Below are positions 1 to 43,358 of a stretch of 43,358 nt of DNA, piece by piece; the stretch's first letter is position 1; the number at the start of each line of letters is the position of its first letter. The DNA comes from a virus, in the IMG/VR virus record IMGVR_UViG_3300042695_000821, positions 1-43,358 of that record; one strand, given 5' to 3'. The notes under the pieces are model-generated. The model did no database searches, was not told the DNA's origin, and saw only the letters and a program-made list of their open reading frames with translations. The position numbers and the translations under genes are program-made.

Positions 1-965
1 GCTTGTGCTGTTGTGGATGCGGGGGTTGAAAGTAGTTGAGCAGGACTTGTGGTTGGTGTTGACGGGGGTTGCATAACAAACCCTTGACCTGGAATGTTTT
101 GTATTCCGGCTGCAACTGGGGCTACTGATTGTGCTATTGCTGGAGCAGCTGATCCAGCGGCACCAAGTGCAGTTCCAAAACCTAGAAGAGATAATGCTTT
201 GCTTCCTGCTTTTGATGCCGTTCCTGTTATTGCTGCTTTTGTGCCAGTTGCTGCTTTTGTTGTGGTATCAATTGCTTTAGCGGTCATTGTAACTGGTGCT
301 GACGCTCCTCGGACTTTTGCAAGTGCTCCTAATTTTCCACCAGCAGCAACTCTGGCAACACGAGAAAGTGCTCCAGCCTTTCCTCCTCTTCTTAATGTAG
401 AAGCAAGAATAGCAGCATCGGCGGCAGTGCTCAACAATCCACCACCAGAATCCTCACCAGAACCACCCGTTCCAATTTTCTTCAAGATCTTTTCCATAAT
501 AACTTTAATGTCGATTAAAGTTTTATTTTGATCCATCTGCAAAGAAACTTGTTCTTGTTGAGCCTCAGCGGTTTCTCTTAGTTGTTCTGTCGATTGTTGG
601 GGTATTGGTGAACGAGTTTGTGCCTTTAACGACGCACTTTCATTTTGTATACCAAGTATGGTTTTTACTTTTTGGATTAAATCGTTTACAGTCTTTTTTA
701 TGTTGTTTGCTAAGTTTATGTAAATATCAAATGCCTTTTTGACAAACTTGTAATCTAATCCCTGAGTTTGTTTTTGTACCGCAGCATCCATTTTTTCTGA
801 CAGAGTAGATGACTCTGGACGGGCAATTCTTCTTCGTGATGGAGTCGTGTTTCTTTGAAAAGAAGAAACCATAGCAGTTCCAGTATTTGAGAACATTCGT
901 CCAATACCAGAAACTGCTTTAGTGTTTTGTTTACCCTCGGATGTTATTGTTGGTAGTGCTAACAT
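1..965 (-). CDS. probable tail tape-measure protein, N-terminal part (gene runs off the left edge)
   Basis: An open frame runs leftwards from ATG at 965-963 to the window edge without a stop, giving 321 complete codons. The protein begins MLALPTITSEGKQ. Residues about 60-150 are polar and helical with coiled-coil character. Residues about 165-320 are Ala/Gly-rich with hydrophobic stretches, followed by a Pro/Thr/Gln-rich segment. This composition fits a tape measure, which fills the tail tube and sets its length. The main argument is position: it lies directly downstream of gp26 and a short overlapping frame, the arrangement of tail-assembly chaperones before tape-measure genes in many tailed phages. 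Its ATG is 3 bases after the stop of the preceding cistron, suggesting coupling. No catalytic domain is visible in this part; a C-terminal lysozyme or transglycosylase cannot be judged. It could instead be another large virion protein. Confidence 0.6.
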   Translation of the reverse strand, partial: MLALPTITSEGKQNTKAVSGIGRMFSNTGTAMVSSFQRNTTPSRRRIARPESSTLSEKMDAAVQKQTQGLDYKFVKKAFDIYINLANNIKKTVNDLIQKVKTILGIQNESASLKAQTRSPIPQQSTEQLRETAEAQQEQVSLQMDQNKTLIDIKVIMEKILKKIGTGGSGEDSGGGLLSTAADAAILASTLRRGGKAGALSRVARVAAGGKLGALAKVRGASAPVTMTAKAIDTTTKAATGTKAAITGTASKAGSKALSLLGFGTALGAAGSAAPAIAQSVAPVAAGIQNIPGQGFVMQPPSTPTTSPAQLLSTPASTTAQ

Positions 966-968
966 TAG

Positions 969-1124
969 TTATTTTTTCTTTAATTGTTCTTTTCTTTTAT
1001 TTATTTCCTCTACATGTTTTATTAAAAGATTTAGATATATTTCTCGCTCCCACGGTATCATATTTTCCAATTCAGTTAGGCTGTACTTATGTTCTTGGAT
1101 TAGTATAAAGTTTGTTTTATACAT
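969..1124 (-). CDS. 51-aa downstream reading frame of a probable gp26 -1 frameshift product (tail assembly chaperone type)
   Basis: This short leftward frame has an ATG at 1124-1122 and a stop at 971-969. The protein is Lys/Glu-rich and helical, with the motif MIPWEREIYLNLL at residues 22-34. The frame is open upstream of its ATG and meets the gp26 slip site. A -1 slip would therefore add 62 residues to gp26 and give a 294-aa fusion. The frame has only a weak ribosome binding site (GGAAA very close to the ATG), which favours frameshifting over independent initiation. It ends 3 bases before the probable tape-measure start. By analogy with lambda G/GT, the fusion would bind the tape measure and tail-tube subunits during assembly. 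I recall PWERE-type short proteins next to gp26 in T4-like phages but cannot check. It might alternatively be a separate small gp51-like assembly factor. Confidence 0.65.
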   Translation of the reverse strand: MYKTNFILIQEHKYSLTELENMIPWEREIYLNLLIKHVEEINKRKEQLKKK

Positions 1125-1150
1125 GTTTTCCAAAGACTCATTCGCCAGCC

Positions 1151-1852
1151 CTAGTCGAAAAAATCAACAAATTTATCCAAAACAACCTTTACTTTCTTTT
1201 GTGAATACGGCGACATTTCTTCCGACTCATAGTATATTGAGGGCATTGTATCAAAAAATTTACTCATTTTTTCGTACATATCTTGCGTAAATTGTTCTAC
1301 AAATTCTTGTAGTTCTTTTTTAGAATAGTCTGAAGCATTATATACAGAATCTTTATCGTAAATTTTATCAATGCAATTTACTATGATATTGAATCCATTT
1401 TCTACCAACGGTTTAGATGGATCTACTGATAGAATTGCTCGCATGTTTGGGTACTTCATTTCCACAAACAAAGAATCTGATAATTTTAATCTTTTTTCGT
1501 GTTTTGTTGATCTTTTTACTATAACTTTATTTAAATCTACATTTACTTCAAATTTTTTATTTGTATCTGGATCAATAACATTCACTTTGATTACTTCACC
1601 TATTGATTTTTCTCTTAATTTTAGAAAAATATATTCAATATCAAATGATGGTAATTCTTCAATATCTACTTTATCGATCAAACAATTTGTTATAACTTGA
1701 TCCATTGCTTGCAGAATCTGATCATTGTCTTTAGATTCTGCGGCAATTAGAAGAATTTTTTCTTCCTTTACTAAGAATGGTCTATATCTTACTTTTTGAC
1801 CATTTGATGGTAATTTCATTTCAAAGGTTGCAACGTCAATTTTTGGTAACAT
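1151..1852 (-). CDS. 26: T4 gp26-like baseplate hub / tail assembly protein
   Basis: This 233-aa protein is close to the length of T4 gp26 (about 208 aa). The N-terminus carries the family signature: an LPS-G-KVRYRPF segment followed by VKEEKILLIAAESKD at about residues 28-42. The rest is mixed helix and strand with no membrane segment or enzyme motif. In T4, gp26 takes part in baseplate hub assembly and is not clearly a major virion component. A good ribosome binding site (AAGGAG, 8 bases from the ATG) supports the start, and it overlaps the stop of the upstream tail-tube gene. The C-terminal end holds a slippery heptamer leading into the next frame, so part of the translation is probably extended to 294 aa. 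The family assignment is fairly secure; the chaperone role is inferred. Confidence 0.8.
   Translation of the reverse strand: MLPKIDVATFEMKLPSNGQKVRYRPFLVKEEKILLIAAESKDNDQILQAMDQVITNCLIDKVDIEELPSFDIEYIFLKLREKSIGEVIKVNVIDPDTNKKFEVNVDLNKVIVKRSTKHEKRLKLSDSLFVEMKYPNMRAILSVDPSKPLVENGFNIIVNCIDKIYDKDSVYNASDYSKKELQEFVEQFTQDMYEKMSKFFDTMPSIYYESEEMSPYSQKKVKVVLDKFVDFFD
1157..1163 (-). other. -1 ribosomal slippery heptamer T TTT TTC at the end of gp26
   Basis: On the minus strand the last gp26 codons are GAT TTT TTC GAC TAG. This puts the heptamer T TTT TTC in exactly the X XXY YYZ register, two codons before the stop. A -1 slip continues with CGA CTA GGG CTG into the open 51-aa frame. Only a weak stem (GACT with AGTC) is visible just downstream, so no strong stimulatory structure is claimed. 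Confidence 0.65.
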
Positions 1853-1864
1853 TATTTAATCTCC

Positions 1865-2392
1865 TTAGCGATTATTCGATTTTGTAAATTCTGCATCTTG
1901 ATATGAGAAAGTGACAGTTTGTTTTAAATATGAATCTCTGTCATCAAAAGACAATTGAGCGGCGTCTATGTTTGTTATTAATACTCTATTGAGTCTAACT
2001 GCATATAGTGTATTGCTTGCAGAATCCATAGCAACTATGTTTAAAGTGCCCCATAAATTATTTACATATTCTACAAAATAATCAGATTGACTTTTGGGAC
2101 TTGCTTTTTCCATAAATGCATACAAATCTGCCGTGGGGTTTCCAGCACCATCCAATCTGAAAGTGATATTGCATGTTTGTGCCGGTAATTTAGCATATGG
2201 GATTTTAATTATGGGTTGTGTGTTATATTGAAAATCGGCAGTACCAAGAGCGAGTGCAGGAAATTCAACAGATTCTACTAAAATTTGATATGCGCTTAAT
2301 GAAGTTCCTGGCAGAAAAATATCTACAGAAAATCTGTTTGGACGCACCAAACCGGTTATTGCTCTTAAACTACTGGCTACATCTGATGCCAT
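1865..2392 (-). CDS. tail-tube-fold protein (gp19/gp54-like, probably baseplate tube initiator)
   Basis: This 175-aa protein is close in length to T4 tail tube gp19 (163 aa). It shows the expected pattern: an RPNRFSVDI start of the first beta strand (about residues 17-25), a VESVEFPAL stretch, a central strand with CNITFRLD and a following helix with FMEKA. It closes with alternating strands ending in LKQTVTFSYQDAEF. Such proteins form hexameric rings that stack into the inner tube, or that start the tube on the baseplate. Its place beside gp26 and the tape measure, away from any sheath gene, suggests an initiator (gp54-like) rather than the major tube subunit. It starts within the stop of the upstream gene (TAATG overlap), so translation is probably coupled. 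The fold is likely; the exact T4 counterpart is uncertain. Confidence 0.6.
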   Translation of the reverse strand: MASDVASSLRAITGLVRPNRFSVDIFLPGTSLSAYQILVESVEFPALALGTADFQYNTQPIIKIPYAKLPAQTCNITFRLDGAGNPTADLYAFMEKASPKSQSDYFVEYVNNLWGTLNIVAMDSASNTLYAVRLNRVLITNIDAAQLSFDDRDSYLKQTVTFSYQDAEFTKSNNR

Positions 2393-2961
2393 TAAGATAC
2401 TTCCTTGCGTATTTCAGAATACAAATTTGCTGGATTTACTCCCTTAAAAACTGGAAGAAACGCAAAATTTGTCCATTCTTCTGGTGTTGTTATTTTAGGT
2501 TTACCCATTATGTTTTTTGGTAAATAATTGTTAAAAACTGTGCCATAATATTTAGCAAATATTTTCTTATTCAACAAGGACAAAATTTTAACTCTTACCT
2601 TTTGGGGATCTCTTTCGTTGTAATTATACAAAAGATTATTCATCAGTAGAATCATTTTAAATCTATCCATTGGTGGTATATAATGCAAATTTATTCCAGA
2701 AAACATCGATCCAGATATGCCTGTTACTATCACTAAAGGATAACGATCAAATATCCTATCCTTAGATTTGGGTATATAACGAAAAAGTAAAACCTGTCCA
2801 GTTAATTTTCTTTTTAGATTTTTAGAAGGATCTAGAAGAAATTGCTTATAGTCATCGGGTTTTCCTTTTTGGGATTTGTTTATTCCCCGCATACTATCCC
2901 TCAACCACGATATTGCGGTTTGTGGGTTACGATTCGGATTCTGGGGGTTCTTCTTTTCCAA
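2392..2961 (-). CDS. conserved phage protein, candidate gp2-like DNA-end protector
   Basis: The longest frame is 189 codons from a TTG at 2961 that overlaps gp4 by 35 bases. An internal ATG at 2892-2890 would give 166 aa and is preceded by GAGGGA at usable spacing. I report the longer frame because its SWLRDSMRG segment (about residues 18-26) resembles the start of homologues as I remember them. The protein is basic. Its core, LLFRYIPKSKDRIFDRYPLV followed by SGINLHYIPP, resembles a family next to gp4 in T4-like cyanophages that I recall being labelled DNA end protector. In T4, gp2 protects packaged DNA ends from RecBCD, and genes 2 and 4 are neighbours. No nuclease or membrane motif is visible. 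The assignment rests on memory and position and is tentative. Confidence 0.5.
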   Translation of the reverse strand: MEKKNPQNPNRNPQTAISWLRDSMRGINKSQKGKPDDYKQFLLDPSKNLKRKLTGQVLLFRYIPKSKDRIFDRYPLVIVTGISGSMFSGINLHYIPPMDRFKMILLMNNLLYNYNERDPQKVRVKILSLLNKKIFAKYYGTVFNNYLPKNIMGKPKITTPEEWTNFAFLPVFKGVNPANLYSEIRKEVS

Positions 2962-3388
2962 AAAGTTCTTTTTCTGTTATTATTTTAAATTTCCAGTTTC
3001 TTTTATTAGCAAATTCTTCCGCAAAAGCCCATTTTGATTTATTTATTTGCCATTCAACAACTTCCTGTAAGTAACCTTTAGTTATTTTCTTTTTCTTTGC
3101 GGGTTCTTGACACTTTCTATGGGGTTTTATTTCTACCATATATGTCTGCACAGAGCCGTCTTTTTCTTTAACCTGTATAACAAAATCCACAAAATAACGG
3201 TGATAACGCTTATCTACAGGAGAAAGATATGGTATTGGTAGTTCTTCAGAAGCCCAATTTATTATGTTTTCCGTATTATCACAAAATGTCATAAATTTAC
3301 GTTCCCACAGAGAACGGTACACAATATTATTGGGATCTCCCTTGTACTTAGAGGGATTCTTTGGCTTAAATCTTCCTTTATACGACAT
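2927..3388 (-). CDS. 4: T4 gp4-like head completion protein (nuclease-fold)
   Basis: This 153-aa protein matches T4 gp4 (about 150 aa) in length and in its opening, KGRFKPKNPSKYKGDPNNIVYRS. It carries the pattern of a TnsA-type PD-(D/E)xK nuclease: Glu29 in LWERKF, Asp68 in YFVDFVI, and Glu86-x-Lys88 in VEIKPH. The residues between are consistent with a small alpha/beta nuclease core. In T4, gp4 is needed to complete filled heads before tail joining. Whether it cleaves DNA in this phage is inferred from the motif. It is the first gene of the leftward block, with its ATG at 3388-3386. No convincing ribosome binding site precedes it, and the neighbouring rightward gene starts only 30 bases away. 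Its 3' end overlaps the next gene. Confidence 0.85.
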   Translation of the reverse strand: MSYKGRFKPKNPSKYKGDPNNIVYRSLWERKFMTFCDNTENIINWASEELPIPYLSPVDKRYHRYFVDFVIQVKEKDGSVQTYMVEIKPHRKCQEPAKKKKITKGYLQEVVEWQINKSKWAFAEEFANKRNWKFKIITEKELFGKEEPPESES

Positions 3389-3418
3389 ACATAGTATTTA
3401 GAAAAGGATTAATACTAC
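3389..3418. promoter_or_regulatory. 30-bp divergent junction between the leftward and rightward structural operons
   Basis: This is the only place where gene direction changes. It must hold the 5' signals of both blocks unless promoters lie inside the flanking genes. On the plus strand AAAAGGA (3402-3408) is a ribosome binding site 10 bases before the rightward ATG. On the minus strand TCTAAATA (3394-3401) differs by one base from the T4 late box TATAAATA and lies 5 bases before the gp4 ATG, which itself has no clear ribosome binding site. No sigma70-type pair was seen. Confidence 0.35.
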
Positions 3419-4150
3419 ATGGCAACCAATGTAAATTTAGTACCAACCGATGTTCGTCAAGGTAATTTTGACAGCAATATGATGTATTCCAATATACAAA
3501 TACTGGAAAACGAAATAGGTGCAGGTAATACCGCAGCAACAATAGCAAACTATTATTTGCAATTACCAAAAGAACTAAGTGATTTGTATAGTGCAGATTG
3601 GCAACAAGAAGAATTAGGTGCGGACTTTTTAAATAGATTAGCAATGCGGGTTGCCGGTACTCAAGGACCAGATGTAGATGCAGGAACACTTGGAGATGCT
3701 GGTTTAGAGTTGATGGAAAAAATAGGTATTGGTGGATTTGCAAAAGATATTGGTAGACGAAATGGTACTGTAAAAAATCCATTAAATACTTTATTGTTTA
3801 GAAATGCAAATTTGCGTCAGTTCCAAATGACTTGGGATTTTATGCCAATTGATAAAACATTTGCTCAAAAATATAGTGATCTATTAAAACAATTAAGAAG
3901 TGGAATGCATCCGAGTGTTGGTGGCGTTGGTTATTCAACACCAAAGGTTTTTAAACTCAAAATTGTTGTTGCTCAAAAAACAATTTTTGCTACAGATTTG
4001 TGTGCGCTAACAAATATAACCTATAATCCTTTCGGTTCCGGTTTACCTGCATTCCATAAAGATGGTGAACCAGTACACTCTACGTTGACTTTAGAATTTC
4101 AAGAACTTCTTCCCCTCACCAGAGAAAAAGTGGAAGAACTTTACAAGTAA
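3419..4150 (+). CDS. 48: baseplate tail tube cap, gp48/gp54-like
   Basis: This 243-aa protein is shorter than T4 gp48 (about 364 aa). The diagnostic part is the second half: a NPLNTLLFRNANLRQF segment (about residues 120-135), then TWDFMPIDKTFAQ, a helix with LLKQLRSGMHPS, and a C-terminal strand set ending LTLEFQELLPLTREKVEE. In T4, gp48 and gp54 sit on top of the hub and start tube growth. The N-terminal third is Asn/Ala/Gly-rich and helical, less conserved, and probably contacts other baseplate parts. AAAAGGA 10 bases upstream supports the start. It is the first gene of the rightward baseplate block, 9 bases before gp53. The choice between gp48 and gp54 is less certain than the family. Confidence 0.7.
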   Translation: MATNVNLVPTDVRQGNFDSNMMYSNIQILENEIGAGNTAATIANYYLQLPKELSDLYSADWQQEELGADFLNRLAMRVAGTQGPDVDAGTLGDAGLELMEKIGIGGFAKDIGRRNGTVKNPLNTLLFRNANLRQFQMTWDFMPIDKTFAQKYSDLLKQLRSGMHPSVGGVGYSTPKVFKLKIVVAQKTIFATDLCALTNITYNPFGSGLPAFHKDGEPVHSTLTLEFQELLPLTREKVEELYK

Positions 4151-4159
4151 AGGTCATAA

Positions 4160-4894
4160 ATGTATTTTAATAAATTGGGAACAACACAATATGGCGATGT
4201 AACAATTCCAGACATATTCAAAAGAATTGTTTCACTTTCCTCTGAGTTTAATAAAAGTGATTTAGTTGAACAATATGAAATTTCAGAGGGAGAAACACCC
4301 GAAAGTTTATCCTTCTCATATTATGGTAAAGTTGATTATTATTGGGTAATATTAATAACAAATAATATAAAGAGTAGATTCTTTGATTGGCCAATGGCTT
4401 CAACAGAATTGGGTTCTTATATTGAAGCAAAATATGGAAACAAAAGTGCTTTGTTCTTTGAGGATACATCTTTGTTGGGATTTAGTAATTTTGGTGAAGT
4501 AAAATACGTCACAAAAGATAGTTACAAATTTAAAGTATTTGAATCGGATAGAAACTTAAATAAATTAGTAACAGAAAAAATATCACCATCTCAACTTTTG
4601 CAAGAATCTGTAATAAATTTGTTGGATAAAGACGAAAATGTTTTAACAGGTAAAGAAGTACAAAGAGTAGTTTATGAAAATGAAACAGCATTACATCATA
4701 TAAATTCTCCCTCTGATTCTCGTTTGCTGTTGAATGGTTACATCAACAGTAACACTGGAACTAATAATATTTTTGTTTCAAACGCAGATTATGAAACCGC
4801 AGAAAACGAAAAACGAAGAAACATTTTCTTAATTAGACCACAATATATTACGACTTTTGTTAGTAATTTTAAATCACTCGCACAGGTAGATTGA
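4160..4894 (+). CDS. 53: baseplate wedge protein gp53-like
   Basis: This protein is 244 aa, against about 196 aa in T4 gp53. The N-terminal half has the family features: a YFNKLG-QYG opening and a segment with YEISEGETPESLSFSYYGKVDYYWVIL (about residues 39-65). That segment resembles the LysM-like stretch of gp53 and is followed by DWPMASTELGSYI. In T4, gp53 clamps neighbouring wedges together and drives closure of the hexameric baseplate. The C-terminal half is charged and less conserved. AAAGGT 6 bases before the ATG supports the start. The next gene starts 1 base after this stop, so coupling is likely. No membrane or catalytic motif is seen. Confidence 0.8.
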   Translation: MYFNKLGTTQYGDVTIPDIFKRIVSLSSEFNKSDLVEQYEISEGETPESLSFSYYGKVDYYWVILITNNIKSRFFDWPMASTELGSYIEAKYGNKSALFFEDTSLLGFSNFGEVKYVTKDSYKFKVFESDRNLNKLVTEKISPSQLLQESVINLLDKDENVLTGKEVQRVVYENETALHHINSPSDSRLLLNGYINSNTGTNNIFVSNADYETAENEKRRNIFLIRPQYITTFVSNFKSLAQVD

Positions 4895-4895
4895 A

Positions 4896-6191
4896 ATGAT
4901 TAATAGCGTTCTACTAACAAATAAACCTACTATAACTTTAAACGGTATTGATATTACCGAAATAGTAACAGGTTTAACTATAACTGAGAGTCTTTTTGAT
5001 CCAGTTTTGAGGGGTCATTTGACTACTCTTAATACGGCCAGCGCAAATCTATACCAAAGAACAGGTTCGCTTGGAGCATTATCTCCTATTGATTTTTCCA
5101 TTAATAGTCTGTTTAAAGGAAATACAGAAAAAACTATAAAAACTAAAGACATGTTTGTGTATAAGATAATGCCAGGATCAGAAATACCAGGCACAACTAA
5201 TACTGAAATCATGTGTTATTTTGCCACTAAACCATTGTTTGTCAACAATAGCAGAATGATATCAAAATACTATGATGATACCATATCAAACATGGTAAAA
5301 TCTTTTTGTAAAGAAATTGATATACAATGTGATATCCAAGAAACTGAAGGAAAAGTCAAAAGAGTATTCACATACGATTCACCATTTTCCCATATAATTT
5401 TATTGTCCAAACAAGCAAGATCTAAAGAAAATCCAAAAAACGTAGATTACGTATTTTATCAAGACATAGACAATAAACACCATTTTATTACTATATCTAA
5501 ATTTAAAGAAAAAGAAGTAAAATGGAAATATAAAGTATTACAACCACATCCCGAATTAACTACAGAAGAGGCAAAATATAGTGTAATTCGTCATAGTGGT
5601 GAGGGGTTTTCTCCTTTCGAAAATGCTTTAGAAGGATTATATTCTTCTGAAATTGTTTCATTTGATAGTACTACCGGAGATTACTTCTCAAAAACCCATG
5701 TTTATGATAAAAACAAATATAGTACCATTTCAAATAAAGCCATAATTAACGTAGAAAAAGAATCAGAATTTAAAAAAATAGCAAACAGTGCTGTTGCAGT
5801 ACGAAGATTTAATAAGCAAAGATTTTTACACGATTGTTCAGAAGAACCGGCAGGACAAGATGGTGTTGGTTTACAAGACGATTGGGCTGGAAATCGAATG
5901 GGTTCCATGCAGCAAATGGACCAAATTGTAATGTATTTAAATGTACCCGGTAATAGTGAAATGAAAGTTGGAGATTTAATAGAAGTTCGCAAGATGCTGA
6001 ATGAAGCATATATTGAACAATCCGGAGTTCAGATGCAAGAGAAAGATGTATTTTTGACTGGCAAATTTTTAATTACAGCAATATCACATGATATCAGTTT
6101 AAAAAGTGGTGGAACTGCTGGTACTCCATCTTCAACATATACGATGCGTATAAAGGCAGTAAAAGATTCTAAAGGAGATGAATATGCCTAA
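4896..6191 (+). CDS. 27: baseplate central hub protein gp27-like
   Basis: This 431-aa protein is near the length of T4 gp27 (391 aa). It opens with a predicted beta-rich domain (PTITLNGIDITEIVTGLTI, residues 10-28) typical of hub proteins related to the VgrG/gpD fold. A helical part (SNMVKSFCKEIDIQ), strands with DYVFYQDID-HHFITISKF, and a C-terminal domain with LNVPGNSEMKVGDLIEV and ISHDISL follow. In T4, trimeric gp27 forms the torus that joins the sixfold baseplate to the threefold gp5 spike. The next gene is the gp5 OB domain, the same order as in the T4 hub complex. Its stop overlaps the start of gp5 by 8 bases. Confidence 0.75.
   Translation: MINSVLLTNKPTITLNGIDITEIVTGLTITESLFDPVLRGHLTTLNTASANLYQRTGSLGALSPIDFSINSLFKGNTEKTIKTKDMFVYKIMPGSEIPGTTNTEIMCYFATKPLFVNNSRMISKYYDDTISNMVKSFCKEIDIQCDIQETEGKVKRVFTYDSPFSHIILLSKQARSKENPKNVDYVFYQDIDNKHHFITISKFKEKEVKWKYKVLQPHPELTTEEAKYSVIRHSGEGFSPFENALEGLYSSEIVSFDSTTGDYFSKTHVYDKNKYSTISNKAIINVEKESEFKKIANSAVAVRRFNKQRFLHDCSEEPAGQDGVGLQDDWAGNRMGSMQQMDQIVMYLNVPGNSEMKVGDLIEVRKMLNEAYIEQSGVQMQEKDVFLTGKFLITAISHDISLKSGGTAGTPSSTYTMRIKAVKDSKGDEYA
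6172..6177 (+). promoter_or_regulatory. ribosome binding site that fixes the gp5 start at 6184
   Basis: AAGGAG at 6172-6177 abuts an ATG at 6178, leaving no spacer, but lies 6 bases before the in-frame ATG at 6184. The second ATG is therefore the likely start, trimming two residues from the longest frame. Confidence 0.75.
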
Positions 6192-7032
6192 TAATCATTT
6201 GGGTGATCCTACATTTAGGTGGTGGTGGGGTTGTGTTGAAGATAGAATGGACCCATTACAAAAGGGAAGAGTTCGAGTCAGAATACACGGTTATCATAGT
6301 CCATTTAAAAAAGATATTCCAACTGAGGGTTTGCCTTGGGCCGAAGTAATACAACCAGCCACAACGGGAAATTCACCGCAAGCGACAGCGGTAGGATTGC
6401 ATGAAGGATTATGGGTATTTGGATTCTTTAAAGATGGTGTTGAATGTCAACAACCAGTAGTTGTTGGATGGTTGCCAACTTTACCGGAAGAACCCCCAAA
6501 GGAAGAAACCAAAGGTATTGATACTCTCCAACAAAAAGATACAGAATCTGAAACTTTCCAAAAAAATTATGGTGATGGATTCCGTGATCCAAGAAAACAA
6601 GAAGATCTTAAAAAATATCCATCAAAAGAAGTAAAAAGAAATTATCCACTTGGAAATCAAGAATCTTCTGAAAAACGTGGTGTTCAACTAGAAGAATTAG
6701 AACCTAAAAAACAAACTGATCGTTTGGGTAGAGCAATAACGATAAACGATAAAACAAAAATAAAAGAAACAATAATAGAATTAAAAAAAACACCACGACC
6801 AGAAGGATTGCTGGACTCGGCACCAATCGCAGATATTGATATTGAGGAGTATTTTGAATGTGGTGTGGTGAATAAAAGTGAAGCAAATAAAGGTACATTG
6901 AGTGGGTTGGGTTCTGGAAATAATTCATTTAAAAGCAGTATAGAGGCTTCCAAATTTGACAACTGGAAATTGACAAAAGAAAAACCATTAAATTCTTCCA
7001 ACAAAGAAATATTAGGATGTAATGACTCATGA
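6184..7032 (+). CDS. 5: gp5-like spike/hub protein, OB-fold part without lysozyme
   Basis: From the preferred ATG the protein is 282 aa. Residues about 9-105 form the gp5/VgrG-type OB fold: FRWWWGCVEDRMDPLQKGRV, RVRIHGYH, GLPWAEVIQP, then GLWVFGFFKDG and QQPVVVGWLP. After residue about 110 the sequence is a charged, low-complexity linker rich in Lys, Glu and Pro. In T4, gp5 (575 aa) has an OB fold, a lysozyme domain and a beta-helix in one chain that is later cleaved. Here the OB part is its own gene, the beta-helix is encoded by the next gene, and no T4-lysozyme-like domain is seen in either. The OB fold would sit in the gp27 torus. The overlap with the next gene is 4 bases (ATGA), which would give linked synthesis. 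Confidence 0.75.
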   Translation: MPNNHLGDPTFRWWWGCVEDRMDPLQKGRVRVRIHGYHSPFKKDIPTEGLPWAEVIQPATTGNSPQATAVGLHEGLWVFGFFKDGVECQQPVVVGWLPTLPEEPPKEETKGIDTLQQKDTESETFQKNYGDGFRDPRKQEDLKKYPSKEVKRNYPLGNQESSEKRGVQLEELEPKKQTDRLGRAITINDKTKIKETIIELKKTPRPEGLLDSAPIADIDIEEYFECGVVNKSEANKGTLSGLGSGNNSFKSSIEASKFDNWKLTKEKPLNSSNKEILGCNDS

Positions 7033-8573
7033 GCGAATGCGATAAACCAAATATAGTTTCAGAACAAAATTCTGGAAAAGAAATTACAGGCAAGGGAAGA
7101 CCAACTTCTGGTAAAACAATAAATCTTCCTTCTGGTGATAATGTTTCTGCAACAACTCCAGAGTCTACACAAAAAACTAAAGGTAATGTTACAGTAAAAG
7201 GTGGAGTCACAGCCGGTAATCCACAAGCATCTGCTTCTGCCCAAAATACCCCAACACAATCCGGTGGTGGGGGTGGAGGTGGTGGGGGGGGACAAGGTTC
7301 CGGAGATTCCGGTTTTGCAACTTGTTCAAACAAACAATGGAAACAACCAGAAACAGAACACGGAAGAGTAAAAGGTGAAGAAATTGAACCAAAAGATCCG
7401 TGTGGTGGTAAAGAAAAGAAAAGCAAAGAATTTAAGCCAGTATCAATATATCCTTTTAATAAAGCGTTTCAAAGTGAAAGCGGTCATTTAATAGAAATGG
7501 ACGATACGCCAGGTAGTGAACGAATTTCGTTGTTCCATCGTTCTGGTTCAAATGTAGAATATTATCCAAATGGCGATGTAGTGGAACAAAATGTAAGAGA
7601 TCATTATTTCCATGTGTTTAGGGATAACTATGCACATCTTGGTGGGTATTCTACAGTCACTGTAGATAAAGGACTAAAAATCCTAGTAAATGAAAACAAA
7701 GAAGAAAACACTAAAGAGAAAAATGTAAACTTTGACATTTTTATATCTGGTAATTCCAATGTTAATATTTACATTGAAAAAGGAAATATGAATGTTTCTG
7801 TTGCTGAGGGGGATGCAAATATAAGATTAAATAAAGGTGATGTGAATATCCTCCAAGATGAAGGAAATTATAATCATACAGTTGGTGGTGATTATAATTT
7901 AGAAGTAAAAGGACATATGCACGTGGTAGTTGGTGGGGATGTTGTGAACGAAATAGGAGGAAATAGAGATGAAAGAATTGATGGAGATTTTGATCAAAAA
8001 TATCTCACAAACAGTTCGGGTTATTTGGGTGAATATTTGTTGGGCAATAAGAGAACTTATATCGGCGGAAATCAAATAACCGAAGTTGTTGGTAACATTA
8101 ATGAAAAAGGACAACACAAAAAACAAGAACTCCAATCTCAAGAAAAAACCATATATGGATCTTTTGTGACAAAAACCGGAGGAAATTGGTGGTTGGCTTC
8201 TACTGCTGGTATACAGATAGAAGGATTGCAAACTATAACGATTAAATCTAAATTGGATATGGATATATTTGGGGCAGAATATAATGGGAAAATGCGGATA
8301 TATTCCGGGAATACTTTAGAATTAATTGGAGAAAAGTTTACAGTATTGCGTTCTGCTACCGATAAAATTGAACTAAAAAGTTCAAAAAATGTTACACTCA
8401 AAACCCCATTGCTTTATAAACCCGACGATAAAAAAGCACCACCATTCAGTCCAGATCCTAAACCACTGAATTTAGACAATCCAAGTGAATATCAAACATC
8501 AAAACCGTCAAATACTAAAGATTTTATGCAAAACAATAAGAAGGAATGGGTGCCAACTAGCGCCAAAAAATAA
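7029..8573 (+). CDS. baseplate spike / needle beta-helix protein (gp5 C-terminal-like)
   Basis: This is a 514-aa protein. Residues 1-140 are disordered in appearance (Ser/Thr/Lys/Gly-rich) and include a run of ten glycines at about 79-88. Residues about 144-185 contain the VgrG/gp5 spike signature FQSESGHLIEMDDTPGSER, ISLFHRSGS and VEYYPNGDVV. Residues about 243-330 carry short repeats with alternating Val/Ile and Gly-Asp or Gly-Asn (VGGDYNLEV, HVVVGGDVV, NEIGGNRDE), like the octad repeats of the T4 gp5 triple-stranded beta-helix. The C-terminus is Pro/Lys-rich. The trimer would form the membrane-piercing needle under the hub. No PAAR-type metal-binding tip motif was recognised. It overlaps the OB-fold gene by 4 bases. 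Confidence 0.75.
   Translation: MSECDKPNIVSEQNSGKEITGKGRPTSGKTINLPSGDNVSATTPESTQKTKGNVTVKGGVTAGNPQASASAQNTPTQSGGGGGGGGGGQGSGDSGFATCSNKQWKQPETEHGRVKGEEIEPKDPCGGKEKKSKEFKPVSIYPFNKAFQSESGHLIEMDDTPGSERISLFHRSGSNVEYYPNGDVVEQNVRDHYFHVFRDNYAHLGGYSTVTVDKGLKILVNENKEENTKEKNVNFDIFISGNSNVNIYIEKGNMNVSVAEGDANIRLNKGDVNILQDEGNYNHTVGGDYNLEVKGHMHVVVGGDVVNEIGGNRDERIDGDFDQKYLTNSSGYLGEYLLGNKRTYIGGNQITEVVGNINEKGQHKKQELQSQEKTIYGSFVTKTGGNWWLASTAGIQIEGLQTITIKSKLDMDIFGAEYNGKMRIYSGNTLELIGEKFTVLRSATDKIELKSSKNVTLKTPLLYKPDDKKAPPFSPDPKPLNLDNPSEYQTSKPSNTKDFMQNNKKEWVPTSAKK
7263..7291 (+). repeat. G-rich tract encoding a polyglycine linker, ending in eight consecutive G
   Basis: This 29-base stretch contains almost only G with single T or A interruptions and ends in G8 (7284-7291). 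It is striking in an AT-rich genome. It encodes about ten glycines in the spike protein. Several GG to GGGGG blocks separated by one base could form a G-quadruplex on the coding strand, and the G8 run is prone to slippage. Confidence 0.8.
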
Positions 8574-8579
8574 TAAATA
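8572..8579 (+). promoter_or_regulatory. candidate late promoter box AATAAATA before the GAF-like gene
   Basis: The 33-bp gap 8574-8606 is one of the larger ones in the baseplate block. AATAAATA at its left edge differs by one base from the T4 late box TATAAATA. GGGGAAG (8596-8602) then serves as ribosome binding site for the next gene. In so AT-rich a sequence the box could be chance. Confidence 0.25.
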
Positions 8580-8606
8580 ATGATACGCACTTAACGGGGA
8601 AGAATT

Positions 8607-9242
8607 ATGTTTTTACTATTTAAATCAATAACTCCTGATATGTGGTATACGGCTGGATTTGCGCTGGTATCATTTATTGTTGGAATAAGTTTTTCGTTAT
8701 TGAACGTTTTTCAAAAAAGAAAAACACATAAATTATTTACCAATTCGGAAAAAGATTTTACAAAAATACACACTCAAGTAAATGAAGTTTTGACAGAACT
8801 TAGATTGCAATTAGATTGTGCAAGAGTTTATATTTCACAATTTCATAATGGTGGAGATTTTTTTAGTGGAGAGAGTATTTTAAAGTTTTCAATAACGCAT
8901 GAATCATGTTCCCTAGGTGTCGCACAAACTATAGATCAACAGCAAGGTGTTTTGCTTACAAGATTTGTAGAAAAATTAAAAATTCTACAAGAAGATGAAC
9001 CAAGAATAATATTTACAAACACTTTGATTGATAGTCACTTTAAAGGATTTATGGAATCAAGAAACACTATTGCTTTTATTCTTGTTCCAATGAAAAAACA
9101 CAACACAATTTCTCCTTTCGGTTATATTTGTTGTGAATGGTGCTCTTGGAACCACGCAGAAAGCATAAATCCAAATAAAACAATAGATCATTTGGAAAAA
9201 GATGTACGAATACTTAACACCCTATTAATAAAACATGGCTAA
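8607..9242 (+). CDS. membrane-anchored GAF-like protein inside the baseplate operon
   Basis: This 211-aa protein has one clear N-terminal membrane segment (about residues 13-36, WYTAGFALVSFIVGISFSLL), then a basic stretch (QKRKTHK). A soluble domain starts at about residue 50. Its core RVYISQFHNGGDFFSGESILKFSITHE (residues 73-99) carries the FHNGG motif that I recall from phage and bacterial proteins with a GAF-like fold. A later segment with FILVPMKK and FGYICCEWC fits the closing strands of such a domain. GAF domains usually bind small molecules, but no ligand residues can be assigned. It lies between the spike and gp25 and overlaps gp25 by 8 bases, so it is made with the baseplate. It might be an inner-membrane sensor or lysis-control protein; its role is unknown. 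Confidence 0.6.
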   Translation: MFLLFKSITPDMWYTAGFALVSFIVGISFSLLNVFQKRKTHKLFTNSEKDFTKIHTQVNEVLTELRLQLDCARVYISQFHNGGDFFSGESILKFSITHESCSLGVAQTIDQQQGVLLTRFVEKLKILQEDEPRIIFTNTLIDSHFKGFMESRNTIAFILVPMKKHNTISPFGYICCEWCSWNHAESINPNKTIDHLEKDVRILNTLLIKHG

Positions 9243-9636
9243 AACCAATTTAAATATAACCGACATAAGTAACGATTTTACCAGTAATCCTGTTACCGGC
9301 GACATATCAATTAAAAAGAATATCGATGCTATAAAGCAATCTCTTAAAAATTTGATGCTAATGAAAAGATTTGATAAACCCTTTGATCCTAAAATTGATG
9401 TAGGATTAAATGAGGTTTTATTTGAAAATTTCCCAGATCCAATTTTAAAAGACATTATTTCTAAAAAAATTGAATATATAATTTCAGTATATGAACCCAG
9501 AATCAAGTTGCAAAAAGTAGAAGTTGAAAGTTTATATGAAAAAAATTTACTGCAAATTGATATAACGTTTTCTTTAAGAAACCAAGCATCAGAAGAATTG
9601 CAAAACTTGCAAATAAATCTTGAGAGGATCAGATGA
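9235..9636 (+). CDS. 25: baseplate wedge protein gp25-like
   Basis: The protein is 133 aa, almost exactly the T4 gp25 length (132 aa). The family hallmark EPR motif is present as YEPRIKL (Glu87-Pro88-Arg89), preceded by the typical helix with KNIDAIKQSLKNLMLMKRFDKPFDP. gp25 holds the inner baseplate core together with gp6 and gp7 and nucleates the sheath. Despite the old name gp25-like lysozyme, it is structural. The start lies within the end of the GAF-like gene and has no strong ribosome binding site, so coupling is likely. The stop overlaps gp6 by 4 bases. Confidence 0.9.
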   Translation: MAKTNLNITDISNDFTSNPVTGDISIKKNIDAIKQSLKNLMLMKRFDKPFDPKIDVGLNEVLFENFPDPILKDIISKKIEYIISVYEPRIKLQKVEVESLYEKNLLQIDITFSLRNQASEELQNLQINLERIR

Positions 9637-11525
9637 AACCAGATTTTTCAAAATTAGACTATAGCGACATTAAACAGAATTTAATAACTTTTCTAAAGTC
9701 GCAAGATAAATTTAATTCCTATAATTTTGAGGGATCTACATTAAACATTCTTTTAGACATACTGGCATATAACACACATTACCAATCATTATACAATAAC
9801 ATAACATTTAATGAAGCTTTTTTGGACACGGCTCAAAAAAGATCATCCGTAGTTTCAATTGCTAAAAATTTAGGATATACTCCCGAATCTTCACGATCAG
9901 CAACATGTGCGGTAGAAGTTTTAATTGATGCAAATTCTAATGGTGGATTGTCTTCTTATACAATACCAAAAAATACAGCATTTAAAGTTAACAAAGATAA
10001 TAGTGTTTATTATTTTTACAACTTAAATGATGCGGTTTATACTCCCAATACTTACAATGAAACCACTGGTTTAGTGGAAACTTATACAACAGGTAGTATA
10101 GTTTTAAAAGAAGGTACGTTTAAAACCGTAAATTTTGTGATAAATGGTTCCAATCCAACACAAAAAATAACTTTAAGAAGTACTAATATCGACACAAATA
10201 CAATTTCCGTAAGAGTACAAAATTCTACAAGTGATTCTTCAGGCATAAATGATGTTTGGGAAGAAGCAAAAAATATGGTAATGGTTGACGGTTCTTCTAA
10301 AGTATATTTTCTAGAAGAGGGACCAGATGAGAACTATAGAATATATTTTGGAGATGGTATAATAGGACAATCTTTAAATGAAGGTAATTTAGTAATAATT
10401 ACATTTTTAGAAACTAATGGGGAAGAAGCAAACGAAATAGGAGTAAATGATGAAGAAGGTGCAAGAGTATTTACTTCTCCATCTCTACCAAATACAACAG
10501 TTATAGTGAGAACTCCATCATATGGTGGTTCAAGTCGTGAAACCACTCAATCTATTAAATACAAAGCACCAAAGGCATTTAGTACTCAAGAGCGTGCCGT
10601 AACTGCTGACGATTATTCTATAGTCTTGCAAAATGATTTTTCTTTTATCAAATCTATAAAATGTTGGGGAGGAGAAGATAATACACCACCCGCTTATGGA
10701 AAGATCTTTATATCAATAAAACCAGAAAACAGAGCAGCACTTTCAAACACAGAAAAAAATGCTATATTGCGTTCTCTGACAAAAAATAGAGCAGTTGTAG
10801 GAATAATACCAGAATTAGTAGATCCCAATTTGATTTATTTAATAATCAATTGTGATGCTAAAGTCGATATCATTAAAACAAATGGCTCAATTGAAAGTCT
10901 TAAGACTAAAATAATCAGTGCAATAAATGAATACATTCAAACAAATTTGGATGTTTTTGATGCAGATTTGATAGTAAATGAATTGGAAAATACTATTAAA
11001 AATACTGACACTTCTTTGTTAAGTGTTACTGTCACTCCCCAACTAGAATACAGATTAACTCCTGTTTATGGAACGGCTGTAGATTACACTATTAATTTCC
11101 AAAATGAAATAGTCAAAAGTGATAGTATTGATAAACCAAATATAAAGTCTTCAAGATTCAACTATTACGATTATCAAAATAACATAAGACTTTGCAGAAT
11201 ATATGATAATGGTTCTGGTAAATTATATCTTGCTTTTGAAAATGGTAATAAAGAATATAGCATTGGGAAATTTTCAAACATAGATTTAACCGAAAATGCA
11301 CCAGAATATATTGGTAGTATAGATTATGAAACTGGTATTTTATCTCTTACAAAATTTAAACCACAAATTAATGAAGAAAATAACCCATTTATAAAGTTTT
11401 TTGCTAACGTAGTAGATTCTGATGTGTTTGTAAATCCTGATACAATTTTAACAATAGATAGTGATGATCCTAATTCTGTTGTTATCAACTTGACAGAAAC
11501 TGCTTATAGAAAACCAATTAAATGA
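9633..11525 (+). CDS. 6: baseplate wedge protein gp6-like
   Basis: The protein is 630 aa, against 660 aa in T4 gp6. The N-terminus has the conserved helical domain: DFSKLDYSDIKQNLITFLKSQ, NFEGSTLNILLDILAYNTHYQSLYNN, and then FLDTAQKRSSVVSIAKNLGYTP. The middle has AVTADDYSIVLQNDF and IKCWGGEDNTPPAYGKIFISIKP, which match the gpJ/gp6-type region shared with P2-like baseplates. gp6 dimers form the inner ring of the wedges and bind gp25, gp7 and gp53. GAGG before the ATG and a 4-base ATGA overlap with gp25 support the start. A further 4-base overlap joins it to the gp7-like gene. Confidence 0.9.
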   Translation: MKPDFSKLDYSDIKQNLITFLKSQDKFNSYNFEGSTLNILLDILAYNTHYQSLYNNITFNEAFLDTAQKRSSVVSIAKNLGYTPESSRSATCAVEVLIDANSNGGLSSYTIPKNTAFKVNKDNSVYYFYNLNDAVYTPNTYNETTGLVETYTTGSIVLKEGTFKTVNFVINGSNPTQKITLRSTNIDTNTISVRVQNSTSDSSGINDVWEEAKNMVMVDGSSKVYFLEEGPDENYRIYFGDGIIGQSLNEGNLVIITFLETNGEEANEIGVNDEEGARVFTSPSLPNTTVIVRTPSYGGSSRETTQSIKYKAPKAFSTQERAVTADDYSIVLQNDFSFIKSIKCWGGEDNTPPAYGKIFISIKPENRAALSNTEKNAILRSLTKNRAVVGIIPELVDPNLIYLIINCDAKVDIIKTNGSIESLKTKIISAINEYIQTNLDVFDADLIVNELENTIKNTDTSLLSVTVTPQLEYRLTPVYGTAVDYTINFQNEIVKSDSIDKPNIKSSRFNYYDYQNNIRLCRIYDNGSGKLYLAFENGNKEYSIGKFSNIDLTENAPEYIGSIDYETGILSLTKFKPQINEENNPFIKFFANVVDSDVFVNPDTILTIDSDDPNSVVINLTETAYRKPIK

Positions 11526-13381
11526 TCGAATTAAAGATTAAAACTCCGGTCGCAAATGATATAGTTTTTTCGGATTTAGTAACTATAAATTACGAAGTGC
11601 GAGATACTGATGGTTTGTTTTCAACTGTAGTTTTTGAAATCGGCAATTCGGTTTATGAAAAAACTAATAGAGTAGATTTATTTAATGTAACTTTGACTGA
11701 AGGTAATCACGTTTTAACTTGCTATATTAGAAACAAATATGGCAAAGAATTACCAAATACTAGAAAAACAATATATTTTTCAACAAAACCTATTACGTTA
11801 GAATTAAAAAATCAATTATCTTCTGTAGTAAGTGCTACTATACCTGATTTCTTGCAATATGAATATGGTGTATTTGTAGAATTTGTTAAAGAATATTATA
11901 GATGGATGGAATTAAGTAAAAATGTAAATTACATTCCACACTCTATTGAACAATTCTTGGATGTAGATACTGTTCCACCAGAGTTAATTGATAAATTTTA
12001 TGAAACATATCTTGCAGTTTTTCCTAAAAAATTTGCAACAGACAAGGAAACTGGAAACAAAGTTGATATTACAAAAATTATAAAAAGAATTAGAGATTTT
12101 TATAAAAGAAAAGGAACCGAAGATTCTTTTAGATTTTTGTTTAGATTGATGTTTGATGCGGAAATAACTCTTTCATATCCTAGAGAAAAAATTATAACAG
12201 CATCACAAGGGAAATGGGTAGTACCAACATTTATAAGAATACAAAATTTAACAGAAGATAACTGTGGATTTTTAATTGGTAAAGAGATTTATGGTCTTGA
12301 TGCAAATGGTAATAAGTCTTTCTTTGCAGTAGTAGAAGATGTTTCATTTTTCTTTGGTACTGGAAGAAACGTAACAACTGCTCATTTAAGTGACGTATAT
12401 GGTCAATTGACAGATTCTTCAGTATTCTATGACGAAGTTGTTGAAGGAATAACACAACAAGTAGAATTAAAATTGTTTTCTATGATAGTTGGAACAGAAT
12501 TAAATACATGCGAAAATGCACTAGGTTATGGAAAATACGATTTCAAATATGGAGATAAACTGATACTAAGTGGTTATGGTAGTACTACAAAATATACATG
12601 CAGTGGATGTGTTCAAAATGTAGAGTATCCAGAAATTGTCATTAAAGCACTCGGTAGTGGATTTAGAGGAATTGTGGAAAGTGTTAGCGAATTGGGTGAA
12701 ATATTAAAAGTTAAAATATTAGATCCGGGATACGATTACACAGAAACCAATATAAGTTACTACACAACACAATTAAATAATCCACACCCAGAAAACGAAA
12801 ATAACCCAGGTCCTCAATTATCATATGATTGTAGGATATCATACCAAACTGGCTATTTGTTTAAAGATGAAGGTCGTTATTCTACAAAAAAATCACTATT
12901 ATCTGAAATTGCAATACTTCCCGACAATTTTTACTATCAACAAAATTCTTATGAAATAGGATCTTCAATAACTCCTCTTTCATATTCAGAAATATTAAAA
13001 CAAACAGTACACCCTGCCGGATATAAACCATTTTATCGATATGATGTTTTAGATTTACTGCAAGAAAGTCGAGATCTGTTCGCTGCTACATCTACTCCAA
13101 GTATTAGACCAATAAAACCAAAACCAGATCCATTTTCTGGAAGAGTTGTAAACGCAGAAATAATTCGAGAAAGTGATAGAATATTTACTAGTGCCGATAG
13201 GATTGGCGAATCTGAACCTGTTTTGAGATTTTTACAAGAAGTAATTATACCAACCGAACCAACGACGGATGATAATCCCACAGATTACAGCCCAGAAACA
13301 GGACCATCTACCGATTCCATTATAGATATAATACCAGAATACGCTCCATATAGAGCAGAGCCTTTACTTTACGACTTATAA
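11522..13381 (+). CDS. 7: baseplate wedge protein gp7-like with an N-terminal Ig-like domain
   Basis: This 619-aa protein follows gp6 as in T4, where gp7 is 1032 aa. Residues about 1-90 look like an Ig-like beta-sandwich (IKTPVANDIVFSDLVTINYEV, then GNHVLTCYIRNKYGKE). Residues about 105-230 match the gp7-type helical core of cyanophage-like phages: YGVFVEFVKEYYRWME, DTVPPELIDKF, FPKKFATDKETG, IIKRIRDFYKRKGTEDSFRFLF and YPREKIITASQGKW. The C-terminal part is beta-rich and ends in a Pro/Thr-rich acidic tail. gp7 spans the wedge and forms a heterotrimer with two gp6. The short length suggests that the T4 peripheral domains are missing. The neighbouring giant protein may attach here, but that is inference. 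Confidence 0.75.
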   Translation: MIELKIKTPVANDIVFSDLVTINYEVRDTDGLFSTVVFEIGNSVYEKTNRVDLFNVTLTEGNHVLTCYIRNKYGKELPNTRKTIYFSTKPITLELKNQLSSVVSATIPDFLQYEYGVFVEFVKEYYRWMELSKNVNYIPHSIEQFLDVDTVPPELIDKFYETYLAVFPKKFATDKETGNKVDITKIIKRIRDFYKRKGTEDSFRFLFRLMFDAEITLSYPREKIITASQGKWVVPTFIRIQNLTEDNCGFLIGKEIYGLDANGNKSFFAVVEDVSFFFGTGRNVTTAHLSDVYGQLTDSSVFYDEVVEGITQQVELKLFSMIVGTELNTCENALGYGKYDFKYGDKLILSGYGSTTKYTCSGCVQNVEYPEIVIKALGSGFRGIVESVSELGEILKVKILDPGYDYTETNISYYTTQLNNPHPENENNPGPQLSYDCRISYQTGYLFKDEGRYSTKKSLLSEIAILPDNFYYQQNSYEIGSSITPLSYSEILKQTVHPAGYKPFYRYDVLDLLQESRDLFAATSTPSIRPIKPKPDPFSGRVVNAEIIRESDRIFTSADRIGESEPVLRFLQEVIIPTEPTTDDNPTDYSPETGPSTDSIIDIIPEYAPYRAEPLLYDL

Positions 13382-13383
13382 TT

Positions 13384-16300
13384 ATGCCAAATATTAATTC
13401 TAATATTCAAAAACAATCTGTTCAGGGTTTCTTGGGTTCATTTTTAAATAACCCAAATAATATTTTTAATCAAGCATTGGGTTCTTTGCCAGATGCACCA
13501 CCAACACCAACGGATGAAGTGCAACAAGAAACCGATAACACAGTAAATCCTGATCCAGTTTTGTTTATTATTACTGGTGAATCTAATGCTGGTGGATTTG
13601 CTTACAATGGTAGTGCATTGGCATCAGAATTAAATCAAAGAAATAATGTTCAAATATTAAACAACAATAATTTGACTTTTGAATCTTTGAGATTTGGATT
13701 TAATGGTAATAACTTCTTAGGTCATCTTCCACAACCACCATACGCAGATGTAACTGATGCTTCATATTGGAACGCATATCCGTGGGGCACAACAGCAGTT
13801 GGTGGATATCCACATGGCTTTGAATTGGGATTTGCTAATGAAGTTGATAGTGGATATTTTGGAAATAGTGAAGTTTATTTGTGCAAAGTTGCAATGGGTG
13901 GTTCTACTGTTTTTGATTGGGATACCGACAGTAATACTACAACTGGTTATTGGGAAAAATTTGTTGAAAGAGTAGATGCAGCAAAAGCACAAGTTGGTGC
14001 ATCTGCAAATATTTTTATATGTTTAACGATTGGTATTAATGACGCATATGCGTTTGACAGAGCACATGCTCCCGGAAATTTGTACGAAAATGGTAAAATT
14101 AAACAATGGGTAGATACTGGTATTTGGGAAGATCCATTTACTGAAGAAGATATTGAGAGTTGGAAAACTCAAATGCGTGCTCATTTCACAAACATGAGAA
14201 ATGCAGTTGGTTTTAATGCTCCAATTCTTATTACTTATTTAATGGATAGAGTTCCAATTTTCCAAAAATTTAATGTGGCAATTGGTGAACTTGCAAATGA
14301 GGATAATCTTTTATATTGGGTAAAAACTTCAGATGCTTCATTAAATGCAGATTCTATCTGGAATAATACTGTAAACTTTAGAAATAAAGACTTTGTGCAT
14401 TGGGATTATTCTGGAATGAAATTAATTGCTTCCAGATTCACATATCTTGCAACAGAAGTATTTGGATTAAACGATCAATATGATCAAAGTTTAATAAATC
14501 CACCAGCACAAGATGAAGCAGATTTATCGACAAACATAGATGCCGCAGACTATGAAGTATTTGCCGCCGCATGGATACGTGAGGTTGATGAAAATGCAAC
14601 TTCTGTTGTTCCTATGATTTGGGTCGATAATATGGGTGGATGGGTTGGTACTACGACCACTGATAATGAGGCTTGGACCAATGAATATGTTAGTGCTATA
14701 AATTATACAAATTTTAAAAATAAGTTATTAGAAGTTCCACAAGGTAGAAGAGTATTACAAACAACTTTTTGGTCAGCAGCACCAGTAAATGTAAATTGGA
14801 GTCCTTTAACTTATATTGATTACTATGCAGATCTTGAAGGAATAAGCGTAAACAATACAAATTTAAAGTATCCAGATTTTACACAATCACAAAAACTACC
14901 ATTTTCAGCATGGCACGAAAACATAATAGCAGATGCTAAAACTAGTGTAAATCAATTCTTTGCTCGTTGTGCTGCGGATGGATTGTCTTTTGATTACATT
15001 ACTGACAACTCAATATACACAGATGGAGCAAATCCAAATATTTGGACAATAAGCCAACAACAAGCTATAGGAACTTGTGGTGGTAATGCAACTTATAACA
15101 TTTACGTTTCTGTAAATGATGGAAACGATTCTTGGAGTGGCGAAAACCCAAGTGTTGGTGGACTAACAGGACCAGTTAAAACACTACAAAAAGCAGCCGA
15201 TTTAGCAAAAAATTATACCGGTCCATTAAATATTGAAATTCGTATAAGAGGTGGTACTTATAAAATTTTAGGTACATCTTCTAATCCAGTTTTCTATTTA
15301 AACGAATCTTATAGTGGAACAAACGGAAGAACAATAACTTATAAACCATATAAAAATGAAGAAGTTATAATTTCTGGTGACGAAGAAATTGCTTGGACGG
15401 AATTTACTGCGTTAAATTCTTCAGATCCACTGTGGAGTCGTCTGGCCCATAATCCAACTGCTCAGGCGAATGTATATGTTGCTGACGTTACTGATTATGA
15501 TTTGGGTCAATATCCTCCAGCATGGCGAGGAATGCCACAAGCAACAAGTGGTTATAAAACGGGATTGACTGGTGTGCCTGGTGGACAAGCAGCCGAAATG
15601 TGGTCGGGACAACCAGCAGTTCCAGATTTAATATACAACGATACAGCAATGACTGTATCTCGTTGGCCAAAGAAAACATCTTTTTCTGGCTATTCTTTTG
15701 ATGAATGTGCTCACATAGAAAATTTAAGTACTGCAATCATTGATACAGGCACCGAAGGTGTTTGTTGGAATGATCCCGTTGCCTGTGCATCAAAACGTCA
15801 AGGCAAATTTAAATATGAATGTTTTCATGAAAATTATCATGATGTAATCTCTAGATGGGCAGTTAATTCTGGAACAGATGAACAACCATTTGATGACATT
15901 TATTTGTTTGGATTTTGGAGATTTGAATGGGCAGAAGAAACATTCAAATTAGTAAATATTGATTTGGATGACAGAGAATTTACAGTAAGATCTCAAAATT
16001 CACATTATACAATAACTAATACTCATTATTGTTATTCTGGTTCAGATTTGGGTCGCGGTTATGCAAATCCTACACCAAGAAGATGGTATGCGTTTAACGT
16101 TCCAACCGAAATAGGACCAGGTGAATATTATATTGATAGAACTAACAAAAAGTTATATTTCTATCCTCCAACTGCTCTATCTTCCAGTAGTAAAATTAGT
16201 TTAACTCATAGAGCTTTAACTGGACCGGGTTCCATTTATTTCCAATCTCATGATGTAATTCAATCAGAACATCAACATTATGGTTCTGATCCAAATCATC

Positions 16301-19300
16301 CAAACAATACATTTAAATATCCGGGATGGGTAAATTCTCCATTGGGTTGGGATAGTAATGGTGGTGGAACACAATCCAGAGATATAATGAATAATAAAGA
16401 CGTAATTCACTCTTTATTTAAATTGTATAAAGTAAAAAACGTCAACATTGTTGGATTAACTTTTAAAAACTGTGCTGGAAGTGCCATTGATACTCAATTG
16501 TGTGAAAATATTAATATAAAACAATGCAAAATATACAACATGAAATTGGATGGAATTTGTTCTCAAGGTGGTATTAATGTTGTTATAGATTCGTGTGATG
16601 TCCATGATGTTATGATGAATGGTATAGTAAATACTGGTGGTAATCCACAAACTCTAGAACCCGCAAACAATGTTGTTACCAAATGCAGAATCCAAAGATA
16701 TGGAATTTCTGCACCATCTGCATGTGCAGGTGTGATTATAAACGGTGTAGGTAATACAGCATCAAAGAATTTATTTAAAGATGGTGCAAGAGCAGTACAA
16801 CTTCAAGGCTCAAAGAATATAGTTGAATACAATCATTTTTATGAATTATTAAAAGATCAAGAAGATTATGGTGTTGTTTATGGTGGAGGAGATGTTCTTA
16901 CTTTTGGTAGTAAGATCCGTTACAATTTCTTTAATACCTGTGGCAGTAGATTGCCGGGTGGAAGAGAATGGTACAATAAATATGATACGACAGACCCGTT
17001 TCCATATGGTTGCCGCGATCAACAACATCAATTATCTGTTGGTGTTTATTCTGATGCCTATCAATCTGGTTGGGAAATATTTGGTAATGTATTTTATAAT
17101 CACGGTTTACCTTCTTCTTTAGCACCAGATGGCCCAGTTGTACAGGGTTGGTGTGTGAATATAGGAGGTGGTCCAAGAAATTCAATTGAAAACAATATTT
17201 TTATCAATTCCACTGGTTCTCAAACTAATTCCGCGGCTGGCTCATTTATAGTTAATCCAGCATTAACTAATTTTAATTACCTATACAAAGATTTAGAGTG
17301 GACTTATTTAAATCCAAATAATATTGTATATCAACCATTTGGTTATACCGATGGACCAGCAAGAGGATATAATTTTTGGAATTATTTAGCATCACACGGA
17401 CTTAATAGATGGAATGATGGTGTTGGTTTTACTACAACTGTCGATATAACAAATGCAGCATATACGGAACAAGCACCTTGGATCGCCGGTGATGTTAAAA
17501 TTGAAACTATCAACGGTGTAAGAACGTTTACTGGATTTAAAGATGTACAACAGTACGCTAATTTGAAAGCAACAGTAAAAAACAATGTATTAATTAATCA
17601 CTATGGATTTATTAATGGTAAGTCTATAATATTAAATATGACAAATTCAAACGGTGGAACATATCCAAATATGGATACAAATCCACCAACAGGTGGGTTT
17701 GATGTAACAAATACTGTAACTTTTGCCAATTTGGAAACATTTGCCGGATTTACTAATCCATCAACTAGTAATTTTAAATTAACATCAAATGGATTGACTA
17801 AGATTCGTGAACAAATACCGCAATTCACAGATATTAATTTTGATCTGATTCCATCTTCGAGTTATGTTCCACAGGCTTATGTTGCACAAACCGAAAATTA
17901 TGCTTGCAATTTGAGACACTATACTGGTACTGTGGATTTTGCAAATCCAAATATTTTAGAAAGTATAGTAACAGATCCTCGTTTTACAACTACAGTAAAT
18001 CCAGTTAATGGAAAAACTTTAGAACAAGATTTTATGGATCGTTACGAATATTGTGTTACTAAAAATAACACAACAGATAGAACAATATATCCATATTATT
18101 CTACATCTTGGTATAATTCAGCAGAACCAAATGCATATGATGCATTTGCTCCTATGTTTGGTTGGTTGTATTCTGCACAACCAGAATATGATATGGAAGT
18201 TCCACCGTGGGGCACTTCAAGTAATAATGCTGCCACACGCGCATGGACCGCAGTATTGACCGACTGGGGTAATTTATATTACAGACTAGAACTATTTAAA
18301 GATCCATTAGTTGATAATGGTTTTACAAATGTTAAAATTTCTTTGGATGGACATTATCCTGTCAGTGAAACTGAAATGGAATTTATGGATATGGACAACT
18401 TGTGGATTGAAGCCCCAAGAGAAGATAGTGCAGATTCAATGATTGCACCACACATATATGCTGAGTTGGGTACTACTGCGTTTAATTTATATGGTTATAA
18501 GATCAATCCAGAAAATGATGATCAAAAATATAAATTTGCAAAACTTCCACAAGGTGTTGCGGTAGAAGGATTCGAACGATATACATCTCCAGCATGGTTA
18601 GCATTTTTAATCGATATGAAACGTATTCGTGGAGTTATAAATTCCAGCGAAACCGCATGGCAAAGATTGACTCCGTGGTTAATTAGTAAAAAGTGGTGCG
18701 TCGCTGAGAGATTTAGATTCTGTGCAGCAAATGGTGGCGAATACGCAGATGCCTATTGGAAAGAAGCAGTATTTCATGCATGTTTACATGGTACTCTCTA
18801 TTTTAACTATTTTAATTACGATAAATCAGATACTTTAGATTTACATGAAGTACTTGATGAGTGGAGAGAAAACTCAAATAACAGTAGAGTGCAGCCAGTA
18901 GTAAAAACAAAAATTCCAGTAAATACTAGTGTATTTGTTTCTGGTGGTAAATTATTAAATTCAAACAGATACTTGTGGAGATTAACTGCCAAACCTTCAA
19001 CATCAGTTACTTTGAGAGCATTTGGTAGTAGTACAACTAGAAGTGATATACCACAAACAATAACACTAGATGCAAATAGCAGAGGAGCTTGGTTATTAAC
19101 TGCCAGTTCTGTGCCTCCAATTTATATTTTAGATGAAGGTGGACAACAAGAAACAGTAGATTTAGAATATGTTACAATGATAGATACAAATTTTACCACA
19201 TTCCTACACAAGAATAAAGCAATGGGTGGAGGAGCAAACCATGACTATGGTAGTGGTATTGGATTAGATGCTCAAGGCAAATCTATTTCTCCTATAAATT

Positions 19301-22300
19301 ATTTGTACGAAAGTGGTCAAACAGTATCGTTGCTTTTGGGAGCTAATCTAAATTGGATGTATGAAGACAATTATAGATTAGATAGCAATGGACAAGCAAT
19401 AAGAGTAATAAAAAATATAACTCCAACACAATCTGTTACTCTTTGCACAGATCCTTGCTACCAAACAGCCGCTTGTTATCAATCTCCTAGATTGGTTGAT
19501 TCCGTTTTTTCCGAAATGATGTCAATTGATGGTGAATGGGGTCCAGCATTAAGACAAAATGATCCATTCCCAAATAACAATGGAAGCAGAAATTACGATT
19601 ATATTACTATAAATGAACAAGTATTTACTGCTCAACCTTATGATCCAAATAAACCTATAGATTATTCTTACGATTATTTTGGAAATTATGTAATTGAAAG
19701 TACACAAATACCAGCAAGTTTCTGGGTAAGAAGTACCACTCAAAACGGAAGACCAGATTTAGCATATAATTACGACGAACAAGGAACACTGGGTAATTCA
19801 ACAAATTATTCTTCAGTTGCAACAGGTTGGTCGCCAGTATTATTCTGGACAACGGAGGATGGAACCTTAAAATGGTCAACAACTATTCCGGTGTATTCTG
19901 GTTATAATTTAATTCCTCCAACAGAGTATCAATCTTTAAAGTATAAACAAATAACTGTTGGTTATGGACAAGTATACGGTTTAACTACAAATGACACAAT
20001 TGTTGGTTGGGGTGGAGATGGTAGTGTAAAAAGAAATACAGAATTCTTCATGCAACAATTGAGATATATGCAACGATCTGGTGAAAAATTACACGAAGTA
20101 AAAATAAAGAAGATTGCTGCTGGTGCAGGACATTGCAATGTTCTGATGGAAAATGGTGAATTGTTTGTATTTGGAGGAAATGAAGGAGCACAATTGAGCG
20201 ATCCAAACACAGTTTGGACACCAATTGGATTGATTCCACTTCCAGTTGTTAATGATGCTCTTTATATTACAAATCCGGTTCCTTATACCTATTACAAATA
20301 CGAACAAGATAAGTCATCTTATTTGGTTTCATTTGGTAGTTCTGAAAATGTCGGTACAAGTAATGCATGTGTACCAACACCAGTGGGTAGTATAAAATAT
20401 AGATTGTTTAGAAACAATTTGTTAGGTTGTGATATACATGAAGGCACGCCAAATGGTAGATATGATACTCCTTATGTGAGAGGAACATCTTCATATCCGA
20501 ACGATACATATCCACCAACTGGAAGTGCTGCTTGGAGTGGGTTGATTGATTGGTCCACCCATACTGGTGCTCCATATGATTATCAATTCTCTAGAGCAAC
20601 CGTAGGAAATCAAGACAGTCCAAACTATAGTTTAAATGGTTCTTGGACAAGAAGTGATAGACGTTTGCCAATGGTTCAAGCAAGCGGAGGAACTTCTTTA
20701 GGATATACTAATGCTGCTGGGCAACAAATTCCAAATTCTCTATTCGGTACTTCTGGAAACAAATATACAGATGTTGTTGCCGGACGAACGCACACAATTG
20801 CATTAACACAAAATGGAAATATAGAAACTTGGGGTTGGAACTGGTATTACACAATAACCGGAAGTGGTCCTCATGATGGATCTTTGGGTTGGAATAGAGT
20901 TGGTGCGGGTAATCCAAATGCAGATTCAGACTCAGATCCAATCACAAAAGCAGCACCATATGGATATAATACAGCCCCCGCAGTAAAATTGCTTAAAACC
21001 ACTTTGGGTTCAGTTAAAGCAATTGGTGCTGGTTATTATACAAATCAAGTCATAAAAAATGACGGTAGTGTATTTGCTTGGGACAGAAATGAATGGGGAG
21101 AATCTTTACCGTTCTTCAATTCAGACGAAACTGCTGGTCTACCAACAGGCAAATTTAAACAAATTTGTGGTTCCTATCACCACACAATCGCACTCCGTGA
21201 AGATGGAACAGTTGTATGTTGGGGTGAAAACAGATATGGAGAATGTGATGTGCCGGCTTCATTAAAGAATGTAAATACGGCAGATTGTGTATGGATTGGT
21301 AGTTGCGCTTACGTTTCTTTGGCTCTAAAGAGAAACGGCGATTTGATTGCATGGGGTAGAGTAACCGATTTGAAGGCTGGTGCGGTTTCTGGACAAAAAC
21401 TTTTAGATGAAAAAATATTCCTAAATCAAAATAGTCCATTTGTTCTGGGTTATGAATATCCAGTAAAACACTCAAATCTTTCTTTAGAAATTAAGAGTGC
21501 AAACGATGCGCCTCATGTAAGAAATGAGCCAGGAAATATGTTTAAATACACCGGATTCTTATTTGCTCCGGTGAGAAAAGACGATGGATGTGCAGATCAC
21601 GTTTATTTCTCGTTGTTCCAAAAAATGTTGGAAAACGAAAAAGAAATGGCAGATTATCAATATTTTGTAAATAATTTACCAAACGTGCCTTCTTGTGTTC
21701 TACAAAGTTCTGCTTGGAATAATTATCATGCAGATGAGTATGTAAACGGAGAATATAGACCAAAATATGTTTTAGTAAATTATGAAGCAGAATTGGTAGA
21801 TCAAATAAGATCCGTCAATGCAACCGGCAGAAAAGTTCTTGCAGATGGAACAAAAGCATATGTTACAATTGAAGGTCAACCCATAAATGAAAATCTATGG
21901 CAAAGAGTTGTTTCATATGTAAAATTAACAAGAAAAATGAACCATTACATACGTCAAGTGTTTGGTAATCAAGCAAACATTGCACACTATGACATGTATG
22001 CTGTTCCATTCTATCAAGATTGGAAGGGCGGTGGACAATGGTATCCCAATAATGGAATACTATTCAGTCAAGAGTATCAAGTAACAGAATGTGCGTATTG
22101 TGATGAATTGTTACCAGATTATCCTGGTCATGCTGTATATAATAATCTACCAAATAGTGAAAAATTAATTTGGATTGAAAAGGCAGTCAAAGCACTTCAA
22201 GATAAAGTGTTTAGAATGGCAAAAGCAATATCAAAAATGTGTTTGTTTGAAAATGCTGAAGGTGAACCCGATACTTTAGATTTAAGAGAAGATTTATCTA

Positions 22301-25300
22301 GTTTAATGCCTCAAATCGATCCAAGTAATTTTATCATAACAGGATTAAACCATTATCCAAATTCAGTTCATGGTGCTTTGGCAACCAATACACACAAGTA
22401 TTACACTTGCACAAGTAATGGTTTTAACACAACAGCACAAGTTGAATCATTAAATGATGCGGAATCAAATAGAAGTAGAGAAATGTCGATTCACTTTAAA
22501 GAACAAGGAAGAGTTGGTTTATTCAATAATCAACGTTCCGGTAAATTCTTTTCACCGTTCGTGCAAGGAGTGTGTGGTTCTGACGTTGCGGAATCCTTCT
22601 ACGAATTTTACAGTTCCAGTGATCCAAATAATGCTGGTTATAAAAAATCTTGGACAAGTTTTAGATTTGACGCCCAAGAAATATCAACATTACCAACCAC
22701 AACAACTAATCCATCACATCCCGCTGGAACAAGAATTTATACAAATAAATCATCACCAAAGAGTGGTTTAAGAAGAAGTTTTGCATTAGACTTCCCAATA
22801 ATTAGCATCAATAATGATTTGTGTGCTAAATTGAATCTAAATTCTGCTATAAAGCAAAAAGACGAAATAATTTGGTCAGATAATACTACTTCAAATTATG
22901 TTGCAACTAAATTGAATTATATGATAACTGCAACAGAAGGTATTTACGAACAACCAAGACCATGTGCTCAAAACGAAACGCCACATGCTGGTTGCCGAGA
23001 TATTGTAAATAATCCCTATGTAAAACCAACAATATTTGATCATACAACAAAAATAAGAAAAAATGATTATGATACTTTCCAATGCAGTACAAATCCTGGC
23101 AATAGTGATTACAGTCCAAATTGTAAAAATTATTGTTATGCTAATCCAGTAACTCCAGACAGAGGTGCTGCATCGATATTGAGTATACTTTCCACCAGAA
23201 AAATAGCATATGAACTTGCTGTGGAATATGCAAGTTATGATGATATGGTCGCAGTGCCCTACGAGGACTTAACTAATGATCCATATTGGACTGGATACTA
23301 TGGTAAATTTGCTCGTTTTGATCCATTTATAACAGAACCTCCGGCCACAATTCAAGAAGCGTCAAATTATGCAAATTACGATGATACAACATGGCCCAAT
23401 ATTAGACTATCAGAAACTGCAAAACGTGTCCAAGGTCTTTCTATAATATTGAGTTTCCGTAAAGATGGATCGTTGCATAAATTTATGAAAAACCAAGAGC
23501 AAACTCACATTAGAGATTGGCCTCAACCACCGGCACAATTTAATGTAGATCGTAGACCTGGAGTAGCGTGTACTTTACCAGTTGCTGGTGGAAATAACAC
23601 ATACTTGTCGTTTACAGGAGACAACCAAAATGCAAATGCATTGTGGGTGAAGGATACCGGTATACAAAAAATTATAGAAAATTATTTAGAATATAATTAT
23701 AATAGAGGATATAGAAGATTCTTAGTTTGGGTTCCATGTGGTTATTCAACTACATATGGACCAGGATATACTTCAGCAATAACTTCTGCAATGAAGCACA
23801 GAGTGTATACTGGTGGTATTATCAATCCATCCGAAGCATGTTGGCATGGTAATAATCTTCCAATAGATCCTGCAACTGGTCTAAGAATACCACAAACGGT
23901 TCAGCAAGCACAAAGCACAACACTAACATTTAATGAAAACGGAAGATTGAATGAATGGTTAACTCAGTTAGGTGCTTGGATTGCTGCACACCCACAAGCG
24001 GATGTTGGCTTGTATATCGGATATGCAATACCAACATTAAACGGTACACCAGTTGGTGATATTGGAATTAGTGGGGATCTTGGAAATGGTTCTTCTGGAC
24101 AAAATGCACAATCTGGTAGAGGATGGCAAACTCCAAATCCAGCGAATAATGCAATTCACGCACAATTCTTAAGAAATGAATTACAACCTTGGATTGATAT
24201 TGGAATTAATTTCTTAGCGATAGATGCTGGACCTGGAATGTTTAATTATGAAAATGGTGGTAGTGTATCGTATGGACCAAATGCTGCGTCAAGACAAGCC
24301 GTAGGTGACTACAAGGCTTGGTTGATTGAAGAGTTTGGTTTAAAGACAGTAATGGCAGAAGCCCTTGCTATCGATCCAAGAGCACCAATATTAGATGAAT
24401 TTAATAAAGTTGCAAATACTAGTTATCCAAGAAAAACATTAATGAAAATTGATCTAACTGAGGAAATTTGTAAGGGAACTGCTGTTCCTTCACAAAGTGA
24501 GGCAGGAGATCCTTTCAATACAGTATATACCGACGATTGTTGGTACAATAAAGGTAGAGAGAGATATAGAAAACTAGATGCTAGTGGAAAAGATTATAGA
24601 ACAGAATCAGGTGATCCTAATGATTTAGTTTATTCTTCTGGTGCTTATCAATACTGTCCTTATTTAATTTTGTTAAACGGTTACTTAAATCAAGGAGAGT
24701 GGAATATTGGAAAAGAAAATGAAAGTGGAATAGGAGGATTTGCTGGTCTAGATCCAAATAATATGTTCTCTTGGTATAGAAGAAACACTGAAATAGGAGT
24801 AATTGTAGAAAATTACTACTTATTAAGTTCAGAATTGCGTAAAGTTTATAGAGATAATTTTACAAATTGGCAAGGTTACGGAAGATTGTGGGAAACTTCT
24901 CCAGCATGGCACGATCAAGGACTTGCCACACCAACAGCAGCAGTAAGTTCTTCTAATCTAATTGGTCCACACGACGGCAGACAACACACAAGAGATTCTG
25001 AATTCTACAATAGAGTTAGAAATGAAATTTTTGCAAAAATTAAAAACTATATTGATAGAGGTTACGTCTACTGGGCGTCCATAGGAAAACTTGATGGACA
25101 ACTGAATAAAGATGTGGATCAAGATGTAAGAACTTATGTTGATGCTGTAGAAATTGACTATGGCAGTTATGCTCAAGATGAAATAACAGAAAATGAGCAA
25201 CCACCACAAAGAATTTACAACACAAATTCACCAAATAAATATGCAGCAGATGAAATCTTGTTTGAAAATTTCATAAATACATCAACAAGTACTGACGAAA

Positions 25301-25314
25301 GCACAGAGGGTTAA
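13384..25314 (+). CDS. giant multidomain tail protein (esterase-like, beta-helix, RCC1 propeller, glycosidase-like regions)
   Basis: This is one uninterrupted 3976-codon frame (roughly 440 kDa) between gp7 and gp8. Residues 1-57 are a Pro/Asn-rich leader, perhaps the baseplate anchor. Residues about 58-370 look like an SGNH/sialate-esterase domain: Ser67 in GESNAGG, GGS near 178, GIND (217-220), and Asp336-x-x-His339 in DFVHWD. Residues about 385-565 look glycosidase-like. Residues about 570-1320 contain a right-handed beta-helix, clearest at about 1020-1100. Residues about 1565-1915 again look glycosidase-like with a closing beta domain. Residues about 2190-2663 hold RCC1-type repeats. Residues about 2670-3000 and 3345-3900 resemble further TIM-barrel-like modules (FLVWVPCGY, INFLAIDAGPG). 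It is rich in Trp, Tyr, Asn and Cys. It probably recognises and degrades a surface glycan as a tail spike. Only the esterase triad, beta-helix and RCC1 repeats are reasonably visible; the other enzyme labels are guesses. No ribosome binding site is evident, with the start 3 bases after the gp7 stop. Confidence 0.7.
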   Translation: MPNINSNIQKQSVQGFLGSFLNNPNNIFNQALGSLPDAPPTPTDEVQQETDNTVNPDPVLFIITGESNAGGFAYNGSALASELNQRNNVQILNNNNLTFESLRFGFNGNNFLGHLPQPPYADVTDASYWNAYPWGTTAVGGYPHGFELGFANEVDSGYFGNSEVYLCKVAMGGSTVFDWDTDSNTTTGYWEKFVERVDAAKAQVGASANIFICLTIGINDAYAFDRAHAPGNLYENGKIKQWVDTGIWEDPFTEEDIESWKTQMRAHFTNMRNAVGFNAPILITYLMDRVPIFQKFNVAIGELANEDNLLYWVKTSDASLNADSIWNNTVNFRNKDFVHWDYSGMKLIASRFTYLATEVFGLNDQYDQSLINPPAQDEADLSTNIDAADYEVFAAAWIREVDENATSVVPMIWVDNMGGWVGTTTTDNEAWTNEYVSAINYTNFKNKLLEVPQGRRVLQTTFWSAAPVNVNWSPLTYIDYYADLEGISVNNTNLKYPDFTQSQKLPFSAWHENIIADAKTSVNQFFARCAADGLSFDYITDNSIYTDGANPNIWTISQQQAIGTCGGNATYNIYVSVNDGNDSWSGENPSVGGLTGPVKTLQKAADLAKNYTGPLNIEIRIRGGTYKILGTSSNPVFYLNESYSGTNGRTITYKPYKNEEVIISGDEEIAWTEFTALNSSDPLWSRLAHNPTAQANVYVADVTDYDLGQYPPAWRGMPQATSGYKTGLTGVPGGQAAEMWSGQPAVPDLIYNDTAMTVSRWPKKTSFSGYSFDECAHIENLSTAIIDTGTEGVCWNDPVACASKRQGKFKYECFHENYHDVISRWAVNSGTDEQPFDDIYLFGFWRFEWAEETFKLVNIDLDDREFTVRSQNSHYTITNTHYCYSGSDLGRGYANPTPRRWYAFNVPTEIGPGEYYIDRTNKKLYFYPPTALSSSSKISLTHRALTGPGSIYFQSHDVIQSEHQHYGSDPNHPNNTFKYPGWVNSPLGWDSNGGGTQSRDIMNNKDVIHSLFKLYKVKNVNIVGLTFKNCAGSAIDTQLCENINIKQCKIYNMKLDGICSQGGINVVIDSCDVHDVMMNGIVNTGGNPQTLEPANNVVTKCRIQRYGISAPSACAGVIINGVGNTASKNLFKDGARAVQLQGSKNIVEYNHFYELLKDQEDYGVVYGGGDVLTFGSKIRYNFFNTCGSRLPGGREWYNKYDTTDPFPYGCRDQQHQLSVGVYSDAYQSGWEIFGNVFYNHGLPSSLAPDGPVVQGWCVNIGGGPRNSIENNIFINSTGSQTNSAAGSFIVNPALTNFNYLYKDLEWTYLNPNNIVYQPFGYTDGPARGYNFWNYLASHGLNRWNDGVGFTTTVDITNAAYTEQAPWIAGDVKIETINGVRTFTGFKDVQQYANLKATVKNNVLINHYGFINGKSIILNMTNSNGGTYPNMDTNPPTGGFDVTNTVTFANLETFAGFTNPSTSNFKLTSNGLTKIREQIPQFTDINFDLIPSSSYVPQAYVAQTENYACNLRHYTGTVDFANPNILESIVTDPRFTTTVNPVNGKTLEQDFMDRYEYCVTKNNTTDRTIYPYYSTSWYNSAEPNAYDAFAPMFGWLYSAQPEYDMEVPPWGTSSNNAATRAWTAVLTDWGNLYYRLELFKDPLVDNGFTNVKISLDGHYPVSETEMEFMDMDNLWIEAPREDSADSMIAPHIYAELGTTAFNLYGYKINPENDDQKYKFAKLPQGVAVEGFERYTSPAWLAFLIDMKRIRGVINSSETAWQRLTPWLISKKWCVAERFRFCAANGGEYADAYWKEAVFHACLHGTLYFNYFNYDKSDTLDLHEVLDEWRENSNNSRVQPVVKTKIPVNTSVFVSGGKLLNSNRYLWRLTAKPSTSVTLRAFGSSTTRSDIPQTITLDANSRGAWLLTASSVPPIYILDEGGQQETVDLEYVTMIDTNFTTFLHKNKAMGGGANHDYGSGIGLDAQGKSISPINYLYESGQTVSLLLGANLNWMYEDNYRLDSNGQAIRVIKNITPTQSVTLCTDPCYQTAACYQSPRLVDSVFSEMMSIDGEWGPALRQNDPFPNNNGSRNYDYITINEQVFTAQPYDPNKPIDYSYDYFGNYVIESTQIPASFWVRSTTQNGRPDLAYNYDEQGTLGNSTNYSSVATGWSPVLFWTTEDGTLKWSTTIPVYSGYNLIPPTEYQSLKYKQITVGYGQVYGLTTNDTIVGWGGDGSVKRNTEFFMQQLRYMQRSGEKLHEVKIKKIAAGAGHCNVLMENGELFVFGGNEGAQLSDPNTVWTPIGLIPLPVVNDALYITNPVPYTYYKYEQDKSSYLVSFGSSENVGTSNACVPTPVGSIKYRLFRNNLLGCDIHEGTPNGRYDTPYVRGTSSYPNDTYPPTGSAAWSGLIDWSTHTGAPYDYQFSRATVGNQDSPNYSLNGSWTRSDRRLPMVQASGGTSLGYTNAAGQQIPNSLFGTSGNKYTDVVAGRTHTIALTQNGNIETWGWNWYYTITGSGPHDGSLGWNRVGAGNPNADSDSDPITKAAPYGYNTAPAVKLLKTTLGSVKAIGAGYYTNQVIKNDGSVFAWDRNEWGESLPFFNSDETAGLPTGKFKQICGSYHHTIALREDGTVVCWGENRYGECDVPASLKNVNTADCVWIGSCAYVSLALKRNGDLIAWGRVTDLKAGAVSGQKLLDEKIFLNQNSPFVLGYEYPVKHSNLSLEIKSANDAPHVRNEPGNMFKYTGFLFAPVRKDDGCADHVYFSLFQKMLENEKEMADYQYFVNNLPNVPSCVLQSSAWNNYHADEYVNGEYRPKYVLVNYEAELVDQIRSVNATGRKVLADGTKAYVTIEGQPINENLWQRVVSYVKLTRKMNHYIRQVFGNQANIAHYDMYAVPFYQDWKGGGQWYPNNGILFSQEYQVTECAYCDELLPDYPGHAVYNNLPNSEKLIWIEKAVKALQDKVFRMAKAISKMCLFENAEGEPDTLDLREDLSSLMPQIDPSNFIITGLNHYPNSVHGALATNTHKYYTCTSNGFNTTAQVESLNDAESNRSREMSIHFKEQGRVGLFNNQRSGKFFSPFVQGVCGSDVAESFYEFYSSSDPNNAGYKKSWTSFRFDAQEISTLPTTTTNPSHPAGTRIYTNKSSPKSGLRRSFALDFPIISINNDLCAKLNLNSAIKQKDEIIWSDNTTSNYVATKLNYMITATEGIYEQPRPCAQNETPHAGCRDIVNNPYVKPTIFDHTTKIRKNDYDTFQCSTNPGNSDYSPNCKNYCYANPVTPDRGAASILSILSTRKIAYELAVEYASYDDMVAVPYEDLTNDPYWTGYYGKFARFDPFITEPPATIQEASNYANYDDTTWPNIRLSETAKRVQGLSIILSFRKDGSLHKFMKNQEQTHIRDWPQPPAQFNVDRRPGVACTLPVAGGNNTYLSFTGDNQNANALWVKDTGIQKIIENYLEYNYNRGYRRFLVWVPCGYSTTYGPGYTSAITSAMKHRVYTGGIINPSEACWHGNNLPIDPATGLRIPQTVQQAQSTTLTFNENGRLNEWLTQLGAWIAAHPQADVGLYIGYAIPTLNGTPVGDIGISGDLGNGSSGQNAQSGRGWQTPNPANNAIHAQFLRNELQPWIDIGINFLAIDAGPGMFNYENGGSVSYGPNAASRQAVGDYKAWLIEEFGLKTVMAEALAIDPRAPILDEFNKVANTSYPRKTLMKIDLTEEICKGTAVPSQSEAGDPFNTVYTDDCWYNKGRERYRKLDASGKDYRTESGDPNDLVYSSGAYQYCPYLILLNGYLNQGEWNIGKENESGIGGFAGLDPNNMFSWYRRNTEIGVIVENYYLLSSELRKVYRDNFTNWQGYGRLWETSPAWHDQGLATPTAAVSSSNLIGPHDGRQHTRDSEFYNRVRNEIFAKIKNYIDRGYVYWASIGKLDGQLNKDVDQDVRTYVDAVEIDYGSYAQDEITENEQPPQRIYNTNSPNKYAADEILFENFINTSTSTDESTEG
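19951..21358 (+). repeat. RCC1-type propeller repeats within the giant tail protein
   Basis: At least six copies of the RCC1 pattern (small/Gly-Ala-Gly, His or Tyr, then ALxxDGxVxxWG) are visible. Examples are AAGAGHCNVLMENGELFVFG, VVAGRTHTIALTQNGNIETW, AIGAGYYTNQVIKNDGSVFA, ICGSYHHTIALREDGTVVCW and SCAYVSLALKRNGDLIAWG. An earlier copy ends TNDTIVGWGGDG. Spacing is irregular because of long insertions between copies two and three. Confidence 0.75.
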
Positions 25315-25315
25315 T

Positions 25316-27754
25316 ATGTCAAATTTCAGACAAAGAGGAAGAGAAAATAATGCTAAAGTATTTTTGAATGATTTTAATCAATCAAAAAGCAGTTCGTATT
25401 TTGTTTCTATTGGTAATGCTGTAACTTCTTCTACAGCATCCTCTTCCCGATTTGCGGATTGTGTGGAAACAGATCAGTATACTTGGGATAATATGTTTGT
25501 TATGAATGAAATATTCAGAACAGATGTATCATTAATGATTAAAAAAATAGATTGGATTTCTGGAACGCGGTATGAGGCTTTCGATAAAAGCAAAAATCAA
25601 TATGAATTAAATGAAAAGTTTTATGCATATAATAACACCAACAACAGTGTTTATTTGTGTCTTGCTAGTCCAGAAAACGAAAATGCATTTAGTACATATG
25701 CTCCAACAAGCGAAACCATAGAACCAGAAATAAAACAAGATGGTTATACGTGGAAGTTTTTGTATAAATTAAGTGATATTGATTTGGAAAAATTTGATTA
25801 TCCGGGATTTATACCAGTTAAAGAAATAGGAACTGATCTCTATACAGATGAACGAATTTTACAACAAAATGTACAAGCAAATACAATCAGAGGTGCGGTT
25901 GAAGCAATTGATGTTGTTGTGCAAGGAAGCGCATACAATGGAGCAGTAAACGCAAATTTTGAAAATGCATTTTATGCAATACAAAGTGTGGTGCAAGAAA
26001 CAGGTGAAGATGGTACAGTAAGTCTTTCAGTAATAGTAGATGATGCTTTGCAAGAATTAAATAAAACACAAAATTTTTACAAAGACAAATATGTAATTAA
26101 TTTTGAAAATGGATATACTGCGGTATTGGATGGAAGTGGATTCAATAATAATGGAGATTTCCAAATTGACATTTGTACGGATCAAATAGTTCAATTTGGT
26201 CCAACTGGAACACTACCACCAACTACAGTACAATTTAGAATTTTACCAGCAATTAAAATAATTGGTAATGGTAATGACGCTTGGGCTATTCCTACATTAG
26301 ATGCTGCTAAAAAATTAACAAAGATTAAAATGTTAAAAATTGGATCTAATTATAGTTATGCAGAAGCAAGAATATTAGTCTCAAATGGTACAGTCTTAAA
26401 ACCAATCATTGGTTTAAATGGTCTAACTTCAGATATTACTCAAATATTAGGCGCAAAGCATGTTATGATTTCTAAAAAAATCAAACCAGTAACAACTTTG
26501 TCGGAAAGTGATCCAGTAATTTATTCTTTACCGGAAAATATAGGATTAGTATATGAGGGACCTCAGTATAAAAATGTAATAACACCAAATACATTTTATA
26601 CTCAACTTGCATTAATTAAAAGTCCAAAAATTCTAAATGAAGATAATTTAGAAGAAATCGCAGGAACACAAATAATAGAAGTTAGAGAAATGGTTTTGGA
26701 TGCTATTAATCCCAAAATAACAATTACAATAGGAACAGCACAAAATCCATATGTCAATCCTAATGATTTTTTTGAAGTAAATGATATTATTGTTAGAGGA
26801 CCCGATAATCTTCCAGATCAATTTAGAGCAAAAATAACGGATGTAATGGTAACAGGTTTCAGTACAATATTGGTTTGTGATTTGATCAACGGCGCATTTG
26901 AAACATATTCTGGTTATAAGATTAAAAACTTAAAAGAAACTACTGAAACTATAGATGATTCATTTTTTATATTTTTAGATTGTGACAATAATTGTTCAAA
27001 AGCAATAAAAGTTCAATATGAAAATACGTTTTTACAAACCGATTTTATTAATGATGATTCGGTTTATGGTACGGTAAGTTATGAAACGGCTGAAATAAAA
27101 CAACCATTAACTGGTTATGCATATGTAAATCCACTATATCCAACAAAAGCAAAAATAAAAGTAAATAATCCGGGAACAGGATTTATACCAGCAAGATATG
27201 AAGATGGTGAATATATCCCCGGTGAAATTATAACTTCTATAGTAACTGTGGAAAATCAAACTAGAGCAGTAACAAGAGGGACTTTGGTTTCTATAAGCGA
27301 TCCCATAGAATATATTGGAGAACAAACTTTAGGTTATTCTTATATTTTGGAGTGTGTAATTGATAGAGATGGGATAGATACTGCTTTTGAATTAGTGAAT
27401 TCTGATAATATCTCACTGGAAACCAATACATTAATTCGTCAAGGAACAACAGGTTCTTTAGGAAAAATAATAAGAGTTGGAATTCCTTCCGGTACTGGGG
27501 ATGCAAACATAGTCTATTTGTATGTAAATAATTACAATGGTCCATTTTATGCGGATGGACAAACTAAAATTTACAAAATAAATAGTTTATATGAACCAAC
27601 TGAATATGTTGATATGAAAATGACCGTACAAAATATACTTTACCAACCAAAGTTAGTGCGTTACTCTGGTAATTTGTTATATATAAATGATGTAGGGCCT
27701 GTGCAACGTAAGTTGGAAAATACAGAAAATATCAAACTATTAGTGGAGTTCTGA
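25316..27754 (+). CDS. 8: baseplate wedge protein gp8-like, C-terminally extended
   Basis: This 812-aa protein is far longer than T4 gp8 (334 aa). The N-terminal 170 residues carry the gp8 pattern: NDFNQSKSSSYFVSIGNAV, FVMNEIFRTDVSLMIKKIDW, YEAFDKS, then NSVYLCLASPEN-AFSTYAPTSE and QDGYTWKFLYKLSDIDLEKF. In T4, gp8 is a dimeric wedge component that binds gp10 and gp7. The remaining 600 residues are beta-rich, with Gly/Asn turns and repeated NPGTGF-like or GSNYSYAEARI-like motifs of the kind seen in phage baseplate extensions. GAGGG sits just before the ATG and within the end of the giant gene. The next gene begins 7 bases after the stop. The extension probably gives the fibre attachment surface; this is inferred. 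Confidence 0.8.
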   Translation: MSNFRQRGRENNAKVFLNDFNQSKSSSYFVSIGNAVTSSTASSSRFADCVETDQYTWDNMFVMNEIFRTDVSLMIKKIDWISGTRYEAFDKSKNQYELNEKFYAYNNTNNSVYLCLASPENENAFSTYAPTSETIEPEIKQDGYTWKFLYKLSDIDLEKFDYPGFIPVKEIGTDLYTDERILQQNVQANTIRGAVEAIDVVVQGSAYNGAVNANFENAFYAIQSVVQETGEDGTVSLSVIVDDALQELNKTQNFYKDKYVINFENGYTAVLDGSGFNNNGDFQIDICTDQIVQFGPTGTLPPTTVQFRILPAIKIIGNGNDAWAIPTLDAAKKLTKIKMLKIGSNYSYAEARILVSNGTVLKPIIGLNGLTSDITQILGAKHVMISKKIKPVTTLSESDPVIYSLPENIGLVYEGPQYKNVITPNTFYTQLALIKSPKILNEDNLEEIAGTQIIEVREMVLDAINPKITITIGTAQNPYVNPNDFFEVNDIIVRGPDNLPDQFRAKITDVMVTGFSTILVCDLINGAFETYSGYKIKNLKETTETIDDSFFIFLDCDNNCSKAIKVQYENTFLQTDFINDDSVYGTVSYETAEIKQPLTGYAYVNPLYPTKAKIKVNNPGTGFIPARYEDGEYIPGEIITSIVTVENQTRAVTRGTLVSISDPIEYIGEQTLGYSYILECVIDRDGIDTAFELVNSDNISLETNTLIRQGTTGSLGKIIRVGIPSGTGDANIVYLYVNNYNGPFYADGQTKIYKINSLYEPTEYVDMKMTVQNILYQPKLVRYSGNLLYINDVGPVQRKLENTENIKLLVEF

Positions 27755-27761
27755 GGAAACC

Positions 27762-29714
27762 ATGACATTTAAGAACCCAGATTTTGCTTCGAATTCACCA
27801 TATTATGACGACTTTGAGGAAACAAAGAACTTCCTAAAGGTTCTTTTTAAACCCGGTTATGCTGTTCAAGCTCGGGAACTTACTCAATTACAAACAATAT
27901 TACAATCTCAAGTTGCTAAATTTGCAGATCATATATTCCAAGATGGTAGTCAAGTTTTTGGTGGACAAATACAAATAGTAAGTACACCTTATGTGAGAGT
28001 TGAAAAAACAACTTACAACACTGGTGGAACTTCTACTGGAAATTCTTCCGATTCTTATATTGATGGTCTTACTACTAACTTATTAAAAGTATACAGCAAA
28101 AGCGGAACAACTTTTACTGAATTGGCAACAATTAAAGTTTCTTATAGTGAACCTGCTGGCTATTCTGCGGCAGATGATTATAGTATCATATTCTATAATG
28201 TTATATCAGTTGCTCCATCTGTCGCAAGCGGAACATTTACTATGGACAGAGATTTGTACATCGGCACATCAACCTCCGGACCATTTTTAAATGTTATAAA
28301 TCCAACACTAGAAACAACAAATCCAGATCAATACACAGTTGAATATTCTGGAAATGCATTCTTAGTCACCGTAAATGATGGTATTTTTTACATAGATGGT
28401 TACTTTGTAACAACTACAAAACAAACAATATCGTTATTTAAAAAGTCACTAGATGACGAATCTGAATTAACTGTAGATAGTGGATTATCTTATCCAACAT
28501 TCGCACAGGCTGGAGTTCGTTTATTCAATAAACCATCTCATAGAATTGGTTACTCAATAAACAGAGAAATAGTTACAGCAAACGATGATCCAACTTTAAA
28601 TGATCCGGCTAGAGGTTTTTATAATTATACCGCACCCGGAGCAGACAGATATAAAATATCATTGGAACTATCGAGTATAGAATATAAATCTGGTGTAGTT
28701 GATATTGATAATTATGTTACTGAAAACTTTATACAAATTTTACGCACAACTAATGGTGTTGTAGATTACATTAAAGATCAATCTTCTTACGCACAAATTT
28801 TAGATTTGTTTGCAAAAAGAACACAAGATGAATCTGGTTCATACACAGTAAAACCATTTATTGCAGAAGTAAAAAATTATTTAAGAAAAGACAGATACAT
28901 TTTAACTGTACAGGCCAATACTGTTAGTGAAATTTTTCCAAGCAGTGTTCCTATTATTAAAGTTGGTGGTTATATTTGGTCAAATACCATACCAAATGCT
29001 GCAAACTACAATCCATATACATCTGCCTCACTGTTAAATGAATCGTTTTTAATAGGAAAAGTAGTAGATCTAATACCAGAATATAATGAAAACGCTCCAA
29101 TCGCTAAAACATTAAAATTGATCGTAGAAATACAAAATGGTTACAGATTCCCAACAGGTGCAGGTGGTTATTATTATAAACAATCACCATCCATAGCAGT
29201 AAGAAATATAAATGTAACATCCGTGACAGTAGAAATAGATCCAAAGGGAACTTACTCTTTATTGGATATTCCGGTTGGAAGTGAAAATAAAATGGCAGTG
29301 TCTTTACAGCCAGGAAAAGCATACGTTCATGGTTATGAATATGAAACATTTGCACCAAGAGTTGTAGAATATTTAAATAATGGAAATCAAAGTGATACCA
29401 AGCTACTAACTGGATTGAATGTTGATTTTGAAATTGGTAATTATGTAAAAGGATCGTTTACCAGCAGAGAAGCAAATACGATCACAAATTACGAAGAAAT
29501 GCCTTTAATGGATTTGATTGACGTAGATACGAACACGTTCTTGATCTATCCTTCAGGTACAGAAACAATAGAAAAAACAATATACGCATGGGCACCTTTT
29601 AAATACACAAGCGAAGACATACAGGGTGATATTATAGATATTTTAAAGTTGACTGACAGTGAGGATTTTAATACATCATATCCACACGAAAGCGTCATTT
29701 TTGTGTCAGAATAA
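27762..29714 (+). CDS. DUF4815-type tail protein, N-terminal half of a split pair
   Basis: This 650-aa protein starts with the DUF4815 signature: SPYYDDFEETKNFLKVLFKPG, YAVQARELTQLQTILQSQVAKF and IFQDGSQVFGG (residues about 12-70). Later parts also fit: QILDLFAKRTQDESGSYTVKPF (about 345-370) and LQPGKAYVHGYEYETFAPR (about 515-535). In other T4-like phages these features lie in one long tail or baseplate protein whose C-terminal half carries RDIGRIDKR. Here that half is in the next gene. The protein is probably a peripheral baseplate or fibre-connecting component in the position of T4 gp9/gp10, but the exact equivalent is not clear. GAGGAAA upstream supports the start. The frame ends cleanly, with a 20-base gap and a new ribosome binding site before the partner gene. 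Confidence 0.75.
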   Translation: MTFKNPDFASNSPYYDDFEETKNFLKVLFKPGYAVQARELTQLQTILQSQVAKFADHIFQDGSQVFGGQIQIVSTPYVRVEKTTYNTGGTSTGNSSDSYIDGLTTNLLKVYSKSGTTFTELATIKVSYSEPAGYSAADDYSIIFYNVISVAPSVASGTFTMDRDLYIGTSTSGPFLNVINPTLETTNPDQYTVEYSGNAFLVTVNDGIFYIDGYFVTTTKQTISLFKKSLDDESELTVDSGLSYPTFAQAGVRLFNKPSHRIGYSINREIVTANDDPTLNDPARGFYNYTAPGADRYKISLELSSIEYKSGVVDIDNYVTENFIQILRTTNGVVDYIKDQSSYAQILDLFAKRTQDESGSYTVKPFIAEVKNYLRKDRYILTVQANTVSEIFPSSVPIIKVGGYIWSNTIPNAANYNPYTSASLLNESFLIGKVVDLIPEYNENAPIAKTLKLIVEIQNGYRFPTGAGGYYYKQSPSIAVRNINVTSVTVEIDPKGTYSLLDIPVGSENKMAVSLQPGKAYVHGYEYETFAPRVVEYLNNGNQSDTKLLTGLNVDFEIGNYVKGSFTSREANTITNYEEMPLMDLIDVDTNTFLIYPSGTETIEKTIYAWAPFKYTSEDIQGDIIDILKLTDSEDFNTSYPHESVIFVSE

Positions 29715-29734
29715 TTTACATATAAAGGGTAAAA

Positions 29735-32700
29735 ATGGCAGTAACAGCAACAACAAATAACGGTTATCAAAACGGATTAAGTAACGAATTGATGAGAGTG
29801 TCTGGGGATAGATCTCAGGCAACTTATACTGCAAAATGTTTTTCTGACAAAGTTCCCGATGTCATTAGAATAGATTTTAAAGACTCATTTCATGGTAATT
29901 TTAGAACCGCATATGATCCAACCAGAACATCTCTCGATACATCTTTAGATGGACAAAGAGGTTTCCGCGAAGAGATTTCTTTACCGTTAAATACACAAGG
30001 AAATTATGATATCGCAAAACACTTTAGAGTAAAACAAATAAATGGCGATACTGGAGAAGTTGTAGCAGAAGGTATTGCGTTGCGTTGGGTTCCACCTTCC
30101 TCAAGTGGTGGGGGTGGAAGTTTATTCATTAAAGTATTGTTCCACGCAAGTGAAGATCCAACAACATTTAATATTGCAAATGGTGTAATTTACTGCGACG
30201 AAATTGACGAATTTACATATAATTCAAAAACCTTTCCCGCTAACCCAATGTATTATGGTTCAAGTATAAGATCTGTACAGACGGTTTCAAACGTATATAA
30301 ATTAACAACGGTAGAAGCATTAAATTCTGGCTCTAATAGTGAAACATGTGATAGTTCTACAATTACCACAGGTAAAGGTTTATATGAAAGTGGTCAAAGA
30401 GTACACTTAAAAAGACTCCCAACTCATCCAATTTGTGATTCTACTTTTTTGGCTACTGGTGTAGTAATATCGTCCGCTGTCGATGCTGCCACACAAAAGG
30501 TATCAGTTTTCGTTGAATTCGATTCCCCATTAAATGATACCGCAGGACAAGAAGGAAATTGTTCAGATTGCTCAGATACAAATACTTTGATTTTATGCAC
30601 AGGAAATTCTAATGGAGATTGTACATCCAGTTGCTGCATCTACCAAATAGATGCTGTAAGAAAAATTAGTACACCAGAATGTGGTACTGTGCAAAAGATA
30701 ATATTTTCCGATGAAGTAGTAGCCAATGGTGAATTCGTTCCCGGTAGAGAATTATATCAATGGAAATATGAACTTTGTGGAAACCATCCGGCAAATGGCG
30801 ATTACCGCGTATATAAACAAGATAACTCAGTTTCTAAAATTTCTGGTGAGTATTTAAATTGGGATTCTGGTTCCAAAACACTTTATGTTCTTTGCCCAGG
30901 TTCAATTATGAAAATTGAATATGGCAATGTATATCAAAAGTTGGCAACAGGTGTATTGTTATCAAGAGGCACCGGTATAGCATCTACCAGTAAATTTGAT
31001 AGAAAAACAGGTTCTTTTATAAATCTAAGAAACACATCAGAAAATCCATCATATGTTCCCGGATTGGAATATACACAATCTTGGGAAACTGAAACTGGTG
31101 GAGAAAAATTAGTACAAACAATATCAACTGGTGATACATCATATAATCCAAATTATGAATACGCTATTGGTGAAACTGTAATACAAGCACTTACTGAAAG
31201 TTCTGATGGTACAATAACAAATTATGCAGCTGGTACCGTTGTTGATTGGCAACCAAATAGCACAGCATTAAATAATGTCCCATCTATATTGACAGTAAAA
31301 AGAATTAAATTGGGAACAGATGATCCATTAAATATTAATACTAATAATCCACTTATCTTGACAAATAAAACACTTTCAAGATTCCGTTATGGACCAGGAA
31401 TTTCACCAAGTTCTACTGGTACTAAACTCAAAAACAGTAAAAGAAATATTTTACCACTACGAGTATTTGAAGATGTTACTACCAGTGGTTCTACTGTTAC
31501 TAACTGGTACAATTTTAGTTCAAATGCGGTTGTTCAAAATTCTTTACCTTCTGGTGCTACTGATAGTATCACAGAAAGTATAGGTACGATTGCACAAGGA
31601 TCTTCAATAGGAACAACTAGAATAAAAGCAATACAATTAGATGCTGGAAATGTTTATAATGTTTCATTAATGAATACAAACATTGCTTACAATGAACCAA
31701 TATCTTTTAGTGACGTTACACAAATTGGTAAATCTGTAGTAAATACAACTGCATTAGGTGTTTCATACAATTCTATAGTTTCTTTGGTTAATATAAATCA
31801 AGAAGTTATTGATGGTGAAAATATTACAAAATTGTATTTCCCCACATCAGATAAACAAATAATTTCTCTACCGGGTTCCGATGTTATTGAGAATGTAATT
31901 ACTGGATCTGCTAATTTTGGATCTACAGAAATTACTGTACAAAAATTGTATAACGTTAATTTTGCATCAAATAGCGTAGAAGTAAAAGTAAACGATCAAT
32001 ATAACTCTATTGAAAATGCAGAATTTCCAAGTTATTTTGCGTCAACATTCTCTTTTGCTGTAGATCAATCTGGTAATACCGTTAATCTTGTAAAGTACAA
32101 CAATTTGGAATCTTCAAATGCGGAACCTGCCGATAATTCCACATTATACTATGATGTATTTTCTGAAGGAAGTGAAAATTCCAGCAGAGATACTATTTTG
32201 TTTAGAAAGAAAACAAATGGAACAATCACAAGTATATTGTTTGGTGCTGAAGTAAAATGTGTTGTTTCTAGTGTACTAAAAACAAAAACACAAAAACAAT
32301 TTGATCAAACTGCATACTTGCGTTATCAAACTTCTGGTAAATTTAAAGGAAAATGGACAGCTCAACTTGAAGAATATGATGTTTCTTCTTTGATTTCTGT
32401 TTTCTTTGTAAGTAGTCCACTCGGTGCCCAAATACAAAGTGAAAATAAAAAAGCACTGTTTGGTATTTCTAGAGAAGTTGATGACTATGCTTATGGCAAA
32501 TCTATATTGGTTTTGTCTAGTGATGGTGTAGTTGAAAATCAAAATACCGATATTTCTCAGGGAGCAGTTACTCCAAATATTCCTAAATTCGGTACGCTTG
32601 TCCGTGAAGGTGTAACAGAAAACTATAGTGTACAAATAAGTGTAAGTGGATTCTCGTCTTCTATACCAACAAATACTGCCGGTATTATAATGAGAGAGTC

Positions 32701-35605
32701 TTACAAAGATTTCAATACAAATACACTTTCTGTTAAAAATATTCCATACTATAAATCAAAAGTAGATGGAAACGAATACCATTTATCTGCAATTTTAGAT
32801 TGCCGTGGTTTGTTGAATGATTCTGGAACATATGGACAAACTAAATTTGTAATACTCCCACAATCTTCAACTGTAAATACTTCTTTGGGTGTTTACATGC
32901 CAAGATATGATTTACTTTATATCAATAAAGAGGGAGCATTTAAGTTTGCATATGGTATTACATCACTTACCCCACAATACCCAGATCTTCCAGAGGATGG
33001 TATGGTATTGTACAAGATACAAAAACCAAGTTATATTTTTACAAATCAAGATTTAAGTTTTATCTATACAGACAATAAACGTTACACAATGAGAGACATT
33101 GGTCGTATTGATAAAAGAGTTCAACAATTGGAAGTATATTCTTCTTTGAGTTTGCTAGAAAAAGATGCCGATTCGCTGCTTATTGAAGATACGAACGGAA
33201 ATAATAGATTTAAAAATGGTATCATAGTAGATCCATTTGAAAATCATAAAATAGGTGAAGTGTCGCACCCAGATTATTACATTGCAATAGACGAAACAGA
33301 AACCTGCTTGCGTCCAAAAGCAAAAGTAGAAAATCTTAAGATAACACCAGTATCCGATTCTTCAACTTTCATTGAAATAAAAAATAGTAAAACAGGAGTT
33401 ATTGGAAGCACAGCAAATCCTTCAATATCTACTGGTTTGTTTATGATGCCCTACACAGAGACGGCATTTGTTGTTCAACCACAAGCAACAAGATCCATGA
33501 CTCTAACGCCTTTTGAAACTTTAAATTTAGAAGGTACGGTTCGTCTCGCACCAAGAGAAGACGACTGGGTAGATACAACAACTCGACCAGATTTAAATGT
33601 AAATTTGGCTGGAGAAAACGATATTTGGGAAGGTATTTTGGATGAATTAAATTCATCTCCAGATGGTCCTTTCTCTTTGGAGTTTGGTAATTGGACTGAA
33701 TTGAGTAGACAAAGTACTTCCAGAACAAGAAGAACGACAACTGCTCAAGGAAGAAGAAGAACAAGAACAACTACCACCACCACAAACACAAGAATAAGAG
33801 AACAAAGATCTATTATTGGTGAGCAATTAAGAACAACCACAGAACAAGTTTCTTTGGGTGATAGAGTTGTTGATGTTTCTTTGATTCCGTATATGAGAGC
33901 AAAGAGACTAAAAATTGTTATCAATGGAATGAAAACTAATTCCAGAATTTATCCTTTCTTTGACGGTATTGATGTATCGCAATATTGTTATCTTTATTCC
34001 AGTATTGCTCAAATGGATACTGATTTTGCTAATTTGACTTTGAATGAAGCAAATAAATTTACAAATACAACATCAGGATTTAAGAAAACAGATTCAAGTG
34101 GTAATGCGTTTATAATTTTTGAAATGCCGGGTGGAGTCTTTAGAACCGGAGACAGAAAGTTTACAATTTCGGATAATCAAAATAACGATTTTAGCAGAGC
34201 ATCTACATTTGCTACAGGAACCTATTCTGCTTCTGGTTTATCACAAATACGCGAAACCACTAGAGCAACTATTAGAAATTTTGATACTGAAACTATTAAT
34301 AGAACAGAAGAAAGAATACTTTCACAAAGCACAGTTAATACAAACACAACCACTTGGAGAGTAGATCCTCTTGCTCAAACATTTACAATAAATCCAGAAC
34401 TATATCCAAATGGTATATTCTTGAGCAGTATTGATGTTTTCTTTGCAAGAAAACCAGATAACTCTACAAATATACCAGCAAAAATTGAAGTAAGACCAAC
34501 TGTAAATGGATTCCCTGATGCAAACAAGATATATCCGGGTGGTATCTGCATATTGCATCCATCACAAGTAAATGTTTCGGATGCACCATCTGCAAATAAT
34601 TCTGCTACTGCAACAAGATTTACATTTGAACATCCACTCTATCTTGAGCCGGGAGAACACTCATTTGTAGTTCGTTCAACTTCAGATGAATATGAAATTT
34701 ATATTGCAGAAATTGGACAAACTCTATTGAATACAACTCAAAGAGTCACCGAACAACCTTATGTTGGTGTATTCTTTAGTTCATCTAATGCAAGCACATG
34801 GTTGCCACAACCAGCAGTTGATATGATGATGACATTGAACAAGTGCGAATTCACAACAAATCAATTATACACATTTGTAGGTAAGACTAATTTTGCTGGT
34901 AAAGATTTAAATTACGAAATACTAAACTTGAGTAATTCTTATCAGGAATTTGATGTAGCAAAAATATCTTGGCAAATTAGTGAAAATAATACGCTCGATG
35001 GTACTTATACAAATATAAATGCAAATCAAGATATTAAATATACTTCTACAAAAATTCTAAGAGATGGTAGTAGTTTATACTTTAAAGCAACTGGATTGAC
35101 AACAAGTAAAGATGTATGTCCTGTAATAAACACTGAAAGATTATCTGGATTTGTTATCAAAAATGTTATAGAAAACAATAATAATAGTACAAGTAACGGC
35201 GAATTGAATCCATATGCATCTGATATCGGTGAAATGCGTAGAGCAAGATATATTACAAAAATAGTCACACTGGAAGATGGATTCGAATCTACAGGATTTA
35301 AATTAGTGTTGTCTGTAAATAAACCAGTAGGAACAAGAATTCAAGCATTCTTGAAATATCAAACAACAGAACAAACAAAAGAGTTTCATGACAATAATTA
35401 CATAGAACTTATACCAGATATGGGTATAGATCAATTTAATGCTTTCTATACAAGAAATGAAACAGATTATGTGGATGTTTCGTTCCGTCTACCAGTAGAC
35501 ACATCTGTTCCTTATAACAAATTTGCTATAAAACTTTGTTTGTATAGTGAAAATGCTGCTTACGTTCCAAAGATACAAGATCTAAGAGGTATTGCTGTAT
35601 TATGA
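29735..35605 (+). CDS. large tail/baseplate structural protein, partner of the DUF4815 protein
   Basis: This 1956-aa protein starts after AAAGGG with a suitable spacer. The N-terminal 250 residues are beta-rich (FSDKVPDVIRIDFKDSFHG). A Cys cluster lies at about residues 275-312. Residues about 1118-1170 have the motif typical of the second half of DUF4815-type proteins: YTMRDIGRIDKRVQQLEVY and SSLSLLEKDADSL, then RFKNGIIVDPFENH. An Arg/Thr-rich low-complexity stretch follows at about 1327-1359. Then come VSLGDRVVDVSLIPYMRAKR and SRIYPFFDGIDVSQYC, also conserved in that family. The C-terminal 400 residues look like a baseplate-peripheral beta domain with SWQISENNTLDGTY. No enzyme motif is seen. 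It overlaps the next small gene by 4 bases. A baseplate-to-fibre connector is the most likely role. Confidence 0.7.
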   Translation: MAVTATTNNGYQNGLSNELMRVSGDRSQATYTAKCFSDKVPDVIRIDFKDSFHGNFRTAYDPTRTSLDTSLDGQRGFREEISLPLNTQGNYDIAKHFRVKQINGDTGEVVAEGIALRWVPPSSSGGGGSLFIKVLFHASEDPTTFNIANGVIYCDEIDEFTYNSKTFPANPMYYGSSIRSVQTVSNVYKLTTVEALNSGSNSETCDSSTITTGKGLYESGQRVHLKRLPTHPICDSTFLATGVVISSAVDAATQKVSVFVEFDSPLNDTAGQEGNCSDCSDTNTLILCTGNSNGDCTSSCCIYQIDAVRKISTPECGTVQKIIFSDEVVANGEFVPGRELYQWKYELCGNHPANGDYRVYKQDNSVSKISGEYLNWDSGSKTLYVLCPGSIMKIEYGNVYQKLATGVLLSRGTGIASTSKFDRKTGSFINLRNTSENPSYVPGLEYTQSWETETGGEKLVQTISTGDTSYNPNYEYAIGETVIQALTESSDGTITNYAAGTVVDWQPNSTALNNVPSILTVKRIKLGTDDPLNINTNNPLILTNKTLSRFRYGPGISPSSTGTKLKNSKRNILPLRVFEDVTTSGSTVTNWYNFSSNAVVQNSLPSGATDSITESIGTIAQGSSIGTTRIKAIQLDAGNVYNVSLMNTNIAYNEPISFSDVTQIGKSVVNTTALGVSYNSIVSLVNINQEVIDGENITKLYFPTSDKQIISLPGSDVIENVITGSANFGSTEITVQKLYNVNFASNSVEVKVNDQYNSIENAEFPSYFASTFSFAVDQSGNTVNLVKYNNLESSNAEPADNSTLYYDVFSEGSENSSRDTILFRKKTNGTITSILFGAEVKCVVSSVLKTKTQKQFDQTAYLRYQTSGKFKGKWTAQLEEYDVSSLISVFFVSSPLGAQIQSENKKALFGISREVDDYAYGKSILVLSSDGVVENQNTDISQGAVTPNIPKFGTLVREGVTENYSVQISVSGFSSSIPTNTAGIIMRESYKDFNTNTLSVKNIPYYKSKVDGNEYHLSAILDCRGLLNDSGTYGQTKFVILPQSSTVNTSLGVYMPRYDLLYINKEGAFKFAYGITSLTPQYPDLPEDGMVLYKIQKPSYIFTNQDLSFIYTDNKRYTMRDIGRIDKRVQQLEVYSSLSLLEKDADSLLIEDTNGNNRFKNGIIVDPFENHKIGEVSHPDYYIAIDETETCLRPKAKVENLKITPVSDSSTFIEIKNSKTGVIGSTANPSISTGLFMMPYTETAFVVQPQATRSMTLTPFETLNLEGTVRLAPREDDWVDTTTRPDLNVNLAGENDIWEGILDELNSSPDGPFSLEFGNWTELSRQSTSRTRRTTTAQGRRRTRTTTTTTNTRIREQRSIIGEQLRTTTEQVSLGDRVVDVSLIPYMRAKRLKIVINGMKTNSRIYPFFDGIDVSQYCYLYSSIAQMDTDFANLTLNEANKFTNTTSGFKKTDSSGNAFIIFEMPGGVFRTGDRKFTISDNQNNDFSRASTFATGTYSASGLSQIRETTRATIRNFDTETINRTEERILSQSTVNTNTTTWRVDPLAQTFTINPELYPNGIFLSSIDVFFARKPDNSTNIPAKIEVRPTVNGFPDANKIYPGGICILHPSQVNVSDAPSANNSATATRFTFEHPLYLEPGEHSFVVRSTSDEYEIYIAEIGQTLLNTTQRVTEQPYVGVFFSSSNASTWLPQPAVDMMMTLNKCEFTTNQLYTFVGKTNFAGKDLNYEILNLSNSYQEFDVAKISWQISENNTLDGTYTNINANQDIKYTSTKILRDGSSLYFKATGLTTSKDVCPVINTERLSGFVIKNVIENNNNSTSNGELNPYASDIGEMRRARYITKIVTLEDGFESTGFKLVLSVNKPVGTRIQAFLKYQTTEQTKEFHDNNYIELIPDMGIDQFNAFYTRNETDYVDVSFRLPVDTSVPYNKFAIKLCLYSENAAYVPKIQDLRGIAVL
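33715..33810 (+). repeat. Arg/Thr-rich low-complexity segment
   Basis: About 32 residues consist almost only of Arg and Thr with a few Ser, Gln and Ile, for example SRTRRTTTAQGRRRTR followed by six Thr. At DNA level it is a purine-rich AGA/ACA stretch. It probably forms an exposed linker between two conserved parts of the protein. Confidence 0.75.
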
Positions 35606-35796
35606 TGCACAATTTACCAATAAATGGTAGAGATGATGTTAAAAGAGATCCAAGAACTGGTGCCGTTTTATCGTGTGATCGTGGCAAATTAATGGAAGCG
35701 AAGCGGTTGAAGAAGGAAAACGAAAGATATATAAATTTAGAAAAACGAGTACAAGAATTAGAAAACATTGTACGAGAACTACTAAAAGGCAAATAA
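35602..35796 (+). CDS. 64-aa coiled-coil phage protein
   Basis: This small, very basic and acidic protein starts MMHNLPINGRDDVKRDPRTGA. The opening resembles short proteins I recall next to large tail genes in T4-like cyanophages (LPIxGRDDVxRDPxTGA). Residues about 30-62 form a strong coiled coil (YINLEKRVQELENIVRELL). There are two adjacent ATG codons; either could serve. Its start overlaps the upstream stop (ATGATG with TGA), and its stop is 3 bases before the fibre gene. It may be a fibre-assembly or attachment helper, perhaps trimerising. The function is not known. Confidence 0.7.
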   Translation: MMHNLPINGRDDVKRDPRTGAVLSCDRGKLMEAKRLKKENERYINLEKRVQELENIVRELLKGK

Positions 35797-35799
35797 TCA

Positions 35800-38700
35800 A
35801 TGAGCACATTTAGAGAACCTGTATTCGATTTTGAAACTCTAACAAATAGTGATACCGTAATAACTTGGTTAACTAGAACAAACCAAATTATTACTGGTAT
35901 GAATTCTCTTTATGTTGCCGATATATTTGAAGGCGATGGTATTTGTACTACCAGAGCAGATGGTATTGTTACAATTAATATTGATGCTGGTCCTGGTCTT
36001 GGATTTAATACTTCAAATGAATTAACATTAAGTTTTGCAAATGTTACAGAACTTACTACAGCATCTTCTACAGTATCTCCAATATTATCTACAGATTATG
36101 TTTATATTGGAAGATCTAACGGTTTATTTAAAGTTAAATCCGATAGCATTTTACCAACGGTAATTAAACACAACCACACATTTGAACAAATTACTACATT
36201 TTCTGCAATATATACAAAAGGTGCAATAACAGCAGTAGATACTGGTGGTCTTGCTGCAAAGGGTGCTATAGGCTTTAATTATGCATCAAATAATACACCC
36301 AAAGGATGGAATATAAACAGTTTTGTTGTAGATGGGGGTGTAAATCTTCCCGCAGATGGTTTTATTAGAAATATATTTCCAGAATATATTACACAAAGTG
36401 ATTATGTCCCCGGATGGGACCCCTATACAACAAATTATGGAGAAGATGCATTTTTTACAAATGCTTCTTTTAATTTTGCTACAACAAACTATCCTCAACA
36501 AGGAGAAGATGAACTTTCAGTTGGGGGTTTGCAGCAAAATAAAATTGCAATGCGCTTCTATACTGGTATAGAAGGTAATAATGGAGATGGTTTAGGTTAT
36601 ATAAGCAATCCTAGTGTTTATGGAACGTCAACTTTGCGTTGGCCAATGCTTTGGACAATGGAATTTGCCGAAGGGTACTTTGCATTAACTGGTAGTGAAG
36701 GATATAGACCCGCAGATGGTGGTAGTGGATCTGTATATTCTTTTGACGCCTTTAAGTATGAATATCTTGATCAAAATGTTCTTAATAACTTGTTTACAAT
36801 AACAGGCAAAATAAGAATAAACAATTTGGCAAATTCTGAACAATTCATTTCTAGTCCATCTGGGGCATCGAACAAAGTTCCATTAACTGGTTCTGATGGC
36901 TTAATAAACAAAAAGTTTACTAATAGAATTGTAACTACAGATTATTTAACTTTATCTGTAGGTAACATAGTGTATGTTGGAACAATTACTGATGGAGATA
37001 TTACTTATGCAAAAGCGCAAGCATCTCCTGCTGGAAATTATGATGTAATTGGTATAGTGGAATCTATTAGTGGTGGTTCTGCAACAATAGTGTTGAATGG
37101 TGAATTTGAACTCAATGGAGTTAGTTCCCTAGAACCAGGCATAAAATATTACTTATCTCAAACAACTGCTGGTCAATATGTTCAAGAAGGTACATATTCA
37201 ACTGGTATAATAAAGCCAGTATTTGTTGCAATTTCTTCCAGCAAGGGTATTTTGCTTGGTGCAAACGAAAATGCAAACATATCAAGTGTATCTGTCACCG
37301 ATCAAGCACTTAATGAAGAAACTCTAGAAGTAAATTCTCCAAACTTTGATCTTAAGTTTGTTGCTGGACCAAATATTGATTTGGATATTAATTCCAACAA
37401 CGAAGTTGAAATACGAGTAGTAGATCTTGCTGGTTCTCAAGACACATTTAGAACTATTACTGTTAATGGTGTTGGTTCCGATGGTGATGGTTCTGTGGTT
37501 GCTGATGTTCCAAATGATACTTTGACATTTACTAGTAGTACTTTGTCAATCACAGCAAACTCCACTACAGATACTATAAATTTTGAAGCACCAAATGCAT
37601 TTACTACATTTAAATTCAGTGATGGAACAGATTATTCTTATGTTGCTGAATCAACATCAGATACTTTACAATTAATTGCTGGAGATGGTGTCACCTTCAC
37701 ACAAAACACCGATGATTCTATAATCATTTCGGCAACTGTTGAGGGTGGAGTTGCCCCAGAAAATATTACATATTCTGGAGCATATCAAGTATTGGTTTCC
37801 GATTCATCATCTGATGGAATGGCAGTATCGCTTTTAGGTGGTGATGCAGATTCGTTCACAATAGGTTATGGTTTGGGAACAACAAATATTGCTTTGGATC
37901 ATACTAAAGAAATAACACTTTCCGCAGGAACTGATGAATACACATATGATGGTGATCTTTATAATTTAAACTCTAGCGGTGACTGGCCAACAACAACTTG
38001 GTCAAAATATTTACCAGATCAACTTGCTGGTTATATGGTGGGAAGAATTACAACAAGTGCTTTAGGTGATAATAGCACATTCCCTGATAGTAAAATAAGA
38101 AGACTTTCAAGAAGAGATGTCAGACACTTTTTGGGTATAGCCCAAGAAGGATTTATTGATAATATTGGAAGTGTTTTTAATCAATGGACAATAGACGGCG
38201 GGTCAACTTATGTTACTGCAAACGATAAATCTGGTGTTCTTAACATACAGGCGGGTGCTGGTATATCTCTTTCAAATCCCGGCGCACCAGATAGAATAGT
38301 AATCACAAATACAGGTGTTGCTCAAAATGCATTTGGTAGCGTAATAGTTAAAAATTACAATGGTAGCACGATAGATTCATTTGATGCTGCTAGTTCTTCA
38401 GATAATTTTACTTTAAAATCTGGTAGATTTGTTACAATTGACACAGATACCAATAGTGATACTGCAATTTTTGATATTTCTATACCAGACGATTACTCAA
38501 TATTGGGTAACCCAGGCACAACAGATGGTATGGGTATAATTAGTCTTGCAAGTAATAGTTACTCTTTATTGGGTCGTTCTGGTGGTCCAATTGAAGCAAT
38601 TACAGCAGATACTCTTAAGTGGACTGGAGTAACTTCTGGTACTTTAACTTCTCCCGAAATGGAACTACCATATTTTGGTGTAGTACAAGTTGGAACAGCA

Positions 38701-40476
38701 GGCACACCAACCATATTGAACTCATATGGTGTTGGTAAAGGTGCATTAAGAGTTGAAGCTGGTTCTGGTGTAACTTTAACAGCAGACACCAATACAAATA
38801 CAATTACTATTACATCTGAAGGTGGTCCAGGCACTACAACCGAAAATGCACTAAGAACACTATTTGCTAATAGTTCGCAATATAATTTTAGTTCAACTTT
38901 TAATAGAGTCAGATTAAATAACGGTAATGGAATTGCCATAACAAGCAGTTCAGATTCAACCGACGCAATATTGAATTTTAATCTAGCATCTATACCAAAC
39001 AACAGTGTTCTTGCTAATACCAATAGTATTGACGCGGTTCCTACACATTTGAGTTTTGCTACCGATCAAATTTTAGGTAGACTTGGTGGTTCTGGTGCAT
39101 TGGGTGCGTATCCCATTAAGTCTGGTACTGGAACAACATTAAGAGAACGACTTGACATAAGACATTATGGTAAGGTTCAAATATCAGATGGAACCACAGT
39201 AACAGATTTAACAGCTCTCGGTAGCGGCACTGCAACCTCAACGACAGGTGCCACTTTACGATTAAGAGCTGGATCAAATATTACATTGTCTGGCTCACTT
39301 TCCAACGATAGCACATCTATAATAACAATCACCGGAGCAAATCCATCATTAATTTTAGATACTAATCCAGAATTTTCTGGAAGCGTATTCAGTGGTACTG
39401 GAAGACAAAATGTTATAACATATGGTGATCCATTTATTGGTGTCGTTCCTAGCGGTAAAGCAATAGTAGAACGACACAGAACATATGATGTTTCTAATGC
39501 AAATAATGAACATTTTATAACATTTAGAGAACTACAATTACCTCTAATTAATAGTTCACTTTCTACTTTTGCCACAGTAACTTCTCCAGTTACAGGACAA
39601 AGCATAAAAGCAGATTCTGGTAATGCAACTCAATACATGTATGCGGGTGGGTATACCTTAAATGTTAGAAATCTTTCAGCCGGTTCAACAACTCAAGGTA
39701 ATTTGACTTTTGTTGGTGATGCAATTCGTTTAAGTGCAACTGGCACCATACATTTAGAAGGAACTGGTACTGCTGTAAACTTGAATGCTAAAGTTTTAAG
39801 AGGTACTTCTAATACATTTAAATTTGGTGCTGTTGGAGAATGTATTCTGTCATCAACAAATACAAGCGGTACAGTTAGTAGTACAAATTTTATAATGCAC
39901 AGCGGTTCTTCATTCATGTTGCGTTTTGGTGCAACACCGATAACTCAACTACTTTTCACAGATGAAGATCAAGATGGTGAAGTAAGAATAACCACAACTG
40001 GAACAGGAGCAAATAAAAAAGTAGTATTTGATACAGATGTTGATTTTGGTGTAGTTAGTGGCTCTACAAGAACAATTGATTTTGCAAATGCTACGATAGT
40101 AGGTTTAACTGTATCTTCGCACAGTTCAACACACGACGCCGTTGATAGTGCCAGTTCCAATACTGTAGCAAGTATTGGTACAGATCCTATACAGGCTTGG
40201 CAAGTGGGTGGAGTTGCGCGCGGTCAACCCACCATGCTAAATACTATCGGTATAGTAAATGGAGATGGACAGTACGATTTTGATTTAAGTGCTGTATCCA
40301 AAGCACTCCTCTATAGTGGTTCTACCACATACAATACTACAAATTATACCAGTAGTATAACAGCATCGACAAAAGGACCACTTTACTTAGTCGTTCCAAG
40401 TGATACGGATACCACAAATCCTGCTGCATGGCCTCCAGGTCCTCCAGGTCAAATTATTCTCATAAGAAAGCCATAA
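35800..40476 (+). CDS. long tail fibre protein with repeated beta motifs
   Basis: This 1558-aa protein starts MSTFREPVFDFETLTNSDTV, an N-terminus like that of large T4-like fibres that attach to the baseplate. From about residue 520 on, a motif recurs that pairs GxGVTLT or GxNITLS with a following xTNTITIT strand. Copies are visible at GPNIDLDINSNNEVEIR, GDGVTFTQNTDDSIIIS, GAGISLSNPGAPDRIVIT, GSGVTLTADTNTNTITIT and GSNITLSGS. Between copies there are DVRHFLG, ELPYFG and DIRHYG turns. The C-terminus is PPGPPGQIILIRKP, with a short collagen-like PPGPPG. No chaperone or peptidase domain was recognised. As a trimeric fibre it would bind the host surface. AAAAGGC upstream supports the start. The repeats give room for recombination between fibres. 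Confidence 0.7.
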   Translation: MSTFREPVFDFETLTNSDTVITWLTRTNQIITGMNSLYVADIFEGDGICTTRADGIVTINIDAGPGLGFNTSNELTLSFANVTELTTASSTVSPILSTDYVYIGRSNGLFKVKSDSILPTVIKHNHTFEQITTFSAIYTKGAITAVDTGGLAAKGAIGFNYASNNTPKGWNINSFVVDGGVNLPADGFIRNIFPEYITQSDYVPGWDPYTTNYGEDAFFTNASFNFATTNYPQQGEDELSVGGLQQNKIAMRFYTGIEGNNGDGLGYISNPSVYGTSTLRWPMLWTMEFAEGYFALTGSEGYRPADGGSGSVYSFDAFKYEYLDQNVLNNLFTITGKIRINNLANSEQFISSPSGASNKVPLTGSDGLINKKFTNRIVTTDYLTLSVGNIVYVGTITDGDITYAKAQASPAGNYDVIGIVESISGGSATIVLNGEFELNGVSSLEPGIKYYLSQTTAGQYVQEGTYSTGIIKPVFVAISSSKGILLGANENANISSVSVTDQALNEETLEVNSPNFDLKFVAGPNIDLDINSNNEVEIRVVDLAGSQDTFRTITVNGVGSDGDGSVVADVPNDTLTFTSSTLSITANSTTDTINFEAPNAFTTFKFSDGTDYSYVAESTSDTLQLIAGDGVTFTQNTDDSIIISATVEGGVAPENITYSGAYQVLVSDSSSDGMAVSLLGGDADSFTIGYGLGTTNIALDHTKEITLSAGTDEYTYDGDLYNLNSSGDWPTTTWSKYLPDQLAGYMVGRITTSALGDNSTFPDSKIRRLSRRDVRHFLGIAQEGFIDNIGSVFNQWTIDGGSTYVTANDKSGVLNIQAGAGISLSNPGAPDRIVITNTGVAQNAFGSVIVKNYNGSTIDSFDAASSSDNFTLKSGRFVTIDTDTNSDTAIFDISIPDDYSILGNPGTTDGMGIISLASNSYSLLGRSGGPIEAITADTLKWTGVTSGTLTSPEMELPYFGVVQVGTAGTPTILNSYGVGKGALRVEAGSGVTLTADTNTNTITITSEGGPGTTTENALRTLFANSSQYNFSSTFNRVRLNNGNGIAITSSSDSTDAILNFNLASIPNNSVLANTNSIDAVPTHLSFATDQILGRLGGSGALGAYPIKSGTGTTLRERLDIRHYGKVQISDGTTVTDLTALGSGTATSTTGATLRLRAGSNITLSGSLSNDSTSIITITGANPSLILDTNPEFSGSVFSGTGRQNVITYGDPFIGVVPSGKAIVERHRTYDVSNANNEHFITFRELQLPLINSSLSTFATVTSPVTGQSIKADSGNATQYMYAGGYTLNVRNLSAGSTTQGNLTFVGDAIRLSATGTIHLEGTGTAVNLNAKVLRGTSNTFKFGAVGECILSSTNTSGTVSSTNFIMHSGSSFMLRFGATPITQLLFTDEDQDGEVRITTTGTGANKKVVFDTDVDFGVVSGSTRTIDFANATIVGLTVSSHSSTHDAVDSASSNTVASIGTDPIQAWQVGGVARGQPTMLNTIGIVNGDGQYDFDLSAVSKALLYSGSTTYNTTNYTSSITASTKGPLYLVVPSDTDTTNPAAWPPGPPGQIILIRKP

Positions 40477-40480
40477 TATT

Positions 40481-42856
40481 ATGTTTGTAAGAGATAGTGG
40501 AAATACACCAAGAGAAATATCTAGAATATTTGTCAGAGATAGTTCTGGAAATCCTCAAGAAATTTCAAAAATATATGTCCGCGATGGTAGCGGTAATCCT
40601 ATATTAGTTTTTGATAATACCACTGTAGTTGTTCCTGATTTATGTCCAAGTTGCACTGCTGGTAGTGTTTACTATTTTACTGTGGGTGGTAGTGGTACGG
40701 GGAATACCATTTTCACATTGTCTTTGGGACAATCATATGCTAATTATCCTCAAATTAGCAGTACCGTCCAAAATGGAACAAATACACCCTCAATCAATAT
40801 ACAAAAAGATTATTGGTCAAAAGTATCAATAAAATATGACATTTTAAAAACAAATAGTGAAAATTTAGAAACACAAACCACTTATTATAATACTCTTGAA
40901 CAAAATTTAGATAGTAGTTTTTGTGAATGGTGCATAACGGATTTTTCTATTACTTCGCTTTTTCCAACTCTTATGGCAGAAACGTTATTGGGAACTTCTA
41001 TTGATGGACAACCAATTACAGGTTATGGAAATTTAAATAATTATCCTGTGCTTCCGGGCTACATTATAGTGGATTATAAAACATACAACAAACGAAGCAC
41101 GGTATTTTCTATTATGAATATGCCTCAAATTCAATGGACCACTCATGGTGTAAATTACACAAATCCAGAAACATCACAGGTTTTGGTTCCTTTTGGTGCA
41201 TATGATTCTCGATTTGCCCCAGATACAGTCCCTAGTACCAGAAGTAGTACAATTTACCCGTTTTATAACAGGCCTGTGTTATTAAATGTTCCAGATTTAC
41301 AACCCGGTGGTCAAGGGTTTAGTCATAATAGTTTATGTGGGCAAGAGTATTGCGGTGGTATATTTACTCAAGAATTTTTTGAACGTTGGGCATTTGGTTC
41401 ATGTTGGAATTGGGGTTCTGGTGGATCTCAAAGATTTTTTGAATCCATTATCCCATCTGGCATAAACATAGATCCTTGTATTACTGGTGATGTTTTTCTA
41501 CCACCAAATGGTAGCACTTTCCCAACAGTAAATAATGGTACTGGAGATGATTGTAGACTATTTGTTGGTGGTTACGATCAAACCGATTGGGAAGGAATTA
41601 ATCCATATTCTTGGATTCTTTATTATGAAAACGGTGCAACAGGAAACACTATACCTGAAGTATTATCATCTGCAAAACCACAAGATTGCTGTACTAGTTG
41701 TTTTTATGGACCAGTAGAATCTTCTACCCCAAACACAAATGATATGTGCAGACACATATATCAAATACCACCAATCAATTCTTTAACTCCTCCTAGTACA
41801 AAATTAGATTTCTTTGACAGTATTGGTACTGGAGCCGTTCTTGGACCAGAAATTCAGGGTTCTTCCTCTAGTGCAGTTATTCGTTATACTCTTCCTGCGT
41901 ATGTTACGCTAGATCCTGCATTAAAATCAAAAATAGTAAAAATGTTTGCCGTGAATTCTAGCAATTCTAATATAGATTCATTTATAAATGCTGGACCAGA
42001 TTTGTTTGGTGATGATTCGGGTAGCACACTAACGACAGAAGAACTTTCTGTTTGGAGAGCTATTAGTGGGTTCATGGGTTTAAATATTAAAAATGGATTA
42101 CCTTTAGAAAATTTTGAAAGAGTTTATTTATCATCTTCATCTTTTTATTATGAAGAAAACAGATTTGATGCTAATCCATTTGGTCCAGCACCACAACTTT
42201 CATTTTATCCCGCAGCACCAATAGGCATTTCTACAGTATCTGGTGCCTCTTCTCTTGGACAATATCCTTTGATATGGTGGAGTATGTCTGGATATCCAAC
42301 AGAACAATCAACTCATTATATTGTATTGGAATTAGAATTTAATGCAGAAAACTGTGCGACTTCTATAGCAAATAAAAATGATGCATTCCGATTAGAAAAT
42401 TTAAGAAAAATACTAAAAGGTATACAGTTTTATCCAGTACAATTTTCTTGCAAAAATATGATAGGTTTGAAATATCAAACAGGAATTGCGACTCCCACAG
42501 AAGTAGACGCAATTAGACATTTTCCACATCCTGCATATGCAGAATTAGTAATCGATAGTACAGTACAAAATGGTATAGATGTAGTTACTGGTACAAATGT
42601 AAATGGTTGTGGATTTGTTGATATATTATGGACTAATCAATTGATACCAGTAGATCAGGGTGGAACTGGTGTAGTAACAAGTACTACTTCTTCATCACAA
42701 CAAACGAGGGAACAAAAAACATTACTTTATAATTATAAGTTTATTTCCAGTAGTGTTCCTGTTGCACGTTATACCTTTATGAGATTAAGATTACCATCAA
42801 TGACATATAGCAAATTCTTAACCAAATATTATAAACCACAAACTACTATTTCTTGA
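40481..42856 (+). CDS. fibre-associated or adhesin-like structural protein of unknown fold
   Basis: This 791-aa protein follows the long fibre by 4 bases, with a weak ribosome binding site. It opens with three 15-residue repeats (FVRDSGNTPREISRI, FVRDSSGNPQEISKI, YVRDGSGNPILVFDN) that look like short strands at a docking site. The rest is rich in Asn, Ser, Tyr, Phe and Pro. It has Cys pairs or clusters at LCPSC (about 54-58), FCEWC (about 147-151) and DCCTSC (about 402-407). No known domain was recognised. Its position at the end of the fibre module and its aromatic, Cys-containing sequence suggest a fibre tip or a fibre-decorating adhesin, but that is inference. Its stop codon TGA lies within the -35 box of the next promoter. 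Confidence 0.6.
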   Translation: MFVRDSGNTPREISRIFVRDSSGNPQEISKIYVRDGSGNPILVFDNTTVVVPDLCPSCTAGSVYYFTVGGSGTGNTIFTLSLGQSYANYPQISSTVQNGTNTPSINIQKDYWSKVSIKYDILKTNSENLETQTTYYNTLEQNLDSSFCEWCITDFSITSLFPTLMAETLLGTSIDGQPITGYGNLNNYPVLPGYIIVDYKTYNKRSTVFSIMNMPQIQWTTHGVNYTNPETSQVLVPFGAYDSRFAPDTVPSTRSSTIYPFYNRPVLLNVPDLQPGGQGFSHNSLCGQEYCGGIFTQEFFERWAFGSCWNWGSGGSQRFFESIIPSGINIDPCITGDVFLPPNGSTFPTVNNGTGDDCRLFVGGYDQTDWEGINPYSWILYYENGATGNTIPEVLSSAKPQDCCTSCFYGPVESSTPNTNDMCRHIYQIPPINSLTPPSTKLDFFDSIGTGAVLGPEIQGSSSSAVIRYTLPAYVTLDPALKSKIVKMFAVNSSNSNIDSFINAGPDLFGDDSGSTLTTEELSVWRAISGFMGLNIKNGLPLENFERVYLSSSSFYYEENRFDANPFGPAPQLSFYPAAPIGISTVSGASSLGQYPLIWWSMSGYPTEQSTHYIVLELEFNAENCATSIANKNDAFRLENLRKILKGIQFYPVQFSCKNMIGLKYQTGIATPTEVDAIRHFPHPAYAELVIDSTVQNGIDVVTGTNVNGCGFVDILWTNQLIPVDQGGTGVVTSTTSSSQQTREQKTLLYNYKFISSSVPVARYTFMRLRLPSMTYSKFLTKYYKPQTTIS
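40484..40618 (+). repeat. three tandem 45-bp repeats at the start of the adhesin-like gene
   Basis: Codons 2-16, 17-31 and 32-46 repeat the pattern (F/Y)VRDxxGNPxEISxI, with the third copy diverging after GNP. The DNA copies are similar but not identical, so the duplication is not recent. Confidence 0.8.
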
Positions 42857-42880
42857 CTTTTATTTACTTGTCTATATAAT
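42853..42880 (+). promoter_or_regulatory. sigma70-like promoter TTGACT-16-TATAAT before the 115-aa gene
   Basis: TTGACT (42853-42858) and a perfect TATAAT (42875-42880) are separated by 16 bases. The -35 box overlaps the TGA stop of the upstream gene. The 115-aa gene follows with AAGGAG (42898-42903) 5 bases before its ATG. It is the best host-type promoter I found in the window and could let the right-hand genes be expressed independently of the fibre operon. Confidence 0.6.
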
Positions 42881-42908
42881 AAGCATAGAAATGCAATAAG
42901 GAGATATT

Positions 42909-43256
42909 ATGAAAGTTAGATTGATTGACATTTATGGATCTGTTTCAGTTTTAAACAAATTAGTAGAAGAACCACTTCCAACCAAAATTTCATTTAAATT
43001 AATGAAATTGCTAAATGCTTTAAATGCTGAAGTGAAACTAGTAGAAGATCAAAGATTAAAACTAGTTAAACAATATTCTGAAGACGGTAATACCGTGTCT
43101 GAACAAAACAAAGAGGCATTTATAAAAGAATTTAGTGAATTCTTAAATGACGAGATAGAAGTAACATGGGAACCACTTAATGTAGATATTTTGGGTGATT
43201 CTATAAAACTTTCTGTAACCGATTTAGCAAAAATTCAATATTTGTTTAAAGATTAA
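42909..43256 (+). CDS. 115-aa phage protein, possible DUF1617-like
   Basis: This protein starts MKVRLIDIYGSVSVLNKL after a strong ribosome binding site (AAGGAG, spacing 5). It is mostly helical, with a central coiled-coil-like stretch (LMKLLNALNAEVKLVEDQRLKLVKQY) and a C-terminal beta part ending in LSVTDLAKIQYLFKD. The pattern of a short N-terminal strand, LPxKxSFKLxKL, then an EDxRLKLVKxY helix recalls DUF1617 and related small phage structural-region proteins, whose function is not known. It has its own promoter and sits between the fibre module and the next gene. No DNA-binding or membrane motif is seen. The family link is from memory and weak. Confidence 0.6.
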   Translation: MKVRLIDIYGSVSVLNKLVEEPLPTKISFKLMKLLNALNAEVKLVEDQRLKLVKQYSEDGNTVSEQNKEAFIKEFSEFLNDEIEVTWEPLNVDILGDSIKLSVTDLAKIQYLFKD

Positions 43257-43279
43257 GTAAACAACATTTACAAAAAAGG

Positions 43280-43318
43280 ATCTCCTTGGTTTTATAAATA
43301 ATGTAGAACCAAGGAGAT
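43280..43318 (+). promoter_or_regulatory. hairpin that buries the ribosome binding site of the last gene
   Basis: The arms ATCTCCTTGGTT (43280-43291) and AACCAAGGAGAT (43307-43318) are perfectly complementary over 12 bp with a 15-base loop. Further G-U and A-U pairs could close the loop more. The right arm contains AAGGAG (43311-43316), the ribosome binding site 9 bases before the ATG at 43326. RNA that reads through from upstream would therefore hide the site. It could also act as a weak terminator, but it is followed by only four T. Confidence 0.8.
43293..43300 (+). promoter_or_regulatory. T4-type late promoter box TATAAATA inside the hairpin loop
   Basis: The box is an exact match to the T4 late consensus TATAAATA. 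Initiation about 6 bases downstream would make an RNA that starts at the loop end or right arm. That RNA would lack the left arm, so the ribosome binding site would be free. No other exact copy was noticed while reading, though this was not an exhaustive search. Confidence 0.6.
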
Positions 43319-43325
43319 TTTACAT

Positions 43326-43358
43326 ATGGCAAAACCTTCAACAAGGGAACAACTTAAA
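43326..43358 (+). CDS. start of the next structural gene (11 codons in the window)
   Basis: The frame ATG GCA AAA CCT TCA ACA AGG is open to the window edge and gives MAKPSTREQLK. AAGGAG lies 9 bases upstream within the hairpin. The opening resembles conserved virion or neck proteins of T4-like cyanophages that start M-A-x-P-x-T-(R/K)-x-x-L. Eleven residues are too few to be sure; the gene is real but its product is only guessed. Confidence 0.5.
   Translation, partial: MAKPSTREQLK

Follow-up and report, generated by a model that had tools for sequence, protein, structure and literature searches.

Among the baseplate wedge genes of the virus IMGVR_UViG_3300042695_000821 lies a single open reading frame of 3976 codons, and we consider it probable that its product is a baseplate-associated protein acting at the host surface, where it would bind and degrade polysaccharide by means of modules that are swapped among phages. 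The window, by which we mean the whole stretch of 43,358 nt that was analysed, carries this frame at positions 13384-25314 of the + strand, 2 bp past the stop codon of a gp7-like gene and 1 bp ahead of a gp8-like one, a position which suggests a role in the baseplate. In T4, gp7 (1032 aa) overlaps gp8, which agrees with the claim of an earlier sequence-only reading that T4 has nothing between these two genes, where this phage places one chain of 3976 residues. To call the chain inserted is apt in comparison with T4, but does not describe the clade, as the giant gene follows gp7 in each IMG/VR locus of the clade where the contig reaches that far; it is not a one-off insert but a gene that this uncultured T4-like clade has conserved. 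The features of the region are as follows, with the evidence for each in brackets.

9235-9636, +: gp25 baseplate wedge subunit, context (phrog_261, E 1.5e-32)
9633-11525, +: gp6 baseplate wedge subunit, context (phrog_219, E 1e-146; tblastn)
11522-13381, +: compact gp7-like baseplate wedge protein, 619 aa (PF23786; profile comparison)
13384-25314, +: giant mosaic protein, 3976 aa (one ORF; copies at 100% in L001, 88% in L002, about 45% in L036/L059)
13384-13548, +: N-terminal anchor, residues 1-55, then a Pro/Thr-rich linker (conserved in relatives)
13549-14436, +: SGNH/SASA-type carbohydrate O-acetylesterase domain (EST), residues 56-351 (PF03629, motifs)
14521-15081, +: S1, residues 380-566, first part of a beta/alpha-patterned domain, ending FDYITDN (in all relatives)
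15091-17403, +: right-handed beta-helix (BH), residues 570-1340, with GH141-like features (PF13229, PDB 9rx2)
17404-17883, +: S12, residues 1341-1500, same cassette as the beta-helix (co-occurrence with BH)
17896-19791, +: S2, residues 1505-2136, second part of the domain interrupted by BH and S12 (10-sequence alignment)
19792-21447, +: RCC1-type beta-propeller module, residues 2137-2688 (PF13540, PDB)
21448-22713, +: S3, residues 2689-3110, backbone (module table)
22714-23553, +: S4, residues 3111-3390, backbone (site of the split and protease motifs in L059/L060)
23554-25197, +: S5, residues 3391-3938, C-terminal backbone domain, beta/alpha-like pattern (insert site in L036)
25316-27754, +: gp8-like baseplate wedge subunit, 812 aa, context (phrog_438, E 6e-46)

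The giant gene and its neighbours

An assembly artefact or a chance open frame was considered and excluded, because a second metagenome has a contig (L001) with a 100% identical gene, because the frame stays open for 3120 codons, up to the contig end, in a relative of 88% identity (L002), and because the codon comparison of the window with this relative gave dN/dS values of 0.05-0.16 for each module tested over residues 1-3126. Such ratios indicate that all the modules in this range are under purifying selection. The comparison stops at residue 3126, where L002 ends, and the final ~850 residues of the chain, which lie outside it, show 46-55% identity in L036.

On the 5' side, gp6 is 60-90% identical within the clade and about 30-34% identical to the gp6 of cyanophage, pelagiphage and Caulobacter phage; in L068 the gp6 homologue (3222-5037) is present as two overlapping ORFs of 469 and 143 aa, possibly from a frameshift or an assembly error. 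The gp7-like ORF scores 41.4 bits against the Baseplate_wedge family PF23786 (cut-off 27), and its family profile matches the gp7 of Cr30, Melnitz and cyanophages at E 1e-38 to 2e-17, and that of T4 weakly (E 1e-6). On the 3' side, the gp8 profile matches the gp8 of Cr30, HTVC008M and P-HM2, and weakly that of T4; the gp8-like protein of the window is 812 aa long versus 334 in T4, and the profile matches at both of its ends and leaves a large middle part unmatched. Further downstream, two ORFs of 650 and 1956 aa (27762-35605) match phrog_358 at 8-322 and 520-1597 of 2056, and it appears from these matches that the VrlC-like protein of marine T4-like phages is split into two genes here. They are followed by two ORFs with neither a PHROG nor a Pfam match (35800-40476, 1558 aa; 40481-42856, 791 aa), the second of which opens with a 'VRDSSGNPQEIS'-like unit in three near-repeats.

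The size and place of the giant chain had been presented as unusual by the sequence-only reading, and this was overstated, as cyanophages are already known to encode giants in the gp6-gp8 interval, namely P-HM2 gp7 (4454 aa), Bellamy gp111 (4067 aa), the S-WAM2 protein (about 3446 aa) and S-PM2 p084 (3048 aa); the same interval holds 1016 aa in HTVC008M, 896 aa in Melnitz, 767 aa in Cr30 and a 3.0-kb gene in phiM12. The cyanophage proteins, known as giant gp7 or "baseplate wedge initiator", are like ours huge and multi-domain; those of Bellamy and P-HM2 have YHYH domains, and that of P-HM2 also has a carbohydrate-binding module that scores below threshold. The gp7 and the giant of the window might then be the two products of a split giant gp7 of this lineage, with the decoration now on a separate chain. 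The shared interval and the length of the cyanophage proteins (3048-4454 aa) would agree with such an origin, as would the fact that the two halves of the gp7 profile lie far apart in them (30-286 and 2613-2662 in P-HM2; 6-278 and 1635-1931 in S-PM2). The compact 619-aa gp7 of the window, however, contains both halves (93-300 and 390-588), the giant's profile gave nothing significant against the gp7 of P-HM2, Bellamy and S-PM2 (best E 0.6), and tblastn with the backbone gave no cyanophage match; we regard this origin as very unlikely, and as largely refuted by the sequence comparisons. The identification of the giant chain itself as gp7, or as a fusion with giant gp7, was likewise rejected, as the gp7 profile lies in the neighbouring 619-aa ORF and the giant's own profile has no significant match to gp7 proteins. 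While cyanophages expanded gp7 from within, the window carries a compact, complete gp7 and a separate giant with its own anchor. The new finding, then, is that an uncultured clade has a giant distinct from gp7, on whose conserved backbone the modules are exchangeable.

It has been reported that VrlC, a large protein adjoining gp8 in the baseplate operons of marine T4-like phages, replaces gp7 in cyano- and pelagimyophages (PMC7029224). Contrary to that report, our profile matches suggest that a core of gp7 has been kept in the gp6-gp8 interval, with VrlC encoded 3' of gp8. VrlC is a different gene and not to be taken for the giant described here.

Modules and backbone of the chain

The N-terminal residues 1-41 are common to all the relatives despite the different modules that follow, and the anchor could be found in L002, L012, L036, L037, L059, L060, L068 and L069; an alignment over residues 1-38 gave 55% identity. 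The next three recognisable parts, which had been described as an esterase-like domain, a beta-helix and an RCC1-type propeller, each score above the respective Pfam cut-off, and the mosaic nature of the chain holds in this regard.

For the esterase, residues 53-380 scanned alone reach 31.3 bits against SASA (PF03629), and the corresponding domain of L002 reaches 26.8, with a cut-off of 24.8, whereas just 20.1 bits are obtained when the entire chain is scanned at once. Blocks I, II, III and V of the SGNH family are all present (Ser67 in GESN, Gly171-Gly172, Asn219 in GIND, and Asp336-x-x-His339), and these motifs are conserved in L002. In the module table of the relatives, built with iterated profiles, the esterase is confined to the closest relatives of the window and absent from L036, L037, L059, L060, L068 and L069; beyond the immediate relatives, no homologue was found in IMG/VR, nor in 50,697 phage records at E<=1. 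The domain has its acetyl-esterase type in common with the SGNH/SASA esterases of phage tail spikes such as that of Vi01, and, like them, it likely deacetylates a surface polysaccharide; in Vi01-like phages the esterase domain on the spike is believed to determine which capsule is recognised (PMC10892097). The Vi01 esterase, however, sits on a tail spike, while the one described here is one module of a giant chain encoded in the wedge operon.

The beta-helix scores 36.2 bits against PF13229 (cut-off 25.9), a family also matched in L036, L059, L066 and L068, and its profile matches PDB 9rx2 at E 1.7e-12; the domain also matches a Paenibacillus surface protein at E 3e-14 over 705 residues; the helix of L036 matches 9rx2 in three colinear pieces (E 1e-15). 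The insertion-domain signature GH141_M is weak in L036, L059, L066 and L068 (13.9-17.3 bits versus a cut-off of 27, always at the same end of the profile) and absent in the window, and the helix is called GH141-like here and not a GH141 member. Unlike the polysaccharide-active beta-helix proteins (9rx2, GH141-like) that it resembles, it sits as an insert within another domain. S12 adjoins it in the window, L036, L059, L060 and L066, and both are missing at that site in L068/L069. Phage depolymerases usually adopt a beta-helix or a propeller fold, and rarely a TIM barrel (PMC11326577).

The RCC1 module scores 84 bits against PF13540 (cut-off 22) in three stretches, and in the PDB it matches BLIP-II at E 9e-16 and UVR8 at E 2e-11. 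It has the RCC1 repeats of these propellers, and the phage version differs from them in its length of about 550 aa, in a conserved extra TGAPxDYQFSR segment between blades and in moving among phage proteins. Relatives at 31-53% identity occur in 14 IMG/VR loci besides the window gene (L057) and its 88% relative (L058). The carriers comprise stand-alone proteins (L006/L062, L064), multi-domain chains (L007, L063, L065, L061, L066) and the giant's own clade, and the unrelated phage proteins among them are L006, L007, L061 and L063-L066. As an aside, L007 comes from a T4-like contig in which a 1514-aa ORF (4951-9495) lies between the gene for the major head protein and that for the tail tube; its RCC1 part is 40% identical, and its C-terminal part, common to L063/L065, resembles by eye a heparinase-type lyase, with no Pfam match.

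The remaining segments, S1-S5, whose sequences look beta/alpha-like by eye, form a backbone with no supported Pfam or PDB match, S2 having been tested with a 10-sequence profile in which D70, E195 and H199 are invariant (numbering of that alignment, A10). "Several glycosidase-like regions" had been proposed in the sequence-only reading, a claim which finds no such match in S1, S2 or S5; neither S1+S2 nor S5 matched a glycosidase family or a solved-structure profile that would indicate a TIM-barrel glycosidase, and the PDB values near E 0.2-0.6 in the searches with S1, S2 and S5 are at the level of chance. AlphaFold2 predictions from 6-row alignments of low sequence depth gave a pLDDT of 28 for residues 2689-3888 and of 26 for residues 940-2139. 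For most of the backbone no homologue was detected among the 50,697 phage records, and a screen of 84,980 prokaryote genomes that required short exact peptides gave no cellular homologue of S2 or S5; the S2 versions of L061 and L066 had no phage homologue either. These last two, which are unrelated giant phage proteins, carry an S1-related stretch directly 5' of the S2 core (hhalign E 2e-5, probability 77%). With S1 and S2 contiguous there, and interrupted at the same point by BH and S12 in the window or by RCC1 in L068/L069, there is moderate evidence, from a target profile of two sequences, that S1 and S2 are one domain that receives different cassettes at one site.

An NCBIfam scan of the whole chain gave no match. 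Neither BLAST nor hhalign between segments found internal repeats, which argues that the chain is not one repeated fold, the finding that the sequence-only reading had named as incompatible with its proposal.

Exchange of modules among relatives

Comparison of relatives for domain swapping, also proposed in that reading, showed that the modules differ in set and order among the loci of the clade:

Window and L002: anchor-EST-S1-BH-S12-S2-RCC1-S3(-S4-S5)
L036: anchor-S1-BH-S12-S2-S3-S4-S5, with a 320-aa insert within S5
L059/L060: anchor-S1-BH-S12-S2-RCC1-S3-S4a; a second ORF holds ~294 extra residues, then S4b-S5
L068/L069: anchor-S1-RCC1-S2-S3a; in L068 BH then follows

The RCC1 module is cleanly missing in L036/L037 and relocated in L068/L069, and the matches of its closer relatives end near the ends of the segment missing from L036; the beta-helix is relocated in L068. 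The insert in S5 of L036 repeats ISTDGGxTF, and a profile that includes it matches PDB 4lgn at E 0.0014; we read it as an Asp-box/BNR propeller. Where the chain splits in L059 (11361-12242) and L060 (ORF start at 11349), the motifs LACxHYF and GDSGSP are found, and the ~294-residue segment is read, from these motifs, as a trypsin-like serine protease. Pfam is silent on it, and the one plasmid match of the L059 segment, by name an S1 family peptidase, was not significant (E 0.7). As the chain is made of two ORFs in L059/L060, an intact single chain is not essential. In L037 (2764-13425, - strand, contig G004), the giant homologue has an in-frame stop between the beta-helix and S12, giving ORFs of 1032 and 2496 aa, which may be a mutation, a sequencing error or a natural split.

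Proposed role and significance

The position of the gene, the conserved N-terminus followed by varied modules, and the types of these modules all suggest a protein that is attached to the baseplate and serves to bind and trim surface polysaccharide. Residues 1-41 would most likely dock the chain to the gp6/gp7/gp8 wedge, and the backbone (S1+S2, S3, S4, S5) would carry plug-in modules at a few fixed sites, with the esterase after the anchor, the beta-helix cassette inside S1-S2 and the RCC1 propeller between S2 and S3. The esterase would probably deacetylate, the helix bind or cleave, and the propeller bind the surface polysaccharide, whose trimming would let the tail reach the membrane; swapping of modules among phages would presumably suit them to different hosts. 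We thus infer that the chain is a virion component with a docking role, enzymatic activity and a polysaccharide target.

The SGNH fold may lose activity, and RCC1 and beta-helix folds can be purely structural. The main rival, in fact, is a purely structural or adhesive extension of the baseplate that replaces the short tail fibre or gp10/gp12 in function and degrades nothing, with the beta-helix, the propeller and an inert SGNH-like fold serving as spacers and receptor binders. The giant gene sits where T4 has gp7-gp8-gp9-gp10, and the profiles of the window's gp7, gp8 and giant protein found no counterpart of T4 gp9, gp10 or gp11; moreover, binding is a common function of RCC1 and Asp-box propellers, and the backbone matched no enzyme family. 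All four SGNH blocks, however, are intact and conserved, with Ser67 and Asp336/His339 among them, and this speaks for an active esterase; the module with trypsin-like GDSG and His motifs is found in relatives, and the relatives of the beta-helix include a secreted bacterial protein and show weak GH141-like features. We therefore hold a purely adhesive role to be rather unlikely.

A free polysaccharide-degrading enzyme, released for instance at lysis and foreign to the virion, might also be envisaged from the resemblance of the SGNH and beta-helix domains to secreted bacterial enzymes. The gene, however, is packed among wedge genes with gaps of 1-2 bp and kept there across the clade, and its N-terminus is conserved independently of the modules, and we find this explanation the most improbable of all.

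A baseplate-associated protein that binds and degrades polysaccharide might, more specifically, be a standardised plug-in platform with fixed acceptor sites and exchangeable cassettes that leave docking to the wedge unaltered, a suggestion that we make tentatively and hold at somewhat less than even. Its acceptor sites would lie after the anchor, inside S1-S2, at the S2/S3 junction, in S4 and inside S5, and its cassettes would be the esterase, the beta-helix, an RCC1 or Asp-box propeller and the trypsin-like protease. If this were true, a T4-like phage could change its surface-processing tools by cassette exchange while keeping the docking. The sites that are empty in some relatives and filled in others give module boundaries that are open to testing, and the S1-S2 backbone domains represent a family with no supported match to a solved structure. 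Next to the enlarged gp7 that cyanophages have, the giant gene provides a second route by which T4-like phages place thousands of residues of surface-active modules in the baseplate operon.
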